DNA of 64,000 bases. It comes from Streptomyces sp. NBC_00271 (GTDB lineage Bacteria > Actinomycetota > Actinomycetes > Streptomycetales > Streptomycetaceae). The notes under the pieces are model-generated. The model was given only the letters and a program-made list of their open reading frames with translations, was not told where the DNA came from and made no database searches. How positions within the stretch are numbered: position 1 is the first letter of the stretch; the number at the start of each line of letters is the position of its first letter. A program made the position numbers and the translations under genes. Positions 1-64,000 of this stretch are shown in pieces. The stretch lies in contig NZ_CP108070.1 in assembly GCF_036178845.1 (NCBI RefSeq), forward strand, positions 1-64,000, given 5' to 3'.

Positions 1-315
1 ACCACATCGCTGCGCGATGTGCAAGCGAAGGCACCCGCTTCGCGGTGCCGGCGGTTCGCTTCGCTCACCGCGCCCGGCTTCGCCGGGTAACTCCCTCCGC
101 TTCGCTTCGGGAGTTGAGGGAGGCCGCCGCTTCGCGGCCGGTGGCCGCGCCGCGCGCTGCCCGGGGTTGACGGTGTGTCAGGTGCGGCTATTTGCGTTTT
201 TAGCAAGGGAGTTGGGGAGTGCTTCGCACTCCTGGGGCGGGTCCGCTGCGCTCCCCGCCCTGACGGCCCTTCAGGCTGCGCCTTACGGGCCGTTAGCCCG
301 CTGCCGCGGGCTGGG
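1..315. repeat. Streptomyces-type telomere (end of a linear replicon)
   Basis: The stretch is a chain of short inverted repeats with tiny loops: ACATCGC/GCGATGT at 4-19, CCCGGC/GCCGGG at 73-87, AACTCCC/GGGAGTT at 89-115, GGAGTGC/GCACTCC at 216-232 and AGCCCGC/GCGGGCT at 295-312. Loops are mostly TTC or TGC. Such arrays form folded 3' overhangs at Streptomyces telomeres, where terminal proteins prime end patching. The opening ACCACATCGCTGCGCGATGT matches the canonical telomere from about its 15th base, so roughly 14 terminal bases seem absent from the window. No coding signal is seen from 1 to 441. Confidence 0.85.
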
Positions 316-441
316 CTGGCTGCCGGGGTGGTGGGTCGCTCGTTCGTGTTCTGGTTTCCGTGTAACGCATCGTCGATTTGATGCAGCATGTAGAGTTGGT
401 GGAAACAGGAGACACACTCTGGCAGCGAGGGAGCCGGGTTC

Positions 442-1005
442 ATGTCGGTCTACGAATATCTTCCGGCTGAAATAGCCCGGCTCGGTGTGACGAGAAAGGC
501 CGCCGGGCTCGTCCTCGGCCAGGTACACGCGCATGCACGGCACTCCCGGGAGCGCGAGGAACGTGCACGCCAAGGACCAGCAGAGATCCTCAACTTGAGT
601 GAGCTGATGATCGCCATGTGGGAGTGCGCTGAATGGGAGCGGATCGCCTACGTGATGACGGAGCAGCAGATGCCTGTCTACGTACCGGGGCAGGATCCGC
701 GTGTAGGCCGTCGTGAGGAGCAGCGGATGCAGCGTGTAGCCCTTGACGTAGCCGCTGCAGAGCGGCACGGCGGGGCACCGGCCGAGATGCTGCGTCATCG
801 GGTCTACCGGATCGTCGCCCAGCGGGCCGGCCCTCCGGGCGGAGGCGAACCACGGCTCACCGTCCACATGATGGCCTCCTCCCTCAGTGAAGCCGCCCAC
901 CGGGCCTGGACCGTCTACGGGCGGCCAGGCGGTCTCTATCAGCAGGGCGCATACCGGATTGCCTCGGTCGAGCAGGTCCTTCCCCAACCCGGAGAATTGC
1001 TGTGA
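442..1005 (+). CDS. Conserved subtelomeric protein of unknown function
   Basis: 187 residues, ATG start behind a GGGAG ribosome-binding site. The protein is soluble and charged, with a central helical, Glu/Arg-rich part; no signal peptide, membrane segment or catalytic motif is recognised. Its stop overlaps the start of the downstream helicase (GTGA, 1002-1005), so the two are almost certainly co-translated and may work together at the replicon end. The antisense and alternate-frame ORFs over this gene are shadows. I do not recognise the family. Confidence 0.7.
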   Translation: MSVYEYLPAEIARLGVTRKAAGLVLGQVHAHARHSREREERARQGPAEILNLSELMIAMWECAEWERIAYVMTEQQMPVYVPGQDPRVGRREEQRMQRVALDVAAAERHGGAPAEMLRHRVYRIVAQRAGPPGGGEPRLTVHMMASSLSEAAHRAWTVYGRPGGLYQQGAYRIASVEQVLPQPGELL

Positions 1006-3677
1006 TCCAGCTTCGAGAACACCAGATGGACGCGAATACGCGTATCCACAAATGGGTGGGATTCCCTGCAAGATCACCTGTGCCCTCGCTGGGAGCGCGC
1101 GCCACAGTCGTGTCCGCCACCGGCTCCGGGAAGACGATCACGGCCGCTACGGCCGCGCTGGAATGCTTCCGGGGCGGGCGGGTCCTCGTCATGGTCCCCA
1201 CCCTGGATCTTCTGGTGCAGACCGCGCAGGCGTGGCGCCGGGTCGGCCACAACTCCCCCATGGTCGCCGTGTGCTCGCTGGAGAAGGACGACGTCCTGGA
1301 GCAGCTCGGGGTCCGTACGACCACGAACGCGATCCAGCTCGCCCTGTGGGCCGGGCAGGGGCCCGTGGTCGTGTTCGCCACGTACGCCTCCCTCGTGGAC
1401 CGCGAGGACATCGACGCACCGATGGGCCAGCGGAAGGTCCGCGGGCCGCTGGAGGCCGCCCTGGCGGGCGGGGAACGGTTGTACGGACAGTCGATGGACG
1501 GCTTCGACCTCGCCATCCTGGACGAAGCCCACGGACTCGCCGGGGACACCGCCCGGCCCTGGGCAGCCATCCACGACAACACCCGCATCCCCGCCAACTT
1601 CCGGCTCTACCTCACCGCCACACCGCGCATCCTCGCCTCCCCCCGCCCGCAGAAAGGCGCGGACGGCCAGGAACTGGAGATCGCCTCCATGACCAGCGAC
1701 CCGGACGGGACGTACGGCGAGTGGATCTACGAGCTCGGGCTGTCCGAGGCGATCGAGCGGAACATCCTCGCAGGGTTCGAGATCGACGTGCTGGAGATCC
1801 GCGACCCCTCCCCCGTCCTCGGGCTGTCGGAGGAAGCGCTGCGGGGCCGGCGGCTCGCGCTGCTGCAAACCGCCCTCCTCGAGCACGCCGCGCGCCACAA
1901 CCTGCGTACGGTCATGACGTTCCACCAGCGGGTCGAGGAAGCCGCCGCGTTCGCGGAGAAGATGCCGCAGACGGCCGCGGAGCTGTACGTGACCGAGGCA
2001 TCCGACGAGGCCCTGGCCGACGCGGACGCGCTGCCGAAGTCGTCGATCGACGCGGAGCTCTACGAGCTCGAGGCCGGCCGCCACGTACCCCCGGACCGCG
2101 TGTGGTCGGCGTGGCTGTGCGGCGACCACCTCGTCGCCGAACGGCGCAAAGTCCTCCGGCAGTTCGCCAACGGCATCGACGCGGCGGGCCGACGGGTACA
2201 CCGCGCCTTCCTCGCCTCGGTGCGGGTCCTGGGCGAGGGCGTGGACATCGTCGGAGAGCGGGGAGTCGAAGCCATCTGCTTCGCCGACACCCGCGGCTCC
2301 CAGGTCGAGATCGTGCAGAACATCGGCCGCGCCCTCCGCCCGAACCCGGACGGCACGACCAAGGTCGCGCGCATCATCGTGCCCGTCTTCCTGGAGCCCA
2401 ACGAGGACCCGGCCGACATGGTCGCCTCCGCCTCGTTCCGCCCCCTCGTAGCCGTACTCCAAGGCCTGCGCTCACACTCGGAACGACTCGTCGAGCAGCT
2501 CGCCTCGCGGGCACTGTCGAGGCAGCCGCAGACCAAGCTGCACCACCTCGTCCGCGACCAGGACGGACAGATCACCGGCGCCGACGGGACGCGTGGCGAG
2601 GACCAGGAGCAGGACGACACACAGGGCGCGGTCGAATCCGCGCTGCTGCACTTCTCCACCCCCCGCGACGCCGCCACCATCGCCGCCTTCCTGCGCACAA
2701 GGGTGTACCGGCCCGAATCACTGGTCTGGCTCGAGGGCTACCAAGCCCTGCTCCGCTGGCGGAAGAAACACCACATCACCGGCCTGCACGCCGTGCCCTA
2801 CGACACCGAGACCGAAGTCGGCGTCACCCAGGCGTTCCCCCTCGGCCGGTGGGTCCACCAGCAACGAAAAGCCCTGCGCGCGGGCGAACTCGACGACCAC
2901 CGCAAGGAGCTCCTCGACGCCGAAGAAGCCGGGATGGTGTGGGAACCCGGCGACGAAGCCTGGGAAAACAAGCTCGCCGCCCTGCGCTCGTACCGGCGCG
3001 CCCACGGCCACCTCGCCCCACGGCAGGACGCCGTATGGGGCGAAAGCGACACCGAAGGCCTCGTACCCATCGGCCAGCACCTCGCCAACCTCCGCCGCAA
3101 AGGCGGCCCCGGGAAGGACCCCGAACGAGCCGCGGCACGGGCCGCGCAGCTGACCGCCATCGACCCCGACTGGGACTGCCCGTGGCCCCTCGACTGGCAA
3201 CGCCACTACCGCGTCCTCGCCGACCTCGCAGACACCGAGGCCGGCGGCATCCTCCCCGACATCCAGCCCGGCGTGACCTTCGAAGGCGACGACCTCGGCA
3301 AATGGCTCGCACGGCAACGGGAAGCGAGCACCTGGGCGCAGCTGTCCACCGAGCAGCAGGAGAGGCTGACCGCGCTGGGCGTACAACCCCTTGAAGCCCC
3401 GTCCCCCGCCCCGGCGGCCCCGCGGTCGACGAAGGGCCCGAGCAAGGCACAACAGGCGTTCCAGCGGGGCCTGACAGCCCTCGCACAATGGGTCGAACGG
3501 GAAGGCGCGGACCGGCCCACGCCGCGCGGACACGCTGAGGAGATCGCGGTCGACGGCGAACCGGAGCCCGTAACAGTCCGGCTGGGCGTGTGGATCTCGA
3601 ACACCAAAACGAGACGCGACAAACTCACCCAGGAACAGCGCGACGCACTCCGGGAGCTCGGCATCGAATGGGCTTGA
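1002..3677 (+). CDS. Telomere-associated DEAH helicase with helicase-associated (HA) repeats
   Basis: 891-residue superfamily 2 ATPase. Walker A ATGSGKT is at about residues 39-45, the DEAH box at 174-177, motif III TATPR at 205-209, and a late helicase motif QNIGRALRP lies in the second RecA domain. The C-terminal third holds about three helicase-associated repeats (W-x-x-x-Y / L-G-x-W pattern). Proteins like this sit next to the telomeres of many Streptomyces chromosomes and linear plasmids (TtrA-type) and are linked to conjugal transfer or end maintenance. The GTG start overlaps the previous stop by 4 bp. The location directly inside the telomere supports the family call. Confidence 0.85.
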   Translation: MIQLREHQMDANTRIHKWVGFPARSPVPSLGARATVVSATGSGKTITAATAALECFRGGRVLVMVPTLDLLVQTAQAWRRVGHNSPMVAVCSLEKDDVLEQLGVRTTTNAIQLALWAGQGPVVVFATYASLVDREDIDAPMGQRKVRGPLEAALAGGERLYGQSMDGFDLAILDEAHGLAGDTARPWAAIHDNTRIPANFRLYLTATPRILASPRPQKGADGQELEIASMTSDPDGTYGEWIYELGLSEAIERNILAGFEIDVLEIRDPSPVLGLSEEALRGRRLALLQTALLEHAARHNLRTVMTFHQRVEEAAAFAEKMPQTAAELYVTEASDEALADADALPKSSIDAELYELEAGRHVPPDRVWSAWLCGDHLVAERRKVLRQFANGIDAAGRRVHRAFLASVRVLGEGVDIVGERGVEAICFADTRGSQVEIVQNIGRALRPNPDGTTKVARIIVPVFLEPNEDPADMVASASFRPLVAVLQGLRSHSERLVEQLASRALSRQPQTKLHHLVRDQDGQITGADGTRGEDQEQDDTQGAVESALLHFSTPRDAATIAAFLRTRVYRPESLVWLEGYQALLRWRKKHHITGLHAVPYDTETEVGVTQAFPLGRWVHQQRKALRAGELDDHRKELLDAEEAGMVWEPGDEAWENKLAALRSYRRAHGHLAPRQDAVWGESDTEGLVPIGQHLANLRRKGGPGKDPERAAARAAQLTAIDPDWDCPWPLDWQRHYRVLADLADTEAGGILPDIQPGVTFEGDDLGKWLARQREASTWAQLSTEQQERLTALGVQPLEAPSPAPAAPRSTKGPSKAQQAFQRGLTALAQWVEREGADRPTPRGHAEEIAVDGEPEPVTVRLGVWISNTKTRRDKLTQEQRDALRELGIEWA

Positions 3678-3835
3678 GACCGCCGCGTGGGGCGGTCGCA
3701 CACCGGGTCGCGGTGCACGGCGACGTACAGGCCCCAGTCGGCGTCACCGGCCATGAGCCATTCCCCGGCCCACGGAACATCGGTGGTCTCAAGCACGCGA
3801 CCGGTGAGCGGGCCGCCCAGGAGTCGGACGATCAC
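3206..3835 (-). CDS. Possible small subtelomeric protein, probably run-on at the C-terminus
   Basis: A GTG at 3835-3833 follows a good GGAGGT ribosome-binding site. The first ~55 residues (beginning VIVRLLGGPLTGRVLE) read like a genuine compact protein with an LLGGPLTGR motif. The frame then stays open antisense to the helicase gene until 3206, and that part has shadow character. The original stop may have been lost, or the real gene ended near 3650. Function unknown. Treat only the N-terminal part as supported. Confidence 0.25.
   Translation of the reverse strand: MIVRLLGGPLTGRVLETTDVPWAGEWLMAGDADWGLYVAVHRDPVCDRPTRRSQAHSMPSSRSASRCSWVSLSRLVLVFEIHTPSRTVTGSGSPSTAISSACPRGVGRSAPSRSTHCARAVRPRWNACCALLGPFVDRGAAGAGDGASRGCTPSAVSLSCCSVDSCAQVLASRCRASHLPRSSPSKVTPGWMSGRMPPASVSARSARTR
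3678..3697 (+). terminator. Hairpin directly after the helicase stop
   Basis: GACCGCC and GGCGGTC form a perfect 7-bp stem around a 6-base loop and begin on the base after the helicase stop codon. No T-run follows, as is usual in high-GC actinomycetes. It is a likely transcription terminator for the two-gene telomeric operon. Confidence 0.5.
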
Positions 3836-3932
3836 AGCAGTACCTCCATCCCTGCGGGACTCCCCCGCCTCACCCCTTAGATGAGGACTCAGCCCAAGCG
3901 GGACGGCGTCGGGATCGTCGGCGGATCCTCCG

Positions 3933-4691
3933 CTACGCGGGGTTGGCACCACCTGAGCGGGACCAGAACCTGCGCTGCCGGGGGGAGCTCGCCGTGCTCT
4001 GTGCCGTGCTTGGCTTGCTTGTCCGGCCGGAGTGGGGACGTCCGAGCGCGGACGTCCGCACTGCCGACCAGTCTTGAGCGCGCCACCAGTCGAAGAGCTG
4101 GCCGGTGGTGAGCACCGGAGAGTTGAGGGCGTCGACGAACTCTTTGCGCTGGTACGCCTCGGGTGGGCGCTGGGCTGGGTCGAGCCGGTGCTGATGGTTG
4201 ACGATCAAGGCGGCGCAGGTGACCGGCTGGTTGGGGCGTAGCTGTGGCCAGGTTTCCAGGTGCCGTTGAAGGTGGGAGACCAGTTTCTCTGGTGCTGCGC
4301 CGGATGTGGATTTCACCTCGATCAAGCACGCGTCGCCGTCCAGCACGGCGAGCAGGTCGGCCAACTTGGTGGTGCACAGTTCCGCATCCAGGTCGGTGAC
4401 GGTGAATCCGGCGGCGCGCAGCACGACGTCGACCGCGTCGGCAAGTTCGCCGCCGCTGCCGTACAGGAGTCCGGACCGTACGGGTTCGGCTTCCTGCCGC
4501 GTCCGTGCGAGGTCGGTCTGGAAGCGGGCCTTGTCGTCGATGTAGCGCCGCTCCAGGTCCTCGAGGGCGACGCGGGCTTGCGTCTCTGCGGGTGTCTCCA
4601 GGTCGGCGTCTATGCTGTGCGGGGAGCGGACTCGGCGCAGGGCGGCAGGGACGTGCGCGGGCAGGGCCCGCTGGACGATCCAGTCGATCAC
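3933..4691 (-). pseudogene. PD-(D/E)XK-like nuclease, apparently 5'-truncated
   Basis: 252 residues from a GTG at 4691. The core ...LAVLDGDACLIEVKSTSG fits a PD-(D/E)XK nuclease fold (D...ExK). Upstream of the GTG the same frame reads a plausible protein segment (QQIWYLIPDAVDWN) back to a stop with no start codon, so the native N-terminus seems lost, perhaps where the neighbouring gene was joined. After about residue 200 the sequence turns Ser/Arg-rich and low in secondary-structure signal, suggesting a frameshift near the C-terminus as well. Probably a decayed restriction-like or DUF nuclease. Confidence 0.5.
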
Positions 4692-4757
4692 GGTGTTCCA
4701 GTCGACCGCGTCAGGGATCAGGTACCAGATCTGCTGGCCGTCACTCCGCGTCGGGCA

Positions 4758-5285
4758 TCATGGGCGCGGAAGCCGCCACAGCTCGGTCCGCGCACGGGCC
4801 TGGTCCGCGGGGATCTCACGGACCAGGTGGTAGAGGTTCTCGAAGTACTCCTGCCAGCGGTTCGGATCCGGCATGGCGTTCCTGGCCCGCTTGGCCCGCT
4901 CTGCTTCCACCAGCGGCCGCATCCCTTCCCACACCGAGACCACCGACCCGCCCAGATATCCGGAGACAGGCTCGATGTCCACCACACCATGCGCGACCAG
5001 AGCACCCAAGTTGTCGTAGAACCAGGCCAGCTCGCGCACCAACTCCCGCTGGGCTTCCGGTACCCCGTCCAGACCTGCCGACAGATCACAGCCCGGCAGC
5101 CGCTCATGCACGAACTGCCGCGCACCCGCCAGACGGGCGCTGCGATGCTCACGGAAGAGATCCACCAGCACCGGCAGGGTGTTGGCATGCTGCGCCAACC
5201 TCAACTGCCGCAGCGACGCCCACCCGGACACCCCCAGCGCCACCACCGACACCACCAACGCCGCAACACCCACCACGCCCCCCAA
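4758..5285 (-). CDS. Membrane-anchored DUF4760-like protein
   Basis: 175 residues. An N-terminal hydrophobic helix (about residues 3-20, GVVGVAALVVSVVALGV) is followed by a cytosolic helical domain with ...LRLAQHANTLPVLVDLFREHRS, an arrangement seen in DUF4760-type proteins. These are of unknown function and often occur in mobile or defence contexts. It is transcribed toward the decayed nuclease gene, 66 bp away. The protein looks intact. Confidence 0.6.
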   Translation of the reverse strand: MGGVVGVAALVVSVVALGVSGWASLRQLRLAQHANTLPVLVDLFREHRSARLAGARQFVHERLPGCDLSAGLDGVPEAQRELVRELAWFYDNLGALVAHGVVDIEPVSGYLGGSVVSVWEGMRPLVEAERAKRARNAMPDPNRWQEYFENLYHLVREIPADQARARTELWRLPRP

Positions 5286-5594
5286 GCACGGACCGTCACA
5301 CTTCTCGCCTTCGCCCAGCAGGGTCTCAGGCCTGCTGCCAACGGGATACCTGAAGTCGAGCTGGGACTGTAAATCGTTCGGTGTCCCACTCAGTAGGAGG
5401 AGAGCAGGTGCAGAAGATGCGAATCAGAGCCGACAGCCCTGGAGTGGTGCTGAGTTGTCTGAATTGAATGGGACGGACGTGGCGGTTGGGGTCTTCGTTC
5501 TAGGATGGCGTGAGGGGCGCCGGGCGGCATACCGCAGTCATTTGCTGGCGGGCTACCTGCGGTGGCGTGTACGTCAGGAAAGTGAGCAGGCGCG
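5286..5594. other. Divergent intergenic region without a supported gene
   Basis: About 310 bases between the divergent DUF4760-like and OLD nuclease genes. Short ORFs on both strands lack coding character. A TAGGAT hexamer near 5500 resembles a Streptomyces -10 element for the OLD gene, but no matching -35 is convincing. Confidence 0.4.
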
Positions 5595-7478
5595 TTGTAC
5601 CTCAACAGCTTCTCCGTCAGCGGGTTCCGTTCGCTGACCGATGTCCGTGAGATCCCGGTCCGCAAACCGACGATCTTGGCCGGTCACAACGACGGCGGCA
5701 AGAGCGCTGTGCTCGACTCGCTGCACTTTCTCACCGGATCGCAGAAGCTCAAGGAAGACGACCGTACGTTCGTGGCGCAGCCCGGCGGACAGGAGCTGGC
5801 GGCTGGCTCTCCCCCTCAGCGGTGCGAAGAGACCGTGGTGGTCGGGGAGTTTCAGCTCGACGAGTGGGAGCAGGCGGAGCTTGAGTTGCCCGCACTGGTA
5901 CGGATTCGCCGCCGGGCCGGTCAAGACCGTGTAGGGCACCTTGAGTACTGGAGCTCGTTTCCGGATGACGAGCGACTGCGTGATTTGTCGTCGCTTCTGG
6001 TCCCGGCGCTGAAGGCATTGGTCAAGGAGTACGGGCTCGACTCGGCGAGCGGCAAGAAGGAAGACCTGCAGAAGGCACTGCGCGCCTACGCGCGCGAGCA
6101 CTCCAGCGGCGAGACATGGCTCCCCGCGCCCTCGTTGCTGGATAAGCGGATGCCACGACTGTTGCCCTTTGACGGCAAGACCGCTCACCCTGATGCGGAG
6201 ATCAAAAGTGCCCTGAGCGGCCGGTTCAAGCAGTACATGGAGGATCCGCAGCTCAGGGGCAAGCTGAGTGAGCTGGAAGACGAGGTCAAGGATCGTCTTC
6301 GGACCGAAGCCAAGTCCCTCTGTGATCACATTCAGCTGCGCTGCCCGGACCTGGCTGACGTATACGTGGATCCGGACGTCTCCTTCGAGCATGGCTTTCG
6401 CGGCGCCCCGCTGCGGGTGGCCCGTGCTGCCGGGGAGTCCGTCGGGCTGGAGGGCTCGGGGCTCGGCCGCAGCAGACGAGTCGCCTTGGCCGTGTGGGAG
6501 TGGACCAGCGAGTTGCTGGCCGAGGAGGAAGAGGACCAGCCTGCGGTCCCGGCCGAAGAAGAGGACGCCAAGCCTCCCGCGGTGCAGACGATCGTCATCT
6601 ACGACGAGCCTGACACGCACCTGGACTATCACCACCAGCGACGCGTCATGCAGCTCATCCAGGACCAGAGCGCGCTGTCACACGTCGGCGTCATCGTCGC
6701 CACCCACTCGATGAACCTCATCGACGGCGTCGAGATCTCCGACGTCGTCCACCTCAAGCTGGAGAACCACCGCACCGTCATCGAGCGGATCGGGGCCGGG
6801 GTGGTCGGAGACGAGCTCGAGCAGCACCTCTGGAAGATCGCCGCCGGGCTCGGCCTGCGGAACTCCGTTCTGCTGCACGAACGCTGCTTCCTCGCTGTAG
6901 AGGGCGACACCGAACAGCGCGCCTTCCCCCTGCTATTCAAGCTCTGCGAGAGGCTGTCGCTTCAGGCAGCCGGCATCGCCCTGTGGGCATGCTTCAACAA
7001 TGAGGGAGCGCTGCATCTGGCCCGCTACCTCGCCGAACACGAGCGGTCCTTCATGCTGGTGGTCGACGCCGACAGCCGCAACCTGCCCAAGAGCATCTTC
7101 AAGCCCGCTAAGCTGACCCAGTTCTTCGGTCCGCGCGCGGCTGACTACGTCAAGTTCATCGGTGAGCCCGACCTGAGCCTCCCCGGCGGGGAGAAGTTCA
7201 ACGAGCTCGAGGAGGCCTTCACCGACGAGGTCTGGGCCCGTGTCGCCAACAAGATCTGGCCCAGGACCGAAGGACTCTGGGCGCCCGAGGACTTCTTGCA
7301 GCTGCGCGGGGGCAAGTTCAGTGACGCGGTCAAGCAGACGTTGCGGGAGCAGAGCGAAAGTGGCCCCGGAGGCAAGCCCGACATGATGTATCAGCTCGCT
7401 TCGGCGCTCGAGGACCCTCAGGACGTCCCGGAGCAGTTGCGTCTCGTCTTCAGCCAGCTCAGGAAGCTAGCGGCATAG
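5595..7478 (+). CDS. OLD-family ATP-dependent endonuclease (solitary)
   Basis: 627 residues, TTG start behind AGCAGG. Walker A GHNDGGKS is at residues 30-37. The ABC-type Walker B segment is IVIYDEPDTHLDYH, followed by an ATHSMNLI His-loop. A C-terminal TOPRIM nuclease domain starts at FLAVEGDTEQRAF and carries the acidic VVDADSRN motif. This architecture is that of OLD/GajA-like nucleases used in anti-phage defence. No helicase follows on this strand, so it would be a class 1 (stand-alone) OLD protein. A separate OLD-helicase pair lies 0.5 kb away on the other strand. Confidence 0.8.
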   Translation: MYLNSFSVSGFRSLTDVREIPVRKPTILAGHNDGGKSAVLDSLHFLTGSQKLKEDDRTFVAQPGGQELAAGSPPQRCEETVVVGEFQLDEWEQAELELPALVRIRRRAGQDRVGHLEYWSSFPDDERLRDLSSLLVPALKALVKEYGLDSASGKKEDLQKALRAYAREHSSGETWLPAPSLLDKRMPRLLPFDGKTAHPDAEIKSALSGRFKQYMEDPQLRGKLSELEDEVKDRLRTEAKSLCDHIQLRCPDLADVYVDPDVSFEHGFRGAPLRVARAAGESVGLEGSGLGRSRRVALAVWEWTSELLAEEEEDQPAVPAEEEDAKPPAVQTIVIYDEPDTHLDYHHQRRVMQLIQDQSALSHVGVIVATHSMNLIDGVEISDVVHLKLENHRTVIERIGAGVVGDELEQHLWKIAAGLGLRNSVLLHERCFLAVEGDTEQRAFPLLFKLCERLSLQAAGIALWACFNNEGALHLARYLAEHERSFMLVVDADSRNLPKSIFKPAKLTQFFGPRAADYVKFIGEPDLSLPGGEKFNELEEAFTDEVWARVANKIWPRTEGLWAPEDFLQLRGGKFSDAVKQTLREQSESGPGGKPDMMYQLASALEDPQDVPEQLRLVFSQLRKLAA

Positions 7479-7722
7479 CCGCAAAACGCAGAAGCCGGTT
7501 ACCGGACGCACGACGGCGCCGGGCCAGCATCCTGTCCTTGCGCTGCTCCAGCGTAGGTGGCTCCCACTTGTGCCAGCCCACCGGCGGCTTGTACCGCTGC
7601 ATGTGCTCACGCTCGTCCACCCCACACCAGCGACACCCACTCGGCAAAGGTATATGCAGGTCAGAACCACTGTCCGCTGCGGACATCAAAGCCTCCCTCC
7701 ACTGCCACAGATTCTTCCCCAT
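7459..7722 (-). CDS. Small Cys-rich protein (CRWCG motif)
   Basis: About 87 residues if started at the ATG at 7722; the open frame extends to 7905 and another ATG lies at 7686. The C-terminal half has the pattern CRWCGVDEREHMQRY...GWHKWEPPT...RMLARRRR, which I recognise as a recurrent small-protein type in Streptomyces mobile regions. The Cys pair and His suggest metal or nucleic-acid binding, but the function is unknown. Its last 20 bases overlap the 3' end of the convergent OLD gene. Confidence 0.55.
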   Translation of the reverse strand: MGKNLWQWREALMSAADSGSDLHIPLPSGCRWCGVDEREHMQRYKPPVGWHKWEPPTLEQRKDRMLARRRRASGNRLLRFAAMPLAS

Positions 7723-7924
7723 CCCACTGACATCAGCCTTCCGAAGGCTGAGACAAACAAGCACATACGTTGCGATTGTGTGCGTCCGGACGAGCTGGGG
7801 TCCGCTTCGAAGCAGGAGAGCAGCACGCCGGACCTGTCGACTAGCAGCCTGGCACGCCTGTACGCACGCATTGACGGACGCGGCCGTGGGAAGGCCGTCG
7901 TTCACTGCCTTACAAAAGAAACCG

Positions 7925-9415
7925 TCACTGTACGTCTCCCGAGACGGCAGTGGTCATCCGCTTGGCCCGGGTGAGGGCCACGTAGAGCTTGCGGTGGTCT
8001 TCGCTGTCGGAGCTGAGGCCTTGTCGCAGGGTTTCGCGCTCCGGGCCGGTGAGGCACACGCCGACGGCGTCCCACTCGCGGCCCTTGGCCTGGTGGGCGG
8101 TGAGGCCGGGGATAATTCGGGATGCAGAGGTGTGGAGGCGGGCTCTCAGGTTCTCCAGGCGTGCGGTGTGAGTGTGGTTGCGGCGTCTGGGCAGGGGACG
8201 GTCGGTTTCGCTGGCGACGACTGTGTTGAGGGAGGTCCAGATCTCGGCGATGCCAGTCGTGCCCGCGAGGTCAGCGGCGATGGCCTGGAGGGGGGAGCGC
8301 AGGCGCTGCGCCGCCTCGTGGTCGATGCCGAGGGTGATGAGGGCGTCGCTGTGGAAGGTGGCGTTTTCCCCGAACGTCCGCTGGGTGACTTCGCTGAGCA
8401 GCAGGGTGCAGGCTGCTTCGTGGATTTGGCCTGTGGTCGATCCGTAGGCAAGGGGCAGGACATGGGGGCCGGCCTCCCACAGGGGTTTCCATCGCAGGGC
8501 GAGGAGGACGTCCATGTTCTCGGCCTGTCCTTCGGGAAGGGCCACACCCTGTCCTGCGCGCAGTCGGTCAGCCAGTAGGGCTTGTTGGGCACTCTTCCAC
8601 CGGAAGGAAGCGCGCAGGTCACGCCGGACAAAGTGAGCGTCCTGGACCAGGCAGGGCACTTGTTCCGGGCGGGCGCCACGGAAGCCGTACAGCGCCTGCC
8701 ACGGATCACCGACCACGGTGACTTCCAAGCCTGCGTCGACGGCGAGGCGGACCAGAGACAGGTCAAGGGCATTGGCGTCGAAGATCTCGTCGACGATCAG
8801 CGCCCGGGCAGTCTGGGCGAGGCGTGCGAGCAGGACGTCGCGAACGCCGTGGGCCCCCAGGGCTGATTCGAGGAGATGGCGTGCATCCTGGTGTGTGCAG
8901 TACCCCGCGGCCAGGGCCTCGCCAACGTCCACGGTGCTGGGTCTGTTCGCTTTCCCGGCCCGTCGCACGACCTGGGTGACGACCTGGCTTGTTTCCAGGA
9001 CCACGGTGGGCTCTCTGTCGGTCCATTGAGTGGATAGCAGCACCCGCCAGTGGTCGATGACGGTGAGGTGGCGGTGGCCTGCGGGCCACCGCACGTGCCC
9101 GGTGTGCAAGAGGTGGGTGAGCAGGTCGCACACAATGGTGTCGAGTGTGATGATGCGATGCGGCCAGGCGAGAGCGTCCGGGCCCCATTGGCTGAGCACA
9201 CGATCGCGGAGTTCGGCGGTCGCGGAGCGGGTGAAACTGACCGCGATGACGGCGCGCTGGTCATTGCCGTGGAAGCGCTGGATACCGAAGCGTTGAGCCG
9301 CCACGGTGGTCTTGCCGGATCCCGGGGCCGCTTCGATGTAGAGGCGGCGGCGGGGTGTTCCGGCCGCGGTCACTTGTTCACGGGTGAGAGTGCTGGCGGT
9401 GTCAGCTGGGGTCAC
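7925..9415 (-). CDS. gajB: UvrD/Rep-like helicase, GajB-like (Gabija-type)
   Basis: About 496 residues from the GTG at 9415, which overlaps the end of the upstream OLD gene by 14 bp. All superfamily 1 motifs are visible: Walker [21 protein letters not shown], Walker [14 protein letters not shown], the motif III-like [33 protein letters not shown] and a final YVALTRAKR. In Gabija systems a TOPRIM nuclease (GajA) works with a UvrD-like partner (GajB). The tight overlap with a GajA-like gene fits that pairing. The open frame continues upstream to 9736 antisense to low-complexity sequence, which is not part of the gene. Confidence 0.75.
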
Positions 9416-11540
9416 GGTCCGTGTCCCCCCATGGGTCCGCTGCCCACGGCTCAGATCCCCAGGTACTGGCTGCCCACTGGTCGGTGTCAGCGGGCTGCGC
9501 CGGGGCGGTGGGCCAAGCTCCGGCGGGCACGGGCGCCGGCGGCGTAGCAGGGCTGCCAGGGTCGGCCGGAGACAGGCCAGGGACAGTGGGCGGCAAAGCG
9601 GGCGGGGCGTCTCTCTCCTCTGCTTCCTCCTCGGCGCCGTCTCCGTCCTGGGGCTCTGCGGGGTGTGGGAAGAGGAAGTCGAACAGGTTCCTGAGATGGC
9701 TGGGAACCTGGACCGGTTTGCCGTGTTCGACTGCATCGGCCAGGAGAAAGGCCAGTGCGTCGGCGAAAGCCGCCTTGTCCCTGGCGTGCGGGCCCGCCGG
9801 CACGTCGGGAGCGCCCTTCTTGCCTTTACGGGCGCTCTTGAACAGGTCGTGCACCGTCTGCGGGGTGATCGGCCCGATGGGTGCTGCGCCGATGTCGGTC
9901 AGCGCGGCCTCGATGAGCTGCTCGTTGCCCTGGGTAATAGACGGCTCCAGTGTCGGATGGCTGATGAAGGCCTGCACCACGGCCGGATCGTGGTCGGCCA
10001 GCCAGGCGGGCGAGGTGGGCTCTTCTTCGAAGGGCTTGTCGCTGTCGCGCAGAACGGCCAGCCGGGCGCATATTTCCGCGTCCTTTGTCGCCAGGAGCCG
10101 TGAGGTCCACGGCCCAACCTTCGTCCCGACGTACAGGATGCTGAGTGCCTCGACGAAGGCCCGCTTCGCCTCGTCCGGACCAGCCCAGGCCCTGCCGAAG
10201 TCGCGGAGGATGGCGGCTTCGGTCACGCCTTCGACCACGACGAGCCGTTCGGCAAACAGTGCGGCCGAGCGGCTGGCGTCCATGTGCAGGCGGGCCATGC
10301 GCAGTGTCTTGTCGCGCTCGACCATCGGGATCATGGTGATCGGTCGGCAGACGCGCTGACCGTCCGGCGTGCGCCGCAGCACGACCAGTTGTTCGGGGTC
10401 GCAGGAGGTGATGATGTCGGTGGCGTGACTGGAGAGCACGATCTGCAGTTCCGGACGCTCGCGCACGGTCTTGCGCAGGTAGCGCACGAGGGCGTGCTGC
10501 AGCTGGGGGTGGAGGTGGGCTTCGGGCTCCTCGATGACCACGGTGGCGTGGAACGGGGTGCGAGGAAAGAAGGAGTCCGCCTCGGATTCGGCTTCCGCCA
10601 CTGCCTGCGTGCGGCGCTCCCGCGCCAGTTGCTCCTCCTCCGCTTGCGTCAGTTCCCCGGGTTCGCCGCTGGTTTCGGACGCCTCTCCTGCGGCTGCGGC
10701 TGCGGCGCGCGCGGCGGAGTCGGGTATCGCGGCCAGCGTGACGGCCATGTGAAGCAGGTTGACGTAGCCCAGACCCGAGACCTCCAGCGGACGGGCCGCT
10801 GTGCGGCCTTCGATGACGGCCAGCATCAGTTCCAAAACACGCGCAAGGTAGGAGTCGTCTATCACCTGTCCTCGCACGTAGGACCACTGGCGCTGCACGC
10901 CCGATGTGAGAGAGGCGAGATGGTTGCTGATGCGTTCTTCGACGGCTTCGATGAGCCCGTCCTTGGCGAGGTTCTCCAGGAGCCGGGAGGCCTTCACCCG
11001 CAGCGGCACCAGGCTGCGGCTGCCGTCGAGGCGTTCCTGCTGAGCGCGCAGCAGCTCGATGAGAATCCGGGTCTCCCGACGAGCCAGCTCATCCAGGGGG
11101 TGGCGCCAGGCTGGCAGGTAGATGAACTTGAACGGATCCGTCCCCAGACCCGGTTGCAGTATTCGGTGTCGGTCGACCTGAGCACGGACCGTGCCCAGGT
11201 TGCGCTGGAATCCGCTGAACCATTGCTGTGCGACGCCGCTGGCGGAGCGGTGCAAAGAGCCCTGAATCTGCTGCCCCAGAGGACCTTCGGCATCCGCGGC
11301 ATGCTCCAGGCTGTACTGCACCTCAACGCCCGGTGCATCGCCTGTGCCCAGAACGGCCGCGCTCTGCCTGGGCAGCAGGGGGAAACGGCTGGTGTGCGCC
11401 AGGTACAGGGAATCGGTGATCGTGGTCTTACCGGCTCCGTTCGCCCCGATCAGAACGCTGAAGCGTCCCGGCAGCTGGCACTCGATCTCTCCCTCAGCGC
11501 TCGCTCTCAGCCCAGAGACCTTCACACGGCTCAGATACAA
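9402..11540 (-). CDS. gajA: OLD-family AAA ATPase/TOPRIM nuclease, GajA-like (Gabija-type)
   Basis: 712 residues, TTG start after AGGGGGATC. Walker A GANGAGKT is at about 32-39, Walker B is [13 protein letters not shown], then LSSHATDII. The TOPRIM domain begins at [16 protein letters not shown], with a second acidic motif LRDSDKP. It is longer than typical GajA (about 580-600). The extra length comes from an Ala/Glu-rich insert before Walker B and a Pro/Ala/Asp-rich disordered tail of about 90 residues. First gene of a two-gene operon with the UvrD-like helicase. Anti-phage role inferred from family and pairing. Confidence 0.75.
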
Positions 11541-12171
11541 CGGATCCCCCTAACAACCCTGGTGACACAACAGCCTCCATCATCACTGCTGGCACGGACA
11601 TCCCGCACTCAAAAAGGACACTGCCCCCGACCATCCGTGCCGCCACTCCAGCAGCGCCTCAGACCATTTACACATCAGCCAGCCAAACTGCACAGTCCCA
11701 GGCGGGAGCCGAGAATCTTCACCGCGCCTACTGGGGCGGGACCGCAAGCAGCAACAAAGCGAACCCATAGCCCGGCAAGAGCCCGGCGGTGGTTGGTGCT
11801 TGGTGAGCCCCTGGCTTGGCAGCAGCGTAGAAACCGGAGTGGGCGAGGCTCGAGCAGTCGGCGAGCACGCTTCGATGCTGCTGGGGGTAAGTCGTACCGC
11901 GTCCGCAGTAGCGTCTCCCCAACTGACGTCGCACCAACCGGGGACTGGGTCGGCGGTCCCGTATTCAGTGGCGAGTGCTCGATCCAGTCGTGGCTGGCGA
12001 AAGGACTCCGTGAGTCGACTTACGGAGCTATGGGTAATGGTGGCGGCCCATCCCCGCGGGCGCGGGGATGGGCCGCCACTTCAACGAGTCGTCCGGCCTT
12101 CCACGTGAAGGCCTCATGGAGGCTGGTCTACAAAGACTCTCCCATCTGTGGGCGCGCGACGCGCTGTCGTG
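11541..12171. other. Gene-free spacer (~630 bp)
   Basis: No ORF here has convincing codon bias or a ribosome-binding site. Long open frames on the plus strand (for example through 10284-12302) are shadows of the gajA-like gene running into this spacer. It contains the strong hairpin at 12040-12079. It separates the Gabija-like operon from the sigma-factor operon. Confidence 0.5.
12040..12079. repeat. Perfect 18-bp stem hairpin
   Basis: GTGGCGGCCCATCCCCGC is followed by a GGGC loop and its exact reverse complement. The stem is unusually long and perfect. The centre (ATCCCCGC...GCGGGGAT) resembles the hairpin of type I-E CRISPR repeats, but only one copy is present and no spacers or cas genes are seen. 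A smaller imperfect palindrome (CTCCGT...ACGGAG) lies just before it at 12006-12027. It could be a terminator or a mobile-element end. Confidence 0.6.
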
Positions 12172-12590
12172 TCAGCACCGTGGCCCGCCGGTGGTGTGGT
12201 CCAGGTGCACCAGGAAGTCCTCAATCTCACGCACGAGAGCTTGCGTTGCTTCAGACAGCCCGACTCCGGCTTCCCCCAAAGCCCAATCGACCCTGTCTGT
12301 AGCTACGCGAATACCGGCCGACCGGCATACAAAGCCACTCACGAATGATCTGAAAGCTTCCTCAGCGTGTTCTTTCCCGTGCCCACAGCATGTCGATAGC
12401 TCTTCTTCTCTTTCGACATCGAGGATATGAAGATAGTCCCGCGCATCTTCGTCACCCTTGAGAGCTGCTCTTTCCCACCAGCTTCGCGCCACATTATCCC
12501 TGTCCAGGAACTCAAGGATTTCTGCTACGCGCCGCGTTTCCTGCGGTGTCGCGGAATCATCGATTTCCTTTTTCAGGAGACCGTGTAGTT
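12172..12590 (-). pseudogene. Fragment of a Sel1/TPR-like protein gene without a start
   Basis: The minus-strand frame ending at 12172 reads KKEIDDSATPQETRRVAEIL, then DRDNVARSWWERAALKGDED, then DYLHILDVE. The WWERAALKGDEDA stretch resembles a Sel1-type repeat. The only in-frame start is an internal GTG at 12492. Upstream the frame stays open without a start, back into the hairpin in the neighbouring ORF. Most likely a gene that lost its 5' end. Function unknown. Confidence 0.4.
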
Positions 12591-12818
12591 CACGGAACGC
12601 ACCGATTCGATGGTTTCCGTTTCCGTGGTCTTCCAGGCAGGGGCGGGGGCCGGGGGCCAGCCCGAAGGCTGGCCCCCCTCCGCCTGGACGGGGTCCTCGC
12701 CGATCCGAGAACCCTTTGAAAATGCCTGCTCAGAGCCTTCAAGCAGGAGCCACAGGGCGAGGAGCCGGATGGTTCCCCGCTCCTCGGGCTGGTGCGTCCA
12801 AGCGGACAGGTATGTCAT
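12573..12818 (-). CDS. Small protein coupled to the sigma factor
   Basis: 81 residues starting MTYLSAWTHQPEERGTIRLL. The ATG overlaps the sigma-factor stop (ATGA, 12818-12815), so it is translationally coupled. A short hydrophobic stretch (IRLLALWLLLEG) could be an amphipathic or membrane helix. The C-terminal half is Pro/Ala/Thr-rich and spans the hairpin at 12652-12677, so the true C-terminus is uncertain. By position it could modulate the sigma factor. Confidence 0.45.
   Translation of the reverse strand: MTYLSAWTHQPEERGTIRLLALWLLLEGSEQAFSKGSRIGEDPVQAEGGQPSGWPPAPAPAWKTTETETIESVRSVNYTVS
12652..12677. terminator. Strong hairpin at the end of the sigma-factor operon
   Basis: GGGGGCCAGCC and GGCTGGCCCCC pair perfectly around a CGAA tetraloop. 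The site lies in the distal part of the last small ORF of the sigma operon and would be a strong intrinsic terminator or transcript-stabilising structure. Confidence 0.5.
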
Positions 12819-13339
12819 GCGGTGGCCTCCTCGCTGTACTCGTTGATGGATTTCTTCAGGTTGTTGGCGGCGGCTTTGATGTAGCGCTTCACCGACTCCT
12901 CCTTTATCTGGAGGCGCTGCGCAACCACTGCAGGGCTGAGGTCCTGCAGAACACACAGGGTGATGACCTCGCGCTGCCGTTCAGGAAGACTGGCGACGAG
13001 TTCGCCGATACCTTCCTTAATCATTTCGTAGGCGGCCTCGGGGATTCCGATGCCTGATTCCGTTTCGGGCAGTTCATGAACCGGTACCGCGACCATCCGC
13101 TTGTTCCGACGGAACTGGTCGATGACCGCCCGTTTCACCGCGGTGCGGCCGTATGCGGTGAGCGACCCCTCTTGCGCAGAGATCGTCGCCCACCGCCGGT
13201 ACATGTTCAGGTAGACGTCCTGCACAGCATCTTCTGCGCTGTGCAGGTCGCCCGCCTCGACCCGGGCCAGTCGGGAGAACGCCTCAATGGTCTCGAGGAC
13301 GAAGGACTCAAAGTCCGCTCCCGGGGCGGCCTCGCTCAC
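12815..13339 (-). CDS. ECF-type RNA polymerase sigma factor
   Basis: 174 residues from the GTG at 13339. Region 2 shows ...AEDAVQDVYLNMYRRW, and region 4 shows LPERQREVITLCVLQDLSPAVVAQRLQIKEESVKRYIKAAA, a helix-turn-helix for -35 recognition. There is no C-terminal SnoaL extension, unlike the SigJ-type factor at 28.6 kb. It overlaps by 4 bp with genes on both sides, forming a tight three-gene operon (13617 to 12573). The much longer open frame on this strand (to 15673) is a shadow of the convergent tniQ gene. Confidence 0.8.
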   Translation of the reverse strand: MSEAAPGADFESFVLETIEAFSRLARVEAGDLHSAEDAVQDVYLNMYRRWATISAQEGSLTAYGRTAVKRAVIDQFRRNKRMVAVPVHELPETESGIGIPEAAYEMIKEGIGELVASLPERQREVITLCVLQDLSPAVVAQRLQIKEESVKRYIKAAANNLKKSINEYSEEATA

Positions 13340-13617
13340 GCAGCCTCCCGCGTGGCGATGGCCCGATGGCCTGCCGGATCGGCTGCGTCCTTGCGGAACA
13401 GCCAAGCCGGCCGTCCCTCCTCGAAGCGGGCCGCGGCGCCGCCGTCGGGCAGGGACTGCGCCATCGCGACCATGGTGGCGCGCTCCTCGCGCTCCATCCG
13501 GGTCTCGATGTACGCCTTCACAAGCATCTCCACGACGCCCTTGGCGCGGCGCATCGCGAAGAACAGCAGGAGCAGCAGGGGAACCCCGCCCGCTCCTGCC
13601 CAGTACGACCAAGTCAT
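13336..13617 (-). CDS. Small membrane protein coupled to the sigma factor
   Basis: 93 residues from the ATG at 13617, chosen because GGGAGG lies 8-9 bp upstream. One N-terminal transmembrane helix (GGVPLLLLLFFAM) is followed by a charged cytosolic part with VKAYIETRMEREERATMVAM. The stop overlaps the sigma-factor start (GTGA). The layout suggests an anti-sigma factor or membrane tether, but no zinc-anti-sigma HxxxCxxC motif is present, so this is inference from position only. Confidence 0.6.
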   Translation of the reverse strand: MTWSYWAGAGGVPLLLLLFFAMRRAKGVVEMLVKAYIETRMEREERATMVAMAQSLPDGGAAARFEEGRPAWLFRKDAADPAGHRAIATREAA

Positions 13618-13650
13618 CGACCAGGCCTCCCAGTAGAAACGAACTCGTTG

Positions 13651-13672
13651 GTGAAGGCCCAAGGGCCTTCAC
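13651..13672. promoter_or_regulatory. 22-bp inverted repeat upstream of the sigma operon
   Basis: GTGAAGGCCC, AA, then GGGCCTTCAC: perfect 10-bp arms with a 2-base centre, 34 bp upstream of the first gene of the sigma operon and inside the divergent promoter region shared with tniQ. The near-absent loop makes an operator more likely than a terminator. Confidence 0.4.
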
Positions 13673-13909
13673 TCCCTTACACGCCGCCGGAGGCCAGATC
13701 CGGATGCCGGAGACCAAGATCTTTTCCCAACTCCCCCTGATTCCCCGCCTGTCGCATCGTCTTCGCAGGTCACAGAGGTAGCAGGGGGACAGGAAAAACG
13801 GTCTGAAGGGCCCCGTCGAGTGGGAGTGACGGCCCCGGGGAGGACGGGGCGCCTGGGCATCCTCTGCAAAAGCGCCCGCCCGGGACAGCGGGCACGAGAC
13901 CGTGGTGGA

Positions 13910-15316
13910 GTGATCCATCGCCCTGGCGTACTGCGGACCGCTCCCCTGCGGGGAGAGACGACCTCGTCGCTGATCTGCCGCATCGCGAACCGCTACGGGA
14001 TGGAAGCGAAGGTGTTGCGGTCCTGCTGGCACTGGCGCAACTACCAACCCGGGCACGACGGCGGGGGCGCGCGGGCCGACGCCGAGGTACTGCTGAACGC
14101 AGCCGGACGGCAGCTCCTGGCGGGCCTGTGCGGCGTCAAGGAAGACGTGCTGGCGCGGGCGTTGCCGTCCTGGGAACGGGAGGACGCCAAGCTGCCCGCC
14201 GAAGAAGACGGAGTTCCGGCTGCAGCATGGCGGATCGGCGGCGCGGTCGCCGGGCCGGTGGCATTCGGCTGCCGCCTGTGCACGGCCCGGCGTACGGGGA
14301 CGGCCGTGCGGGTGGTGCGGTACGCGCCGCTCTGGTCCCGGGTGTGTGTCCGACACGGGCGGTGGCTCCTGGACGCGGACGCCGACCAGCCGCACGAGTA
14401 TCTGGACGTGCGGCATCTGCCGGAAGTGGCCGTGGCGCAGCGGCGGTGGGCGGGTGTAGCACGGCGGGCGGTACGGGCCGGGGCGGAGCCGGAGAGGGTG
14501 TTCGCGCTGGCGCACGCGGTGGTGGCCCGGTGGTGGGAGCAGGCCCTGCACTGGGAGCGGGAGACGATCTGGCCGCGGCGGCTGCACCAGGTCGCCGACG
14601 GCAACGCCGGAACGGATCTGGAGCGGTGGCGGATCGTGGGCCGGGACGCGGCCATCTTCCCCGACATAGTGGCCGTGGCCGACGCGCTGCTGGATCCGGC
14701 TATGGCCGAGCTGGCGTGGAGGGACAGCGGGGCCGGGCAGCCGCGGCTGCTGCCCGCCGACGGGGCGTTCTGCCGTCGGCTGGGCGAGCGGGTCGGGCGG
14801 GGGTGGCTGGGGCCGCTGGCCGCCACCGACTACGGCGGCCCGCTGACCTCGTGGATGGGCGCGGTCATCCGCCTGCGCCGTGGTGCTGGAGGACCGCCCG
14901 GCTACGGCAACGACCCCTGGTGGCTGAGGCAGGAGCACCAGCCCGCGTCCATGGCCACCCAGCTGCGCGTCCTGTCCAAGAAACGCAGCTCGCCCGGCTC
15001 GGGCACCACGTGGCGCTCTACGGTGCCGGCCGAGCAGCGGGCACTGATCACCAGCCTGGTCAACGACGCCGAAGAGCAGCTGACCCAGTTGCGCGGCGCC
15101 CAGTACGGCAAGACCGCCGACGCCGCACAGCAGTTGCTGGGCAACCTCGGCCATGCCGCCACGCTGATTGACCAGGCCATACGGGAGACCGCAGCAGCGG
15201 CCCTCACGGTCGGGGTGGCACTGGAGGATCTGGCGCGCTGGGCCCGTCTGCCAGCCGGGGCCCTGGCCGAAGCGCTCGCGGCCCACCGTAACGAGCGGCC
15301 CGGAAAACAGCGGTGA
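13910..15316 (+). CDS. tniQ: TniQ-family transposon target-selection protein
   Basis: 468 residues from the GTG at 13910, chosen for GGTGG upstream and because the TniQ-like start (RTAPLRGETTSSLICRIANR) follows at once. A zinc-finger pattern C121-x2-C124...C146-x2-H149 (GCRLC...CVRH) and the dispersed Trp/Arg pattern match TniQ/TnsD proteins, which recognise the insertion target and recruit TnsC. No C-terminal DNA-binding domain of known specificity is visible beyond a helical region. First gene of the transposition operon, divergent from the sigma operon. Confidence 0.75.
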   Translation: MIHRPGVLRTAPLRGETTSSLICRIANRYGMEAKVLRSCWHWRNYQPGHDGGGARADAEVLLNAAGRQLLAGLCGVKEDVLARALPSWEREDAKLPAEEDGVPAAAWRIGGAVAGPVAFGCRLCTARRTGTAVRVVRYAPLWSRVCVRHGRWLLDADADQPHEYLDVRHLPEVAVAQRRWAGVARRAVRAGAEPERVFALAHAVVARWWEQALHWERETIWPRRLHQVADGNAGTDLERWRIVGRDAAIFPDIVAVADALLDPAMAELAWRDSGAGQPRLLPADGAFCRRLGERVGRGWLGPLAATDYGGPLTSWMGAVIRLRRGAGGPPGYGNDPWWLRQEHQPASMATQLRVLSKKRSSPGSGTTWRSTVPAEQRALITSLVNDAEEQLTQLRGAQYGKTADAAQQLLGNLGHAATLIDQAIRETAAAALTVGVALEDLARWARLPAGALAEALAAHRNERPGKQR

Positions 15317-15494
15317 GTACGTATCCAGGAGGCGGCAGGCATGCACGGCCCGCCATCCCCGCGGCCGTACCTCATCGCCCGCGGCTACGTGATCAAAATC
15401 CGTGAAGCCGCCCGCCACCCGGGCAGGAAGGGCTTGACTGGGGCGCGTGGGCGGCACGGACGCAGCGGCCGCATCGGGCGGCCGCTCACAGCAC

Positions 15495-16280
15495 ATGCGG
15501 GCGGATACCGGATCCGGGTGGGAGGCGGTCTTCGTCGACCCCGTCGGGCAGGTGGTGCAGCAGCGGTGGGCGGACGCAGCTCTCGCGGTGGCTTTCGAGG
15601 AACTCGAGCCGGTGTCGGCGTTCCCGGTGGTGCCGGGGCGGCGGTGGGGGCCCGGGCAGTGGTGGTCGGCCACGACCGGCCGGCATGTGGCCTGCGGGTC
15701 AGCCGCGATGCGGGCGCAGCTGATGGTGCTGGACCGCGACCCTGAGGTGGTCGGCCTCGCCGGGAGGCCGGTCCGTCTGCTGTGGCGGGAGGGCCGCGGC
15801 CAGGTGCGCTCGTGGGTGCCGCAGCTCTTCGCCCGCTACCGCGACGGCGCCGCTCTGCTGGCCGACTGTCCCAGCCACCCGGAGGCCGGCGGTGAACGGG
15901 CCCAGAGGGCCGCGGTGGTTCTCGAGGCGGCGTGCGCGCAGGCCGGCTGGAGCTATCTGCGCCTTGAGCCGCTGGAGAAAACGCTGGCGGCAAACCTGAA
16001 ATGGTTGGCCGGCTACCGCCACCCCCGCAACGCCGGCCGTCCCCATCTCGCGGCCGCCGTCCATGAGGCGTTCGCACAGCCGCGGCCGCTGATCGAGGGC
16101 GCCGAGACGGTGGGCGACCCGATCGAAGTCCTGCCCGCCGTCTTCCACGCCCTGTGGCACGGACACCTCGCCGCGCCCCTGGACGTACCGCTGAACGAGC
16201 GGGTCCTCGTCAGCCCCGGCGCCGATGGTGCGAACGGCCACGGCGGTACCGGCGGCCCGGGCAGCAGGGATGGACGGTGA
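15495..16280 (+). CDS. tnsA: TnsA-like transposase endonuclease subunit with altered active site
   Basis: 261 residues from the ATG at 15495 (an upstream ATG at 15447 is possible). The region from WWSATTGRHV through LLWREG and ANLKWLAGYRHPR follows the scaffold of actinobacterial TnsA-like proteins, which cut the 5' ends of the transposon. In relatives as I recall them, the conserved acidic positions are in FESWLE and PDYF; here the matching stretches read CGSAAM and PQLF. The nuclease may therefore be inactive. The stop overlaps tnsB (GTGA). Confidence 0.65.
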   Translation: MRADTGSGWEAVFVDPVGQVVQQRWADAALAVAFEELEPVSAFPVVPGRRWGPGQWWSATTGRHVACGSAAMRAQLMVLDRDPEVVGLAGRPVRLLWREGRGQVRSWVPQLFARYRDGAALLADCPSHPEAGGERAQRAAVVLEAACAQAGWSYLRLEPLEKTLAANLKWLAGYRHPRNAGRPHLAAAVHEAFAQPRPLIEGAETVGDPIEVLPAVFHALWHGHLAAPLDVPLNERVLVSPGADGANGHGGTGGPGSRDGR

Positions 16281-18394
16281 GCGTGCGGCGTAGCGGACGG
16301 CCGGTGCTGCAGGTCGGAGCGCACGTCCGCTTCCGAGACCGCACCTGGCAGGTGGTCGCTCTGGCGGGGCAGCAGGTCCACCTGGCCGGTGAGACAGGAG
16401 GAGACGAGACGGTCGTGGCCGGGCATCTGTTCGCCGACCCGTCCTTCGCCATCGTGGGCGCCGAGATGCCGCAGGCCGTGACGCGGTGGGGGCTGTTCGA
16501 AACCGCACCCGAGGACGCGCGGCGCAAGGCGCTGGCCTGGCAGCGGCACATCCGCGAGGTGGAGTCCGGCCTGCCCGGCGGGACGGACAGCGGCGGGGTG
16601 CCCCGGGCCGAGTACGACCCCGACCGGTTCACACTCGCGCAGCGCGAGAAGGCCAAGGCGGCGGAGCTGACCGCGATCGGCTTCGGGCCCGTCTCCCGGA
16701 CCACGGTGCAGCGCATGCGCCTGGCCTACCGCAAGCAGGGCCTTTGGGGGCTGGTCGACCACCGCACCACCCGCCGCCCCAGCCCTACCGGGCGCACCGA
16801 CGAACGCGTCATCGCCGCGATCGAGGAAGCGCTGCGCCGCCAGCGCGGCCGTTCCAAAGGCACCGTCAAAGGCCTGACACCCCTGGTCGCGCAGATCCTG
16901 GAGGACCGGTACGGCTGCGGCGCCGTGCCGATGCCCTCCCAGGCCACCTTCTACCAGCTCGTCCACCAGCTCGCCCACCCCGCCGAACACCCTCACCGCC
17001 CCGCCCGCGCCCTTCCGGCCCCGGCCGGCAGACGGGCATTCACCCCGACCGTGGCGCTGCGGCCGGGCGAGCAGGTACAGGTCGACACCACGCGGCTGGA
17101 CGTCCTGGCCGTCTTCGACGACGGCACCACCGGCCGGCCCGAACTCACGATCGCCGTCGACGTCGCCACCCGCGCCATCCTCGCCGCCGTCCTGCGCCCC
17201 GCCGGCACCAAGGCCGTCGACGCCGCCCTACTGCTGGCGGAGATGGCCGTCCCGCACCCGGCCCGCCCCACCTGGCCCGACGCCCTGCGCCTCGCCCACG
17301 CCCCACTCCCCCAGCTCCAGCGGCTGATGAGTCTGGACGAACGCCTTCAGGGCGCAGCCGCCCGGCCGGTCGTGGTGCCCGAGACGATCGTCGTGGACCG
17401 GGGCAAGGTCTACCTGTCCACGGCGTTCACCGCCGCCTGCGAGACCCTCGGCATCAGCGTCCAGCCCACCCCGCCCCACGCCCCCGCCGCCAAAGGCATC
17501 GTCGAGCGCACCTTCGGCACCATCAACGCCCTGCTCTGCCAGCACCTGCCCGGCTACACCGGCTCCGACGTCACCCGCCGCGGACCCGCTGCCGAAACCG
17601 AGGCCTGCTTCAGCGTCGCCCAGTTGCAGGACCTGCTGGACGAATGGCTGATCCACTACCATCACCGCCCCCATGAAGGCCTGCGCCACCCCACCCTGCC
17701 CAAGAAGGCCCTGACCCCGAACCAGATGTGGGCCGCCCTCATCGCCGTCGCCGGCCACGTGCCCCTCCCGCTGAGCGGCAGCGACTACCTCGAACTGCTG
17801 CCGGTGCGCTGGCAGGCCATCATCGAACGCGGCATCCGCATCGACCACCGCACCTACGACCACGATGTCCTCGCCCCCTACCGCGGCCAGCCCTCCCCCG
17901 TCACGGCGCGCGGCGGCAAATGGGAGATCCACACCAACCCCCACGACGCCCGCCAGGTATGGATCCGCCTGCCCGACGGACACCTGACAGAGATCCCGTG
18001 GATCCACCGCGACCACATCCACCAGCCGTTCAACAGCGCCACCTGGCAGCACATCAAAACCATCACCACCCGCCACGGCGACCGCAACACCCACGAAGCC
18101 GACCTCGCCGACGCCCTCGACCAGCTCATGCGCCGCGCTCACACCGGCACCGCCACCCCCGGCGAGCAACGCCTCCTCACCCGCACCGCACCGCTGAAAA
18201 CACCCCCGCCCACGGCCGGCCCCCGCCCTCCCTACGCCCCGGACCCGCAGGCCGACGGCTCGGACGACGACAGCCTCGACGACCTGGACGACGGCCAGGA
18301 GCAGGCCGACGGCGAGGACGAACCCGGCGGCACCCCCGTCCCGTACACCGGACTCGGCCTCTACGACCCCGCCCAGGAAGCCCTCAACTGGTGA
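16277..18394 (+). CDS. tnsB: TnsB/Mu-type DDE transposase
   Basis: About 705 residues from the GTG at 16277, overlapping the tnsA stop by 4 bp. An N-terminal helix-turn-helix region (FGPVSRTTVQRMRLAYRKQG) precedes an RNase H-fold rve core with D270 (QVDTTRL), D374 (VVDRGKV) and E410 (GIVERTF), a DD(35)E spacing, then a Mu-type C-terminal beta domain. It would cut and join the 3' ends of the element. The tail of ~80 residues is Asp/Glu/Pro-rich and may contact TnsC. Intact. Confidence 0.88.
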   Translation: MSVRRSGRPVLQVGAHVRFRDRTWQVVALAGQQVHLAGETGGDETVVAGHLFADPSFAIVGAEMPQAVTRWGLFETAPEDARRKALAWQRHIREVESGLPGGTDSGGVPRAEYDPDRFTLAQREKAKAAELTAIGFGPVSRTTVQRMRLAYRKQGLWGLVDHRTTRRPSPTGRTDERVIAAIEEALRRQRGRSKGTVKGLTPLVAQILEDRYGCGAVPMPSQATFYQLVHQLAHPAEHPHRPARALPAPAGRRAFTPTVALRPGEQVQVDTTRLDVLAVFDDGTTGRPELTIAVDVATRAILAAVLRPAGTKAVDAALLLAEMAVPHPARPTWPDALRLAHAPLPQLQRLMSLDERLQGAAARPVVVPETIVVDRGKVYLSTAFTAACETLGISVQPTPPHAPAAKGIVERTFGTINALLCQHLPGYTGSDVTRRGPAAETEACFSVAQLQDLLDEWLIHYHHRPHEGLRHPTLPKKALTPNQMWAALIAVAGHVPLPLSGSDYLELLPVRWQAIIERGIRIDHRTYDHDVLAPYRGQPSPVTARGGKWEIHTNPHDARQVWIRLPDGHLTEIPWIHRDHIHQPFNSATWQHIKTITTRHGDRNTHEADLADALDQLMRRAHTGTATPGEQRLLTRTAPLKTPPPTAGPRPPYAPDPQADGSDDDSLDDLDDGQEQADGEDEPGGTPVPYTGLGLYDPAQEALNW

Positions 18395-19491
18395 CCACCC
18401 GCCCGCACATCACCACCGCCAGCCACACCCCCAGCTCGGCAGGCCAGCCTGTCCGCACCGCCGACGCCCCGTGGCCCGACGTCCACGAGGCCGAACCGCA
18501 GTGGCCGATCACCACCTGGCAGGGCTGGCAGCACTTCGCCAGCACCCCGCCCCAAACCCCGCCCAAGCCCGGCGATGCGCCCCGCAGCACGGAAGAACGC
18601 CTCGCCTACCACTCCGCGTTCGTCACCGTCCGCACCCCCGCCATCGACACCCTCGCCACCCAGGTCCGCACCCTGATGATCCTCGGCCGCCACCAGCAGA
18701 CCACCGCCCGCCCCTCACTGATCGTCACCGGCCCCGCCGCGGCCGGAAAAACGACCGCCCTCCTCGAAGTCGGGCGCACCTGCCACCTCGCCCACACCCG
18801 CAAACACCCCGCCCCGCCCGGACGCACCCACCAGCAGATACCGGTCGCATACCTGCTGGTGCCGCCCGGCGCCACCGCCAAGACCCTCGCCACCGAATTC
18901 GCCCACTACCTCGGCATCCCCGTCACCACCCGCATGACCCAGACCCAGATCACCGAGGCCGTCTGCCACACCTACACCGCCGCCGGCGTCCGCCTGGTCC
19001 TCATCGACGAGATCCACCGCCTCAACCCGCGCACGACCACCGGCGCGGAAGCCGCCGACCTGCTCAAAGACCTCACCGAACGCATCAGAGCGACCTTCGT
19101 CTACACCGGCATTGACGTCGCCTCAACCCCGCTGTTCGCCGGAGTCCGCGGCGCCCAACTCGCCGGCCGCGCCAGCCTCATCACCTGCGGCCCCCTCCCC
19201 GCCCGCCACGGCCAGACCCGGCCCTTCACCGACCTCATCACCGACATGGAGAACGCCCTCGACCTGAACCGGCACCCACCCGGCACACTCCCCCGCCACG
19301 CCTCCTACCTCCACCAGCGCACCGCCGGCCGCATCGGCAGCCTCGCCCGCCTCATCCGCCAAGCCGCCATCACCGCCATCTGCGACGGCACCGAACGCAT
19401 CACCAAGAAAGCCCTCGAAGCCATCCAGCTCGACCACCTCGCCGAAGAAGCAAACCGACCCCACACCCGACGAACAGCGACAACGGCATGA
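18391..19491 (+). CDS. tnsC: TnsC/TniB-like AAA+ ATPase
   Basis: About 366 residues from the GTG at 18391, overlapping tnsB by 4 bp. Walker A GPAAAGKTTALLEVG is near residue 114, Walker B LVLIDEIHRLNP near residue 201, followed by AAA+ sensor motifs (FVYTGID) and TAGRIGSLARLIRQAA. TnsC proteins form ATP-dependent filaments or rings on target DNA, linking TniQ to TnsB. Intact, with coding composition like the rest of the operon. Confidence 0.85.
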   Translation: MTTRPHITTASHTPSSAGQPVRTADAPWPDVHEAEPQWPITTWQGWQHFASTPPQTPPKPGDAPRSTEERLAYHSAFVTVRTPAIDTLATQVRTLMILGRHQQTTARPSLIVTGPAAAGKTTALLEVGRTCHLAHTRKHPAPPGRTHQQIPVAYLLVPPGATAKTLATEFAHYLGIPVTTRMTQTQITEAVCHTYTAAGVRLVLIDEIHRLNPRTTTGAEAADLLKDLTERIRATFVYTGIDVASTPLFAGVRGAQLAGRASLITCGPLPARHGQTRPFTDLITDMENALDLNRHPPGTLPRHASYLHQRTAGRIGSLARLIRQAAITAICDGTERITKKALEAIQLDHLAEEANRPHTRRTATTA

Positions 19492-19498
19492 TGCGGAC

Positions 19499-20128
19499 GT
19501 GAAGAAGACGACGGGCACACCGGCCCAGGAAGAGTCCGCTGCTGTCCGCAGCCGGGCATGGGACGTCCTGATCCCCGCCCGCGCCAGCTACCTGGCAGAC
19601 GTCTCACCGCACTACGACGAGGTCTTCCACGACGTCGCGCAGCGAACCGAGCGCGCAGGCAGCCTCGGCAAGACGGACATCGCAGCCCTGGTGGTCTGGA
19701 AACGGCTCTCCGCACAAACCCGTTGGGTGACAGAACTGATGTCCCTGCCCGACATCCACGTGCGAGCAGTCACCGAGCGGGCCGTCACCGCAGTCCGCGA
19801 CACCACCCTCCCGCGCAGCGAGGCCGCCCGCACAGGGCGCGGCATCATCTGGGAACTGCCCGGCTTCCGCACCGGCGACGCCCTCGCCTCAGCCATCCTC
19901 ACCGCAGCAGCACCACAGCGGATGGCCGTCTACGACAGCCGTGTCCAACACGCCCTCGACACCCTCGGTCTCACCCTCACCCCCTCGCCGGGACGCTACG
20001 GCCGCTACCTGCAACTCCTCGACGACCTCCTCCAACACCGCGGACCACACGCCGACAGCTGGACCGCACGCGACATCGACACCGCCCTGTACTGGACCGG
20101 CAGACCCGACCCCGCGCCAAGCCGCTGA
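19499..20128 (+). CDS. Uncharacterised protein, possible helix-hairpin-helix fold, fifth gene of the tns operon
   Basis: 209 residues, GTG start 7 bp after tnsC, so same transcript. The centre reads LGKTDIAALVVWKRL...RGIIWELPGFRTGDALASAI...PQRMAVYDSRVQHAL. The LPGFRTGDALAS loop followed by a conserved Asp in VYDSRV recalls the HhH-GPD layout of DNA glycosylases, but the catalytic Lys is not evident. I know this as a conserved actinobacterial protein without an assigned role. Being in the operon suggests a transposition accessory or first cargo gene. Confidence 0.6.
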   Translation: MKKTTGTPAQEESAAVRSRAWDVLIPARASYLADVSPHYDEVFHDVAQRTERAGSLGKTDIAALVVWKRLSAQTRWVTELMSLPDIHVRAVTERAVTAVRDTTLPRSEAARTGRGIIWELPGFRTGDALASAILTAAAPQRMAVYDSRVQHALDTLGLTLTPSPGRYGRYLQLLDDLLQHRGPHADSWTARDIDTALYWTGRPDPAPSR

Positions 20129-20130
20129 CC

Positions 20131-20156
20131 AGCACAAACCCGCACCGGTCCTTTAG
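20131..20156 (+). repeat. 26-bp repeat, copy 1
   Basis: AGCACAAACCCGCACCGGTC, then CTTTAG. It matches 21 of 26 positions with the copy at 24135-24160 in the same orientation. The two copies bracket the 1112-residue protein gene. Role unknown: possibly ends of an inserted segment or a transposase-binding site. Confidence 0.35.
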
Positions 20157-20205
20157 ACGCCGGAAGCCCTCGGCGCGGCAGGGACCGCTCTGCTGGTGGG
20201 TTGGT

Positions 20206-23200
20206 TCAGGACGGGCCGGGCTGGTCATCGGTGTCCGTGAGCAGGGGTGCGAATTGGTAGTGCCCGCGGTAGGTGGCTCGGTTGATGATGTCGCGGGCCA
20301 GTTCCTGGTACTCAGGAGAGGCAAGTCCGGCCAGCAGAACGGCGCGGATGTCGCTCTCCCTGATCCGTGGGGCGTAGTCGTACATGTCCAGCGTGGCGAC
20401 CCATCTGTGCACCAGGTCCAGGACTGGTCCCAGGTAGCCGGTGGCCGCTTCGGCCAGGAAAGAGTAGACGCGTCGGTCACGGCCGAGGCTTCCGGTCGTC
20501 TCGAGGGCAACGCTCAGCTGCTGCAGGCGCCAGGTGACCGGGAAGGCGTCATTGCGGGCCAGCGGGCCGATCAGGGCGTGGATCTCGTCGGGTTGCGGTG
20601 CAGGTCCATGCGCGTTGTCGTCCCGAGCGGTCAGGCGCCAGGTCCACCACTGCATGATGCGGTCGCGGGTATCTGGTGGCAGGTCGCGGTCATGGACGAC
20701 CTCGCTCAAGAACGAAGCGAGCTGAACAGCAACCACGGGTGAGGAGTACAGGTAGTCGGCCATGGTGCTCTCGTCGTCCAGTCCGAGCAGACCTGCCAGA
20801 TAGATGGCCATGAGGTGATCACCCAGCCGCCGGTTCAAGTCCCGGTGATCCTGACCGTCCACTGCGGGTGTGCGTGCTGCGGTGCGGTAGATATCCATGA
20901 GGAGGCTCACGACGGACTCGGTGAGCGATGAGGTGCTCAGGTGGGCCATCCAGCTGGCACGGCCCAGTGCGGTGTCGAGGTTGAACAGGACCTCGATTCG
21001 GCGTCGCATCCACGCCGGGTCGAGAGCATCGAGTCGGGTGATCAAGGATCCGACGGTCCGACCGACGGAGCTGGCGCCCGGGGCAGCGGGCGTGCCAGCC
21101 GCGTCCAGCAGCAGGGTGTCCAAGGCGGTGAACAGCACCTGGAAGGCAGCGCCGTGTTCGCGACGCCACAGTGCCCACGCGACGGCGGCTCGCAAGGCTG
21201 TTTCCAAACTCTCGTCCCAAACAGACTGCTGGTCGTCGTCAAGGTCGTCTTGTGGTGACCTGGCGGCGCTCCAGACCGACTCGAGTACGTCCCACAGTGC
21301 GTCGCCGAGCAGGGTGGGGATCTGCTGGGTGTTCTGCAGCGCCAGTCCCGCCAGCACAAACCGGGCGACGGCCAGGTGCAGGGCGCCGGTGTCGGAGGTA
21401 TGAGGGCGGCCGGTAGCCGACTGTACGAGCGGGAGGATGGTGTCCCAGCTGAGTTGCTGGCCAGCCTGAACAGCCGTACGGAATCCGTCGAGGACGGCGG
21501 CGAGGTGATCATCAGCCAACTCGGCGAACTGCGGGGCGTCCTCCTGGTAGACGAGGGCCTGGCTGGTCACGGCAGCTTGCAGCTGACTGCAGAAGGCCTC
21601 GGCGTTCGTGCCGAACCGGGTCGGTGTGGGCTGGAACTTCCGGGCGTGGCTGATCAGGCCGGTGGCCGTCATCGCAGCCAGGTTCTCCGGCGAACCCTCC
21701 TCTTCGGCCGCCGACCAGGCCAGAGGCTGGGGAATCGTGTCCAGCGACGGTGCCGGACCGAGGCTGTCGCACAACTCTCGGTAGCGCCGCAGCTGCTGCT
21801 CGGGCAGGGCATCGGCCAGTGCGGCATAGCGGTCTCGCTGCCAGGCGCCCGCCCACTGCTCGACGTACTGCTCCGGCGGTTCCGCACCACCGGAAGTGCT
21901 GCGGAACCGCTCTACGAACCGTTCGGTGTCCGGCCCGGCGTCGATGACGGCCAGTACCCCTTCGAGCGCGGCCGGGCCCAGCGAGCTGGCGCAGGCGCGC
22001 GCCAAGAGTGCCCACTCACGCTGCGACCGGGCGGCAGCAATCTGGTCAAGATCCGTCAGAATGCTCTCCACCACGTCCGGGGCGTTGGCACCGTGACGCT
22101 GGAGAATATGCAGGCGGAGCCTGCGGAAGACCAGCCACGGCTGAGACTCCAGGATGGAAAGGACCCGGCGGATGTCCGTGGCCGCAAGATGGTCGGCCGT
22201 GTCGCGGACCGCCTCGGTGAACAGGGCACGGTCATCAGAGCGCATCCCCCCGTGGCCCGGGTCCAGCACCGGGTACCACACCCTGGACAGGTCCTCCCCG
22301 CCGGCGCGGTCAGGGTCCATTCCGGTGGCAAGGAGCGTGCTTGCCAGGCTGCCGGTCAACGCCTCCAACCAAGCCGCCCCCAGGTGACGGGCCAAGGCGA
22401 CATTGTGCGTACGCAGAATCTCCTGGAGATCGTAGTCGTCGATCCGGCCACCGTGCTGAGCGGCCTGCAGGAGCGCGGCCATCACCGCCAGAGCCTGCTC
22501 GGTGTGGCCGCCCTGAGCGCAGTGGACTGCGAGTTGGGCGTAACGGTCCGGGGCGATCAGGTAGGGGCCACGGATCGCTTCCACCGCCCGCGGCACCAGA
22601 CGCGCCGCGTCCGCGGGGGGCAGCAGGAGTGCCACCTCCACAAGATCGAGGTTGACCCGCGGGTTATCCGTCGACGGGATCTGCTCGGCAATTGCTGCCG
22701 CGCCTGCTGGGGCAACACTGGTCATCCGCACCAGATACGTTGAGGCCGGCCAGGCGGGAAAGACCACCGTGCGCGCTTCATCGTCAGTTTCCGGTGCCGG
22801 CGGCGTACTGAAGAATCCGTACTCGCGCAGGTGCGGCAGCCACCGGGGGGCGTCCAGCAGTCCGAAAAAGCGTTCCTGGGTCAAGTAGTCCTGGGGGAAG
22901 GCATTCAGGAGCAGCTTCACATGGGCCTTGGCCGGCTCGCGGACGGCAGCCAGGGTCTCCAAACGCTGCAGCACGGCGACGTAGCGGGTCTCGAAGCGGT
23001 CGAGCACCACATCGAGCATGTCCTCCAGATCGGCCAGGCGCACACGGACCGCTGAGTCCATCGGCGTCTGTTCCATACGGACCCGGTGCGCGTAACCGTG
23101 CAGTTTCGTCGCCTCTGCCAACCAGACGACGCCCGCGGGGCTGTCGGTCGGGATGCCCAGCCAGTCCAGCACACCCTTCACTTCGAACAGGTGCCGTCGC

Positions 23201-23544
23201 TCCTTGGTCGGGTCATTCCGGGTGGCATCGGGCAGAAGGACCTCGCGGAGGGCGCTCTCCAGCTCCCGGAACAGGTGCGAGACCAGCATCCCGGTCGAAC
23301 GCAGCGGCAGATCCTCATCCAGCAGGGTGCAGATATCGGCGTACCAGCCCGCGGGCCCGGGGCCGAACCGGCGCAGGCGGCTCAAAATCCGCTGCCGCCT
23401 GTCAAGGTCGGCCGGGTCGGAGTGTTGCCCGGACAACCGCTCCAGAGGAACCTCACGGTCCTGCGCCTGTGGCACCGGTGCCACCCCCCTATCGGCCGGC
23501 CCAGGCCAGCGCCCCCACCGGAGAGCTGACCGTCCCAAGGACAC
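20206..23544 (-). CDS. Large (1112 aa) helical-repeat protein of unknown function, defence-island type
   Basis: Single intact frame of 1112 residues; the exact start is uncertain within the first ~50 codons. The N-terminal third (LVSHLFRELESALREVLLP, GVLDWLGIP, EATKLHGYAHR, VVLDRFETRYVAVLQRLETL) resembles a HEPN-like helical domain. Next come PRWLPHLREYGFFSTPP and IPSTDNPRVNLDLVEVALLLP, then several hundred residues of alpha-alpha repeats. No Walker, nuclease or transmembrane motif is seen. Similar large proteins occur, to my knowledge, in defence-rich regions without an assigned mechanism. It lies convergent with the tns operon and could be cargo. Confidence 0.7.
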   Translation of the reverse strand: MSLGRSALRWGRWPGPADRGVAPVPQAQDREVPLERLSGQHSDPADLDRRQRILSRLRRFGPGPAGWYADICTLLDEDLPLRSTGMLVSHLFRELESALREVLLPDATRNDPTKERRHLFEVKGVLDWLGIPTDSPAGVVWLAEATKLHGYAHRVRMEQTPMDSAVRVRLADLEDMLDVVLDRFETRYVAVLQRLETLAAVREPAKAHVKLLLNAFPQDYLTQERFFGLLDAPRWLPHLREYGFFSTPPAPETDDEARTVVFPAWPASTYLVRMTSVAPAGAAAIAEQIPSTDNPRVNLDLVEVALLLPPADAARLVPRAVEAIRGPYLIAPDRYAQLAVHCAQGGHTEQALAVMAALLQAAQHGGRIDDYDLQEILRTHNVALARHLGAAWLEALTGSLASTLLATGMDPDRAGGEDLSRVWYPVLDPGHGGMRSDDRALFTEAVRDTADHLAATDIRRVLSILESQPWLVFRRLRLHILQRHGANAPDVVESILTDLDQIAAARSQREWALLARACASSLGPAALEGVLAVIDAGPDTERFVERFRSTSGGAEPPEQYVEQWAGAWQRDRYAALADALPEQQLRRYRELCDSLGPAPSLDTIPQPLAWSAAEEEGSPENLAAMTATGLISHARKFQPTPTRFGTNAEAFCSQLQAAVTSQALVYQEDAPQFAELADDHLAAVLDGFRTAVQAGQQLSWDTILPLVQSATGRPHTSDTGALHLAVARFVLAGLALQNTQQIPTLLGDALWDVLESVWSAARSPQDDLDDDQQSVWDESLETALRAAVAWALWRREHGAAFQVLFTALDTLLLDAAGTPAAPGASSVGRTVGSLITRLDALDPAWMRRRIEVLFNLDTALGRASWMAHLSTSSLTESVVSLLMDIYRTAARTPAVDGQDHRDLNRRLGDHLMAIYLAGLLGLDDESTMADYLYSSPVVAVQLASFLSEVVHDRDLPPDTRDRIMQWWTWRLTARDDNAHGPAPQPDEIHALIGPLARNDAFPVTWRLQQLSVALETTGSLGRDRRVYSFLAEAATGYLGPVLDLVHRWVATLDMYDYAPRIRESDIRAVLLAGLASPEYQELARDIINRATYRGHYQFAPLLTDTDDQPGPS

Positions 23545-23582
23545 GCCGGACTACACCCTGATCGTTCCACAGCCACCCAGAA

Positions 23583-24167
23583 TTGACGCAGTACCGGATG
23601 GCCGTACCGGAGCAGTTGCACTGGATGATCGCCTCGGGGATGCACATCGAGCGACCCGCCGACGACTGGCCCGGCTGCGGGAAGAAGATCTGGTCGAACC
23701 GCATCACCCTGCTGCAGGCCGGACGCATCCGGGTATGGTTCCCCACCCAGTACGACGTGCAACTCGTTGCCGAATGGCCCGAGATACGCGGGCGCCGGCC
23801 TCTCACGGGGGGGTGTCCGATCCGACCGCCATACGCCTCCAGGCCGCTCACACGCTGGCCGTGACCGAGACCGCGCTCGCCTTCCTCACCGATGCCCGCC
23901 GCCACGGCGCCCCGTGCCGACCGCTGAACTGGATCTGCGAGGTCCACCACCCGATTCCGGCTGGACGGCACCGACCCCACCGGCATCGAGAACCGGATCA
24001 GTGCCCTGCGCGCGGCCGCCAGGGGCCTAAGGTCGTTCCGCTTCGTGCACGACGTCCCCGTCCTCGCGGCCTCGCTGACCGACCTGCTCCACGGCCCCAC
24101 CCGCCCATCCCGACCACACAGCAAGCCCCTGAGCAGCATGAACACGCATCGGTCCATTAGGTACTAG
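23583..24167 (+). pseudogene. Frameshifted gene of unknown function
   Basis: Coding-like sequence passes through three segments. Frame 3 (23583-~23810, LHWMIASGMHIERPADDWPG) shifts to frame 2 at a run of seven G near 23809-23815 (SDPTAIRLQAAHTLAVTETA), then back to frame 3 near 23960 (LDGTDPTGIENRISALRAAA). The two shifts compensate each other, so a reading error or recent decay of a ~190-residue protein is likely. No family recognised. The second copy of the 26-bp repeat overlaps its 3' end. Confidence 0.5.
24135..24160 (+). repeat. 26-bp repeat, copy 2
   Basis: AGCATGAACACGCATCGGTC, then CATTAG, a same-orientation near-copy of 20131-20156, about 4.0 kb apart. Confidence 0.35.
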
Positions 24168-24298
24168 AAACCACCACCAACACCACACCACCCTTATCAA
24201 CAGACCCCCAACAACCGCAGGTCAGAAGCCTCGTCACCACCCGCCGGAGCATCCCGCAAGCGCCCGCTCCCTTCTCAAGGAAGTCCCAACACCACAGC

Positions 24299-24916
24299 TC
24301 AGGCCACCCACACCACACCAACTACGAACCTCGGAATCACAGTGCTCTCGCTGTCCAGACGGATGCGGTGGACGTACCAGCGGCGGATCAGCATGTCCCG
24401 GTCCACGGGCACCGGCATGCCCAGCACCGGCTCGCTGTCCGCGTCCCACTCCGGCATCACCGCCTGGTCCAGATGCACGCGCAGCCCGCCGCGTCGTAAC
24501 TGAATGTCCACCACGGAGCCGATCGGCGCTCCGTCGGGCTGGGCGAAGTCGAAACGGGCCTGCTCGCCCCGGCCGTGAAGCCAAGCCGCGGCCGCGGACT
24601 TCACGTACAGGTGGTCGGCGCTGTTCACCCCACGGGCGCGACGGCCGCACAGGTGAGGGTGCCCGTCAGGGCCCGGGTGGTGGGCAAAGTGGCAGACCCG
24701 GTCGGTGTACAGCTTGGTGGTCAGCTGAAGGCCGCAGCCGCCGAGTAGCAGCCCGCACCAGAACGTGTCGAGCTCGTGACGGCGGCGGAAGGCGTCCAGC
24801 TCGATCGCCTCCAGCAGCAGGATCAGCGGCTCCTCCGAGTCCGCTCCGCCCAGGACCGCCGTTTGAATCTGCCGCCTGTCACCACGCACGAAACCCCGCC
24901 TTTCGTCCCAACTCAT
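24299..24916 (-). pseudogene. CoiA-like zinc-ribbon nuclease protein, 3'-truncated
   Basis: From the ATG at 24916 (MSWDERRGFVRGDRRQIQTA) the protein shows RRRHELDTFWCGLLLGGCG, YTDRVCHFAHHPGPDG, CGRRARGVNSADHLYVKSAA and VVDIQLRRGG, the Cys/His and H-x-x-x-K pattern of CoiA-like nuclease proteins widely found in Streptomyces. Relatives I know continue well past ...WYVHRIRLDSE; here the frame degrades to STVIPRFVVGVVWVA and stops, so the C-terminal part was lost at about 24340. The open frame upstream to 25234 is probably not coding. Confidence 0.55.
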
Positions 24917-25236
24917 CCTGCCACCCGGGCCGTTGGTCTCACAGATGATCGATGTGCTCACGCCGTCGTACGCAGCGGGGCAGGCTCGGCAGCAACAGCC
25001 GACGTGCCGGGCCCGCCGCACCGCAAGAGCCCGGGCGGCCTCTGATTCGCGGCGACGACGGACACGGGCCGCCTCGATCGGGGCCGGCGCAGCCATCTGC
25101 GACGGGATCAGCTCCACCGCCTGCCGGTCTGCTTCCCCCCGGGCGGGGCTCGGCCTGGGGACGGGACTGGCCGTAGGTGAGGGTGTCGTGGCCGTACGGG
25201 CTTCCCGTGCCGCCCACCGCACGGGAAAGTCCACGC
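24917..25236. other. Gene-free spacer
   Basis: About 320 bases between the CoiA-like start and the Rhs fragment. The minus-strand frame remains open (Arg/Ala-rich) but has no recognisable protein features. Confidence 0.35.
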
Positions 25237-25640
25237 GGCGGTCGTACGCGTCGCTACGAGTACGACGCGCGTGGCAATCTGACCGCTGTCACCGAACCCG
25301 ACGGCTTCCGCACCGAGTACGAAACTGACGAATACGGTCATGTGTCGGCTATCCGCGACGCTGCCGGAGGAGCCACGGGGACAGGGACGAAATCCGTCGG
25401 TCTGCCGGTTTCCCTCACGGCACCGGACGGTGTCCGTGTGATCTTCGTACGGGACGCCTTCGGCCGCATCACCGAGGCCACCGATGCCCTGGGCGGGACT
25501 CTTCGGCAGGGCTGGACGGTCGAGGGCGAGCCCGCCTGGTGGGAACTGCCCGACGGCACCTGTGAGGAGTGGTCCTGGGACGGTGAGGGCAACCTGGTCA
25601 GCCACACGACCGTCTGGGCCGTACCAGCACACACGCTGTC
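25237..25640 (+). pseudogene. RHS/YD-repeat toxin fragment
   Basis: The plus-strand frame reads YEYDARGNLTAVTEPDGF, YETDEYGHVSAIRDAAGG, RDAFGRITEATDALGGTL and WSWDGEGNLVSHT: about four YD repeats (xxYDxxGxLtxxxdpxG). These form the cocoon of Rhs polymorphic toxins. Neither a start codon nor a toxin tip is present and the frame runs into the antisense of the SDR gene, so this is an internal fragment of a much larger gene. Confidence 0.7.
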
Positions 25641-25725
25641 ACTCACGGGCGAGGTGGACGAGATCGCCGCAGCTTTCCCATATCTGTTGAGGCCTGATGC
25701 CCGGTGGACCACCGAAAGAGCGTAT

Positions 25726-26490
25726 TCATATGAGTTCGAGGCCTCCGTCGATTGTGAGAATCTGGCCCGTCAGCCACGTCGCGGTGGGATCTGCGAAGCG
25801 GACGAGCCAGGTCGCTACTTCCTTCGGGTGTCCCCTCCTTCCCAGAGGGATCCGGGATGCCTGCTCTTTCTTGACCGCCATCACTTCCTCCTCCGTGAGC
25901 CCGCTGACGGACAGAGCCTCGCTCTCGGTCGGACCGGGGGCAATGGCATTGACTCTGATCCCGTCCTTGGCCAGCTCGACCGCCCAGGTACGCGTCAGCT
26001 GTTCCAGGGCGGCCTTGGTCGCCCCGTAGTGGGCACCGCCCGGGTGGGGGCGATGGCCGTAGGTGCTGGAGACGTTGATGATCGAGCCCTTGCTGCGGCG
26101 CAGGTGAGGCAACGCTGCCTGGGCGAGCATGGTAGGGGCAATGACGTTGAGGTCGAACAGGTCGGTGATGCGCGAGCGTGTCACCTCGTCGAACGAGACA
26201 CGTGCAGTCGCGCCAGCGTTGTTCACCACCACGTCAAGCTGCTTCCATCGGTCGATCGCCGTACTGATGATCAGCTCAGGGGCATGCTCCAAGCGAATGT
26301 CAGTAGCGAGAGTCGCGATGCCTGGGTGCATGGCGGCAGTCTCGTCCAGGGCCACCTGGCGTCGGCCGACACCGAGGACGTGCGCCCCCGCCTCGGCCAT
26401 CGCGACCGCCGTTGCCCGGCCGATCCCGGTACCGGCTCCGGTGACGATGACGACGCGGTTATGAAGGGGGCGAGTGTGCTGGTATTCCAT
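25726..26490 (-). CDS. SDR-family oxidoreductase
   Basis: 254 residues from the ATG at 26490 (MEYQHTRPLHNRVVIVTGAG); an extension to 26586 is open but unlike the family. The NAD(P)-binding motif TGAGTGIG, NNAG, the catalytic Ser in NVSSTYG and the YGATK active-site motif (Y-x-x-x-K) are all present, as is the C-terminal TGQILTIDGG. Classical short-chain dehydrogenase/reductase; substrate unknown. Last gene of the cluster downstream of the ECF41-type promoter. Confidence 0.85.
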   Translation of the reverse strand: MEYQHTRPLHNRVVIVTGAGTGIGRATAVAMAEAGAHVLGVGRRQVALDETAAMHPGIATLATDIRLEHAPELIISTAIDRWKQLDVVVNNAGATARVSFDEVTRSRITDLFDLNVIAPTMLAQAALPHLRRSKGSIINVSSTYGHRPHPGGAHYGATKAALEQLTRTWAVELAKDGIRVNAIAPGPTESEALSVSGLTEEEVMAVKKEQASRIPLGRRGHPKEVATWLVRFADPTATWLTGQILTIDGGLELI

Positions 26491-26587
26491 CAGGGAGTCT
26501 TTCACTTGCTGTTCGACTGGCGTCTGTGGCCGCTGCCGGGTACGAGGACCTAGATCTCTGCCAAGGCGTTTATAGTGGTTGATCACT

Positions 26588-26890
26588 TCAGAACCACTGC
26601 AGGTACTGCGGCAGGCCGCCGGAGCGGATGCCGAGACCGCAGCAGCGCCCCTCGGACCGACTGCCGCTTGCCCGGCGATCCGGTCGGCTCTCGCCCTTCT
26701 TGAGGGCGTCGCCGGTGTGCATGCGCAGGCAGAAGACGCAGCCGTTGATCTGGGAGGTGCGGATCCTCAGCAGCTCGACCAGGAGCGGGTCGAGGCCCGC
26801 GGCGGTGGTGGTCTCTCCCACCTCCGAGGACAGGGCGATGAGGCTCTTGTAGGCGGCCGGGGCTGCTCGCCGATGTGGACGCGCTGGGGG
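26588..26890 (-). pseudogene. Decayed carboxymuconolactone decarboxylase (AhpD-like)
   Basis: The minus strand reads RVHIGEQ, then in a shifted frame PAAYKSLIALSSEVGETTTAAGLDPLLVELLRIRTSQINGCVFCLRMHTGDALKKGE, after which similarity ends. This matches the first half of the intact paralogue at 36928-37401, including the redox CxxC (CVFC). A frameshift near 26850 and loss of the C-terminal half make it a pseudogene. Its place between cupin and SDR genes is where an ECF41-linked CMD gene would be expected. Confidence 0.7.
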
Positions 26891-27012
26891 TCGGTAATTG
26901 TTCCTATGATTCCTTCGTGTGGTATAAGCCGCGCTTTGGGCACGTTGGTGGAGAGTGGGCGTGCTTTGGCGGGGTGGTACAGGGTGATGCCGCCCCGCGC
27001 ATGCCCCGGGGG

Positions 27013-27495
27013 CTACGACTTCGGATCGTCGATCTTGAGCTTGTCTCCGGTGTTGGAGACGAAGACGACCAGGAGCTTGGCCCGTTTGGTCCGGCTGGTG
27101 TTCTCGGTGAGGAGGTGGTGGGCGCCCGGCTGCTCGACCCAGTTCTCGCCTTGGTGGTAGGTAGTCGCGGGCTTGCCTTCGAGCTGGCTGCGCACGGTGC
27201 CTTCGAGGACGTAGGCGTAGACGAACGCCTGGCCGTGCCGGTGCGGCATCGCGCTTGCGTTAGGCGGGAAGTCCACGATCGCCGAGGTGAACGTCTTGCC
27301 CTTCACATTCGGAAGGGCCTGCTGGAGCAGCGGCTTGAGGGTTTCGGTGGGACGTGTCGATGCCATGGCCGCAGGCGATGCCATGGCCGCGGTCGTGCCC
27401 GTGGCGTGGATGGGCTGGTCCGAGGTCGAGCAGGCCGTGGCCGCCGTCAGCGTGCCGACGGCCAGGAAGCCGGTGGCGATTCGCATTCCGATCAC
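27013..27495 (-). CDS. Secreted cupin-domain protein
   Basis: 160 residues. An N-terminal hydrophobic segment ends in TLTAATACSTS, a plausible lipoprotein or signal peptide, then a Thr/Ala-rich linker. The single cupin fold carries the metal-binding pattern PHRHGQAFVYAYVLEG (H-x-H) and a late His (PGAHHLLTEN). Probably binds a metal ion at the cell surface; substrate unknown. It starts 15 bp after the quinone oxidoreductase gene, so same operon. Confidence 0.75.
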   Translation of the reverse strand: MIGMRIATGFLAVGTLTAATACSTSDQPIHATGTTAAMASPAAMASTRPTETLKPLLQQALPNVKGKTFTSAIVDFPPNASAMPHRHGQAFVYAYVLEGTVRSQLEGKPATTYHQGENWVEQPGAHHLLTENTSRTKRAKLLVVFVSNTGDKLKIDDPKS

Positions 27496-27510
27496 GATGG
27501 GTCTCCTGAT

Positions 27511-28431
27511 TCAGTCTTCCGTGACGCGGATGATCGTCTTGCCCGGGGTGCGCTTGCCGGGGGCGAACGCGGCGGCTGCCTCGGCGAGGGGCCGCACAGC
27601 ACCGACGACCGGCTTGAGCCGGCCGTCCCTCAGCCGCGTGGCGAGGTCGGCGAGCCGGGCGCGGTCGGGTTCGACGACGAAGAAGACCGCCCGCCCGTCC
27701 TTGGGCTGGACCTTGGGCGGCATGACGATGGAGACGAGCGTGCCACCGGCCCGGACGAGGGCGGCCGAGCGGTCGAGGATGTCGCCGCCGATCACGTCGA
27801 ACACGACGTCGGCCTCGCCGGCGTCCTCCAGCTTCTCGGCCTGCAGGTCGATGAAGGTGTCGACGCCGAGTGCGAGTGCGCTGTCCCGGCCTGAGGCGCG
27901 GCCGGTGCCGATGACGCGGGCGCCGGCCTCCCGGGCGAGCTGTACCGCGATCGAGCCGACGCCGCCCGCGGCACCATGGATCAGAACGGTCTGGCCTGTG
28001 GTGAGGCGGCCGTGGTCGAACAGGCCCTGCCAGGCGGTCAGCCCCGAAATGGGCAGTGCGACGGCCACGGTGTGGTCGACGTCCGCCGGCAGCGGGGCGA
28101 GGTTGCGGGCCTCCACCGCGGTGTACTCGGCGAGAGTGCCGTCACGGGTCCAGTCGGCCAGGCCGAACACCCGCTGTCCGACACTCAGGCCGGTGGTGCC
28201 GTACCCCAGCTCCACGACGACACCGGACAGCTCGTGCCCGGGCACGCTCGGCGTCCGGTCACGGCCGGCGCGATCGGTCCACGTGGCGGGCCAGTCCAGC
28301 TCGCCAGGGGTGAAGCCGGCGGCGTGCACCCTCACGATGACGTCGTTCTCGGCCGCGTGAGGGTAGGGAATGTCCGTCAGGGACATCCCGGCAAGACCAG
28401 CGTCACGGTCTCGCACAGTGATGGCTTGCAT
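27511..28431 (-). CDS. NADP-dependent quinone oxidoreductase-like enzyme (MDR family)
   Basis: 306 residues from the ATG at 28431 (MQAITVRDRDAGLAGM). The GroES-like domain (AAGFTPGELDW, VPGHELSGVV) is followed by a Rossmann domain with HGAAGGVGSIAVQLA; the catalytic zinc-site Cys is absent, as in zeta-crystallin-type quinone reductases. Transcribed from just downstream of the SigJ-like gene, with an ECF41-type promoter at 28584-28610 in its leader. First gene of an oxidoreductase-cupin-CMD-SDR cluster. Confidence 0.85.
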   Translation of the reverse strand: MQAITVRDRDAGLAGMSLTDIPYPHAAENDVIVRVHAAGFTPGELDWPATWTDRAGRDRTPSVPGHELSGVVVELGYGTTGLSVGQRVFGLADWTRDGTLAEYTAVEARNLAPLPADVDHTVAVALPISGLTAWQGLFDHGRLTTGQTVLIHGAAGGVGSIAVQLAREAGARVIGTGRASGRDSALALGVDTFIDLQAEKLEDAGEADVVFDVIGGDILDRSAALVRAGGTLVSIVMPPKVQPKDGRAVFFVVEPDRARLADLATRLRDGRLKPVVGAVRPLAEAAAAFAPGKRTPGKTIIRVTED

Positions 28432-28583
28432 ACAGATCCTTACTGGGAGGGGCGACCCGAGCGCACAGCGCACTCACGCGCAGGGCTCATAGCGGCTGCA
28501 GATGGATGTATGCCGTGCCGCATGATCGATCTCACCTGCTCGCGCGTATTCCTTCGTCGCCCGTTGTGCGTTCTCAGCAGGGA

Positions 28584-28610
28584 GACGAGATAGCCCCTCC
28601 GCGTGTGACA
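28584..28610 (-). promoter_or_regulatory. ECF41-type promoter
   Basis: On the minus strand TGTCACA (28610-28604), a 16-base spacer and CGTC (28587-28584) match the known ECF41 -35/-10 consensus. It lies between the ECF41-like sigma gene and the quinone oxidoreductase gene, leaving a leader of about 150 bases. It predicts direct control of the downstream cluster by the adjacent sigma factor. Confidence 0.7.
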
Positions 28611-28612
28611 GC

Positions 28613-29503
28613 TCAGACGCGCACGAGTTTGTCGGGGTTCATGACCCTGCGGTACGCGGTGATCAGGCCGTCTGTGATCTGGACCGTGTCGACGGAGTAG
28701 ACCCGGCCTTCCCGGTGGAACACGAGGGCCAGCTCGCCGCCGACCTCGGCGAAGTCGATGCGGTCCGGGTGCCACTGGCGTCCCGTACGCACCATGACCT
28801 CGGCGACGCGCTCGCCGCCGTGAATGAGCTTGCGTGCCGCCAAGATCTTGCCGCCGCCGTCGGTGACATACACGGCGTCCGGATGCAGGAGCCTGACCAG
28901 GCCGACCAGGTCCCCGGCCTCGTAGGCGGCGCGGAAGACCGTGAGGACCCGTTCGCGCTCCGCCTTCGACGCCTGCGGCGTGGAGTGCTTCGCCTTGGCC
29001 ACCCGCCGTCGTGCCCGCGAGGCGAGCTGCCGGGCACCCGGCACGGAGACGTCCAGCACCTCGGCGATCCGGCCGAACCCAAGACCGAAGACATCGTGCA
29101 GGACGAAGGCCACCCGCTCCGGCGGACTCAGCTCCTCCATGATCAGGAGCATCGCCGAACTGACGGACTCGTCAACGAGTACCGGCTGCGACGCGTCCGG
29201 CCCTGTCAGCAGCGGCTCCGGCAGCCACGGCCCGACATAGGTCTCCCGGCGGACACGGGCGCTCTTGAGAATGTCGTACGACCGTCGCGCGGCCACCGTC
29301 ACCAGCCAGGCCCGCAGATCACCGATGTCCTGCAGATCCGCTCCGGCCGCCCGCAGCCACACGTCCTGGGTGACATCCTCGGCATCGGCCACAGTCCCCA
29401 GCAGCCGGTAGGCCACGCCGAAGACCGCGGGCCGGTGCGTCTCCCATTCGGCTCCGAGCTCGTCCTCCAGCTCAGACCCTCCGGGCCCGTCTCGGCCACC
29501 CAT
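28613..29503 (-). CDS. sigJ: ECF41-type sigma factor (SigJ-like)
   Basis: 296 residues, ATG after AGGAGG. Sigma region 2 (AYRLLGTVADAEDVTQDVWLR) and region 4 (LSPPERVAFVLHDVFGLGFGRIAEVLDVS) are followed by a SnoaL-like domain of ~100 residues. The ECF41 signature motifs DGGGK (in YVTDGGGKILAARK) and NPDKL (at the very C-terminus) are exact. ECF41 factors have no anti-sigma; the C-terminal domain controls activity. Their usual neighbours are carboxymuconolactone decarboxylases, oxidoreductases or epimerases, as here. Confidence 0.9.
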   Translation of the reverse strand: MGGRDGPGGSELEDELGAEWETHRPAVFGVAYRLLGTVADAEDVTQDVWLRAAGADLQDIGDLRAWLVTVAARRSYDILKSARVRRETYVGPWLPEPLLTGPDASQPVLVDESVSSAMLLIMEELSPPERVAFVLHDVFGLGFGRIAEVLDVSVPGARQLASRARRRVAKAKHSTPQASKAERERVLTVFRAAYEAGDLVGLVRLLHPDAVYVTDGGGKILAARKLIHGGERVAEVMVRTGRQWHPDRIDFAEVGGELALVFHREGRVYSVDTVQITDGLITAYRRVMNPDKLVRV

Positions 29504-29667
29504 ACAGATCGCAACCTCCTCCAGCTTGCGGATGCAGCGTAGCTATTTCGATCTCAGGATCTTCGAAGACAGCTCCGCGGAAGCGAGCCGACCCGCTCCG
29601 ACACGGCAGCCGTAAGTCCTGATCAAGCTGCTTCGGGGATGGTGTCGGCGTGGGACGTACGGCGTGC

Positions 29668-30942
29668 TCAGCAGCGGGACCGTTCGCTGCGAGGTCCGCT
29701 TTCCCAGCCCGTGCGTATCGGATCGCCGCTGGGCCTGCGAGCACGTGATCGTCCGGCGTGCAGGGCTGCACCCAAGGACAGCGCCCCGACGAAGCCGACG
29801 TACAGATAGCCCGTGGTCTCCAGCCCCCATGAGGGCGCCGCGAGCCCGGCCGCGAGGGCCGGAAGACTCAACGCCGCATAGCTGATCACGTAGACGGCCG
29901 AGAAGACCTCCGACCGCGACTTCGCGGTGGTGACCGCGCTGATGGCGCGGAGGTTGCCGTTGAACGTCAGGCCGACGCCCAGCCCCGCAATGACCGATCC
30001 GCCCACGTATATGGCCGGCGACGCAACAGCGATGGCCACCGCCAGTCCGGACGCACCCAGAGCCAGGAGAACCGCCCCCAGCAAGGTGGCGAGCCGTGCC
30101 GTATGCCGAACGGACCACAACCCGCCCACGCTGTTGGCCAGAAACAGCGCCGCGATGCTGAGCCCGCCCGCAGCGCCGGACCGCACATGCAGGACATTGC
30201 TCACCAGGGACGGAGTGAGCGCGAGGAACAGACCCGTGACGGACCACCCCGCGACCAGGGCGGGAACGGAGGCGAAGAACTCCGGCCGGGCTTCCCGAGG
30301 AACCCGGACGCTCGGTCGCAACGACGCAAGTCCCGTCGCGTGCGGGGCGAGGGTCTCTGGGATCGTGAGGACGACCGCGGCCAGAACGACGAAGGTCAGC
30401 ATCAGGACGGGAAAGACATACGCATCGGGGCGTGAGGTCGACTGAACCAGCAGCCCCACCACTCCGGCACCGGCGGCCATGCCGATACTCGTGCCCACCG
30501 CTGTCGTGGTGGGCCCCAGTTGCGGATGTCTCTTGGGTGAGAGCTCGACCAGTCCGGCGGCAAGAGCGCCCGTGGCCGTCCCCGTAGCGATGCCTTGCAC
30601 CACCCGGGCGATCAGGAGGGAGACGACGCCGTCGGCCGTCCAGAAGACCGCCGTGCTGGTCGCCGCCACCAGAAGGGCGGCGACCAGCACCGGGCGGCGA
30701 CCCAGCTGGTCGCTCAGCGATCCGACCGTCAGCAGGGCGCCGAGCAGACCCACGACATACACCGCGAAGATCACTGTCAGCATCGTGACCGACAGGCCCC
30801 AACGCTCCCGGTACAGCGGATAGATCGGTGACGGTGCGCTTGCCGTGGCCATCATCACCACAGTGGCGCAGGCCAGCACGGCGAAGGCCGCACCTCGCCC
30901 GAGACGACGCCCGTCGGGAGGGCCACTCACACGTCTCATCAC
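29668..30942 (-). CDS. MFS transporter
   Basis: 424 residues with about 12 hydrophobic helices. Family landmarks include the loop 2-3 motif GSLSDQLGRRPVLVAALL and RVVQGIATGTATGAL in helix 4. The C-terminus is Arg-rich and disordered. Probable drug or metabolite exporter of the DHA1/YfcJ kind; substrate unknown. It starts 18 bp after the HD-domain gene, suggesting one operon. Confidence 0.85.
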   Translation of the reverse strand: MMRRVSGPPDGRRLGRGAAFAVLACATVVMMATASAPSPIYPLYRERWGLSVTMLTVIFAVYVVGLLGALLTVGSLSDQLGRRPVLVAALLVAATSTAVFWTADGVVSLLIARVVQGIATGTATGALAAGLVELSPKRHPQLGPTTTAVGTSIGMAAGAGVVGLLVQSTSRPDAYVFPVLMLTFVVLAAVVLTIPETLAPHATGLASLRPSVRVPREARPEFFASVPALVAGWSVTGLFLALTPSLVSNVLHVRSGAAGGLSIAALFLANSVGGLWSVRHTARLATLLGAVLLALGASGLAVAIAVASPAIYVGGSVIAGLGVGLTFNGNLRAISAVTTAKSRSEVFSAVYVISYAALSLPALAAGLAAPSWGLETTGYLYVGFVGALSLGAALHAGRSRARRPSGDPIRTGWESGPRSERSRC

Positions 30943-30960
30943 GTTTTATGGCGCCTTTGA

Positions 30961-31599
30961 TCAGCTCGGCCACGGAGCGCCCATGATGCGCTCGACCGTG
31001 GTCGTGCGCTGGAAGCCGGGAATGAAATGCTCCAGCACATCCGAATTCACGGTTCCGTTCGTGGTCTCCGGGCGGTGCTTGAGTCCCTCGACGAAAGCCT
31101 GCAAAAACTCGTTCTTGAAGTCACCCCGCGGATGGACGGCGGTGATCTCGTCCACCTGGCTGCGATCCAGCTCGTTCAGGCCCAGGCCGAGCACGTCGGT
31201 CAGAACCCCCAGATTCGTGATAGCGATCTCCGGGCCCATCCGCCCGGGAATTCCCGGGGTCGTGTGCAGCGCGATCGCCGTCCACACCACGTCGGCAGCC
31301 CCGGCCGGGAAACCACGGTCGAGCATGAACTTACGTGCATGGTCGGCTCCATCGACCTCGAAGCGCTGCTCCACGTCGGAAAACGGCGTCAAGAGGCCCG
31401 TGTCGTGAAACATGGCGGACAGGTAGAGAAGCTCCGGGTCGGGCTCCAGGCCGAGCCTGTGAGCATGCATGGCGCCGAAGACGAAAACGCGCCGGGAGTG
31501 GTGGTAGAGGAGGGGGCTGGTCATCTCCTGCATGAGGCGGGTGGCCTCGGCGACCGCCGCCGTTTCAGGAATCTCTACCCCCGCGATGATCTCGCTCAT
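30961..31599 (-). CDS. HD-domain hydrolase, cyanamide hydratase-like
   Basis: 212 residues from the ATG at 31599 (AAGGAGCAGAGGTC upstream). Metal-binding residues typical of an HD domain are seen: SPLLYHHSRRVFVFG, then LLYLSAMFHDTGLLTPF with the HD pair, and later TAIALHTTPGI. The spacing resembles cyanamide hydratase/Ddi2-type HD proteins. It is divergent from the GlxA-like regulator and leads an operon with the MFS gene. Confidence 0.8.
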   Translation of the reverse strand: MSEIIAGVEIPETAAVAEATRLMQEMTSPLLYHHSRRVFVFGAMHAHRLGLEPDPELLYLSAMFHDTGLLTPFSDVEQRFEVDGADHARKFMLDRGFPAGAADVVWTAIALHTTPGIPGRMGPEIAITNLGVLTDVLGLGLNELDRSQVDEITAVHPRGDFKNEFLQAFVEGLKHRPETTNGTVNSDVLEHFIPGFQRTTTVERIMGAPWPS

Positions 31600-31736
31600 G
31601 ACCTCTGCTCCTTCCGATATCGGTGTGTTACGAATGGACGGTGCGTCCGTCTTCCACACTGCCAACCACCCGGCGTCCGGCGCTCCCTCGGTCCGGCCAT
31701 GAGTCACCCGAATCCGGACAGGCGGGCAGCGGGGTT

Positions 31737-32711
31737 GTGGGCTCCGCCACGCATCGGGTCGCGATCCTCGTCTATGACGGGGTCAAACTCCTGGACGTCG
31801 TCGGCCCCGCGGAGGTGTTCGGGGAAGCGAACCGGCTCGGTGCCGACTACAAGATCGTTCTGGTGTCGCCGACCGGTGCCGATGTCACCTCGTCCATCGG
31901 GATCCGGATCGCGGTCGACGCCGCCGCCACGGAGCCCGCTCCCGACACGTTCCTGGTGGCCGGCGCGGACATCTACCCGCGCACACCGGTCCCCCGTGAT
32001 CTGATCGAGGCCACGCGAACGCTGGCGGGCCGGGCCGGCCGGGTCGCGTCCATCTGCACCGGAGCATTCATCCTCGGCGCCGCCGGCCTCCTGGACGGCA
32101 AGCGCGCGACCACGCACTGGAAGGTCGCGCACGAGCTCGCCGCCCGCTGCCGGGCCAGCCGCGTCGAACCCGACGCGATCTACGTCCGTGACGGCACCAT
32201 CTACACCTCGGCGGGCGTGACCGCCGGCATCGACCTGGCACTGGCACTAGTCGAGGAGGATCACGGCCCTGATCTCACCCGCGACGTCGCCCGCGCCCTG
32301 GTGGTCTATCTGCAGCGTTCGGGCGGCCAGTCGCAGTTCTCCGCCCCACTGCAAGGACCGCCGCCCCGGTCTCCGGCCCTCCGTAAACTCACCGACTTGA
32401 TCACGGCGAATCCCGGGGGAAACCACTCACTCGGCGAACTCGCCAAGCACCTCAATGTGAGCCCTCGGCATCTCACTCGGCTCTTCCATGACGAGCTGTC
32501 CACGACGCCGGCCCGGTACGTGGAGATGATCCGGTTCGACATGGCGAAAGCTCTCCTCGACCAAGGGCATACCGCAACGCAGACGGCATCCCTTGCCGGA
32601 TTCCCGAATTACGAGAGCATGCGGAGAGTTTTCGTGAGGGAATTGTCGCTCAGCCCTGCCGCCCATCAGCGACGCTTCAGCACGGCGCGCCGAGCCGACG
32701 AGGGGCAGTAA
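31737..32711 (+). CDS. GlxA-family transcriptional regulator (DJ-1/PfpI plus AraC domains)
   Basis: 324 residues from the GTG at 31737; an ATG at 31623 is possible but its extension is not family-like. The N-terminal GATase1-like domain (VAILVYDGVKLLDVVGPAEVF, nucleophile-elbow ASICTGAFILG) is fused to a C-terminal AraC domain (NHSLGELAKHLNVSPRHLTRLFHDE...PARYVEMIRFDMAKALL). Such regulators usually control a divergent neighbour, here the HD-hydrolase/MFS operon. Confidence 0.85.
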   Translation: MGSATHRVAILVYDGVKLLDVVGPAEVFGEANRLGADYKIVLVSPTGADVTSSIGIRIAVDAAATEPAPDTFLVAGADIYPRTPVPRDLIEATRTLAGRAGRVASICTGAFILGAAGLLDGKRATTHWKVAHELAARCRASRVEPDAIYVRDGTIYTSAGVTAGIDLALALVEEDHGPDLTRDVARALVVYLQRSGGQSQFSAPLQGPPPRSPALRKLTDLITANPGGNHSLGELAKHLNVSPRHLTRLFHDELSTTPARYVEMIRFDMAKALLDQGHTATQTASLAGFPNYESMRRVFVRELSLSPAAHQRRFSTARRADEGQ

Positions 32712-32879
32712 GACGAAGCTGTCGCTGCGCGTTACAGACGGTTGCGCTGCCCGTGTGCGTTTTGTTCCACGACGGGTTCGTCCACCACATCCGCGACAGC
32801 ACAGCCTTCCCAGGCGGGCTCAGCGAGTACGAACTGGCCTGCTCACCAGAGCCCGCCCCGCGGGCCGACCTCGACCTGC

Positions 32880-33265
32880 CCGACCTCCCTGGCCACCAAC
32901 CTCTGCGCCATCGGAGCCATGGCACCGGACCGCATCGCTGTACGCCTCGAAGCTGCACGAGCAAGCGCGCGGCATGCGCCAGCGCGGAGCAGTCGGCGAG
33001 GTGTTCGGGGCTGTGGCGGGCATAGCGGGCGAGCGCGTCAGCGAGGCGTTGGAGGTCGGCGTCGATGTCCTCGCCGCGGCGTTCGATGAGGCCGTCGGTG
33101 TAGAGCACGAAGGTATCGCCGGGAGTGAAGGTCAGGTCGGCCTGGGGGCGGGGGACGTGTTTGGGGCGGGCGCCAGCGGAGGGTCGCTGCCCTGATTGAG
33201 CAAGTCGCAGGTGCCGTCTGGAGCGCCGGCAGGCTGTTCGACGCCCGGCATACTGCACACCACCG
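32880..33265 (-). pseudogene. SpoIIE/PP2C phosphatase fragment
   Basis: Minus-strand segments APDGTCDLLNQGSDPPLA and, in another frame, RPQADLTFTPGDTFVLYTDGLIERRGEDIDADLQRLADALARY match the distal half of SpoIIE-type phosphatases (VLYTDGLxERR). A frameshift near 33160 and missing ends show decay. It is not the same sequence as the intact phosphatase on the opposite strand just downstream. The surrounding 32712-32880 holds no supported gene. Confidence 0.65.
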
Positions 33266-33367
33266 ATCTGTTCACAAAGGTGAGGGATGTGCCGGTCGGC
33301 CCCCTCCCCGCGAGGGCGTCTCTCGCGCACCGCGGCCACTCACCAGGCCGGCATGATGGGAGCAGGG

Positions 33368-34513
33368 ATGAGCGTTGCGACAACCACGACTTCCGTGACC
33401 AGGGTCCTCAAAGTCTGGAGCCGGGCGGCGCTGCACCCGCTCTTCCTGGTCGTCCCCCTGGCCCTGATCGTCTCCATCCCGGCGGCCGACGCGTTCCTGC
33501 CTCCGGACATCCACCTCGCCCACCTCCTGGTCGTCGCCACGGCGGTGACCGCCATGGGCGCGGGCCCACGCCCCACGGCCCTGATCGGTGGCCTCGCGAT
33601 ACTCGCGCTGATCGCCGCGGGGGCGGAGCGTCGGACCCTGGGCACCGAGAGTGTGCTGGTCGAACTCGCTTCGCTCACCGTGCTCTCCGCCCTGCTGTTC
33701 GCCTTCACCCACCTGCGGGACCGGCATCAACGGGAACTGAGCAGAGCGCGCACCGTTTCCGACACCGCACAGCGGGTCGTCCTGCGCCCGCTCCCCCGGC
33801 GGGCCGGGCCGATGTCCCTCGCAGCGGAGTACCACAGCGCCGAGGCCGACACCTACCTAGGCGGCGACCTCTACGCCGCGGCCCGTACCTCCGACTCCAC
33901 CCGACTGATCATGGGCGACGTCCGGGGCAAGGGCCTCGCCTCGATCAGCGACACGGCGATCGTGCTGGGTGCCTTCCGCGCCGCGGCCCATCGGCAGATC
34001 CCGCTGACGGAGCTGGTCGCCTACCTCGAGGACGCCGTCCGCTGGGGCCTCGCGGAGTTCTCGGAATGCGAGCCCGACGCCGCCGAACGTTTCGTGACCG
34101 CCGTGGTGCTCGACATCCCGGACGACGAGCCGGTGGTGCACATGATCAGCTGCGGCCATCCGCCGCCCCTGCTGCTGCGCCGGGCGACCGGGACCGTCAC
34201 CGCGCTCCAGGTGAGCGAACCCGCCCCGCCGCTCGGCCTCGGCGCCATGTCCGACGACACGTATACGGTGGCGACCTTCCCCTTCCACGAGGGGGACAGG
34301 ATCCTGCTCTACACCGACGGCGTCACCGAGACCCGCGACGGCGCGGGCATCTTCTACCCGCTCGCCGAACGCCTCGCGAGGTGGGTCGACCACGCCCCCG
34401 GGCCGCTCCTGAAGCAGATCACCGCCGACCTGCGGGCCTATGCGGGCGGTCTACTCGACGACGACATGGCCATGATGATCGCCCAGCGCGGCCAGGCACC
34501 GGCGGCCGCCTGA
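33368..34513 (+). CDS. SpoIIE-family PP2C phosphatase with N-terminal membrane segments
   Basis: 381 residues from the ATG at 33368 (GGGAGCAGGG upstream). Three to four N-terminal membrane helices (LFLVVPLALIVSIPAADAF, LLVVATAVTAMGA, ALIGGLAILALIAAG, LASLTVLSALLFAF) precede a PP2C domain with GGDLYAA, GDVRGKGL, SCGHPPPLLL, LLYTDGVTETRDG and DDDMAMM, all metal-binding positions intact. Such RsbU-like phosphatases dephosphorylate anti-sigma-factor antagonists. No partner kinase is adjacent. Confidence 0.88.
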   Translation: MSVATTTTSVTRVLKVWSRAALHPLFLVVPLALIVSIPAADAFLPPDIHLAHLLVVATAVTAMGAGPRPTALIGGLAILALIAAGAERRTLGTESVLVELASLTVLSALLFAFTHLRDRHQRELSRARTVSDTAQRVVLRPLPRRAGPMSLAAEYHSAEADTYLGGDLYAAARTSDSTRLIMGDVRGKGLASISDTAIVLGAFRAAAHRQIPLTELVAYLEDAVRWGLAEFSECEPDAAERFVTAVVLDIPDDEPVVHMISCGHPPPLLLRRATGTVTALQVSEPAPPLGLGAMSDDTYTVATFPFHEGDRILLYTDGVTETRDGAGIFYPLAERLARWVDHAPGPLLKQITADLRAYAGGLLDDDMAMMIAQRGQAPAAA

Positions 34514-34529
34514 GCGGAGTCGGGAACGC

Positions 34530-34784
34530 TGCTGGGCCGGCGCCCCCGGACTACCCGGCGGGCCATGTCGGCGCGCAGTACGTGATCTGGACGGCGGACG
34601 GCCCAGACGACTTCCAGCGGTGCGAGCGCGTGCTCAGCGCCCGGTCCGGCCATGTGTACACAAGGCAGGCTGAGGGATTCACCTTCTCGAGGGCATGGAC
34701 CCCAGCGGTCTGCCGGTGCTGGTGGCCTATCCGGGGCCGGACGAGGTGGCACGGCTTGAGATCATCGCCCGCTACCACGTGTGA
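34530..34784 (+). pseudogene. Frameshifted fragment of unknown protein
   Basis: The plus strand reads GAQYVIWTADGPDDFQRCER then VLSARSGHVYTRQAEG; after a one-base shift near 34675 it continues IHLLEGMDPSGLPVLVAYPG and ends ARLEIIARYHV. Both halves look coding. No start is evident and the family is not recognised. Confidence 0.4.
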
Positions 34785-34826
34785 TGCCGAAAGAAGCGGA
34801 GTACCCAGCTCACCAGGAGGTTCCCC

Positions 34827-35189
34827 ATGGCACGCAAGAAGACCGTGCACGTCCGCAGGGTCTACGAGGCTCCGGAGCAGGCCGACGGCACCAGAGTGCT
34901 GGTCGACCGCATCTGGCCACGGGGAATGACCAAAGAGAAGGCCCATCTCGACGAGTGGTGCAAGCAGGTTGCCCCGTCCACGGAACTGCGCAAGTGGTAC
35001 AGCCACGACCCGGAACGCTTCACGGAGTTCAGCCATCGCTACCGGGCCGAACTCGAAGATCCCGAGCATGCAGACGCGCTGGCTCACCTGCGCGCCCTCG
35101 CCAAAGACCGGACTTTGACGCTCCTCACCGCGACCAAGCAGCCCGAGATCAGCGAAGCCGAGGTGCTGGCCGAGCTGCTCCGCGGGTAA
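34827..35189 (+). CDS. DUF488 family protein
   Basis: 120 residues, ATG behind CAGGAGG. The motifs RVYEAPEQADGTRVLVDRIWPRG, DEWCKQVAPSTELRKWYSHD and TLLTATKQ are diagnostic of the DUF488 family, small soluble proteins of unknown biochemical role. Complete and of usual family length. Confidence 0.9.
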   Translation: MARKKTVHVRRVYEAPEQADGTRVLVDRIWPRGMTKEKAHLDEWCKQVAPSTELRKWYSHDPERFTEFSHRYRAELEDPEHADALAHLRALAKDRTLTLLTATKQPEISEAEVLAELLRG

Positions 35190-35468
35190 CCACGGGGCGC
35201 CGCCCACGCTGACGTCGATCAGGAGGGTAGTGAGGCCGGTGTCACCGGATCAATGACGTTTCTCGGGGAGCGGCGTGATCAATGTCAGTGACTTTTGGGT
35301 TCTGGCACAGATCTTGGGGAGCGGTCGCGGAGGGTGACGGTGGCGTTCGAATGCAGGGGATGGTCACGACCCTGGGCCCGTCACCGCGCACCTCGACCAC
35401 CATGAGCCCTGTCCAACCTGGCACATACGCTGTCGCGACGGAACTGAGATCCTGAAGGTGGAGGCGGC
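35190..35468. other. Spacer without a gene
   Basis: About 280 bases. It includes two similar AT-richer patches (around GATCAATGACG at 35250 and GATCAATGTCAGTGAC at 35278) that may be remnants of an insertion-sequence end, but no transposase remains here. Confidence 0.3.
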
Positions 35469-35951
35469 ATGTCTTTGACGTGGCTGGAGACGGAGGGCGG
35501 CCCGTTCATCGTGGTTCCACGCACCGCGCTGGCGCACTGGTCGGGAACGGAGGGCGACTACGACCGGGCTTGCGAGGTGAGGGATTTCGTTGGAGTCCTC
35601 GCACTGCCTGACGGAGCTGAGGCGCTGGTCCTGGGGGACGAACCTCTCTCCACCGCCTACCTTCCTGAGTACCGAGTCCTCGTCCGCTGGTGCTATGCGG
35701 AGAGCGAGGATGGTGTCGCCGACTTCATCCGGGCTGGGCTTCCCACCGCCGAGTGGGAGGAAGGACCTGTACTGAGCACCACTGGCGAGCTCGTGATGTT
35801 CGATGCCGCCTACTTCGGCACCGAGGTCGGGACACTCACGGACAGCACCGCTCTCGAACTCGCCGCTGGCCGCTACCGGGTGGACTCGGCAAGCATCGAA
35901 CCCGACCAGCTGACGTCCTTTCGCGTCCACCGATTTGTCGAGCTGGCCTGA
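35469..35951 (+). CDS. Imm21-family immunity protein (orphan)
   Basis: 160 residues, ATG with GGAGG upstream. MSLTWLETEGGPFIVVPRTA, GDYDRACEVRDFVG, LVLGDEPLSTAYLPE and VRWCYAESED match Imm21 immunity proteins of polymorphic toxin systems, which neutralise a cognate toxin tip. No intact toxin gene is adjacent; the only toxin-related sequence in the window is the Rhs fragment at 25.2-25.6 kb. Likely a retained orphan immunity gene. Confidence 0.75.
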   Translation: MSLTWLETEGGPFIVVPRTALAHWSGTEGDYDRACEVRDFVGVLALPDGAEALVLGDEPLSTAYLPEYRVLVRWCYAESEDGVADFIRAGLPTAEWEEGPVLSTTGELVMFDAAYFGTEVGTLTDSTALELAAGRYRVDSASIEPDQLTSFRVHRFVELA

Positions 35952-35990
35952 CCCGACGTTGTAAAGATCCCGGGGCGTCGCTGCTGAGGG

Positions 35991-36420
35991 TCACTGAAGC
36001 AGGATCATCTTGCGTAGGAGTTCGAATCCGGCTCGCCCGTAGAGCTGCCTTTTGATCTTCTTGATGCGGTTCACGGCGCCTTCGATACTGCCGGAACTCC
36101 AGTCCAAGGTGAGGCCAGCTATCACGGCGTCGAGGTCCCGGAGCAGGTGGAGTGCGAAGCCGGTGAGGCCGGGCAGTTGGCTGGCGTCGACTGCGTCGAT
36201 CCAGGCAGGGAGCACCGCTCCGAGGCGGCTCGTGAGTATCTCGCCGAAGTCACGGACATGCCCGGCGGCCGTCTCCAGTTCGGGGCAGCGTGCCAGGACA
36301 TCCTTCAGGCCAGCCCGGTCTTCCTCGGTCAGGGTCGTGGGATGCCGGGTCAGCCAGCCGGTCACCTGTCGCACGTGGAAAACCGCGCTGACCGCTTGCG
36401 ACATCACCTTCGACAGAACG
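35991..36420 (-). pseudogene. ISL3-family transposase, C-terminal fragment
   Basis: AVFHVRQVTGWLTRHPTTLT and GFALHLLRDLDAVIAGLTLD followed by WSSGSIEGAVNRIKKIKRQL and YGRAGFELLRKMILLQ is the C-terminal part of ISL3-type DDE transposases, including the SxGxxEGxxxxIKxxKR block. The N-terminal ~350 residues are missing, so the element is dead. Confidence 0.75.
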
Positions 36421-36505
36421 AAGGCCACGTGCCCTCCTGTCGAGGGGCAGCCGTTGACCTTGTGGTGGGAGCCGGACGCGTCCGTCATCGAAGAGAGAGG
36501 ATTCC

Positions 36506-36830
36506 ATGGTGGCCGGTGAGAGGAATGGTGTGAGGTCAGGCGGGCTATCGCTGCTGGCGGACTTCAAACAGCTCAGCGCGCTGCCGTCTGCGCACAAGTG
36601 TGGCTACCAGCTGGAGGCGCTGCTGGAGCAGCGGTACAGGCGGGCGCACTTCCGCGTCGTCCGCAACGCGTCCATCGCGAAACCCCGGCAGACGGACCTG
36701 GTGGCCCGCTACGGGGATACCTGGTATTTGATCGAGGCCAAGTGGCACAGCGATCCCGCCGATATCGACATCTTCGACACGGTCCGGTCACGGATGGAGC
36801 GGGCCCTCCGTATACATGGGTGCTGGGAGT
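36506..36830 (+). pseudogene. Restriction endonuclease-like (Mrr-type PD-(D/E)XK) protein, 3'-truncated
   Basis: GYQLEALLEQRYRRAHFRVV, then KPRQTDLVARYGDTWYLIEAKWHSDP, shows the D...ExK nuclease core of Mrr-like enzymes. After ...SRMERALRI the frame stays open to 37018, but the remaining sequence is antisense to the AhpD-like gene and not family-like. The ancestral gene was cut near 36820 by whatever brought in the AhpD gene. Confidence 0.6.
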
Positions 36831-36927
36831 GTCCTGCATACCCAACGCCATCAACGCATCGGGGCGACCTCGAAGAACTCGTCCTGGGACGACAGCACTC
36901 GCATGCCCGCACGGACTACAAGCTGGT

Positions 36928-37401
36928 TCAGTTGCCGGTGACCGGGTATCGACTTGTAATCGCGACGCGGTTGAAGGCGTTCATCAACGTTGACAGCCAG
37001 GCCACCGCCGAGACCTGATCTGCGGAGAGCACGGCTGCTGCCGCGTTGTAGTCGTCGTCGCTCACGTGCCCCTCGGACACGTGCGCGATGGCCTCTGTAA
37101 GGCGTAGGGCCGCGCGGTCGGTCTCGGAGAAGTAATCGGTTTCTTCCCACGCGGGCAACACTGCGATCCGGTCCGGGTTCTCGCCCTTCTTGAGCGCGTC
37201 GCGGGTGTGCATTTTGAGACAGAACGCGCAGCCGTTGATCTGGGACGTGCGGATCTTCAAAAGCTCGACCAGAAGCGGGTCAAGACCTGCCGCGGTGGTG
37301 GTGTCTTCCACTGCCGAGGACAGGGTGATAAGAGCCTTGTAATTGGCCGGGTGCTGCTTTCCGATGTTAACGCGCTGCTTCTCAGTCTCTGAATCAGTCA
37401 T
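36928..37401 (-). CDS. Carboxymuconolactone decarboxylase family protein (AhpD-like)
   Basis: 157 residues, ATG after GAGGAGGAACCC. KIRTSQINGCAFCLKMHTRDA carries the CxxC redox pair and downstream His of AhpD-type alkylhydroperoxidases. ALRLTEAIAHVS and LSTLMNAFNRVAI complete the all-alpha CMD fold. Probably peroxide or thiol redox chemistry. A truncated paralogue lies at 26.6 kb and a second remnant near 45.0 kb. Confidence 0.88.
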   Translation of the reverse strand: MTDSETEKQRVNIGKQHPANYKALITLSSAVEDTTTAAGLDPLLVELLKIRTSQINGCAFCLKMHTRDALKKGENPDRIAVLPAWEETDYFSETDRAALRLTEAIAHVSEGHVSDDDYNAAAAVLSADQVSAVAWLSTLMNAFNRVAITSRYPVTGN

Positions 37402-37899
37402 GGGTTCCTCCTCTTCGCGTGGCCGGACGCACCCCGCAGGGGCATCCTCAGCCTCACCTAATCTGTGGCATTGTTACTAGCGGCGGGTGATACGCAATGG
37501 GAATTGCGACTTAAACCTTCTCGCCGCGCTTTTGTTCCCGTCTGGCGCCGATCAGGTACCCGGTCCCATCCGGTGCGTGGGGCATCTTTCGGTCGGCCTC
37601 CGGAATCCGGTCAAAGTGGAACTCCTCCACAAGACCAGCAGTCCTGGTAGTCGGCGAGCTTGAGGATGGCATCGGCGTCGTCGACCGGGGCCATATCCCT
37701 TCGGCTTTGATCCGACACTTGTCGCTCAGCCGTTCACCCGGGCACTTCCCAGGCGAGGTGGGAAAAACAAGAAGCGGATTCGCGACGCCACGACGCATCA
37801 GGCGCATGGGCGACATGAGACCGCGCGCCGAACTTACGAGCATCAACTCCTCCTGTCCGGTTCGAGCCCCCGGGAGGGCCTCCAGGCTCGGCAAACAGC
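37402..37899. other. Spacer with a possible 27-residue remnant ORF
   Basis: About 500 bases with no solid gene. On the minus strand an ATG at 37694 behind GAAGGGAT opens a 27-codon frame (MAPVDDADAILKLADYQDCW then SCGGVPL) that looks protein-like but is too short to classify; it ends at 37611. A longer minus-strand frame (37511-37903) has no family features. Confidence 0.3.
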
Positions 37900-38889
37900 T
37901 CACTGGGCTTCGACGGGGCGGCCTTCTTCAGCCGCCCGGCCAGTCTGGACCGGCAGGAGAGTGCTGCGCTCACGGACGTGGGGCGCCGGCGTTCGTTCGA
38001 TCTGCAGGCTGACCAGTTCCGGGCGGCTGTAGTGGCCGCGCGCATCCATCAGGCGCTTGCGCAGGTCGATCTGCGCGAAGTCCAGGTCGGCGATCACTTC
38101 GCCTTCGCCGGATGTGAGCGGCTCGCCGATGATGCGGCCCTCGGGATCGATAATGGCGGTGAAGAAGCCACCGGAGATCGCGCCAACGGGGCCGCCGGTG
38201 TCCTTGGCGATCTGCGCCTGCTGGTCGGCCTCGAGCCAGGCGGTGGCGTTGACCACGAAGCAGGCCGATTCCAGCGCATGCTGGCGGATGTTGACCTCGA
38301 TCTGGTCGGCGAACTGCTGGCCGCCGAAGGAACCGGGGTACATCGCGGCGTGGATCTGCTCGCCGTCGGCGATCAAGGCATAGCGTGCTAGCGGCAGGTA
38401 GTGCTCCCAGCATGCGAGCTGTCCGATGCGGCCGACGGCGCTATCTACCGCGCGCAGGCCCGAACCGTCGCCCTGGCCCCAGATCATCCGCTCGTGATAG
38501 GTCGGCGTGATCTTGCGGCGGCGCTGGATCAGTGTGCCGTCCGCGTCGAACAGCAGCTGCGTGTTGTAGATGGTGCCGCCGTCACGCTCGTTGACGCCGA
38601 TCGAGACGACCATGTGGGCTTCCCGGACGGCTTCGGCGATCGCCTCGGTCTCGGCGGACGGTACGGTCACCGCCTGATCGAGCAGGCGCAGGTGCCCCTC
38701 GGCCATGGTGTAGGGCGGCTGCACGAAGGAGAAGTAGGGGTAGTAGGGAACGATGGTCTCAGGGAAGACCGCGAACTGGACACCCTGCTCACCCAGGTCG
38801 CGGATCTTTTTCACGACCTTCTCTACGGTGCCCGCGCGGCTGTAAAGCACGGGACTGATCTGGACTGCAGCGGCTTTTACGACAGTCAT
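37900..38889 (-). CDS. Nitrilase
   Basis: 329 residues from the ATG at 38889 (AAGGAGTATCACC upstream). The Glu-Lys-Cys triad is clear: FPETIVPYYPYF (Glu), RRKITPTYHERMIWGQGDG (Lys) and GQLACWEHYLPLARY (Cys). The sequence follows aliphatic/arylacetonitrile nitrilases, which hydrolyse nitriles to carboxylate and ammonia in the cytoplasm. The 42-bp palindrome with the MarR-type core lies 143 bp upstream, so substrate-inducible control by the MarR protein at 45.3 kb is plausible. Confidence 0.9.
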   Translation of the reverse strand: MTVVKAAAVQISPVLYSRAGTVEKVVKKIRDLGEQGVQFAVFPETIVPYYPYFSFVQPPYTMAEGHLRLLDQAVTVPSAETEAIAEAVREAHMVVSIGVNERDGGTIYNTQLLFDADGTLIQRRRKITPTYHERMIWGQGDGSGLRAVDSAVGRIGQLACWEHYLPLARYALIADGEQIHAAMYPGSFGGQQFADQIEVNIRQHALESACFVVNATAWLEADQQAQIAKDTGGPVGAISGGFFTAIIDPEGRIIGEPLTSGEGEVIADLDFAQIDLRKRLMDARGHYSRPELVSLQIERTPAPHVRERSTLLPVQTGRAAEEGRPVEAQ

Positions 38890-39031
38890 GGTGATACTCC
38901 TTGCAAATGTACGGTCGGTAAGACCTCGCGATGCTGCGCGAGCCCGGACGGGCACGCGATAAAAAGGCAGCCAAGGCGGTCCGGGAGGGATGGGGCCCGG
39001 CCGAGCGGACAACTTCAGCTCCGCTACGTGA

Positions 39032-39073
39032 CTGTCGAGCCGATAGGAGCATATGCTCCTATCGGCTCGACAG
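39032..39073. promoter_or_regulatory. Perfect 42-bp palindrome containing the MarR-type operator core
   Basis: The left half is CTGTCGAGCCGATAGGAGCA plus T and the right half is its exact complement, with CATATG at the centre (39050-39055). The inner AGGAGCATATGCTCCT is shared with sites at 39436, 41132, 45895 and 46709. It lies upstream of the nitrilase gene. The outer arms are unique to this copy. Confidence 0.7.
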
Positions 39074-39435
39074 CAAGGAGCAGATCCTCCCGAACCCTTT
39101 CGACTCGGCGACGCCGAGTCGCCCGGGCACCCATCGCCGCGCCCCGAAGGGGTGGCCGCGCCCACCCCTCACACGGCCATCACCTTTGGCGGCATGTCGC
39201 ATCTGCGACGCCTGACGCCGGTGACATACCGGTACCACCGCGACCGCCTCCAAATGGGCAACAGGGAAGGCGCGGCGGGGTGCGCGTCGCATCCGGCGTC
39301 CGCAGCGATGAGGACGTCCGGGTCGCGGATGGATCACCGTCCGACCGAAATCAGCCGGGGGGCGACTCGACCATCCGGCGATGGACCGGGGGTCACGGTA
39401 GGTGTCGCCCAAGACCCGCCCCTTGCCATTTCGAT
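39074..39435. other. Spacer without a gene
   Basis: About 360 bases between two operator palindromes. Short ORFs in all frames lack coding signs. It appears to be the promoter region or a joint between the nitrilase cassette and the truncated marR copy. Confidence 0.35.
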
Positions 39436-39457
39436 AATAGGCGCATATGCTCCTATT
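39436..39457. promoter_or_regulatory. MarR-type operator in front of the truncated marR copy
   Basis: AATAGGCGCATATGCTCCTA, then TT, is a 22-bp palindrome with one mismatch, 24 bp before the ATG of the marR remnant. Its position mirrors the operator before the intact marR gene, as expected for autoregulation. Confidence 0.6.
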
Positions 39458-39481
39458 GCCGGTAAGTCACGTCGCGACGAC

Positions 39482-39543
39482 ATGGCCCCGACGCGGGTGG
39501 ACCTCGTCGACGCATGCAACAACCTGACACTGCGCAAGGTCCG
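39482..39543 (+). pseudogene. Truncated second copy of the MarR regulator
   Basis: The ATG at 39482 reads MAPTRVDLVDACNNLTLRKV, matching MTTAPTDPADSCNNLALRKA of the intact regulator at 45.3-45.8 kb. Similarity ends after about 20 codons and the frame continues as unrelated sequence. It keeps its own operator upstream. Confidence 0.65.
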
Positions 39544-39749
39544 CACCAGCAAGAGCATGGCTCGGCATCCAGGGCGGTCATCACCTGATTATCCGTCACC
39601 CCTATGGCAGGTGACGTAGGTTGTGTGAGTGTCGAAATGCCACCCCAACAGAGGTTGTTCACAAGTCGATCGGAGCAGGCGTCGGCCCCCGTGCATCCGG
39701 GCCGAGGTTCTGCCGCCACCGAATCGACACCACAGAACGGAGCGGCAAG

Positions 39750-40265
39750 TTGCCGACTACATTGAAGATCAACAAGCTGCGTTACCTGAGTGCAGCCGCC
39801 GGCATCGCCACTGTCGTCGCCGGTGGCGTCGCCATCGCCCCGCTGGCGTCGGCCGGCACGTCAACTTCTGCCAGTGCGCACGTCGTTGACCAGCGCGCGA
39901 AAACTTTCGAGCTGGTCGGCAAACAGACCTCGCTCGAAGACCTCGATCTGGGCCGGGCAGGAATCAGCCCGGGTGACCAGCGCGTCATCCACGAAGACCT
40001 CTACCGCGACGGCGAGAAGGTCGGCGATCACAGCGTCGTCTGTACCTACACCCACGTCGATCCGGCCGCGCTCCAGTGCCTGGGCACCTTCTCTCTGCCT
40101 GAGGGACAGTTCGCCGCGCAGGCGCTGCTCCACCTGCCCGCCCCGTCCTACGTCGACGTCGGCATCACCGGCGGATCAGGCGACTACCGCAACGCCCGAG
40201 GCTTTGTTCGCACCGTTCCTGCCGGTGACACCGAGAGGCACTTCACCGTCCACCTGAAGCGCTGA
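39750..40265 (+). CDS. Secreted allene-oxide-cyclase-barrel-like protein
   Basis: 171 residues from a TTG at 39750 (GGAGCGGCAAG upstream; a second TTG is at 39762). A signal peptide (LRYLSAAAGIATVVAGGVAI...LASAG) is followed by a beta-barrel domain with LEDLDLGRAGISPGDQRVIH, GDHSVVCTYTHV, CLGTFSLPEGQ and VGITGGSGDYRNARGFVR, as in dirigent/AOC-like proteins of Streptomyces. Exported; molecular role unknown. Confidence 0.75.
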   Translation: MPTTLKINKLRYLSAAAGIATVVAGGVAIAPLASAGTSTSASAHVVDQRAKTFELVGKQTSLEDLDLGRAGISPGDQRVIHEDLYRDGEKVGDHSVVCTYTHVDPAALQCLGTFSLPEGQFAAQALLHLPAPSYVDVGITGGSGDYRNARGFVRTVPAGDTERHFTVHLKR

Positions 40266-40315
40266 CGGTTGGCTGTCGTACGCCCTCGCCGCCACAGCCC
40301 GCCCATCTGACACCT

Positions 40316-40435
40316 GTGCAGGTCGGGTCGTCGCGCTCGACCTGGTGGCCGGCGCCGAGATGCACCTCAAGAGCGGCGGCATCGAGCAGGCGTGCGCCAC
40401 CTGGGACGCGATCGTCCGCCCTCCGGATCGCAATC
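40316..40435 (+). pseudogene. Fragment of a TPR-type regulator
   Basis: A plus-strand frame reads AGRVVALDLVAGAEMHLKSG then GIEQACATWDAIVRP, like the C-terminal tetratricopeptide part of Streptomyces regulators. There is no start, and the frame ends in unrelated sequence. The rest of 40266-40539 holds no gene. Confidence 0.35.
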
Positions 40436-40539
40436 CCCGAGCCGGTGGGCAGCTCGTACTGCTCCGCCGCCCCCGGCCCCCATCGACCGGTGACTCGCAG
40501 GTGTGAGATTCACCGACATCAAGAGAGAAAGACCCCTAC

Positions 40540-41013
40540 ATGTACATGAAGCTCGAAGTCACCGTGCTGGCTGTTTCCGATGTCGATCGGGCCAAGGCCT
40601 TCTACGAGCAGGTGGGATTCCGTCTGGACATCGACATGGCCGCCAGCGAGAACTGGCGCGCGGTGCACTTCACGCCGCCCGGTTCCGAGTGCTCGATCAT
40701 GTTCGGCACGGGGATCACCTCCGCCGCGCCCGGCTCGGCCCAGGGCCTGTACCTCGCCGTCTCCGACATCGAGGAGGCCCGCGCGGAACTCGTCGGTCGC
40801 GGCATCGAGGTGGGCGAAGTCTTCCACGACGCCGCAGGACTGCTCTACCACGGCCATGAGGCCGGAGAGGTCACCCACCGGGTCGAGGGACAGGGGCGGC
40901 TTGCCGGCCTGCACCCCGGCCGCGCTTCCTACGGCTCCTTCGCCACCTTCAGCGACCCGGACGGCAACGGCTGGGTGCTCCAGGAGATCACGCAGCGGTT
41001 CCCCGGCCGCTGA
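40540..41013 (+). CDS. VOC-family (glyoxalase-like) protein
   Basis: 157 residues. MKLEVTVLAVSDVDRAKAFY EQVGF and the final FATFSDPDGNGWVLQEIT define the paired beta-alpha-beta-beta-beta modules of the vicinal oxygen chelate fold. The metal ligands cannot be assigned with confidence. Complete and of usual length for single-domain VOC proteins; substrate unknown. Confidence 0.88.
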   Translation: MYMKLEVTVLAVSDVDRAKAFYEQVGFRLDIDMAASENWRAVHFTPPGSECSIMFGTGITSAAPGSAQGLYLAVSDIEEARAELVGRGIEVGEVFHDAAGLLYHGHEAGEVTHRVEGQGRLAGLHPGRASYGSFATFSDPDGNGWVLQEITQRFPGR

Positions 41014-41131
41014 CATCTCATCAGCCACCCGGGAATGACGGGCGACGACCAGCCTGCAGGACGGCCGGCCCCGATCAGCCCCTGAACACAGCCCCGGCGC
41101 ACCATCAGTCGGATTCCGAAGCCGACACAAA

Positions 41132-41150
41132 TACGAGCATATGCTCCTTA
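41132..41150. promoter_or_regulatory. MarR-type operator upstream of the Tat-exported hydrolase
   Basis: TACGAGCATATGCTCCTTA: the GAGCATATGCTC core with near-symmetric flanks, 57 bp before the hydrolase start. Same core as the sites at 39032, 39436, 45895 and 46709. Confidence 0.65.
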
Positions 41151-41207
41151 GTCTCGAGGTCCTGGCTTCGCCCTGACGCTCGAGCAACGTTCGAAGGGAA
41201 AATTTTC

Positions 41208-42329
41208 ATGACCATGTCTCCCATGGAGCCGCCCACGCAGGAAGGCCCCGGATCAAAGCCGGTGTCACACCGTGCCCGGCGCGGGCTGTCCCGACGCGGC
41301 TTCGTCGGCGGCGCGGCTGCTTCTGCTGCTGCCGCAGCCGGTATCTCGCTGGTAGGCGGATTGACCACCGTCGCCGCTGCCTCCCCCGCCGTGCGCAGGC
41401 CGAGGGGTTTGGGTTCGGTCTCCACGGCTCCGGGGCTTCCGGCCGGGTTCACCAAGACGTTCACCAGCCGGTTCATCCAGGCCGGCGGACTGCGCCAGCA
41501 CGCGGTCATCGGAGGCGACGGGCCGCCGCTGCTGCTGGTACACGGCTGGCCGCAGAACTGGTACGCCTGGCGCATGGTGATGCCGGAGCTCGCCCGGCAC
41601 TACACGGTCATCGCCGTCGACCAGCGCGGCATCGGTCTGACCGAGAAGCCCAAGAGCGGGTACGACACCGCTACCCTCGCCAACGACCTGGTCGCCCTTA
41701 TGAACGCCCTCGGTCACCAACGGTTCGCCGTGGCCGGCCATGACACCGGCCTGATCGTCAGCTACGCGCTGGCGGCGGACCATCCACAGCGTGTCGCCCG
41801 CGTGGCCCTCCTGGAGGTTCCCGGACCCCCGACGCTGAAGGCCTCGCCGCCCCTGTTCATCGATGAGGACCACAACAACAGGCTCTGGCACATCCCCTTC
41901 AACCGGGTCAACCACAAGCTGACCGAGAAGCTGGTCAGCGGCCGGGAGGAGATCTTCTTCGGCTACGAGTTCGACATCCAGGGCGGGCAGAAGCTGCCCA
42001 ACTACGCGCGCGAGTACTACTTCCGTCTCCTCTCCGACCCCGAGACCCTGCGCGGCAGCTTCGGTCTCTACCGCGCATGGGACACCACCACCGCGCAGAA
42101 CGCGACGCGCGCCGAGAACAAGCTGACGATGCCCGTCCTGGCGATCGGCGGATCGGAAAGCTGGGGTGACCTGGTCGGAAAGGCGATGATTCCCCTCGCG
42201 AACGACGTACAAGGTGTGGTCATCCCCGGTGCCGGCCACTGGGTCGCTGAGCAGGCCCCCAGGCAGCTGCTGTCGGAACTGACGCGCTTCCTGGCCCCGT
42301 ACCGCCGCGCCGCCGGCCCGTCCCGCTAG
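41208..42329 (+). CDS. Tat-exported alpha/beta hydrolase (epoxide hydrolase-like)
   Basis: 373 residues. A twin-arginine signal (LSRRGFVGGAAASAAAAAG) precedes an alpha/beta-hydrolase domain: oxyanion motif HGWPQNWYAW, DQRGIGLTEKP, nucleophile elbow GHDTG (Asp nucleophile, as in epoxide hydrolases and haloalkane dehalogenases) and catalytic His in GAGHWV. It would be folded in the cytoplasm and exported via Tat; a complete tat operon lies 365 bp downstream. A MarR-type operator sits in its promoter region. Confidence 0.9.
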   Translation: MTMSPMEPPTQEGPGSKPVSHRARRGLSRRGFVGGAAASAAAAAGISLVGGLTTVAAASPAVRRPRGLGSVSTAPGLPAGFTKTFTSRFIQAGGLRQHAVIGGDGPPLLLVHGWPQNWYAWRMVMPELARHYTVIAVDQRGIGLTEKPKSGYDTATLANDLVALMNALGHQRFAVAGHDTGLIVSYALAADHPQRVARVALLEVPGPPTLKASPPLFIDEDHNNRLWHIPFNRVNHKLTEKLVSGREEIFFGYEFDIQGGQKLPNYAREYYFRLLSDPETLRGSFGLYRAWDTTTAQNATRAENKLTMPVLAIGGSESWGDLVGKAMIPLANDVQGVVIPGAGHWVAEQAPRQLLSELTRFLAPYRRAAGPSR

Positions 42330-42373
42330 CGGACGGCCAGACGTCCGGGCATGCCCCGGGCGTGACGGCACGC

Positions 42374-42460
42374 GCTCGACCAGGCGGCAGTGTCGCCGCT
42401 TTCGAGCAGCCGGAGCTCCTCACCGAAGAGCCCGGTATGTTCGCCCGGCTCCTGCGCTAA
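42374..42460 (+). pseudogene. C-terminal scrap of a second alpha/beta hydrolase
   Basis: The plus-strand frame ending in TAA at 42460 reads GGSVAAFEQPELLTEEPGMF, close to the GGHFAAxEQPELLxEE C-terminus of epoxide hydrolase-like enzymes. Only about 28 residues remain. Confidence 0.45.
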
Positions 42461-42489
42461 TCCCACCGCAGGGGCCCTCGACCGAGGTC

Positions 42490-42522
42490 GTCCTGCCCGC
42501 CGGGTGTCCCGGCGGGCAGGAC
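42490..42522. terminator. Strong terminator hairpin between the hydrolase and tat genes
   Basis: GTCCTGCCCGCCGGG and its exact complement surround a TGT loop, a 15-bp perfect stem. It should separate the hydrolase transcript from the tat operon. Confidence 0.7.
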
Positions 42523-42694
42523 CGGAGCGAACGCTCTTGCGCAGTTGTACCCGGGGTGGTCAGCCCCCGGGGAGCCGCACGCCGTCGTGCGGCTGGCCTG
42601 CGTTCGGCAGGCGCCCCTTCGGACGACTGGCACGCCACGCTTCGCCCCCTTCCAGGAGCGGCGGAGCCTTCACCATCCCCGACGGGAGGCATGG

Positions 42695-43126
42695 ATGTTT
42701 TCCGACATCGGCCCACTCGAAGTTGTGACGCTGATCGTGCTGGCCGTCATTCTTGTCGGGCCCGACAAGCTCCCCAAGATGGTGTCCGACACCATGCGGA
42801 CCCTGCGCAAGCTCCGCGAGTTCTCGCAGAGCGCTCAGGCGAGCATTCGAGACGAACTCCCCACCGAGCTCAAGGACCTGAATCTCGAGGACCTCAACCC
42901 GAAGACCTTCGTGGCCAAGAACCTCTTGGGTGACCAGAGCCTGGGCCTGGGCGACCTGACCGCCGACCTCGGCCTAGGGGACGAACCGCTTGACAGCGCC
43001 GGAACCAACACCTCAAAGGGCCTCGGCAAGACCACCGCACCCGACCCGCTTCCCGCGGCCACCGGCCACGGGCCTCGGGAAGCCACCGGCACGGGGCGCT
43101 ACAGCCTCGACAAGAACGGCCCGTAA
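42695..43126 (+). CDS. tatB: Twin-arginine translocase subunit TatB
   Basis: 143 residues from the ATG at 42695 (GACGGGAGGC upstream). The single N-terminal membrane helix in MFSDIGPLEVVTLIVLAVIL, then VGPDKLPKM, and the long amphipathic helix (MRTLRKLREFSQSAQASIRDEL) are typical of TatB; the tail is disordered. TatB and TatC form the receptor for twin-arginine signals. First gene of an accessory tatB-tatA-tatC set. Confidence 0.88.
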   Translation: MFSDIGPLEVVTLIVLAVILVGPDKLPKMVSDTMRTLRKLREFSQSAQASIRDELPTELKDLNLEDLNPKTFVAKNLLGDQSLGLGDLTADLGLGDEPLDSAGTNTSKGLGKTTAPDPLPAATGHGPREATGTGRYSLDKNGP

Positions 43127-43275
43127 CCGGGAAGGACCACGGCCGCCTCGCCGTCGGCCCGCCCCGTCAATGCACTGACCGGCACGCAGGGCCTGGCTGC
43201 CGCATCCGTCCGCAGCCAGGCCACCGCGCAGGAGCACCGCCCCTGCGCTTTCAGACCCTCGGAAAGGAAACGCCC

Positions 43276-43536
43276 ATGTTCGGCAGGCTCGGAGCACCCG
43301 AGATCATCCTCATCCTCCTCGTCGTCGTGCTCCTGTTCGGCGCCAAGCGGCTCCCCGAAATGGCCCGCTCCTTCGGGCAGTCGCTGCGGATCCTCAAGAG
43401 CGAGACCAAGGCCATGCAGAAGGACGACGCGGACGAACCCCCGACCGTTCACGCCACCGCAGCCCACCAGCTCGCGGCCGAGAGCCGGCACACGGCCCCG
43501 GAGGCGACCGAGGCAGACACCTCCCCCCGGCGCTGA
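43276..43536 (+). CDS. tatA: Twin-arginine translocase subunit TatA
   Basis: 86 residues, ATG after GGAAAGGAAAC. LGAPEIILILLVVVLLFGAK (helix with the FGAKRLPEMARSFGQSL hinge and amphipathic helix) is diagnostic of TatA, which oligomerises to form the translocation pore. The gene lies between tatB and tatC, with gaps of about 150 and 60 bp. Confidence 0.9.
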   Translation: MFGRLGAPEIILILLVVVLLFGAKRLPEMARSFGQSLRILKSETKAMQKDDADEPPTVHATAAHQLAAESRHTAPEATEADTSPRR

Positions 43537-43597
43537 AACACCGAAGCCACCGACCAGCACCCGGCCGGTGCCGCACTTGAAGGGACCGGGACCGCCC

Positions 43598-44464
43598 ATG
43601 CCGACCCAACCAGCACATGACGCCGCGCCTATGCCCCTGCGGGAGCACCTGCGCGAGCTGCGCAACCGCCTACTCAAGGCCGTCGGAGCGATCCTGCTCA
43701 TCACCGTCGTTGCGGCCCTGTTCTACAAGCAGCTGATCGGATTCCTCATCGATCCCCTGCCCGGCTGCGCTCCGGGCCAACCGGCCGGCACGGACGACGC
43801 GGGCCGCTGCGGCGTGATCTCCCTCAACGGCCTTCTGTCACCCTTCACCCTCGCGCTGAAGGTGTCCATCACCGCGGGGGTCGTCGCCGCGAGCCCGCTG
43901 TGGCTGTATCAGCTGTGGGCCTTCGTCGCACCAGGACTGCACCGCAACGAGAAGAAATACACCCTGACCTTCCTCGGGGCCGGCATCCCCCTGTTCCTGA
44001 CCGGTGCCGCCGTGGCGTACTGGACCCTGCCCACCACGGCACGGGTACTTATCTCCTTCACCCCGGACAACGCCACCAACCTCCTGCCCGTCGACGACTT
44101 CCTCAACCTCGCCACCCGCATGGTCCTCGTCTTCGGACTCTCCTTCGAACTCCCCGTCCTTCTCGTGCTGCTGAACCTCGGCGGCGTGATCAGCGCACGC
44201 CGGATGGCCGACTGGTGGCGCGGCATGTTCATGGCCATCGCCGCCTTCGCGGCGCTCGCCACCCCCAGCACCGACCCGCTCAGCATGCTGCTGCTCGCCA
44301 CCCCCATCAGCCTGCTGTACCTGGCGGCGTGCGCCATCTCCTGGCACAACGATCGCCGCCGGCAGCGCACCGGCACCACCCGGCCAGGCGGAAGCCCGGA
44401 CACCGAGGCATCCCCCATCGACCTCACCCCGGCCCCCCTCGACATCTCCGTCAGCCGACCCTGA
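43598..44464 (+). CDS. tatC: Twin-arginine translocase subunit TatC
   Basis: 288 residues from the ATG at 43598 (a GTG at 43568 is possible). MPLREHLRELRNRLLKAVGA, SPLWLYQLWAFVAPGLHRNEK and FGLSFELPVLLVLLNLGGVI are TatC hallmarks, with six membrane helices. It carries the signal-binding Glu/Arg surface of the N-terminal half. This is an accessory copy, since tatC is normally a core chromosomal gene, and it sits just downstream of a Tat substrate. Confidence 0.92.
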   Translation: MPTQPAHDAAPMPLREHLRELRNRLLKAVGAILLITVVAALFYKQLIGFLIDPLPGCAPGQPAGTDDAGRCGVISLNGLLSPFTLALKVSITAGVVAASPLWLYQLWAFVAPGLHRNEKKYTLTFLGAGIPLFLTGAAVAYWTLPTTARVLISFTPDNATNLLPVDDFLNLATRMVLVFGLSFELPVLLVLLNLGGVISARRMADWWRGMFMAIAAFAALATPSTDPLSMLLLATPISLLYLAACAISWHNDRRRQRTGTTRPGGSPDTEASPIDLTPAPLDISVSRP

Positions 44465-44500
44465 CAAGCCCCTTCTCAAGGAGCGGCCCGCCGCCGGTGG

Positions 44501-44640
44501 TCAAGGCAGTTGCTTGCGACGAGCCCGGGAGGCCCGCAGATTGACGGCGTTGCCGCAGTTGCGTACGTCGTGCCAGATCCCGCTTTACTGCGCGAGCGGT
44601 CGTAGAACGCCACGGCGCACTTGTTCGTAGTGACACGCCG
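44501..44640 (-). pseudogene. CGNR zinc-finger regulator fragment, frameshifted
   Basis: CAVAFYDRSRSKAGS followed, after a one-base shift near 44573, by WHDVRNCGNAVNLRASRARR is the C-terminal CGNR zinc finger (C-x3-FYDxSR...W...CGN...RARR). The N-terminal ABATE-like domain is missing. Confidence 0.6.
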
Positions 44641-44736
44641 GTTCCGGGGCGCCGGGTACCGAGGGCGTGACCGCGAGACCTGCGGAACGGCGGACCTTGC
44701 CCTCGGCGTTCAGATCGACTCCGTCATCGAGTGTGG

Positions 44737-44878
44737 ATGGGGTTGGGGAAGAAGGAAGCGAAGGCCGCGCTGCAGGGCGTGATGCCGTGGCTGCCGCCGA
44801 CTGGGAAGCTAACGGTGGAGGCGTCGTCGAAGCTGGACCGGCCGCTGGATGATGACGTTCATGCAGTGCGGTTGTAAG
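44737..44878 (+). CDS. Short ORF, possibly a remnant
   Basis: 46 residues, MGLGKKEAKAALQGVMPWLP then TGKLTVEASSKLDRPLDDD. It has no good ribosome-binding site and no recognised family. Codon use is acceptable for Streptomyces, so it may be the end of an older gene. Confidence 0.2.
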
Positions 44879-45175
44879 CGCTGATCAGGGCGATGAGGGA
44901 CACCAACCCGGCCAACTGGTCCTCGTCGTAGCGGTTGGCCGCGTTCGCCCAGGCCTCGTCGGTGACGCCACCGGACGATGCGCGTGCCCTGTTCCGCCAG
45001 TTCCAAGGGCGCCCGCTCGGCCTCGGTGAACACCGTGCCCTCAGCCGTTGATCTGGCCGGCCCGGATCTTCATCAGTTCCTGCGTCGCGGCCGACAGAGT
45101 CGACTCCGTGATGACCTTGCCTGTCAGGCTGCGCAGCGAGTCCCTGCCGTCGACGCCCGATCTCACACACCCTCG
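44860..45175 (-). pseudogene. Decayed carboxymuconolactone decarboxylase-like gene
   Basis: Minus-strand pieces in different frames read FTEAERAPLELAEQGTRI, then VTDEAWANAANRYDEDQLAG and LVSLIALISAYNRTA, the distal half of CMD/AhpD-like proteins (LxxxIAxINAxNR). The CxxC region is disrupted by stops and shifts. This is the third CMD-type sequence in the window. Confidence 0.55.
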
Positions 45176-45309
45176 ACGACTCCCCCCATGCGCTCGCTCC
45201 TTGGAAGCAGCCGCGTCAAGGGGTCCGTCACGCCCGGCGTGTTCACGGGCACTTCGGTGACGTCAGGGCGGCCGACGCCAGCCCTCAGTAGCGCCAGAAG
45301 CGTCGTGTC

Positions 45310-45762
45310 CTACTCGGCCCAGGGCTCGAATCCGGTGTGAAGGACGGCGTCGAGGTACGCGCGCAGATGGGCTGCCTCGTCGGCGCCGAAGTTCTCCTCG
45401 AACTGGGCCTGCACGGCATTCCACAGTGGTAGCGCCGCCTTCAGTCGGGTGAGGCCGTCCGGCGTGATGGCGGCGATCCGTGCGCGGCGGTCGGCTGCCG
45501 ATGACTCGACGGTTACCAGACCCTCGCGGGCAAGCGGCTTGAGGTTTGAGGCCATCGTCGTGCGGTCCATGGCGATCACGTCGGCAAGGCTGGTGATCGT
45601 CATTTCTCCGTGCCCACTCAGCTTCTGCAGGATGCTGAGCTGCGTCGCACGAAGACCGACGGGGGCCAGGGCCTTGTCGTAGGTCGCACCGAGGTACCGG
45701 GCCGCCTTGCGCAGGGCCAGGTTGTTGCACGAGTCGGCGGGATCCGTCGGCGCAGTGGTCAT
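45310..45762 (-). CDS. MarR-family transcriptional regulator
   Basis: 150 residues from the ATG at 45762 (GGAGGAGACA upstream). A winged helix-turn-helix is visible: GLRATQLSILQKLSGHGEMT, ITSLADVIAMDRTTMASNLK and the wing LVTVESSAADRRARIAAITPDG. MarR proteins bind palindromic operators as dimers and release on ligand binding. An operator-like TACGAGCAGGTGCTCT lies at 45793-45808 in front of it, related to the GAGCATATGCTC sites found nearby. Confidence 0.9.
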   Translation of the reverse strand: MTTAPTDPADSCNNLALRKAARYLGATYDKALAPVGLRATQLSILQKLSGHGEMTITSLADVIAMDRTTMASNLKPLAREGLVTVESSAADRRARIAAITPDGLTRLKAALPLWNAVQAQFEENFGADEAAHLRAYLDAVLHTGFEPWAE

Positions 45763-45792
45763 TGTCTCCTCCAGAGCTTCACCCACCCATGA

Positions 45793-45808
45793 TACGAGCA
45801 GGTGCTCT
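45793..45808. promoter_or_regulatory. Operator-like palindrome in front of marR
   Basis: TACGAGCAGGTGCTCT: GAGCA/TGCTC arms with a divergent centre, 30 bp upstream of the marR start. Likely an autoregulatory, weaker version of the GAGCATATGCTC operator. Confidence 0.5.
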
Positions 45809-45894
45809 CAAATGCGACAGTCACCCTGCCGCCAACGGTCGGCGACGGGCCGGCGGGTCCACCCCGAACCACTCGCTCTTGCCATCAAGGCAAA

Positions 45895-45912
45895 TATGAG
45901 CATATGCTCATA
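45895..45912. promoter_or_regulatory. MarR-type operator (perfect 18-bp palindrome)
   Basis: TATGAGCATATGCTCATA is fully symmetric with the shared core. It faces a gene-poor stretch on the right (protein remnants at 46075-46201) and marR on the left. Confidence 0.65.
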
Positions 45913-46074
45913 GCTGTGGCGCGATGCCCCCTCCTGACCCCTCCAGCGAGCCTCGCACCCCTCCACCCGAAAGCCTTGCAGAAACCCCCATCGGATCTGC
46001 TCCCGTGCGTGGGCCGACACTCTCCGCAGCGGCCGAACTCTTCCCGAGGCTCCACCTCACCGCCCGCCGCCCGC

Positions 46075-46201
46075 CCGGTTTGGCGAGCTGCCGAAGCGAA
46101 TCCTCCCCGAGGAGATGATCGAAGAACGGGCGACCACGATGCCGAACCCGGCGCCGAATACACACAACGCCGACAAGTGGCTCGTTCGGTACTGCCCGTA
46201 A
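46075..46201 (+). pseudogene. C-terminal protein fragment, family unknown
   Basis: The frame ending in TAA at 46201 reads FGELPKRILPEEMIEERATT then MPNPAPNTHNADKWLVRYCP. It is strongly protein-like but has no start and is not recognised. It lies downstream of the operator at 45895, so it may be the end of a formerly MarR-controlled gene. Confidence 0.4.
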
Positions 46202-46232
46202 GCCACATCAGCCCAAACAATGGAGGATTCCC

Positions 46233-46319
46233 ATGCACGTACCCAAGCCCCTCATGGCAGTCTCGCTGGCGGTGCTCTCGATAGCTGTCACCCTGGGCTG
46301 CTTCGCCCAGGTCTTCTGA
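46233..46319 (+). CDS. 28-residue lipoprotein-like peptide
   Basis: ATG 6 bp after a strong GGAGG. MHVPKPLMAVSLAVLSIAVT then LGCFAQVF: a hydrophobic helix ending in LGC, like a lipobox, with only five residues after the Cys. Either a true small membrane peptide or a lipoprotein gene cut just after its signal; coding-like sequence continues in another frame (AAGTGTGASRSSGSAGS). Confidence 0.45.
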   Translation: MHVPKPLMAVSLAVLSIAVTLGCFAQVF

Positions 46320-46419
46320 CCGCCGGACAAGGCCTGGAGGCCGCCGGCACCGGCACCGGTGCCTCCCGCTCCTCAGGGTCTGCGGGCTCAATGAACGCCG
46401 CCCCGGCCCCTTCGCAGGC

Positions 46420-46650
46420 GTGGACCACCATCCGGCGAAGGCCGACGTCAAGGAGCTCGTCCAGGCCAAGCCGCCCAGGCCAGCGAGGAACCTTGCGGAC
46501 GGCGCCCGACGGGGCCGATCCGGGGAGCGGCGTCACACCGGAGTGGGCGCGTGGGCGCACATCAAGCGGTGCCTGGCCAACCTGGCCGCCCGCGCCCTCG
46601 GCGACCTGGAGACTCTGCTCCCATGTACTCACAGCTTGCGGCCGTGACGA
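46420..46650 (+). pseudogene. IS630-type transposase C-terminal scrap
   Basis: GAWAHIKRCLANLAARALGD then LETLL matches the C-terminal VWAHLKRSLANLA motif of IS630-like transposases. The catalytic DDE part is absent. Confidence 0.5.
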
Positions 46651-46708
46651 GGCCAGCCTGCCCCTGGTGGCGCCACGTCGGCCGGACGGCAGGCTTGCTA
46701 CCAGGAAA

Positions 46709-46728
46709 ATAAGAGCATATGCTCGTAT
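46709..46728. promoter_or_regulatory. MarR-type operator upstream of the NTF2-like gene
   Basis: ATAAGAGCATATGCTCGTAT, the shared palindromic core 71 bp before the NTF2-like start. Confidence 0.65.
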
Positions 46729-46799
46729 CTACTGCTGGAATCACTGGTAGCCGGTCCATGCGTAAGCGGCCAGGGCCGGATCTCGGAAGTAGGCATGAC

Positions 46800-47213
46800 A
46801 TGACGAACGCGGAAGACAGCGATAACGGCCGCCAGGGACTCAGCTACTACCCATGGTGGCTGGACAACCTGGCCGACGACGTCACCCTGGAAGGCGCCGC
46901 CATGAACGGCACCGCCCGTGGCGCGGAGGCGGTCCGCGCCATCGTGGTCAAGGCCCGCGAACTGTACGAGTTCCAGGACTTCAGCTTCACCGGAGACTTC
47001 GGCGACAACGGCTTCCTCGAGATCTACGATGCATCAGTCCTCGGCGAGCCCATGAAGGTTGTCGTCACGGTCACCCGCAACGCCGTCGGACAGGCCCAGG
47101 AACTCGCGGTGCTCCACCGGCCGCGCAACACGCTGCTGCTCTTCTCCCGCGAGATGAACAAGAAGTTCGCCAGCACCCCCCTCGCCGAGCACTTCCTCGC
47201 CGACGAGTCCTGA
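46800..47213 (+). CDS. NTF2/SnoaL-like protein
   Basis: 137 residues from the ATG at 46800. YYPWWLDNLADDVTLEGAAM, GAEAVRAIVVKARELYEFQD and GEPMKVVVTVTRNAVGQAQE follow the cone-shaped NTF2-like fold used by small isomerases and hydrolases. No catalytic residues can be assigned. It has a MarR-type operator in its promoter region, making it a likely member of the same regulon as the nitrilase and the Tat-exported hydrolase. Confidence 0.8.
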   Translation: MTNAEDSDNGRQGLSYYPWWLDNLADDVTLEGAAMNGTARGAEAVRAIVVKARELYEFQDFSFTGDFGDNGFLEIYDASVLGEPMKVVVTVTRNAVGQAQELAVLHRPRNTLLLFSREMNKKFASTPLAEHFLADES

Positions 47214-47272
47214 GACGACGATTCCGGGGGCAGGCCTTACTGAGGCGCCCCCCGGAGTGTGGACACAGGGGA

Positions 47273-48171
47273 TCATGCCGCGAGTGTGAGTCTACGTTCT
47301 GTTTGGTGCTGCTGTTCGAACTCGACGGGTGAGAGGTAGCCGAGCGAGCTGTGGCGCCTTCGCCCGTTGTAGTACGTCAGCCACTGGAAGAGTTCCAGCC
47401 TGGCCTGGCTGATCGTCGTGAAGAGCCTCTGGTGCATCGTCTCTCTCTTCAGCCCCTGCCAGAAGCTCTCGGCGAGGGCGTTGTCGTAACTCGACCCGAC
47501 GCGGCCCATGCTCCTGCGGATCCCGAAACGGTCGCAGACCTGGGCGAACGCGCCCGAGGTGTACTGGGAGCCCCTGTCGGCGTGGAAGATCACCCCGGCC
47601 ACGCTGCCGCCCCGGGTCGCCACCGCCATCTTCAGTGCGTCGATGACGAGTTCGGTCCGCATGTAGGTGGCCATCGACCAGCCGAGCACCCGGCGTGAAC
47701 AGATGTCCAGGACACAGGCGAGATACAGCCACGTGCCACCGACCTGCACGTATGTGATGTCGCCGCACCACTTTTCGTCGAGCTGCCCGGCATGGAACAC
47801 GCGGTTCACCAGGTCCGGGGCCGGCGGCGCGAGCCGGTCCGGGGCCGTGGTGCGTTTGCGCCGCCGCAGATGGCGGCCCTCGACCCCGTTGACGCGCATC
47901 AGCCGTTCGACGCGCTTGCGGTTGACGGTGTGGCCGAAGCCGCGCAGTTCGGCGTGGATGCGGCGGACTCCGTACGTGCCCTTGTGATCGGCGTGGATCT
48001 CGCGGATCTCCTCGACCAGGGCGTCGTCGGCCGCCCGGCGGGCCTGCCGGGCCTCCGCCCCCGCAAGCCACCGGTAGTAGCCCGAGCGCGAGACCTCAAG
48101 AACCCGGCATATCCGCTGCACGCCGAAGTCGGCGCGGTTGGGGCGGAGATGAAGTCCCAGCGGCCGGTCAT
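47273..48171 (-). pseudogene. IS3 OrfB transposase, possibly frameshifted near its start
   Basis: The integrase core is complete: VQRICRVLEVSRSGYYRW, KWCGDITYVQVGGTWLYLA (D), IFHADRGSQYTS (D) and NALAESFWQGLKRE (E). The expected OrfB start at 48171 (MTGRWDFIS, overlapping the orfA stop) is in a different frame from NRADFGVQRICRVLE; a single missing C in the run near 48144 would explain it. A GTG at 48121 could still give a shorter protein. Confidence 0.7.
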
Positions 48172-48494
48172 GCCCTCATCTCCTTGGCGAAATACTGGGC
48201 CGCCCGGCGCAGGATCTCCCGCTCGAGTTCCCACTCCTTCTCGGCCTTGCGCAACCGGCCGAGTTCGGCCCGGAGCCTCGCCAGTTCCTCGTCCCGATCC
48301 TCTGCCGCCTCGTCACCACGGACCTGCCCACGGCCGGCGACCTCGTCGGCCTGCCGGACCCAACTGCGCAGCGTCTCGCCGCTCACCCCGACGTCCGCGG
48401 CGACCGCGGCATACGTCCGCTTCCCGCCCCCCGCGCGGTACAACGCCACCGCGTCGTTCCTGAACTCCACGGGATATGGAGACTTCCGTCCCAC
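48168..48494 (-). CDS. IS3 OrfA (transposase helix-turn-helix subunit)
   Basis: 108 residues, GTG start. SPYPVEFRNDAVALYRAGGG...TYAAVAADVGVSGETLRSWV is the HTH of IS3 OrfA, followed by a leucine-zipper-like coil (ELARLRAELGRLRKAEKEWE) and EREILRRAAQYFAKE. Confidence 0.85.
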   Translation of the reverse strand: MGRKSPYPVEFRNDAVALYRAGGGKRTYAAVAADVGVSGETLRSWVRQADEVAGRGQVRGDEAAEDRDEELARLRAELGRLRKAEKEWELEREILRRAAQYFAKEMRA

Positions 48495-48511
48495 CAGACA
48501 CCCTTCCTCGG

Positions 48512-49375
48512 GGCACTGTCACGTTGTCGGGTGTGTGGAGATCTGGCGGCGTGTCAGGGTGTGGTGTTGCTGGGTTCCGGGCCTTTGGTCAGACCGTGGT
48601 GGGTCGGCCGACAGCGTCGGTGATCTGGTCCCAGATGGCGAAGCGGATGGTCATCTCGGCTCGGTGGTCGGGGGCGGTCATCAGGTGGCGGTGAGGTCGG
48701 AAGTGGGGTGAGATGCCGCTGAACGCGGACAGGAACCGCTGTGCTCCACCGATGCTGCGGAAGCCCTTCATCGCGCGTTCGCGCTGCCGGGTGGGCTGGT
48801 GGGAGTTCTCGGCCCGGTTGTTCAGTCCCTTGTGTGAGCGGTGCTCGACGGAGGGCATGACCTCGCGGTGGGCGGCGCCGTAGGAGCGGAGCTTGTCGGT
48901 GACGACCACCCGCGGCACCGTGCCGGTCTTCTTCATCAGGCGGCGGAAGAAGCGCCTGGCGGCGGCCTTGTCCCGCCGGTTCTGCACGAGGATGTCGAGC
49001 ACGTTGCCGTCCTGGTCGACGGCCCGCCACAGGTACTTGTGCTCCCCGTTGATCTTGATGAAGACCTCGTCCAGGTGCCACTTGTCGCCGGGCCGTGGCC
49101 GACGGCGGCGCAGTCCGTTCGCGTAGGCCTGGCCGAACTTGGCGCACCAGCGGCGGATGGTCTCGTAGGAGACGATCACGCCGCGCTGGAGCAGCAGCTC
49201 CTCGACCTCGCGGAAGCTGAGCGGGAATCGGTGGTACAGCCACACGCAGTGGGATATGACCTCGACCGGGTAACGGTGCCCCCTATACGACGGCGACGCG
49301 CTCTCCACGGACGATCCCCCTCCACCACGACCAACCAGAAGATCATCCCACCCAGTCAGTCAACGTGACAGCGCC
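48512..49375 (-). mobile_element. IS6-family insertion sequence
   Basis: Fifteen-base terminal inverted repeats GGCACTGTCACGTTG (48512-48526) and CAACGTGACAGCGCC (49361-49375) differ at one position. They enclose one transposase gene in an 864-bp element, the usual IS6 size. The adjacent 8-mers (TTCCTCGG and CCTCATGG) are not a target duplication, so the element probably moved with a flanking deletion, consistent with the truncated transposase on its right. Confidence 0.85.
48589..49308 (-). CDS. IS6-family transposase
   Basis: 239 residues. RYPVEVISHCVWLYHRFPLS and FREVEELLLQRGVIVSYETI form the HTH part; the catalytic triad is in WHLDEVFIKI (D), VVVTDKLRSYG (D) and NNRAENSHQPTRQRER (E). Full length, so probably functional. 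Confidence 0.92.
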   Translation of the reverse strand: MESASPSYRGHRYPVEVISHCVWLYHRFPLSFREVEELLLQRGVIVSYETIRRWCAKFGQAYANGLRRRRPRPGDKWHLDEVFIKINGEHKYLWRAVDQDGNVLDILVQNRRDKAAARRFFRRLMKKTGTVPRVVVTDKLRSYGAAHREVMPSVEHRSHKGLNNRAENSHQPTRQRERAMKGFRSIGGAQRFLSAFSGISPHFRPHRHLMTAPDHRAEMTIRFAIWDQITDAVGRPTTV

Positions 49376-50097
49376 CCTCATGGGGGTATCGCCGGATCCA
49401 CGGTGAACTCGCGACCCTCGGCATCAAGGTCGCCGCATCCACCGTCTGGGAGATCCTCCGCGAGCACGGCATCCCGCCCGCGCCGGAACGACACAGCACG
49501 ACGTGGGCCGACTTCCTTCGCAGCCAGGCCGACGCACTGCTCGCGTGCGACTTCTTCGAGACCCGCACCCTGACCGGGGCACGCCTGTACGTCTTTGCCG
49601 TCATCGAGCACTCCACCCGGCGCATCCGGGTCCTGGGCGTAACCGCGCACCCCACCGCGCAGTGGGTCGTGCAGGTCGGACGCAATCTCCTCATGGATCT
49701 CGAGGACGCGGGCAGCAGATCCAGGTTCTTGATCCGCGACCGCGACTCCAAGTTCACGCAGGCCTTCGACGCCGTGCTCGCCGACGCCGGACTCAGGATC
49801 GTCAGAAGCGGCATACGGATGCCGCGGATGAACTCCATCATGGAGCGCTGGATTCAGACCTGCCGACGCGAACTCCTGGACCGAACGCTGATCTGGAACC
49901 AGAGCCACCTTCTACACGCGCTCCGCGAGTTCGAGACCTTTTACAACGAGCATCGACCGCACAGAACGTTGGAGCACGCCGCTCCGCTCCGCCCGATACC
50001 CGAGCCGATCAGCGCGCCAGGACACATCAGCCACCTGGAGGTCCACCGCCGAGACCGCCTCGGCGGAGCCCTTCACGAGTACCGACATGTTGCTTGA
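49376..50097 (+). pseudogene. Integrase-core transposase, 5'-truncated
   Basis: An open frame from the IS6 edge reads YRRIHGELATLGIKVAASTV, then LLACDFFETRTL (D), FLIRDRDSKFTQ (D) and PRMNSIMERWIQTCRRELLD (E), then NEHRPHRTLEHAAP. The rve core is complete but the N-terminal HTH was removed by the IS6 element. Confidence 0.8.
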
Positions 50098-50109
50098 CCA
50101 GGCCGGATA

Positions 50110-50330
50110 ATTAATCGGCACCCGCAGTGCAGCGTGGCCCACGGACCGTACCGCTCGGGCACATCCCTCCAGGCGGTGCCGGTCCGGAACTTCCACACGA
50201 TCCCGTTGAGCACGGTGCGGTCGTCCAACCGCTTCCGCCCCCGCAAGGGCTCGGGCAGCAGCGGCCGGACGAACTCCCACTCGGCGTCCGACAGTTCATG
50301 GCGACGTATCACCCCACCATGATCCACCAC
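50110..50330 (-). pseudogene. IS5-family transposase N-terminal fragment
   Basis: RRHELSDAEWEFVRPLLPEP then KRLDDRTVLNGIVWKFRTGT and AWRDVPERYGPWATLH is the conserved IS5 N-terminus. Similarity ends abruptly at 50115, where the integrase-type element joins. Confidence 0.85.
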
Positions 50331-50452
50331 TCAAGATCTTTTGAAGACACGACCTAGGGGACAACTGACCAGCGGGAGACCGAGGCTGGGGAAGGCGGAC
50401 AGCCCCAGCCAAGCGACCGCGGGGAGCAAGAAGGCCGCGGGCGCCGGGCTTG

Positions 50453-51124
50453 TCAGACCCGGACGGTGCTCCTGTCTGGGCTCTGCCCGCCGCGCACCCT
50501 GTAGACGCCTGGACTCACCTCGTCGGACCGCTCGATAACAACCGATACCAAGTCGGCAGGCCACCTTGTGCGCGAATCCCAAGTTGCTCCTACCGGCAGG
50601 TGCATGTTCACAACACCTGTGAGCCGCGCACCCTTCAGGTCCGCGTCGGTCAGGTCCGCGCCGTTCAGGTCCGCGCCGTTCAGGTCCGCGCCGTTCAGGA
50701 TCGCGCGGTACAGGATCGCGCGGTTCAGCTGCGCGTCGGTCAGGTGCGCGCCGTTCAGGTGCGCGGTGGTCAGCCTCGCGCCGTTCAGGTCCGTGCCGCG
50801 CAGGTCCGCGCCGTTCAGGTGCGCGCCGTTCAGGTCCGCGCCGCGCAGGTCCGCGTTGGCCAGGTCCGTGCCGCGCAGGTCCGCGCCGTTCAGGTCCGCG
50901 TTGGCCAGGCCCGCGCCGCGCAGGTCCGCGCCGCGCAGGTTCAGCTCGTCCAGCGGCGGCTTGGTGCGACTGAGCTGAAAGGCTTGCAGGAAGGGCGTTT
51001 CCTCTGCGTTCTCAGCGATGGCCTCCGCGGTTGCCGTGATGGCGGTGGCGGGGGCGTCGGGGCAGGCGAGGTAGAGCAGTCCGCGTAGGCGGGCTGCGTG
51101 CTCGGCGCGTTGAGCGTCCGTCAC
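50453..51124 (-). CDS. Pentapeptide-repeat protein
   Basis: About 223 residues from the GTG at 51124 (GGAGAC upstream; an ATG at 51160 is also open). An N-terminal helical part (DAQRAEHAARLRGLLYLACP) precedes roughly 25 A(D/N)LxG pentapeptides (NLRGADLRGAGLANADLNGA...), which fold as a right-handed beta-helix. Such proteins can mimic DNA or act as scaffolds. Last gene of a coupled operon with the two upstream genes. Confidence 0.88.
   Translation of the reverse strand: MTDAQRAEHAARLRGLLYLACPDAPATAITATAEAIAENAEETPFLQAFQLSRTKPPLDELNLRGADLRGAGLANADLNGADLRGTDLANADLRGADLNGAHLNGADLRGTDLNGARLTTAHLNGAHLTDAQLNRAILYRAILNGADLNGADLNGADLTDADLKGARLTGVVNMHLPVGATWDSRTRWPADLVSVVIERSDEVSPGVYRVRGGQSPDRSTVRV
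50635..50945. repeat. 15-bp tandem-like repeats inside the pentapeptide gene
   Basis: The unit CAGGTCCGCGCCGTT and close variants recur about 20 times in register with the pentapeptide codons, far more uniform at DNA level than the protein requires. Confidence 0.8.
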
Positions 51125-51149
51125 CACGTCTCCAGGGTAGGCCAGGGAG

Positions 51150-51455
51150 TCACAGCGCATCCCGTTGCTGCTTGACGCAGATGGGGCAGCGATAGCGCGG
51201 AACTGTGTTCAGCGTGAGCAGGAGTTGGACGGCTTCGTCTTCGGCCAGGTGGACGGTGTCCGTGCTGCGGGTCTGTGCAAGTGCCGCCGTTCCCATGATC
51301 ACCTCGATCAAGCGGGTGAAGTGCTTCTCTGCCCATTTCCAGTCCGGTTCGGCGTCCGGCCTGGCGCCGTCGAAGGGGTGGCGGGCGCCGAAGGCCAGGA
51401 CCGCGGCCTTGACGTCCTCGCCGTCCCGTTTGTGCACCTCGTGCAGGGTGATCAC
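51150..51455 (-). CDS. Hypothetical protein between DUF6313 and pentapeptide genes
   Basis: 101 residues, GTG start overlapping the upstream DUF6313 stop (GTGA). It contains a C-terminal RYRCPICVKQQRDAL with a CxxC pair, otherwise helical and charged. Not recognised. Confidence 0.65.
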   Translation of the reverse strand: MITLHEVHKRDGEDVKAAVLAFGARHPFDGARPDAEPDWKWAEKHFTRLIEVIMGTAALAQTRSTDTVHLAEDEAVQLLLTLNTVPRYRCPICVKQQRDAL

Positions 51456-51892
51456 GAGCCGCTCCCGGATGGCGGGGGCGGGCCGGGGGGGTCGGCCAGG
51501 CGGCGCAGTTCGTCGAGGACGTCACTCAGCTCGCGCGCGTGGTGGGCCTGGATCTGCTCGGTGATGACGTAGCCGGCGGCAGCTCCGATGATGGCAGGGA
51601 TTGCGGCCCAGCCGATCAGGGACAGCGGCCACGCGCACCACTGGGGGCGGACGGTCGCGGGCGAGGTGATGCCGGTCAGCACGTCGTAGGCGTTTGCCCA
51701 GCCGATCAGGAACCCGTTGAGCACGTACAGGGCACCGCACATCGTCAGCACGACGGCGCCCCGGCTGAGCAGCCAGTAGCCGAACCGGGGCAGGGCATGC
51801 CGGTCGGCCCAGCGTGCTCGCAGCCGCTGCCGTCGGCCCGGTGGCGGGGGCCCGCCGGGCGGGGGCGCAGGTGCGGAGGACACATCGCCCAC
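51452..51892 (-). CDS. DUF6313-like membrane protein
   Basis: 146 residues with two hydrophobic segments (GAVVLTMCGALYVLNGFLIG and LIGWAAIPAIIGAAAGYVIT) and Pro/Gly-rich ends. I recognise it as DUF6313-like. First gene of the three-gene operon. Confidence 0.65.
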   Translation of the reverse strand: MGDVSSAPAPPPGGPPPPGRRQRLRARWADRHALPRFGYWLLSRGAVVLTMCGALYVLNGFLIGWANAYDVLTGITSPATVRPQWCAWPLSLIGWAAIPAIIGAAAGYVITEQIQAHHARELSDVLDELRRLADPPGPPPPSGSGS

Positions 51893-52429
51893 GGTAGGGG
51901 CTAGATCGCCTCTCTGGCAGGTGAAGGGCGGTCTCCGCGGCAGGAATTGAAGTGTATTGCCCGGCGCATAGCGGCACGGCCGGGCCCGGCAGAGTGAGTC
52001 CGCGCGCTACAGCTGCGGTGCCGTGCCGAACTTGGCGCCGGCGTCGGTGAGCTTGGGCCCGTCCGTCTGCTGGAAGTCGGCGCCTGCCCGCGCTCACGCA
52101 GCGCCTCCAGCACCGACAGTGCCCTCTCCCAGTTCCTCATCTCGCTCCCCCAGCGTGTGCCCATGTACGCGTGCACCGAACGTAGACGCCGACACCGGTC
52201 CGGACAGCGCCAAGTCGGGGAAGGCCAGCCCACCGGGTGACACCGGCCGCCACAGACGTGCCGGGCGGGACGCCACCCGGTAAGACACTGCGGTACCGCC
52301 GGATCCGGCGGTACCGCAGTCGTCTGATGCAGGGTTTTGCGCCCGTTCACCCCTCCCGCTCAACACGTTCCAGGCCCAGCTACCGGGCCAGGGCGGGACG
52401 GCGCGACTTTCGTGCTTCGCAGGATCTAC
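51893..52429. other. Spacer with possible protein remnants
   Basis: About 540 bases. The minus strand has two coding-like pieces in different frames, EMRNWERALSVLEALRERGQ (about 52060-52145) and ADFQQTDGPKLTDAGAKFGT (about 52015-52080), probably a frameshifted C-terminus. Nothing else is supported. Confidence 0.3.
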
Positions 52430-52449
52430 AATTGAAGAGTTCTTCAATT
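52430..52449. promoter_or_regulatory. ArsR-type operator 1
   Basis: AATTGAAGA-GT-TCTTCAATT, perfect 9-bp arms, in front of the small ORF and first arsR-like gene. AT-rich palindromes of this shape are typical SmtB/ArsR sites, and similar ones precede the other two ArsR paralogues. Confidence 0.65.
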
Positions 52450-52476
52450 CGTTAATTGCATGATGTGGAGGTCGGG

Positions 52477-52659
52477 GTGGACACAGTCACCGAGGCGCTG
52501 TTGGCGCGGGTGCGGGCGGCCCGGGCCCAGCTGGCGGATGCCGTGGCGGCCGAGGACGTGTACGCCGTGGCGGTGGCGCAGGACGAGCTGGACGACGCGG
52601 TGCGGCTGGCCCACGGGCTCGGGCTCGACGTCGAGGCCGCAGGGGCAGACGAGGGGTGA
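52477..52659 (+). CDS. Small acidic helical protein
   Basis: 60 residues from the GTG at 52477 (GGAGGTCGGG upstream). VDTVTEALLARVRAARAQLA then DAVAAEDVYAVAVAQDELDD suggests a coiled helical hairpin. It overlaps the start of the ArsR gene by about 4 bp. Function unknown. Confidence 0.6.
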   Translation: MDTVTEALLARVRAARAQLADAVAAEDVYAVAVAQDELDDAVRLAHGLGLDVEAAGADEG

Positions 52660-53003
52660 CGGGCATGCAGGTGCCGCTGTACGAGGCGAAGGCGGAGTTC
52701 TTCCGGATGCTCGGGCATCCGGTACGGATCAGGGTGCTGGAGCTGCTGCAGGACGGGGCGAAGCCGGTGCGTGACCTGCTGACGGCGATCGAGGTCGAGC
52801 CGTCGAACCTCTCGCAGCAGCTGGCGGTGCTGCGCCGCTCCGGGATCGTCACCGCCACCCGTACCGGCTCCACCGTGATGTACGAGCTGGCGGGCGGGGA
52901 CGTGGCCGAGCTGCTGGCCGCGGCGCGCCGGATCCTGTCCGTACTGGCGGCGAGCCGGCGGGAGCTGCTGGACGAGCTGCGTGTCACGGAGTCGGCGCAG
53001 TGA
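52656..53003 (+). CDS. ArsR/SmtB-family regulator (paralogue 1)
   Basis: 115 residues, GTG start. EAKAEFFRMLGHPVRIRVLE then LLTAIEVEPSNLSQQLAVLR is the ArsR winged HTH; no metal-binding CxC is visible, so it may sense something other than metal. Very similar to the paralogues at 55.6 and 60.2 kb. The stop overlaps the next gene (TGATG). Confidence 0.88.
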   Translation: MTGMQVPLYEAKAEFFRMLGHPVRIRVLELLQDGAKPVRDLLTAIEVEPSNLSQQLAVLRRSGIVTATRTGSTVMYELAGGDVAELLAAARRILSVLAASRRELLDELRVTESAQ

Positions 53004-53470
53004 TGGGCGGACGCTCGTTCCGGCCGTGGCGCCGAAGCCGGCCCGCAGCAGCAATAGAGCATGTGCCGGCGCAGATGCGACGCCACTTCGTCTCCGTACC
53101 GGTAGGACCGGACGCGGTGCGGCAGGCCCGTGAGGCGGTGACCGGGCGCTTCGGCGGGGTCGGCGTCGCACCGGGCTCCGCGTTCGCCGACGCGGTGGTG
53201 CTGGTGGTCAGTGAGCTGATCGTGAACGTGCTGCGCCATGCACCACGGTCCCCGGTCGCGGACGTGGGCATGACGGTCGGGGCGGGGCGGCTGGTCGTCA
53301 GTGTCGCCGACGCCGAGCCGCATCTGCCCGAGCTTGAACCGGGCGCGACGGGCGCAGGGCTGCAGCTGGTGGCCGAGCTGGCCGCCGAGTACGACGGCGA
53401 CGTCAGCGCGGAACCGGCCGCCGACCATGACGGCAAGGTGGTCCTCGTCCGGTTCCGCATGCCGTCGTAG
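53003..53470 (+). CDS. ATP-binding regulatory protein (HATPase, RsbW-like)
   Basis: 155 residues. DAVVLVVSELIVNVLRHAPR contains the N-box and VSVADAEPHLPEL, GAGLQLVAELA the G-boxes of GHKL ATPases. Streptomyces has many such anti-sigma-like kinases. Co-transcribed with ArsR 1. Confidence 0.8.
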   Translation: MGGRSFRPWRRSRPAAAIEHVPAQMRRHFVSVPVGPDAVRQAREAVTGRFGGVGVAPGSAFADAVVLVVSELIVNVLRHAPRSPVADVGMTVGAGRLVVSVADAEPHLPELEPGATGAGLQLVAELAAEYDGDVSAEPAADHDGKVVLVRFRMPS

Positions 53471-53513
53471 GCCGTATCAACGTGGAGATCGCGGGAAGCA
53501 GGGAGACGACACT

Positions 53514-53699
53514 GTGAGTGATGATGCTGAGGCGACCGAGCGGCCGGAGAGCAAGCGGCGCGAGCGGAAGGCCAAGAACAGGGAGTGGCAGATCGAGCGC
53601 GGTGTCGCGATCCGGGCGGGCTTCTACATCTTCGGCACCCATCTGTTCGCCGGGTTCGTGTGGCTGCTCTTCTACCTGGGCGAGCACGCGCACAAGTAA
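53514..53699 (+). CDS. DUF6126-like small membrane protein
   Basis: 61 residues from the GTG at 53514. A basic N-terminal half and one membrane helix, FYIFGTHLFAGFVWLLFYLG, as in DUF6126. Operon with ArsR 1 and the HATPase gene. Confidence 0.7.
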   Translation: MSDDAEATERPESKRRERKAKNREWQIERGVAIRAGFYIFGTHLFAGFVWLLFYLGEHAHK

Positions 53700-53733
53700 C
53701 CAGGAAGCAGAGAGGTCGCGTTCCCCACGGACC

Positions 53734-53770
53734 AGGGCCGACCGGCCTCGCCTTGGGGCCGGTCGACCCT
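53734..53770. terminator. Terminator hairpin
   Basis: AGGGCCGACCGGCC pairs with GGCCGGTCGACCCT with one mismatch, loop about 9 bases. It closes the ArsR 1 operon. Confidence 0.6.
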
Positions 53771-53906
53771 ATGGGAACACCGGTCCAGCAGTGAAGCTGT
53801 GGATCGAAGGAGCCGGCGGGCGGCCGTTCTCCTCGCACGCGGCCACCCCTGTCTCCCACCCCGCGCACTGCCCTGAAACACAGCTGAAGACCTCTTCGGT
53901 TGGCTG

Positions 53907-54449
53907 GTGGCCGTGACCGGGGTGGACGGGGAGAAAGGACTGCGGAGGTTGATCGCTGTAGTGGGGCACGCGGATCTCGCGCCCTGGACCCTGGCGCTGC
54001 TGGAGGAGGAGCTTCGCGTGCGGCTGGCCCAGTGTGCCGAGGCCGGCCGAACGGGCCTGGTCCGGGTCGGGCAGGGGCTGCCGGTGGCGTTCGGGCGGGC
54101 CGCGAAGAAGGCTGGGCTGGCGCTGGTGGCCGTGGTGCCCACGCTGAACCGGGTTCCCGCGCTGCTGCGGGAGCGGGATTGGCTGGCGGCCGGGGAGTTG
54201 CTGCTGCTGTCGCAGCAGGTGCGGCTGCTGGAGTACGACCCGGCGGACCGGGATGCCTGCGTCCGCGCGGACGAGCGGCTGTTGCGTTCCTGTGCCCGGA
54301 TGGTGGCGATCTGGGACGGCACCGCGTCCAATGGCCATGACGCCACCGCTCACTTGGTGGCTTATGCGCGCAGCCACGGAATCGGCGTCGAGGTGTTGTG
54401 GCCGGACGGTGCCGAGCGTGTGCCGGGGCTCAGGGAGAAGTCGTCATGA
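53907..54449 (+). CDS. Rossmann-like protein of unknown function
   Basis: 180 residues, GTG start (53907 or 53913). LIAVVGHADLAPWTLALLEE at the N-terminus and ARMVAIWDGTASNGHDATAH resemble SLOG/nucleotide-binding folds (G-x-D-G...T). No definite family. It lies alone between a terminator and the convergent hydrogenase-like remnant. Confidence 0.6.
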   Translation: MAVTGVDGEKGLRRLIAVVGHADLAPWTLALLEEELRVRLAQCAEAGRTGLVRVGQGLPVAFGRAAKKAGLALVAVVPTLNRVPALLRERDWLAAGELLLLSQQVRLLEYDPADRDACVRADERLLRSCARMVAIWDGTASNGHDATAHLVAYARSHGIGVEVLWPDGAERVPGLREKSS

Positions 54450-54459
54450 CGGCGGGTCA

Positions 54460-54936
54460 TCACCGCGTACCAGACCGCGGCCTCCCGCACGGCGGGCCGG
54501 GCGCGGTGCTCGGCCAGGACAGGAGGAACGTCGACACCGAGGCCGCCGCGGGCACCAGCAGCAGGGTCAGCGCGAACAGCGGGAGCACTGCCTGCGCGCC
54601 CCGCGAGCCGAGGCCGTACGGCACATGCCCGGCCACGTAACCGATGCCGTAGACCGCCACCGCCGCCACCACGGCCCCGGCCACCGCCATGAACAGTCCG
54701 GACAGCGCGTCCACGGCCAGATGCGTCCCGGCCAGCGGGAGCAGCCCGGGGATCTCGGCCGACCAGCGGCTTCCGCCCAGTGCTGCCACACCCGACGCGT
54801 CACCGGCCATCCCCACGCCCGCCGTCAGCACACCCACTGCCCAGCCGCGCACCCGCTGCGGCAGGACCAGCCCGGCCGGCGCGCCCGCCACGCCCAACGC
54901 GGTGGCCGTCGCGAGGGCGGCCGGAATCAGGCTCAC
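54460..54936 (-). pseudogene. Hydrogenase-4/complex I-like membrane subunit (HyfB/NuoL-type), truncated
   Basis: LFMAVAGAVVAAVAVYGIGY then LPLFALTLLLVPAAASVSTF and LLSW is the beginning of a proton-translocating antiporter-like subunit; relatives continue for another ~500 residues. Here it breaks off after FLLSW. The start overlaps the subunit-B gene (GTGA). Confidence 0.65.
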
Positions 54937-55412
54937 CGTCCGGTGACTCTCCTCAGCGCCGCCACAATCTCACCTGGCTCCGGCGGGCACCCGGGCACTT
55001 GAAGATCCACCGGAACGACGTCGGAGACGGCGCCCTCGACGCCGTACCCGCCCGCGAACTCCCCGCAGTTGATCGCACAGTCACCGACCGCCACCACCAG
55101 CCGCGGCTCGGGCATCGCAGCGACTGTGCGGCGCAGCGGCTCGGCCATGTTCCGCGTCACCGGCCCGGTCACCAGCGCCACGTCCGCGTGCCGGGGCGAG
55201 GCCACCAGCCGGGCGCCATACCGCTCCGCGTCGTACACCGGGTTGAAGGCCGCCGCGATCTCGATCTCGCACCCGTTGCAGGAACCGGCGGCGACGCACC
55301 TCACCTGCACCGAGCCGCCGAACTCCCGCGCCTGCGGCAGGACGCCCTCCGGGCGCGGCGGAGCCGGCTCGGCCACCCGCCCGGTGTCCCGGATCTTGCG
55401 CAGCAGGCCCAT
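54933..55412 (-). CDS. NADH-quinone oxidoreductase subunit B / HyfI-like Fe-S protein
   Basis: 159 residues from the ATG at 55412. The [4Fe-4S] ligands are in GSCNGCEIE, GDCAINCG and PGCPPEPGE. In bacteria this small subunit works with a NuoL-like chain and a NuoD/HycE-like large subunit; only the truncated membrane gene follows here, so the complex cannot be assembled from this locus alone. Confidence 0.8.
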   Translation of the reverse strand: MGLLRKIRDTGRVAEPAPPRPEGVLPQAREFGGSVQVRCVAAGSCNGCEIEIAAAFNPVYDAERYGARLVASPRHADVALVTGPVTRNMAEPLRRTVAAMPEPRLVVAVGDCAINCGEFAGGYGVEGAVSDVVPVDLQVPGCPPEPGEIVAALRRVTGR

Positions 55413-55562
55413 GAACCCTCCCTGGCACAGTGAGGACTTGTCGGCAGGTGCCCGACAGGCCACCTGCGACCGGACATACGTCACTCGGGGGTGAAGCGGC
55501 CGCCTCCCGCTACCACAGAGCGCTGTCAGTCCCGGGAAGCGGCCGCCGGTTGAGGGCCGCCG

Positions 55563-55913
55563 TTACGAAGGCGGTTTCGCCTGGGGCCGGGCGGCCTGCA
55601 GATCGGCGAGGAGTTCGGCCTGTCCGGTGAGCACGCCGGACAGGATCGTGCGGGCGACCCTGAGCAGCTCGGCGATGTGCGGGCTCGTCAGCGAGTAGTA
55701 CACGGTCGACCCCTCCCTGCGGGTCACCACCAGGTTCGCCCGGCGCAGCACCGCGAGCTGCTGCGACAGATGCGCTGCTTCGATCCCTACCTCCGGGAGC
55801 ATCTCCGCGACCGCGTGCTCGCGCTCGCTCAGCAGCTCCAGGACCCGGATGCGCGCCGGGTGGCCGAGCGTCTTGAAGAACTCGGCCTTCAGTTGGTACA
55901 GCGGCGTACTCAT
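55563..55913 (-). CDS. ArsR/SmtB-family regulator (paralogue 2)
   Basis: 116 residues from the ATG at 55913 (GGGGAGGCGACG upstream). LKAEFFKTLGHPARIRVLEL and GIEAAHLSQQLAVLRRANLV form the HTH. It is divergent from the zinc-ribbon/ComB genes, with an operator-like palindrome at 56085-56100 between them. Confidence 0.88.
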   Translation of the reverse strand: MSTPLYQLKAEFFKTLGHPARIRVLELLSEREHAVAEMLPEVGIEAAHLSQQLAVLRRANLVVTRREGSTVYYSLTSPHIAELLRVARTILSGVLTGQAELLADLQAARPQAKPPS

Positions 55914-56084
55914 CGTGTCGTCGCCTCCCCGGTACGGCCACACGGCCGCACCAGGCCGTCCTCGGCGCATCGCATCAACCCACTCGTCAAACACATGTGG
56001 CCCATCCTCGCGTGGGGCAGCGGCCCAGCCGAATCCGCGCACGAGAACCGAGCCGCCCGAAACCAGCAGTGACGACCTAAGCAA

Positions 56085-56100
56085 TTGCTAAGATTAGCAA
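56085..56100. promoter_or_regulatory. ArsR-type operator 2
   Basis: TTGCTAA-GA-TTAGCAA, perfect 7-bp arms, preceded by GCAATTGC. It is placed between arsR 2 and the divergent zinc-ribbon gene and could control both. Confidence 0.65.
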
Positions 56101-56128
56101 CTCTATACGCGATGTGAGGGAGGCTGGC

Positions 56129-56308
56129 GTGAGAATCATTCCGCTGCGTGGCGCGGGCGTCGCCTGGTTCAAGTGCCCCGCCTGCCGCCTCAAGTGCCGG
56201 CCCACCGCCGTCGGCCCGGACGGACAGTGCCCGCGGTGCGGCGGGGCCCGCATGCTGAAGCTGTCGTTCGGCGGCCGGGCCACCGCGCCGGACGGCGGCC
56301 GGAGCTGA
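56129..56308 (+). CDS. Small zinc-ribbon protein
   Basis: 59 residues from the GTG at 56129 (GGGAGG upstream). Two CxxC knuckles, WFKCPACRLKC and GQCPRCGGARM, indicate a zinc ribbon. Probably nucleic-acid or protein binding; leads a two-gene unit with comB. Confidence 0.7.
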   Translation: MRIIPLRGAGVAWFKCPACRLKCRPTAVGPDGQCPRCGGARMLKLSFGGRATAPDGGRS

Positions 56309-56342
56309 CCCGCACGCGGCTCCGCAACGGGGGGGATGGACC

Positions 56343-57137
56343 ATGGGTGACTGGACGGTTCAGTCCGGCACCGGGATCCGCTTCGAGTGGGGACCCGCCG
56401 GCGCGGGGCGCCTCGCCGGAAAGGCTGCCTGTCTGATCGCCGTTGACGTGCTGTCCTTCACCACGGCGGTGAGCGTCGCCGCCGAGAAGGGCATCCGGGT
56501 TCTCCCGTTCTGGCTGCCGGACGGCCCCGCCACCACGGTCGAGCGGGCCGCATCAGAGAAGGCCGCCGCCGTCTACGCGCAGCAATCCGGAGCACGGCTG
56601 GCCGTCGCCCGCCACGCCGTCACGCCCGACAGTCCCTGGTCCCTCTCACCGGCCCACATGCGCCGCGCCCCGTTCGTCGCGCGCCTGGTGCTGCCGTCCC
56701 CGAACGGCGCGGCCATCGCCGCGGCCGCACCACCCCACGTGCGGGTGGTCGCCGCCTGTCTGCGCAACATCACCGCGGTCGGCAGCTGGCTCACCACCCG
56801 CGGCTACGGCACGCCCGCGCATCCGGTCGCCGTGATCGCAGCGGGCGAGCGATGGCCGGACGGCAGCCTGCGCCCCGCGCTGGAGGACCTGCTGGGCGCC
56901 GGCGGCCTCATCTCCGACCTGCACGCCCAGGGCGCGGGACCGCTGTCCGCCGAGGCAGCCGCCGCGAGAGCGGCCTACGAGGGCACTGCCGACCTCACCC
57001 GCGCGGTCGCCGCCGGTGTCTCCGGGCGGGAGCTGGCAGCCAGGGGCTTCGTCCAGGACGTGGCCATCGCCACAGAAGGAGACATCTGCGCTGCCGTGCC
57101 CGTACGGGACGGGGACGGAGCCTTCTCCCCCGGCTGA
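56343..57137 (+). CDS. comB: 2-phosphosulfolactate phosphatase
   Basis: 264 residues. LIAVDVLSFTTAVSVAAEKG, SPNGAAIAAAAP, VVAACLRNITAVGSWL and VIAAGERWPDGSLRPALEDL are conserved ComB blocks. ComB removes phosphate from 2-phosphosulfolactate in sulfonate metabolism; many actinobacterial copies have no other coenzyme M genes nearby, as here. Proximity to a SulP anion transporter is suggestive only. Confidence 0.85.
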   Translation: MGDWTVQSGTGIRFEWGPAGAGRLAGKAACLIAVDVLSFTTAVSVAAEKGIRVLPFWLPDGPATTVERAASEKAAAVYAQQSGARLAVARHAVTPDSPWSLSPAHMRRAPFVARLVLPSPNGAAIAAAAPPHVRVVAACLRNITAVGSWLTTRGYGTPAHPVAVIAAGERWPDGSLRPALEDLLGAGGLISDLHAQGAGPLSAEAAAARAAYEGTADLTRAVAAGVSGRELAARGFVQDVAIATEGDICAAVPVRDGDGAFSPG

Positions 57138-57149
57138 GCCCGGGCAGGA

Positions 57150-57563
57150 TCAGTCCCGCTGCTGGTCTCCGGTCGGCCGCCCTGTCGGCCGCCACTCGTG
57201 GCGGCCCTGCGGCGGCTCGCCGTGCCGTGTGCTGTGTGCGGCGAGCGCGCCGGCCAGGTCGGCGTGCACGGGGATGAGCGGGCAGTCTCCGCCGGGGACG
57301 AGGGATCCGTCGGCGGGGATCGCGGCCAGTTCCAGGCTGCGGCCCGCTGCGGCGAGACGGCGCGCGGCCTCGGTGACCGCCAGCTGCCCCTCGGCCGACC
57401 AGCCGCGCAGTCCGGTGAGGTCGACGATGACCGGACCGGTGCCGCGGGCCAGCGCCCAGCCAACGGCACCGGTGAAGCGGTGGACGGCGTCCGGGCCCAG
57501 GTAGCCGGAGACGGAGAGGATGCCGAGGTCCCGCTCGACGGTATAGCGCCACTCGATGGTCAT
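57150..57563 (-). CDS. STAS-domain protein (anti-sigma-factor antagonist-like)
   Basis: 137 residues from the ATG at 57563. GILSVSGYLGPDAVHRFTGA and GPVIVDLTGLRGWSAEGQLA correspond to the STAS core. The usual phosphorylated Ser of the D-S loop is present (GWSAEG). Last gene of the SulP operon, next to an RsbW-like partner. Confidence 0.8.
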   Translation of the reverse strand: MTIEWRYTVERDLGILSVSGYLGPDAVHRFTGAVGWALARGTGPVIVDLTGLRGWSAEGQLAVTEAARRLAAAGRSLELAAIPADGSLVPGGDCPLIPVHADLAGALAAHSTRHGEPPQGRHEWRPTGRPTGDQQRD

Positions 57564-57598
57564 GTTCGTCAACTTCCTTGCGCGGTCAGCCCGTTGAT

Positions 57599-58024
57599 TC
57601 AGAGAGGGAGGGTGATCCAGATGCTTTTGCCCTGGCCGTCGGCATCACCCCGTACGACGGCCGTGCCGCCCAGGCCGAGGGTGAGCTCCATGACCGTGCC
57701 CAGACCGCCGACACCGGTTTGGGTGACCGCGCCGTACAACGCCGGCTGGTAGGGGTGACGGTCATGGACGGCGAAGGCCAGACAGTCCTTGCCCGCCGCG
57801 TAGATGACGGTCAGCTGCGGAGAGAGGTCGACGGCATGCCGGACGGTGTTGGTGACCAGTTCACCGAGGATCAGCAGGGCCGGATCGACGCTGGGGTGAC
57901 GCAGGCTGATACCCCACTCGGCCAGCGCCTGCTCGGCGGTTTCCCGGGCCATGCGGACCGCGGACGGCATCGTCGGCAGCGTGAGGACATGCCGGTAGGG
58001 CAGGGTTTCGAGCTGAGTGCTCAT
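57599..58024 (-). CDS. ATP-binding regulatory protein (HATPase, RsbW-like)
   Basis: 141 residues. PALLILGELVTNTVRHAVDL (N-box), AVHDRHPY and GLGTVMELTLGL (G-boxes) mark a GHKL kinase fold. The start overlaps the PNPOx-like stop (TGATG). A kinase plus STAS pair suggests partner-switching control. Confidence 0.82.
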   Translation of the reverse strand: MSTQLETLPYRHVLTLPTMPSAVRMARETAEQALAEWGISLRHPSVDPALLILGELVTNTVRHAVDLSPQLTVIYAAGKDCLAFAVHDRHPYQPALYGAVTQTGVGGLGTVMELTLGLGGTAVVRGDADGQGKSIWITLPL

Positions 58025-58431
58025 CACGCCTCCGCGCGGGCGAGACGGAAACCGGTCACCGTCTTGGGGTGCAGGCGCAGCAGGGTGTCGTGCGGGCCGT
58101 GGCTCCAGCCTGCGAGGGTGCGCTGGTAGTGGGCGGCCTCGTCAGGCTCGGTGATCACGTCGACCGGCCCGGCGACCGTGACGCTCCAGCCGGTACCGGT
58201 CGCCGCGCGGACCTCATCCACGTGGTAGGTCGCCGTGGCGGGGACCGCAGCGGCAGGTGCCGGGGTGCGCACCACCAGGCGGCCGTACTCCCAGGTGTGC
58301 CGGCCCGGGCGCAGGACGGTCAGGTCCCGCTGCGCGTACACCAGCCGTCCCAGCGCACTGCCCTCCAGCAGCCACAGGGCCTCGGCACCTGAGACCTCGA
58401 CCATGCGCAGGGATGCGGGGGGAGTGCTCAT
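58024..58431 (-). CDS. Pyridoxamine 5'-phosphate oxidase-like protein
   Basis: 135 residues. EALWLLEGSALGRLVYAQRD, WEYGRLVVRTP and GWSVTVAGPVDVITEPDEAA fit the flavin-binding split barrel of PNPOx-like proteins. It overlaps the SulP stop (ATGA). Substrate unknown; may bind F420 or heme-type cofactors in actinobacteria. Confidence 0.82.
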   Translation of the reverse strand: MSTPPASLRMVEVSGAEALWLLEGSALGRLVYAQRDLTVLRPGRHTWEYGRLVVRTPAPAAAVPATATYHVDEVRAATGTGWSVTVAGPVDVITEPDEAAHYQRTLAGWSHGPHDTLLRLHPKTVTGFRLARAEA

Positions 58432-60161
58432 CGGACGGTTTCCTCTGTTTCCTCGCTGCTGGGCCGGGACATCTGGGCGGGGCGGGGCGGCATGACACCG
58501 GCGGATTCCAGGTAGCTGCGCGCGCCCTGGATCGCCTCCGGCGTGGTGGCGTATTCGCGTCCCTCCAGACGCAGCAGCTCCAATGCGCCCACGGAGTCCA
58601 GGACCTGGCGCTGGCTGGGGCGTATTCCGGAGGCCAGAACGGCGATGCCGCGCCGGTTGAGTTTCTCCACCGCGTCCTTGAGGACCAGTGCGCCGGTGGC
58701 GTCGATGGTGGTCACGCGGGACATGCGCAGGATGACGACGCGTACGTCGGCGACCTCGGCCAGCTCCAGCAGGAAGCGGTGGGCGGCGGCGAAGAACAGC
58801 GGCCCGTCGATCCGGTAGGCGACGATGTGCTCGGCGAGCAAGGCATGTTCCTCGGCGCTGTGGTCGCCCTGGTCGAGGGGTATCTGGTCCAGGCGCGCCT
58901 GTTTGGCCACGGCGCGCAGGGCGAGCGTGCCCGCGACCATCAGGCCGAGGACCACGGCGTAGACGAGGTCGAGGGCGAGGGTGGCCAGGGCGGTCAATAC
59001 GAGGATCAGGGCGTCGGAGCGGGTGGCCTTCGCCATCGCCTTGAGCGAGCCGACCTCGACCATGCGGACAGCGGTAGCCAGCAGCACTCCGGCGAGCGCG
59101 GCGAGCGGGATCCTGGAGACGAGGGGCGCGGCAGCAAAGACGATCACGGCGAGGATCGCGGCGTGGGTGAGGGCCGCCAGCCGGGACCCCGCCCCGGTAC
59201 GGACGTTGACCGCGGTCCGCGCGATCGCGCCGGTCGCGGGCACCCCGCCGAACAGCGGGGCGGCGATGTTGGCCAGGCCCTGGCCGAACAGCTCACGGTC
59301 CGCGTCGTGCTTCTGGCCGACCGTCATGCCATCGGCCACGGAGGCCGACAGCAGCGACTCCAGCGCGGCCAGTGCCGCCACAGCGGCCGCTGGAGCGAGC
59401 AGCGAGCCGAGTGCGCCGATGTCGAGGAAGGCCAGCGAGGGGGCGGGCAGGCCTGATGGCAGGGCACCGATCGGCTTCGCCGCGTCCAGACCGGCTACCT
59501 GGGCGACGACGGTGGCCGCGATCACCGCGAGGATGGAGAAGGGCACCATGGGCCGCCAGCGAGCCCCGGCAAGCATGACGGCGGCGACCGCCAGGGCGAA
59601 AGCTACGGCGGTCCAGTTCGGGTTCTTCGTGAACGCCTCCAGGGCGCGCCAGGTCACCACGAGGACACGGTCGCCCTCCGGCTTGGGTACCCCGAGGGCA
59701 TTCGGGATCTGCTGCAGACCGATCACACAGGCGATGCCCAGCGTGAAGCCCTCCACAACGGGCGCGGGCACGTATTGCATGTATTTCCCGGCCCGGAGCA
59801 GGGCGAGCGCGACGAGCATCACGCCCGCCATCAGCCCGACGGTGAGAACCCCGGACGGCCCGTGCTCGGCGACGATCGGCACCAGCACGACCGTCATCGC
59901 GCCCGTCGGTCCGGACACCTGCAGATTCGAACCACCGAACACCGCGGCCAGCGCGCCGGCGATGACCGCGGTCGCCAGACCCGCCTCCGCGCCCAGCCCG
60001 GAGGAGACGCCGAAACCGAGCGCGAGCGGCAGCGCGACGATCGCCACCGTGAGGCCGGCCAGCAGGTCCCGGCGCGGGTCGCGGCGTATCTCCGCCAGAT
60101 CCGTACGGCCCGGCAGCAGCGCGGTGAGCCGGGCCCCGGCCCGGCCGAACGAGAGTCTCAT
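58428..60161 (-). CDS. SulP-family inorganic anion transporter
   Basis: 577 residues: 12-14 membrane helices (AGLTVAIVALPLALGFGVSS, SGPTGAMTVVLVPIVAEHG, GFTLGIACVIGLQQIPNALG, FGGVPATGAIARTAVNVRTG) and a C-terminal STAS domain (VVILRMSRVTTIDATGALVL). Transports sulfate or bicarbonate across the membrane. The ATG overlaps the ArsR 3 stop (ATGA), so it is under that regulator's promoter. Confidence 0.92.
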   Translation of the reverse strand: MRLSFGRAGARLTALLPGRTDLAEIRRDPRRDLLAGLTVAIVALPLALGFGVSSGLGAEAGLATAVIAGALAAVFGGSNLQVSGPTGAMTVVLVPIVAEHGPSGVLTVGLMAGVMLVALALLRAGKYMQYVPAPVVEGFTLGIACVIGLQQIPNALGVPKPEGDRVLVVTWRALEAFTKNPNWTAVAFALAVAAVMLAGARWRPMVPFSILAVIAATVVAQVAGLDAAKPIGALPSGLPAPSLAFLDIGALGSLLAPAAAVAALAALESLLSASVADGMTVGQKHDADRELFGQGLANIAAPLFGGVPATGAIARTAVNVRTGAGSRLAALTHAAILAVIVFAAAPLVSRIPLAALAGVLLATAVRMVEVGSLKAMAKATRSDALILVLTALATLALDLVYAVVLGLMVAGTLALRAVAKQARLDQIPLDQGDHSAEEHALLAEHIVAYRIDGPLFFAAAHRFLLELAEVADVRVVILRMSRVTTIDATGALVLKDAVEKLNRRGIAVLASGIRPSQRQVLDSVGALELLRLEGREYATTPEAIQGARSYLESAGVMPPRPAQMSRPSSEETEETVR

Positions 60162-60499
60162 CGCCCGGCGACCTGAGTTTCCCGCAGCTCTGCCAGCAGC
60201 TCGTTCTTCCCTGCCAGCATCTCGGTCAGAATGCGGCGCGCGGCCCCCATCAGGTCGGCGACATCTCCGCTGGCCAGTTCGTAGACCACCGTCGAGCCTT
60301 CGCGCCGGGAGGTGACGATGCCCGAGCGCCGCAACACCGCCAGCTGCTGCGACAGGCTGGCGGGCTCCACCTCGATCTCGGCGAGCAGCGCACGTACCGG
60401 CATCGGCCCGTCCTGCAGCAGCTCCAGCACCCGTATCCGTACGGGATGCCCCAGCATCCGGAAGAACTCGGCCTTGGCCTGGTACAGCGGAACGGACAC
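60158..60499 (-). CDS. ArsR/SmtB-family regulator (paralogue 3)
   Basis: 113 residues from the GTG at 60499 (GAGGAGTC upstream). QAKAEFFRMLGHPVRIRVLE is nearly identical to paralogue 1. Heads the SulP operon, with its own operator-like palindrome at 60592-60611. Confidence 0.9.
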   Translation of the reverse strand: MSVPLYQAKAEFFRMLGHPVRIRVLELLQDGPMPVRALLAEIEVEPASLSQQLAVLRRSGIVTSRREGSTVVYELASGDVADLMGAARRILTEMLAGKNELLAELRETQVAGR

Positions 60500-60591
60500 G
60501 ACTCCTCGACTTCCCCGGCAGCGCCCCACCCGGGGCAAGCGAAGGCTGCGCCCGCGACTACCTGCAGGCATAGCTATGACAGCATCTAATC

Positions 60592-60611
60592 AATTGCGAA
60601 ATTTTGCAATT
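60592..60611. promoter_or_regulatory. ArsR-type operator 3
   Basis: AATTGCGAAATTTTGCAATT, one mismatch between 10-bp arms, about 90 bp upstream of arsR 3. Confidence 0.65.
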
Positions 60612-60658
60612 CGGCATCCGACTGCTGCCGGGGCGCCCCGGCGACTGGGGCGGGCTGG

Positions 60659-61015
60659 TCAGCCCTTCTTGACCACGCTCGACTTCAGCTGCATCGCCCC
60701 GAAACCGTCGATCTTGCAGTCGATGTCGTGTCCGTCGACTCCGTCGACCAGTCGGATGCTGCGCACCTTCGTGCCGGCCTTGATCCCCGAGGGGCTGCCC
60801 TTGACCTTGAGCGCCTTCACCACGACCACGGAGTCGCCGTCCTGCAGCACATTGCCGACGACATCCTTGACGACCCGCTCCGCGGGGGCGCCGGAATCCG
60901 TGCCGCCCTCGGCGGGCACCCATTCGTGGCCGCACTCCGGGCACACCACCAGGGCGTTCATCTCGTAGGTGTACTCACACGAGCACTTCGGACAGGGAGG
61001 AAGATTCTCGATCAC
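60659..61015 (-). CDS. PhnA-family zinc-ribbon protein
   Basis: 118 residues. [20 protein letters not shown] followed by PECGHEWV is the N-terminal zinc ribbon, then the beta-barrel [20 protein letters not shown] and [15 protein letters not shown] of PhnA (YjdM) proteins. Widely conserved, role unclear. Confidence 0.92.
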
Positions 61016-61219
61016 CCCGCCAGCGTATCTGGCCTCGCTCTCCGTCCCGACAGGACGAGAAGGCCCCGGCGGCCGCCAGGCCGCCGCAGTCTTCGTGGCC
61101 CCGGTGACGCTTTCGTGGTCCGCGCTGTCGCGTACGTCTTGGTGATGCCGAGGCGGGAGGAAGAGCCCTCCACGACGCTCCTCTCGTCAGCGAAAGCAGC
61201 GATCAGCGCCTACAAGGCG

Positions 61220-61790
61220 ATGTTGTTAACCGAGCCGGGCAGGCCGTGACTAGTGAGGTGGATCAGGCCGCCGGTGCCATCCGGGAACACCGGAGCGGGG
61301 CCGACCGGCCGTCGAACTCCCACCGCGACACCGTGTTCACGCGGCCCCAGTTCACCCCGGCCTCCCGATGGGCGGCCGGGGTGTCCGAGACGGCGTCCGT
61401 CAGCGGAGTCCGGGACGGGTCGGGCATCACCGGATCATCAGCGGCCGCGACCGGCGCGACAGTGAAGTACCGGCGATCGTCCTCCGACTGCCCGCGGAAG
61501 CGGCGGATCCAGCGTCGGACCGTGCGCTCAGCCCGGTCCAGATGCGTGGCGGCGGCCTGGCGGTGGCCCCAGAACCCGGGGGACGTTTCCAGACCAGCCC
61601 CTTTTCACCTCGGCCGCATCCGCCCACCGCGGCCAGATGGTCTCCGGGAGCAGCACGTGCGGATGCCGCAGTCCGAACACCGCGGCCGGCGCGGGCGTAC
61701 GAGCAGACGGGACCCGAGATCACCGTGCACTTCCCGCGGCCGGCCGTGCCCCACGGCACGAGGACCACCTTGTTCAAACGGACCATTCAA
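61220..61790 (-). pseudogene. Decayed insertion-sequence-associated gene (DUF6431-like)
   Basis: Minus-strand pieces in different frames read VVLVPWGTAGRGKCTVISGP, VRPRRPRCSDCG and RTVRRWIRRFRGQSEDDRRY, then DAVSDTPAAHREAGVNWGRV. The zinc-binding and HTH-like parts resemble the small proteins that accompany some Streptomyces insertion sequences (DUF6431-like). No intact frame survives in 61016-61863. Confidence 0.45.
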
Positions 61791-61863
61791 TTGACCCGCC
61801 CTCAAACTGGCGCCCCACGCACACGACACAGTCATCGACGATCCGCACGAGGCTGCCGTGAAC

Positions 61864-62673
61864 TCAGCGCCGGGACATGTAGAGGTCGAGGGCCTTGTGC
61901 AGGGCCTTGCTGAGCGGAAAGTCCCACTCGCCGAGGTATTCCACGGCCTCGCCGCCGGTGCCGGCCTTGAACCGGAGCAGGCCCAGCAGGTGATTGTCCT
62001 CCTCCAGGGTGTCGGTGATGCCGCGGAAGTCATAGATGCTCGCGTCGAGTTCGTGGGCGTCGGACATCATCCGCCACTGGATCGCGTTGTTCGGCTGGAC
62101 CTCGCGCTTGCGGCTGGTGGAAGCTCCGTAGGAGTACCAGACGTGTTCGCCGACGGTCAGCATGGTGGCCGCCGCAAGCACCTCACCCTCTTGGTGAGCG
62201 AGGTAAAGGCGCATGCGGTCCGGGTCCTCAGCCGTCAGCGCAGTCCACATCCTCTGGAAGTAGGCCAGCGGGCGCGGGATGAACCGGTCCCGCTCGGCGG
62301 TCTCGATGTAGATCTCATGAAAGGCGGGCAGGTCCTCGTATCCGCCCCGCACGATCTCGACGCCGGCCTTCTCCGCCTTCTTGATGTTACGGCGCCACTG
62401 CTGGTTCAAACCCCGCTGGACCTCCTCCAACGACCGCCCGGCGAAGGGAACTTGGAATACATACCGCGGCTGCCCGGCGGCGAAGCCGTCCTCGCCACCA
62501 GGCTCAGCCTGCTCCCAGCCCATCCTGCGCAGCCGGTCCGCGATGTCGAAAGTCCGCGGCTCGTGCACGGTGGCCTCCACATCCCGCAGCCGCCCGGCCA
62601 GCGGATCGGCGATCGCGGCCTTGACCGCCTCAGCACTCCAGCGGCGGGCCACCACCGGCGGCCCCAGCAGCAT
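61864..62673 (-). CDS. FemAB/FemX-family peptidyltransferase, lacking the N-terminal ~100 residues
   Basis: 269 residues from the ATG at 62673, which has GGAGG upstream. MLLGPPVVARRWSAEAVKAA, QQWRRNIKKAEKAGVEIVRG, YFQRMWTAL, EVLAAATMLTVGEHVWYSYG and AVEYLGEWDFPLSKALHKAL match FemX-like enzymes that add the first interpeptide-bridge residue to peptidoglycan precursors. Family members are ~370 residues; the first GNAT-half strands are absent. It lies 32 bp after the Y-polymerase stop, so may be co-expressed. Confidence 0.75.
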   Translation of the reverse strand: MLLGPPVVARRWSAEAVKAAIADPLAGRLRDVEATVHEPRTFDIADRLRRMGWEQAEPGGEDGFAAGQPRYVFQVPFAGRSLEEVQRGLNQQWRRNIKKAEKAGVEIVRGGYEDLPAFHEIYIETAERDRFIPRPLAYFQRMWTALTAEDPDRMRLYLAHQEGEVLAAATMLTVGEHVWYSYGASTSRKREVQPNNAIQWRMMSDAHELDASIYDFRGITDTLEEDNHLLGLLRFKAGTGGEAVEYLGEWDFPLSKALHKALDLYMSRR

Positions 62674-62705
62674 GGGCCTCGCCTCCACGGGTGGGGTCGG
62701 GCGGG

Positions 62706-63713
62706 TCAGGAGACGCGCAGGAGTGTGGTGGCGGGGCGGATCGCGCCGGGCCCGAACTTGGCGCGGATGCGGTCGCTGACTTCTTCGGCGACCAGCCGGG
62801 CCTCGCGCGCGCCGTCGAAGCTGATCTGCTCGGCAACCTGGTCGGCGGCGATGAGGTCCTCGCCTTTCAGGGTGATCCCGGTGAGGCAGCCGCGCTGGAG
62901 TCCTGCCGCGTCGATCAGCCGGTAGGCGAGCGTGCGGAGGTCGTCGTCGTGGGCGGAGGCCTCCGGGAGCCGGCGGGTCTTCTCCCACGTGGTGCCTTGG
63001 GCGAAGCGCAGCGCCAGGGTCAGGCCGCGGGCCGCCTGGCCACGGCGACGCAGCTGGAGGGCGAGGGTGACGACCAGGTCGAGCAGGGCCGCGCGGACGG
63101 CGGCGCCGTCCAGGATGTGCCGGGGGAAGGTGCGGCTCACGCTCGCGGAGGCGGGCAGGGCGCGCGGGGCCACAGGGCGGGGGTCGATGCCGCGGGCCCG
63201 GTCGGCCGCCTGGCGGCCGGCCCGGCCGCCCAGGAGGCGCTGCACCGTCGCCGGCGGAACGGCGGCGAGCAGGCCGACGCAGTGCACGCCGTAGTCGCGC
63301 AGGACCTGGGCCTGGCGGGGGCCGATGCCGTGGAGAGCTTCCACGGGCAGCGGTCCGAGCCAGTCGGCCACCTGGCCGGGGCCGACGGCGAGGACGCCGC
63401 CCGGCTCGGTGATCTGGCCGGAGGCGGTGGCCGCGACCGTGATGGACGGGCCGATCCCGACCCGCACGTCGACACCCAGCCGGGAAATGGTCCGCACCCG
63501 CAGCACCTCCCCCAGCCGACGCCCATCCACGCCGTGGTAGCGCAGCGCGCCCTTCAGCTCCACCAGGGCCGCCGACGGGGGCAGCGCCTGGACAACCGGG
63601 GACAGCTCCGCCAGCTGCTCAAGGACCTGCCGGTAGACGTCCTCCGCCAGCCGGTCCGGGCAGCGCACATGCATCACACTCCCCGCCCGTCGTGCCTCCG
63701 TCCCTGCCTCCAT
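62706..63713 (-). CDS. Y-family DNA polymerase-like protein (ImuB/DinB type)
   Basis: 335 residues from the ATG at 63713 (GGAGGAGG upstream). LRYHGVDGRRLGEVLRVRTI, VDVRVGIGPSITVAATAS, GIGPRQAQVLRDYGVHCVGL (helix-hairpin-helix thumb) and SASVSRTFPRHI (little-finger start) follow the Y-polymerase order. The N-terminal catalytic DxD (usually FxxDxxxF) is not seen, so, like ImuB, it may be a non-catalytic scaffold. Preceded by an SOS-type box. Confidence 0.82.
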   Translation of the reverse strand: MEAGTEARRAGSVMHVRCPDRLAEDVYRQVLEQLAELSPVVQALPPSAALVELKGALRYHGVDGRRLGEVLRVRTISRLGVDVRVGIGPSITVAATASGQITEPGGVLAVGPGQVADWLGPLPVEALHGIGPRQAQVLRDYGVHCVGLLAAVPPATVQRLLGGRAGRQAADRARGIDPRPVAPRALPASASVSRTFPRHILDGAAVRAALLDLVVTLALQLRRRGQAARGLTLALRFAQGTTWEKTRRLPEASAHDDDLRTLAYRLIDAAGLQRGCLTGITLKGEDLIAADQVAEQISFDGAREARLVAEEVSDRIRAKFGPGAIRPATTLLRVS

Positions 63714-63740
63714 GACACCCACCTCCTCCACCCCACGTTA

Positions 63741-63756
63741 TCGAACTAGAATTCGA
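63741..63756. promoter_or_regulatory. SOS (LexA) box
   Basis: TCGAACTAGAATTCGA matches the actinobacterial LexA consensus TCGAACNNNNGTTCGA with one mismatch. It is 28 bp upstream of the polymerase start, inside the divergent promoter region. Confidence 0.65.
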
Positions 63757-63804
63757 ACACGCGAGACGGAGAGACCGGTCACCCTCAGATCTAGAATCGG
63801 AAAC

Positions 63805-64000
63805 ATGTTCGATGACCTGCCACCTGACCTGGCGCGACTGCTCACCCTGCGGGTGTGGCACGCCATGTGGCTGCAGCGCATCGACACCAAGATCGCCGCC
63901 CTTCAGAAGCGGGAAGCCGAACAGGAACACGGCCAGAAGAACCGGCCGCAGGAGCCGGACTGGATCATCGAACTCGGCATCGGCAACGGACGCCCGCCCA
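63805..64000 (+). CDS. Conserved actinobacterial protein (DUF6233-like), cut by the window edge
   Basis: The ATG at 63805 opens MFDDLPPDLARLLTLRVWHA, LQRIDTKIAALQKREAEQEH and PDWIIELGIGNGRPP, then leaves the window. I recognise it as the start of a widespread Streptomyces family (DUF6233-like) with unknown function. Divergent from the polymerase; a weaker LexA-like half site (GTTCGA at 63807-63812) overlaps its start codon. Confidence 0.75.
   Translation, partial: MFDDLPPDLARLLTLRVWHAMWLQRIDTKIAALQKREAEQEHGQKNRPQEPDWIIELGIGNGRPP

Follow-up and report, generated by a model that had tools for sequence, protein, structure and literature searches.

Several described systems resemble parts of the locus presented here. 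Podar et al. 2005 (PMC1199592) reported post-transition subfamily-1 nitrilases near a MarR regulator, an epimerase and an epoxide hydrolase, and suggested coupled reactions under MarR control; the accessible parts of that paper place MarR always upstream of the nitrilase and give no operator for these neighbourhoods. MosR (4FX0/4FX4) and EstR/OhrR (PMC5823404, PMC5201249) share the MarR fold, an N-terminal cysteine and palindromic operators. In addition, EstR acts on the gene of an alpha/beta hydrolase via two promoter-overlapping operators (GTTATCGCGATAAC), and for MosR a switch through a Cys10-Cys12 disulphide is reported (PMC5823404, PMC5201249). The streptomycete MarR regulators SCO3205 and SAV4189 (PMC3737563, PMC6036246) are autoregulated via at least two palindromes, with the operators TTnAAnnnTCAA and TTGCCYKHRSCAA. 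In Bacillus phoD-tatAdCd (PMC3827258), Tat translocase genes lie beside the gene of the exported substrate, and secretion is phosphate-dependent. In the electrophile regulon of MhqR (PMC6798810), a MarR repressor controls quinone-resistance genes.

The window, by which we mean the whole stretch of 64,000 nucleotides analysed here, from Streptomyces sp. NBC_00271, holds the following genes and gene remnants:

36928..37401, minus strand: AhpD/CMD-family protein, a possible outlying member of the set (TIGR00778, 65.3 bits)
37900..38889, minus strand: Nit6803-like nitrilase (TIGR04048, 485.3 bits, under the NCBIfam cut-off of 502.6; 3wuy, E 8.2e-123)
39482..39619, plus strand: truncated second marR, 5′ part only (MAPTRVDLVDACNNLTLRKV...), with a similar remnant in locus L033
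39750..40265, plus strand: AOC-barrel-like protein with a signal-like N-terminus, judged by eye (PF18678, 37.6 bits)
40540..41013, plus strand: VOC/glyoxalase-family protein (PF00903, 38.3 bits)
41208..42329, plus strand: alpha/beta hydrolase, epoxide-hydrolase-like by its closest PDB chains, with a twin-arginine signal, SRRGF, judged by eye
42695..43126, plus strand: tatB-like gene (PF02416, E 0.009, 15.7 bits, below the cut-off of 21)
43276..43536, plus strand: tatA (PF02416, 65 bits)
43568..44464, plus strand: tatC (PF00902, 216 bits)
44859..45170, minus strand: frameshifted CMD/AhpD-like remnant, judged by eye (ELMKIRAGQING is readable in the three-frame translation, broken up by stops and changes of frame)
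45310..45762, minus strand: marR, likely with a 150-aa product from ATG 45762 (PF01047, 38.4 bits)
45924..46075, plus strand: 5′ fragment of an ABC-2-like membrane protein gene (homology to intact relatives ends at about 46075)
46800..47213, plus strand: NTF2/SnoaL-like protein, weakly supported (profile match to 3f8x, E 4.2e-5)

The window partly resembles the neighbourhoods of Podar et al.: a subfamily-1 (Nit6803-type) nitrilase occurs together with MarR and an epoxide-hydrolase-like gene, and an NAD(P)H-binding NmrA-like gene is present in sister loci; the window gave no good tblastn match to the latter. Unlike in those neighbourhoods, MarR is not next to the nitrilase. Of the compact and apparently undescribed circuit proposed in the earlier note, the association of MarR, nitrilase, epimerase and epoxide hydrolase had been described in 2005, and the operator is the part that full-text literature searches did not find in print. 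Likeness to MhqR is limited to the mode of action: the genes are different, and we claim no membership of that regulon. The typed neighbours of the nitrilase (AhpD, AOC-like, VOC, hydrolase, tat and marR) include no radical SAM, GNAT or AIR-synthase-like gene of the Nit1C nitrilase cluster, and the plasmid locus L105, used as a Nit1C control, does show those genes. The earlier note mentioned neither the tatBAC genes downstream of the hydrolase nor a duplication of the cluster at the other chromosome end.

A motif scan of the window found exact GAGCATATGCTC cores at 39047, 41135, 45898 and 46713, together with two variants. Bit scores come from a matrix built on 47 sites of other loci, trained on the marR-upstream sites of the 39 ortholog loci described below. 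The predicted operators are:

39047..39058, minus strand: predicted operator of the nitrilase gene, 37.1 bits, TTG at −18
39441..39452, plus strand: predicted operator GCGCATATGCTC, one mismatch to the core, before the marR 5′ fragment and the AOC-like gene, 35.1 bits, TTG at −18
41135..41146, plus strand: predicted operator before the hydrolase-tat genes, 32.5 bits, without TTG at −18
45796..45807, minus strand: weaker marR-proximal predicted operator, GAGCAGGTGCTC (GAGCACCTGCTC on the marR strand), two mismatches to the core, 26.2 bits, in a similar place in many orthologs
45898..45909, plus strand: strong predicted operator between marR and the divergent ABC-2-like fragment, 33.9 bits, TTG starting at −19
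46713..46724, plus strand: predicted operator of the NTF2-like gene, 40.2 bits, TTG at −18

The outer flanks of these six sites look unrelated by eye. All five cores listed in the earlier note are real sites, one of them (39441) being one base off, and the weaker form that it had placed in front of marR is indeed there. Its coordinates lie 3-15 bp off the cores and mark longer palindromes, of which the one opening at 39032 is perfect over 42 bp (39032-39073, arm 21) and contains the predicted nitrilase operator. The core is unlike the operators of EstR, SCO3205 and SAV4189, and we take the MhqR operator to differ from it as well. CATATG is also the NdeI site. The literature matches of the core 12-mer were a SERS chip paper and an Rpf expression paper.

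The exact core occurs eight times in the 12,278,258-bp genome, always within the window cluster or its mirror copy at the other chromosome end (C1:11885386-11893063), and its reversed word does not occur, which bears out the view that so dense a set is unlikely by chance. In the genome-wide scan proposed earlier, this exclusivity held for the exact core only: at ≤2 mismatches there was no excess (415 vs 428 for the reversed word), nor was there for TAnGAG-N6-CTCnTA at ≤1 mismatch (82 vs 111 for the reversed pattern). The signal therefore lies in the strong sites plus their flanks, and further trans targets cannot be named. An explanation by chance clustering or by copies from local duplication, with no regulatory role, would suit a rearranged chromosome-end region that carries an extra marR fragment and other remnants, and the palindrome of 42 bp may have arisen by template switching. 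Nevertheless, the genome-wide exclusivity of the exact core, its cross-genus conservation, its dependence on MarR presence at the ABC-2-like gene and the dissimilar distal flanks already disfavour this explanation, which we regard as extremely improbable.

The pairing of regulator and core is conserved across genomes. Among 39 ortholog loci collected by MarR similarity alone, the core (≤1 mismatch) was present upstream of marR (−350 to +40 of the marR match) in 25, with 17 exact, and the pairing extended to Cupriavidus. The reversed word was found in the same stretch in none of the 39, and shuffled palindromes (200 draws over the 39 loci) gave a mean of 0.03 and a maximum of 1. Seven loci (L040, L059, L066, L068, L069, L070 and L071) had no core within two mismatches upstream of marR. 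Across 295 genomes of the genus, the exact core occurred in 10/10 MarR-bearing and 9/285 MarR-less genomes (p 7.8e-14), a sample that is not independent of the 39 loci, as some look identical (e.g., L018/L035 and L029/L063). One MarR-bearing genome, G034, is motif-positive only via a chance exact core elsewhere (11.9 bits), its two marR-near sites each being one base off, and one of the 11 marR loci in the genus sample (L073, in G111) had no site of ≥18 bits within 1.5 kb. Of the 23 foreign exact cores, 19 were scored: nine reached 34-41 bits, all in MarR genomes, and the remaining ten fell below 19 bits and came, with one exception, from MarR-less genomes. The 39 loci held 80 sites of ≥22 bits with none inside called genes (sparse gene calls make this an under-test in L068 and L070). 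Thirty-one of them lie away from marR, and many such sites precede VOC, NmrA-like, ABC-2-like, NTF2-like, nitrilase, epoxide-hydrolase-like, nitrile hydratase or SnoaL genes. Orthologs of the ABC-2-like gene carried the site in 7/8 other MarR genomes vs 0/7 MarR-less genomes; two paralogs in the NBC_00271 genome are without it.

The sites also overlap with promoter-like sequence. At many targets TATGCT, the right half of the palindrome, is preceded at a distance of 17 bp by a −35-like box, TTGC, whose TTG starts 18 bp before the core, so that TATGCT is likely the −10 of many target promoters. TTG stood at −18/−19 in 29/52 non-proximal sites, vs 0-5 at control offsets, and in only 3/28 marR-proximal sites. 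Taken with the exclusivity of the core and its conservation alongside MarR, this spacing makes the palindrome very probably a MarR-repressor operator that covers promoters. The marR-proximal sites mostly keep GAG..CTC around a variable centre, without the −35-like TTG, which argues that the outer half-sites are conserved independently of that promoter role. This bears on the proposal that the palindrome belongs to a different DNA-binding protein, or is a promoter element alone, and merely travels with the cluster. CATATGCT contains a plausible −10, so its conservation could partly be that of a promoter, and a plasmid stretch of Streptomyces cadmiisoli (L096) has sites, one before a nitrilase, with no detectable ortholog of the window MarR in the stretch. 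Set against these points are the outer half-sites kept without the TTG and the way in which the sites track MarR across genomes, and we consider the proposal improbable. The exclusivity in the genome, the conservation upstream of marR, the co-occurrence over 295 genomes and the dependence on MarR at a shared target gene instead favour the MarR assignment made in the earlier note: with high confidence, these sequence comparisons point to TAnGAGCATATGCTCnTA as the operator that the product of marR (45310-45762) would bind.

The neighbours first named for the sites were borne out as nitrilase, marR 5′ fragment, Tat-signal hydrolase, ABC-2-like gene fragment (the former "lost gene") and, weakly supported, NTF2-like protein. 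The likely targets are the nitrilase, the Tat-signal epoxide-hydrolase-like enzyme with its own tatBAC, the AOC-like and NTF2-like proteins, and the broken ABC-2-like gene. The closest PDB chains to the hydrolase are the Cif-like 7jqx/7jqy, followed by 7clz/6kxr/6kxh, and fluoroacetate dehalogenases rank clearly lower among its structural relatives by sequence. Aligned to 7jqx, it places GHDTG over GRDIG, WH over WH and LYRA over LYRA, which may hold the Cif/Alp1U-like Asp nucleophile and the ring-opening His/Tyr. Besides the mirror copy, the genome has one other TatC type (C1:3091067, 58% identical), and the window tatBAC may serve the hydrolase. Unlike phoD-tatAdCd, it stands behind an epoxide-hydrolase-like gene and a predicted MarR operator. 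The type of the intact ABC-2-like gene rests on weak PF12698 matches in 14/22 members, and its structure model is of low confidence (mean pLDDT 61.5). For the NTF2-like protein no Pfam family scored above its cut-off, SnoaL_2 being weakly matched in 8/23 relatives, and its orthologs in the genus sample (E ≤1e-40) amount to 1/295, NBC_00271 itself, which is uninformative as an independent test.

We rejected AhpD as a full regulon member, as it has only a weak 14.4-bit site at 37838, and the nitrilase as motif anchor, as many nitrilase loci have no site. The site is present at 4/4 Streptomyces plasmid nitrilases inspected (L095, L096, L097 and L111) and absent from the plasmid nitrilase loci outside Streptomyces (L098-L104) and from the chromosomal nitrilases of G087 (L087), G533 (L088) and NBC_00271 itself (its second nitrilase, L094, C1:605199); the nitrilases of L087 and L094, at 82-85% identity, have no site in their 4-kb stretches. 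This comparison leaves out L089-L093. In the eight plasmid loci L098-L105 the core (≤1 mismatch) was absent, and tblastn of the window MarR gave nothing better than E 0.001, though L101 has an annotated MarR gene. A different palindrome, with centre TGCATATGCA, occurs in L098, L101 and L102, just upstream of the nitrilase in the last two. In sister loci, nitrile hydratase genes stand behind the same predicted operator. Nitrile hydratase occurs in 7/10 MarR genomes vs 51/285 others (p 6e-4), an enrichment weaker than it looks because in 5/7 the gene is far from exact cores or on another contig. Of the uptake and hydrolysis of a nitrile, epoxide or halogenated compound first suggested, the nitrile hydratases of sister loci and the Cif-like relatives thus lend some support to nitrile and epoxide, and uptake found no support.

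The MarR protein carries the MarR-family winged-HTH domain (PF01047, 38.4 bits vs a cut-off of 24.6), and its close relatives in the genome are only itself and the mirror copy, the next match being 31% identical. Operator-like palindromes lie at its own promoter (45796 and 45898) and are conserved in orthologs, from which we predict autoregulation as in SCO3205 and SAV4189. The presumed −10, TATCAT (45789-45794), is downstream of the weaker site; an alternative 158-aa frame from GTG 45786 would start three bases past it, and the start is likely ATG 45762. The closest PDB chain is 4fx0, identical in sequence to 4fx4, MosR. An N-terminal cysteine is present in all 38 orthologs in which that end can be read, namely L107 and 37 of the 39 loci (all but L059 and L071, which are truncated or out of frame), and seven distant members of the 38 have a MosR-like CxC. 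The same regulator and operator might therefore answer to oxidative or thiol stress, as in MosR/OhrR, and not to a nitrile or epoxide ligand. The window MarR has a single cysteine, vs the Cys10-Cys12 pair reported for MosR, and the target enzymes would also suit the breakdown of xenobiotics; we see thiol sensing as a serious possibility, somewhat short of an even chance.

The pairing of regulator and operator, its conservation and the TTG spacing are computational results; binding, repression, sensing and substrate, like the −35/−10 assignment, are what we infer from these patterns. Ligand-free (or reduced) MarR would repress its own gene and those behind the other operators: the nitrilase, the AOC-like gene (perhaps with VOC), hydrolase-tatBAC, the NTF2-like gene and formerly the ABC-2-like membrane protein. 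The palindrome would double as promoter core at many targets, with the repressor occupying the −10; at marR the weaker site would act from just upstream of TATCAT. MarR would come off the DNA, and breakdown and export be switched on, in response to an electrophile such as a toxic nitrile or epoxide, or once its single conserved cysteine is oxidised. Megaplasmid copies show the same layout, and we tentatively propose, as one possible reading, a mobile chromosome-end/megaplasmid detoxification island with an electrophile-sensing MarR, an interchangeable nitrilase or nitrile hydratase, a secreted epoxide hydrolase with a dedicated inducible Tat, and an operator that is also the −10.

With these findings, a MarR that had been anonymous gains a defined predicted operator and regulon, recognisable by sequence from Streptomyces to Cupriavidus. 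They also provide a class of inducers that can be tested and a natural switch for inducible expression in streptomycetes, and draw attention to a Tat translocase whose role may be confined to exporting a single detoxification enzyme.

The core, a 12-bp palindrome predicted to be the operator of the MarR encoded at 45310..45762 on the minus strand, was mapped both in the window (bases 1-64000 of an 11.93-Mb contig) and in the whole 12.28-Mb genome. Five core occurrences had been proposed in the window; four are exact, but the fifth, at 39441, carries one mismatch, and the weaker form said to stand ahead of marR was recovered at 45796.

39047: exact core
39441: core form with one mismatch
41135: exact core
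42695-44464: second tatB-tatA-tatC set, directly behind the Tat-signal hydrolase
45796: core form with two mismatches
45898: exact core
46713: exact core

The genome-wide motif scan suggested in the earlier note confined the exact core to this cluster and its mirror copy near the other chromosome end (11885386-11893063). Two pieces of 3,012 bp in the mirror copy are identical to the window, which places the cluster in a terminal inverted repeat. Once the two marR copies are set aside, the closest relative that the genome contains shares 31% identity. The nitrilase operator is surrounded by a perfect 42-bp palindrome (39032-39073) with an arm of 21, versus at most 15 at the sites of the 39 loci described below; this is possibly a template-switch product. 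By eye, transposase-like ORFs (47273-49308) adjoin the cluster, and a further AhpD-like fragment (26669-26860) shares 81% identity over 64 residues with an AhpD-type protein.

The pairing of regulator and core was evaluated in 39 loci chosen solely by MarR similarity, from -350 to +40 relative to the marR match. The core was present exactly in 17/39, with up to one mismatch in 25/39 and up to two in 32/39, while the reversed word gave 0, 0, and 3, and shuffled palindromes (200 draws) averaged 0.03 at one mismatch. Paired sites were frequent at these promoters, the distal one strong and the marR-near one weaker. Cupriavidus relatives (56-60% identity) retain the core with one or two changes, and therefore the pairing either predates the genus or moved between phyla.

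Across the genus, the exact core occurred in 19/295 genomes. Ten of the 295 encode the MarR (E up to 1e-45), and all ten are among those 19 (Fisher p 7.8e-14). This test overlaps with the previous one, since some genus genomes look identical to first-sample loci. Scores were obtained for 19 of the 23 foreign exact cores: nine reached 34-41 bits, every one from a MarR genome, and ten fell below 19 bits, nine from MarR-less genomes and one from the MarR genome G034. In the latter (locus L077), two sites with one mismatch each lie no more than about 1.3 kb from marR, one directly upstream. A site of at least 18 bits lay within 1.5 kb of marR in 10/11 genus loci (L072-L082), the exception being L073.

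Hitch-hiking of the site was controlled for with the ABC-2-like gene. The "lost gene" placed behind one site proved to be the 5' end of this membrane protein gene, broken off at about 46075. Its orthologs (E up to 1e-80) carried a site in 7/8 other MarR genomes and in 0/7 MarR-less genomes, and two paralogs in this genome had none. A 28-codon ORF at 46233-46319 (MHVPKPLMAVSLAVLSIAVTLGCFAQVF), read by eye, resembles short ORFs in L033, L037, L039, L043, and L047 and perhaps encodes a small membrane peptide.

None of the 80 sites of at least 22 bits in the 39 loci fell within called genes (30-base margin), gene calls being sparse in two loci. On one or both strands, TTG began 18-19 bp ahead of the core at 29/52 sites not adjoining marR, against 0-5 at other offsets; among marR-proximal sites the count was 3/28. 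With TTGC at -18, a 17-bp spacer leads to TATGCT, a proposed -10 that falls within the palindrome. The nitrilase, AOC, and NTF2 sites of the window fit this layout exactly, the ABC-2-fragment site has a spacing longer by one base, and the hydrolase site does not fit. The marR promoter has TATCAT immediately after its weak site. The natural reading would be that MarR represses by covering the -10.

The window nitrilase is nearest to Nit6803 (3wuy). In L048, L055, and four Streptomyces plasmids (L095, L096, L097, L111), its relatives also stand behind the operator, either immediately or as part of an apparent operon, and those in G087 and at 605199 of this chromosome have no operator in front. 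The L096 site (8797, Streptomyces cadmiisoli plasmid) scores 33 bits, and no ortholog of the window MarR was found in that 19-kb stretch. Nitrile hydratase genes follow the operator, directly or after other genes, in L036, L040, L041, and L053. The hydrolase bears a twin-arginine signal, and its closest relatives are Cif-like hydrolases and 7clz/6kxr/6kxh, which we take to be Alp1U of kinamycin biosynthesis. The same order of hydrolase, tatB, tatA, and tatC recurs in L051, L095, L111, and L109 (Streptomyces cadmiisoli), the last with no operator found; the tat set is absent behind the hydrolase in L039 and L110. The genome encodes one further TatC type (3091067, 58% identical). The Streptomyces megaplasmid locus L110 has four operators (8165-13019), ahead of AOC, hydrolase, NTF2-like, and ABC-2-like genes; no marR was called within its 19-kb stretch, and the single marR match on the plasmid, among the matches listed, lies about 1 Mb from the operators.

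Podar et al. (PMC1199592) described environmental clones in which genes for a MarR, an epimerase, and an epoxide hydrolase border the nitrilase, and suggested MarR control. The Paraburkholderia locus L101 has this layout, but its MarR looks unrelated to that of the window and the core is absent. A different palindrome, with the common centre TGCATATGCA, lies near proteobacterial nitrilases (L098 6358, L101 6947, L102 6946) and is perhaps the operator of those loci's own MarR. Full-text searches of open-licence papers did not find the operator word as a binding site, in keeping with the earlier note's description of the circuit as "apparently undescribed", and the operators of the studied MarR regulators compared here differ from the core. 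We regard the predicted operator and regulon of this MarR as well supported.
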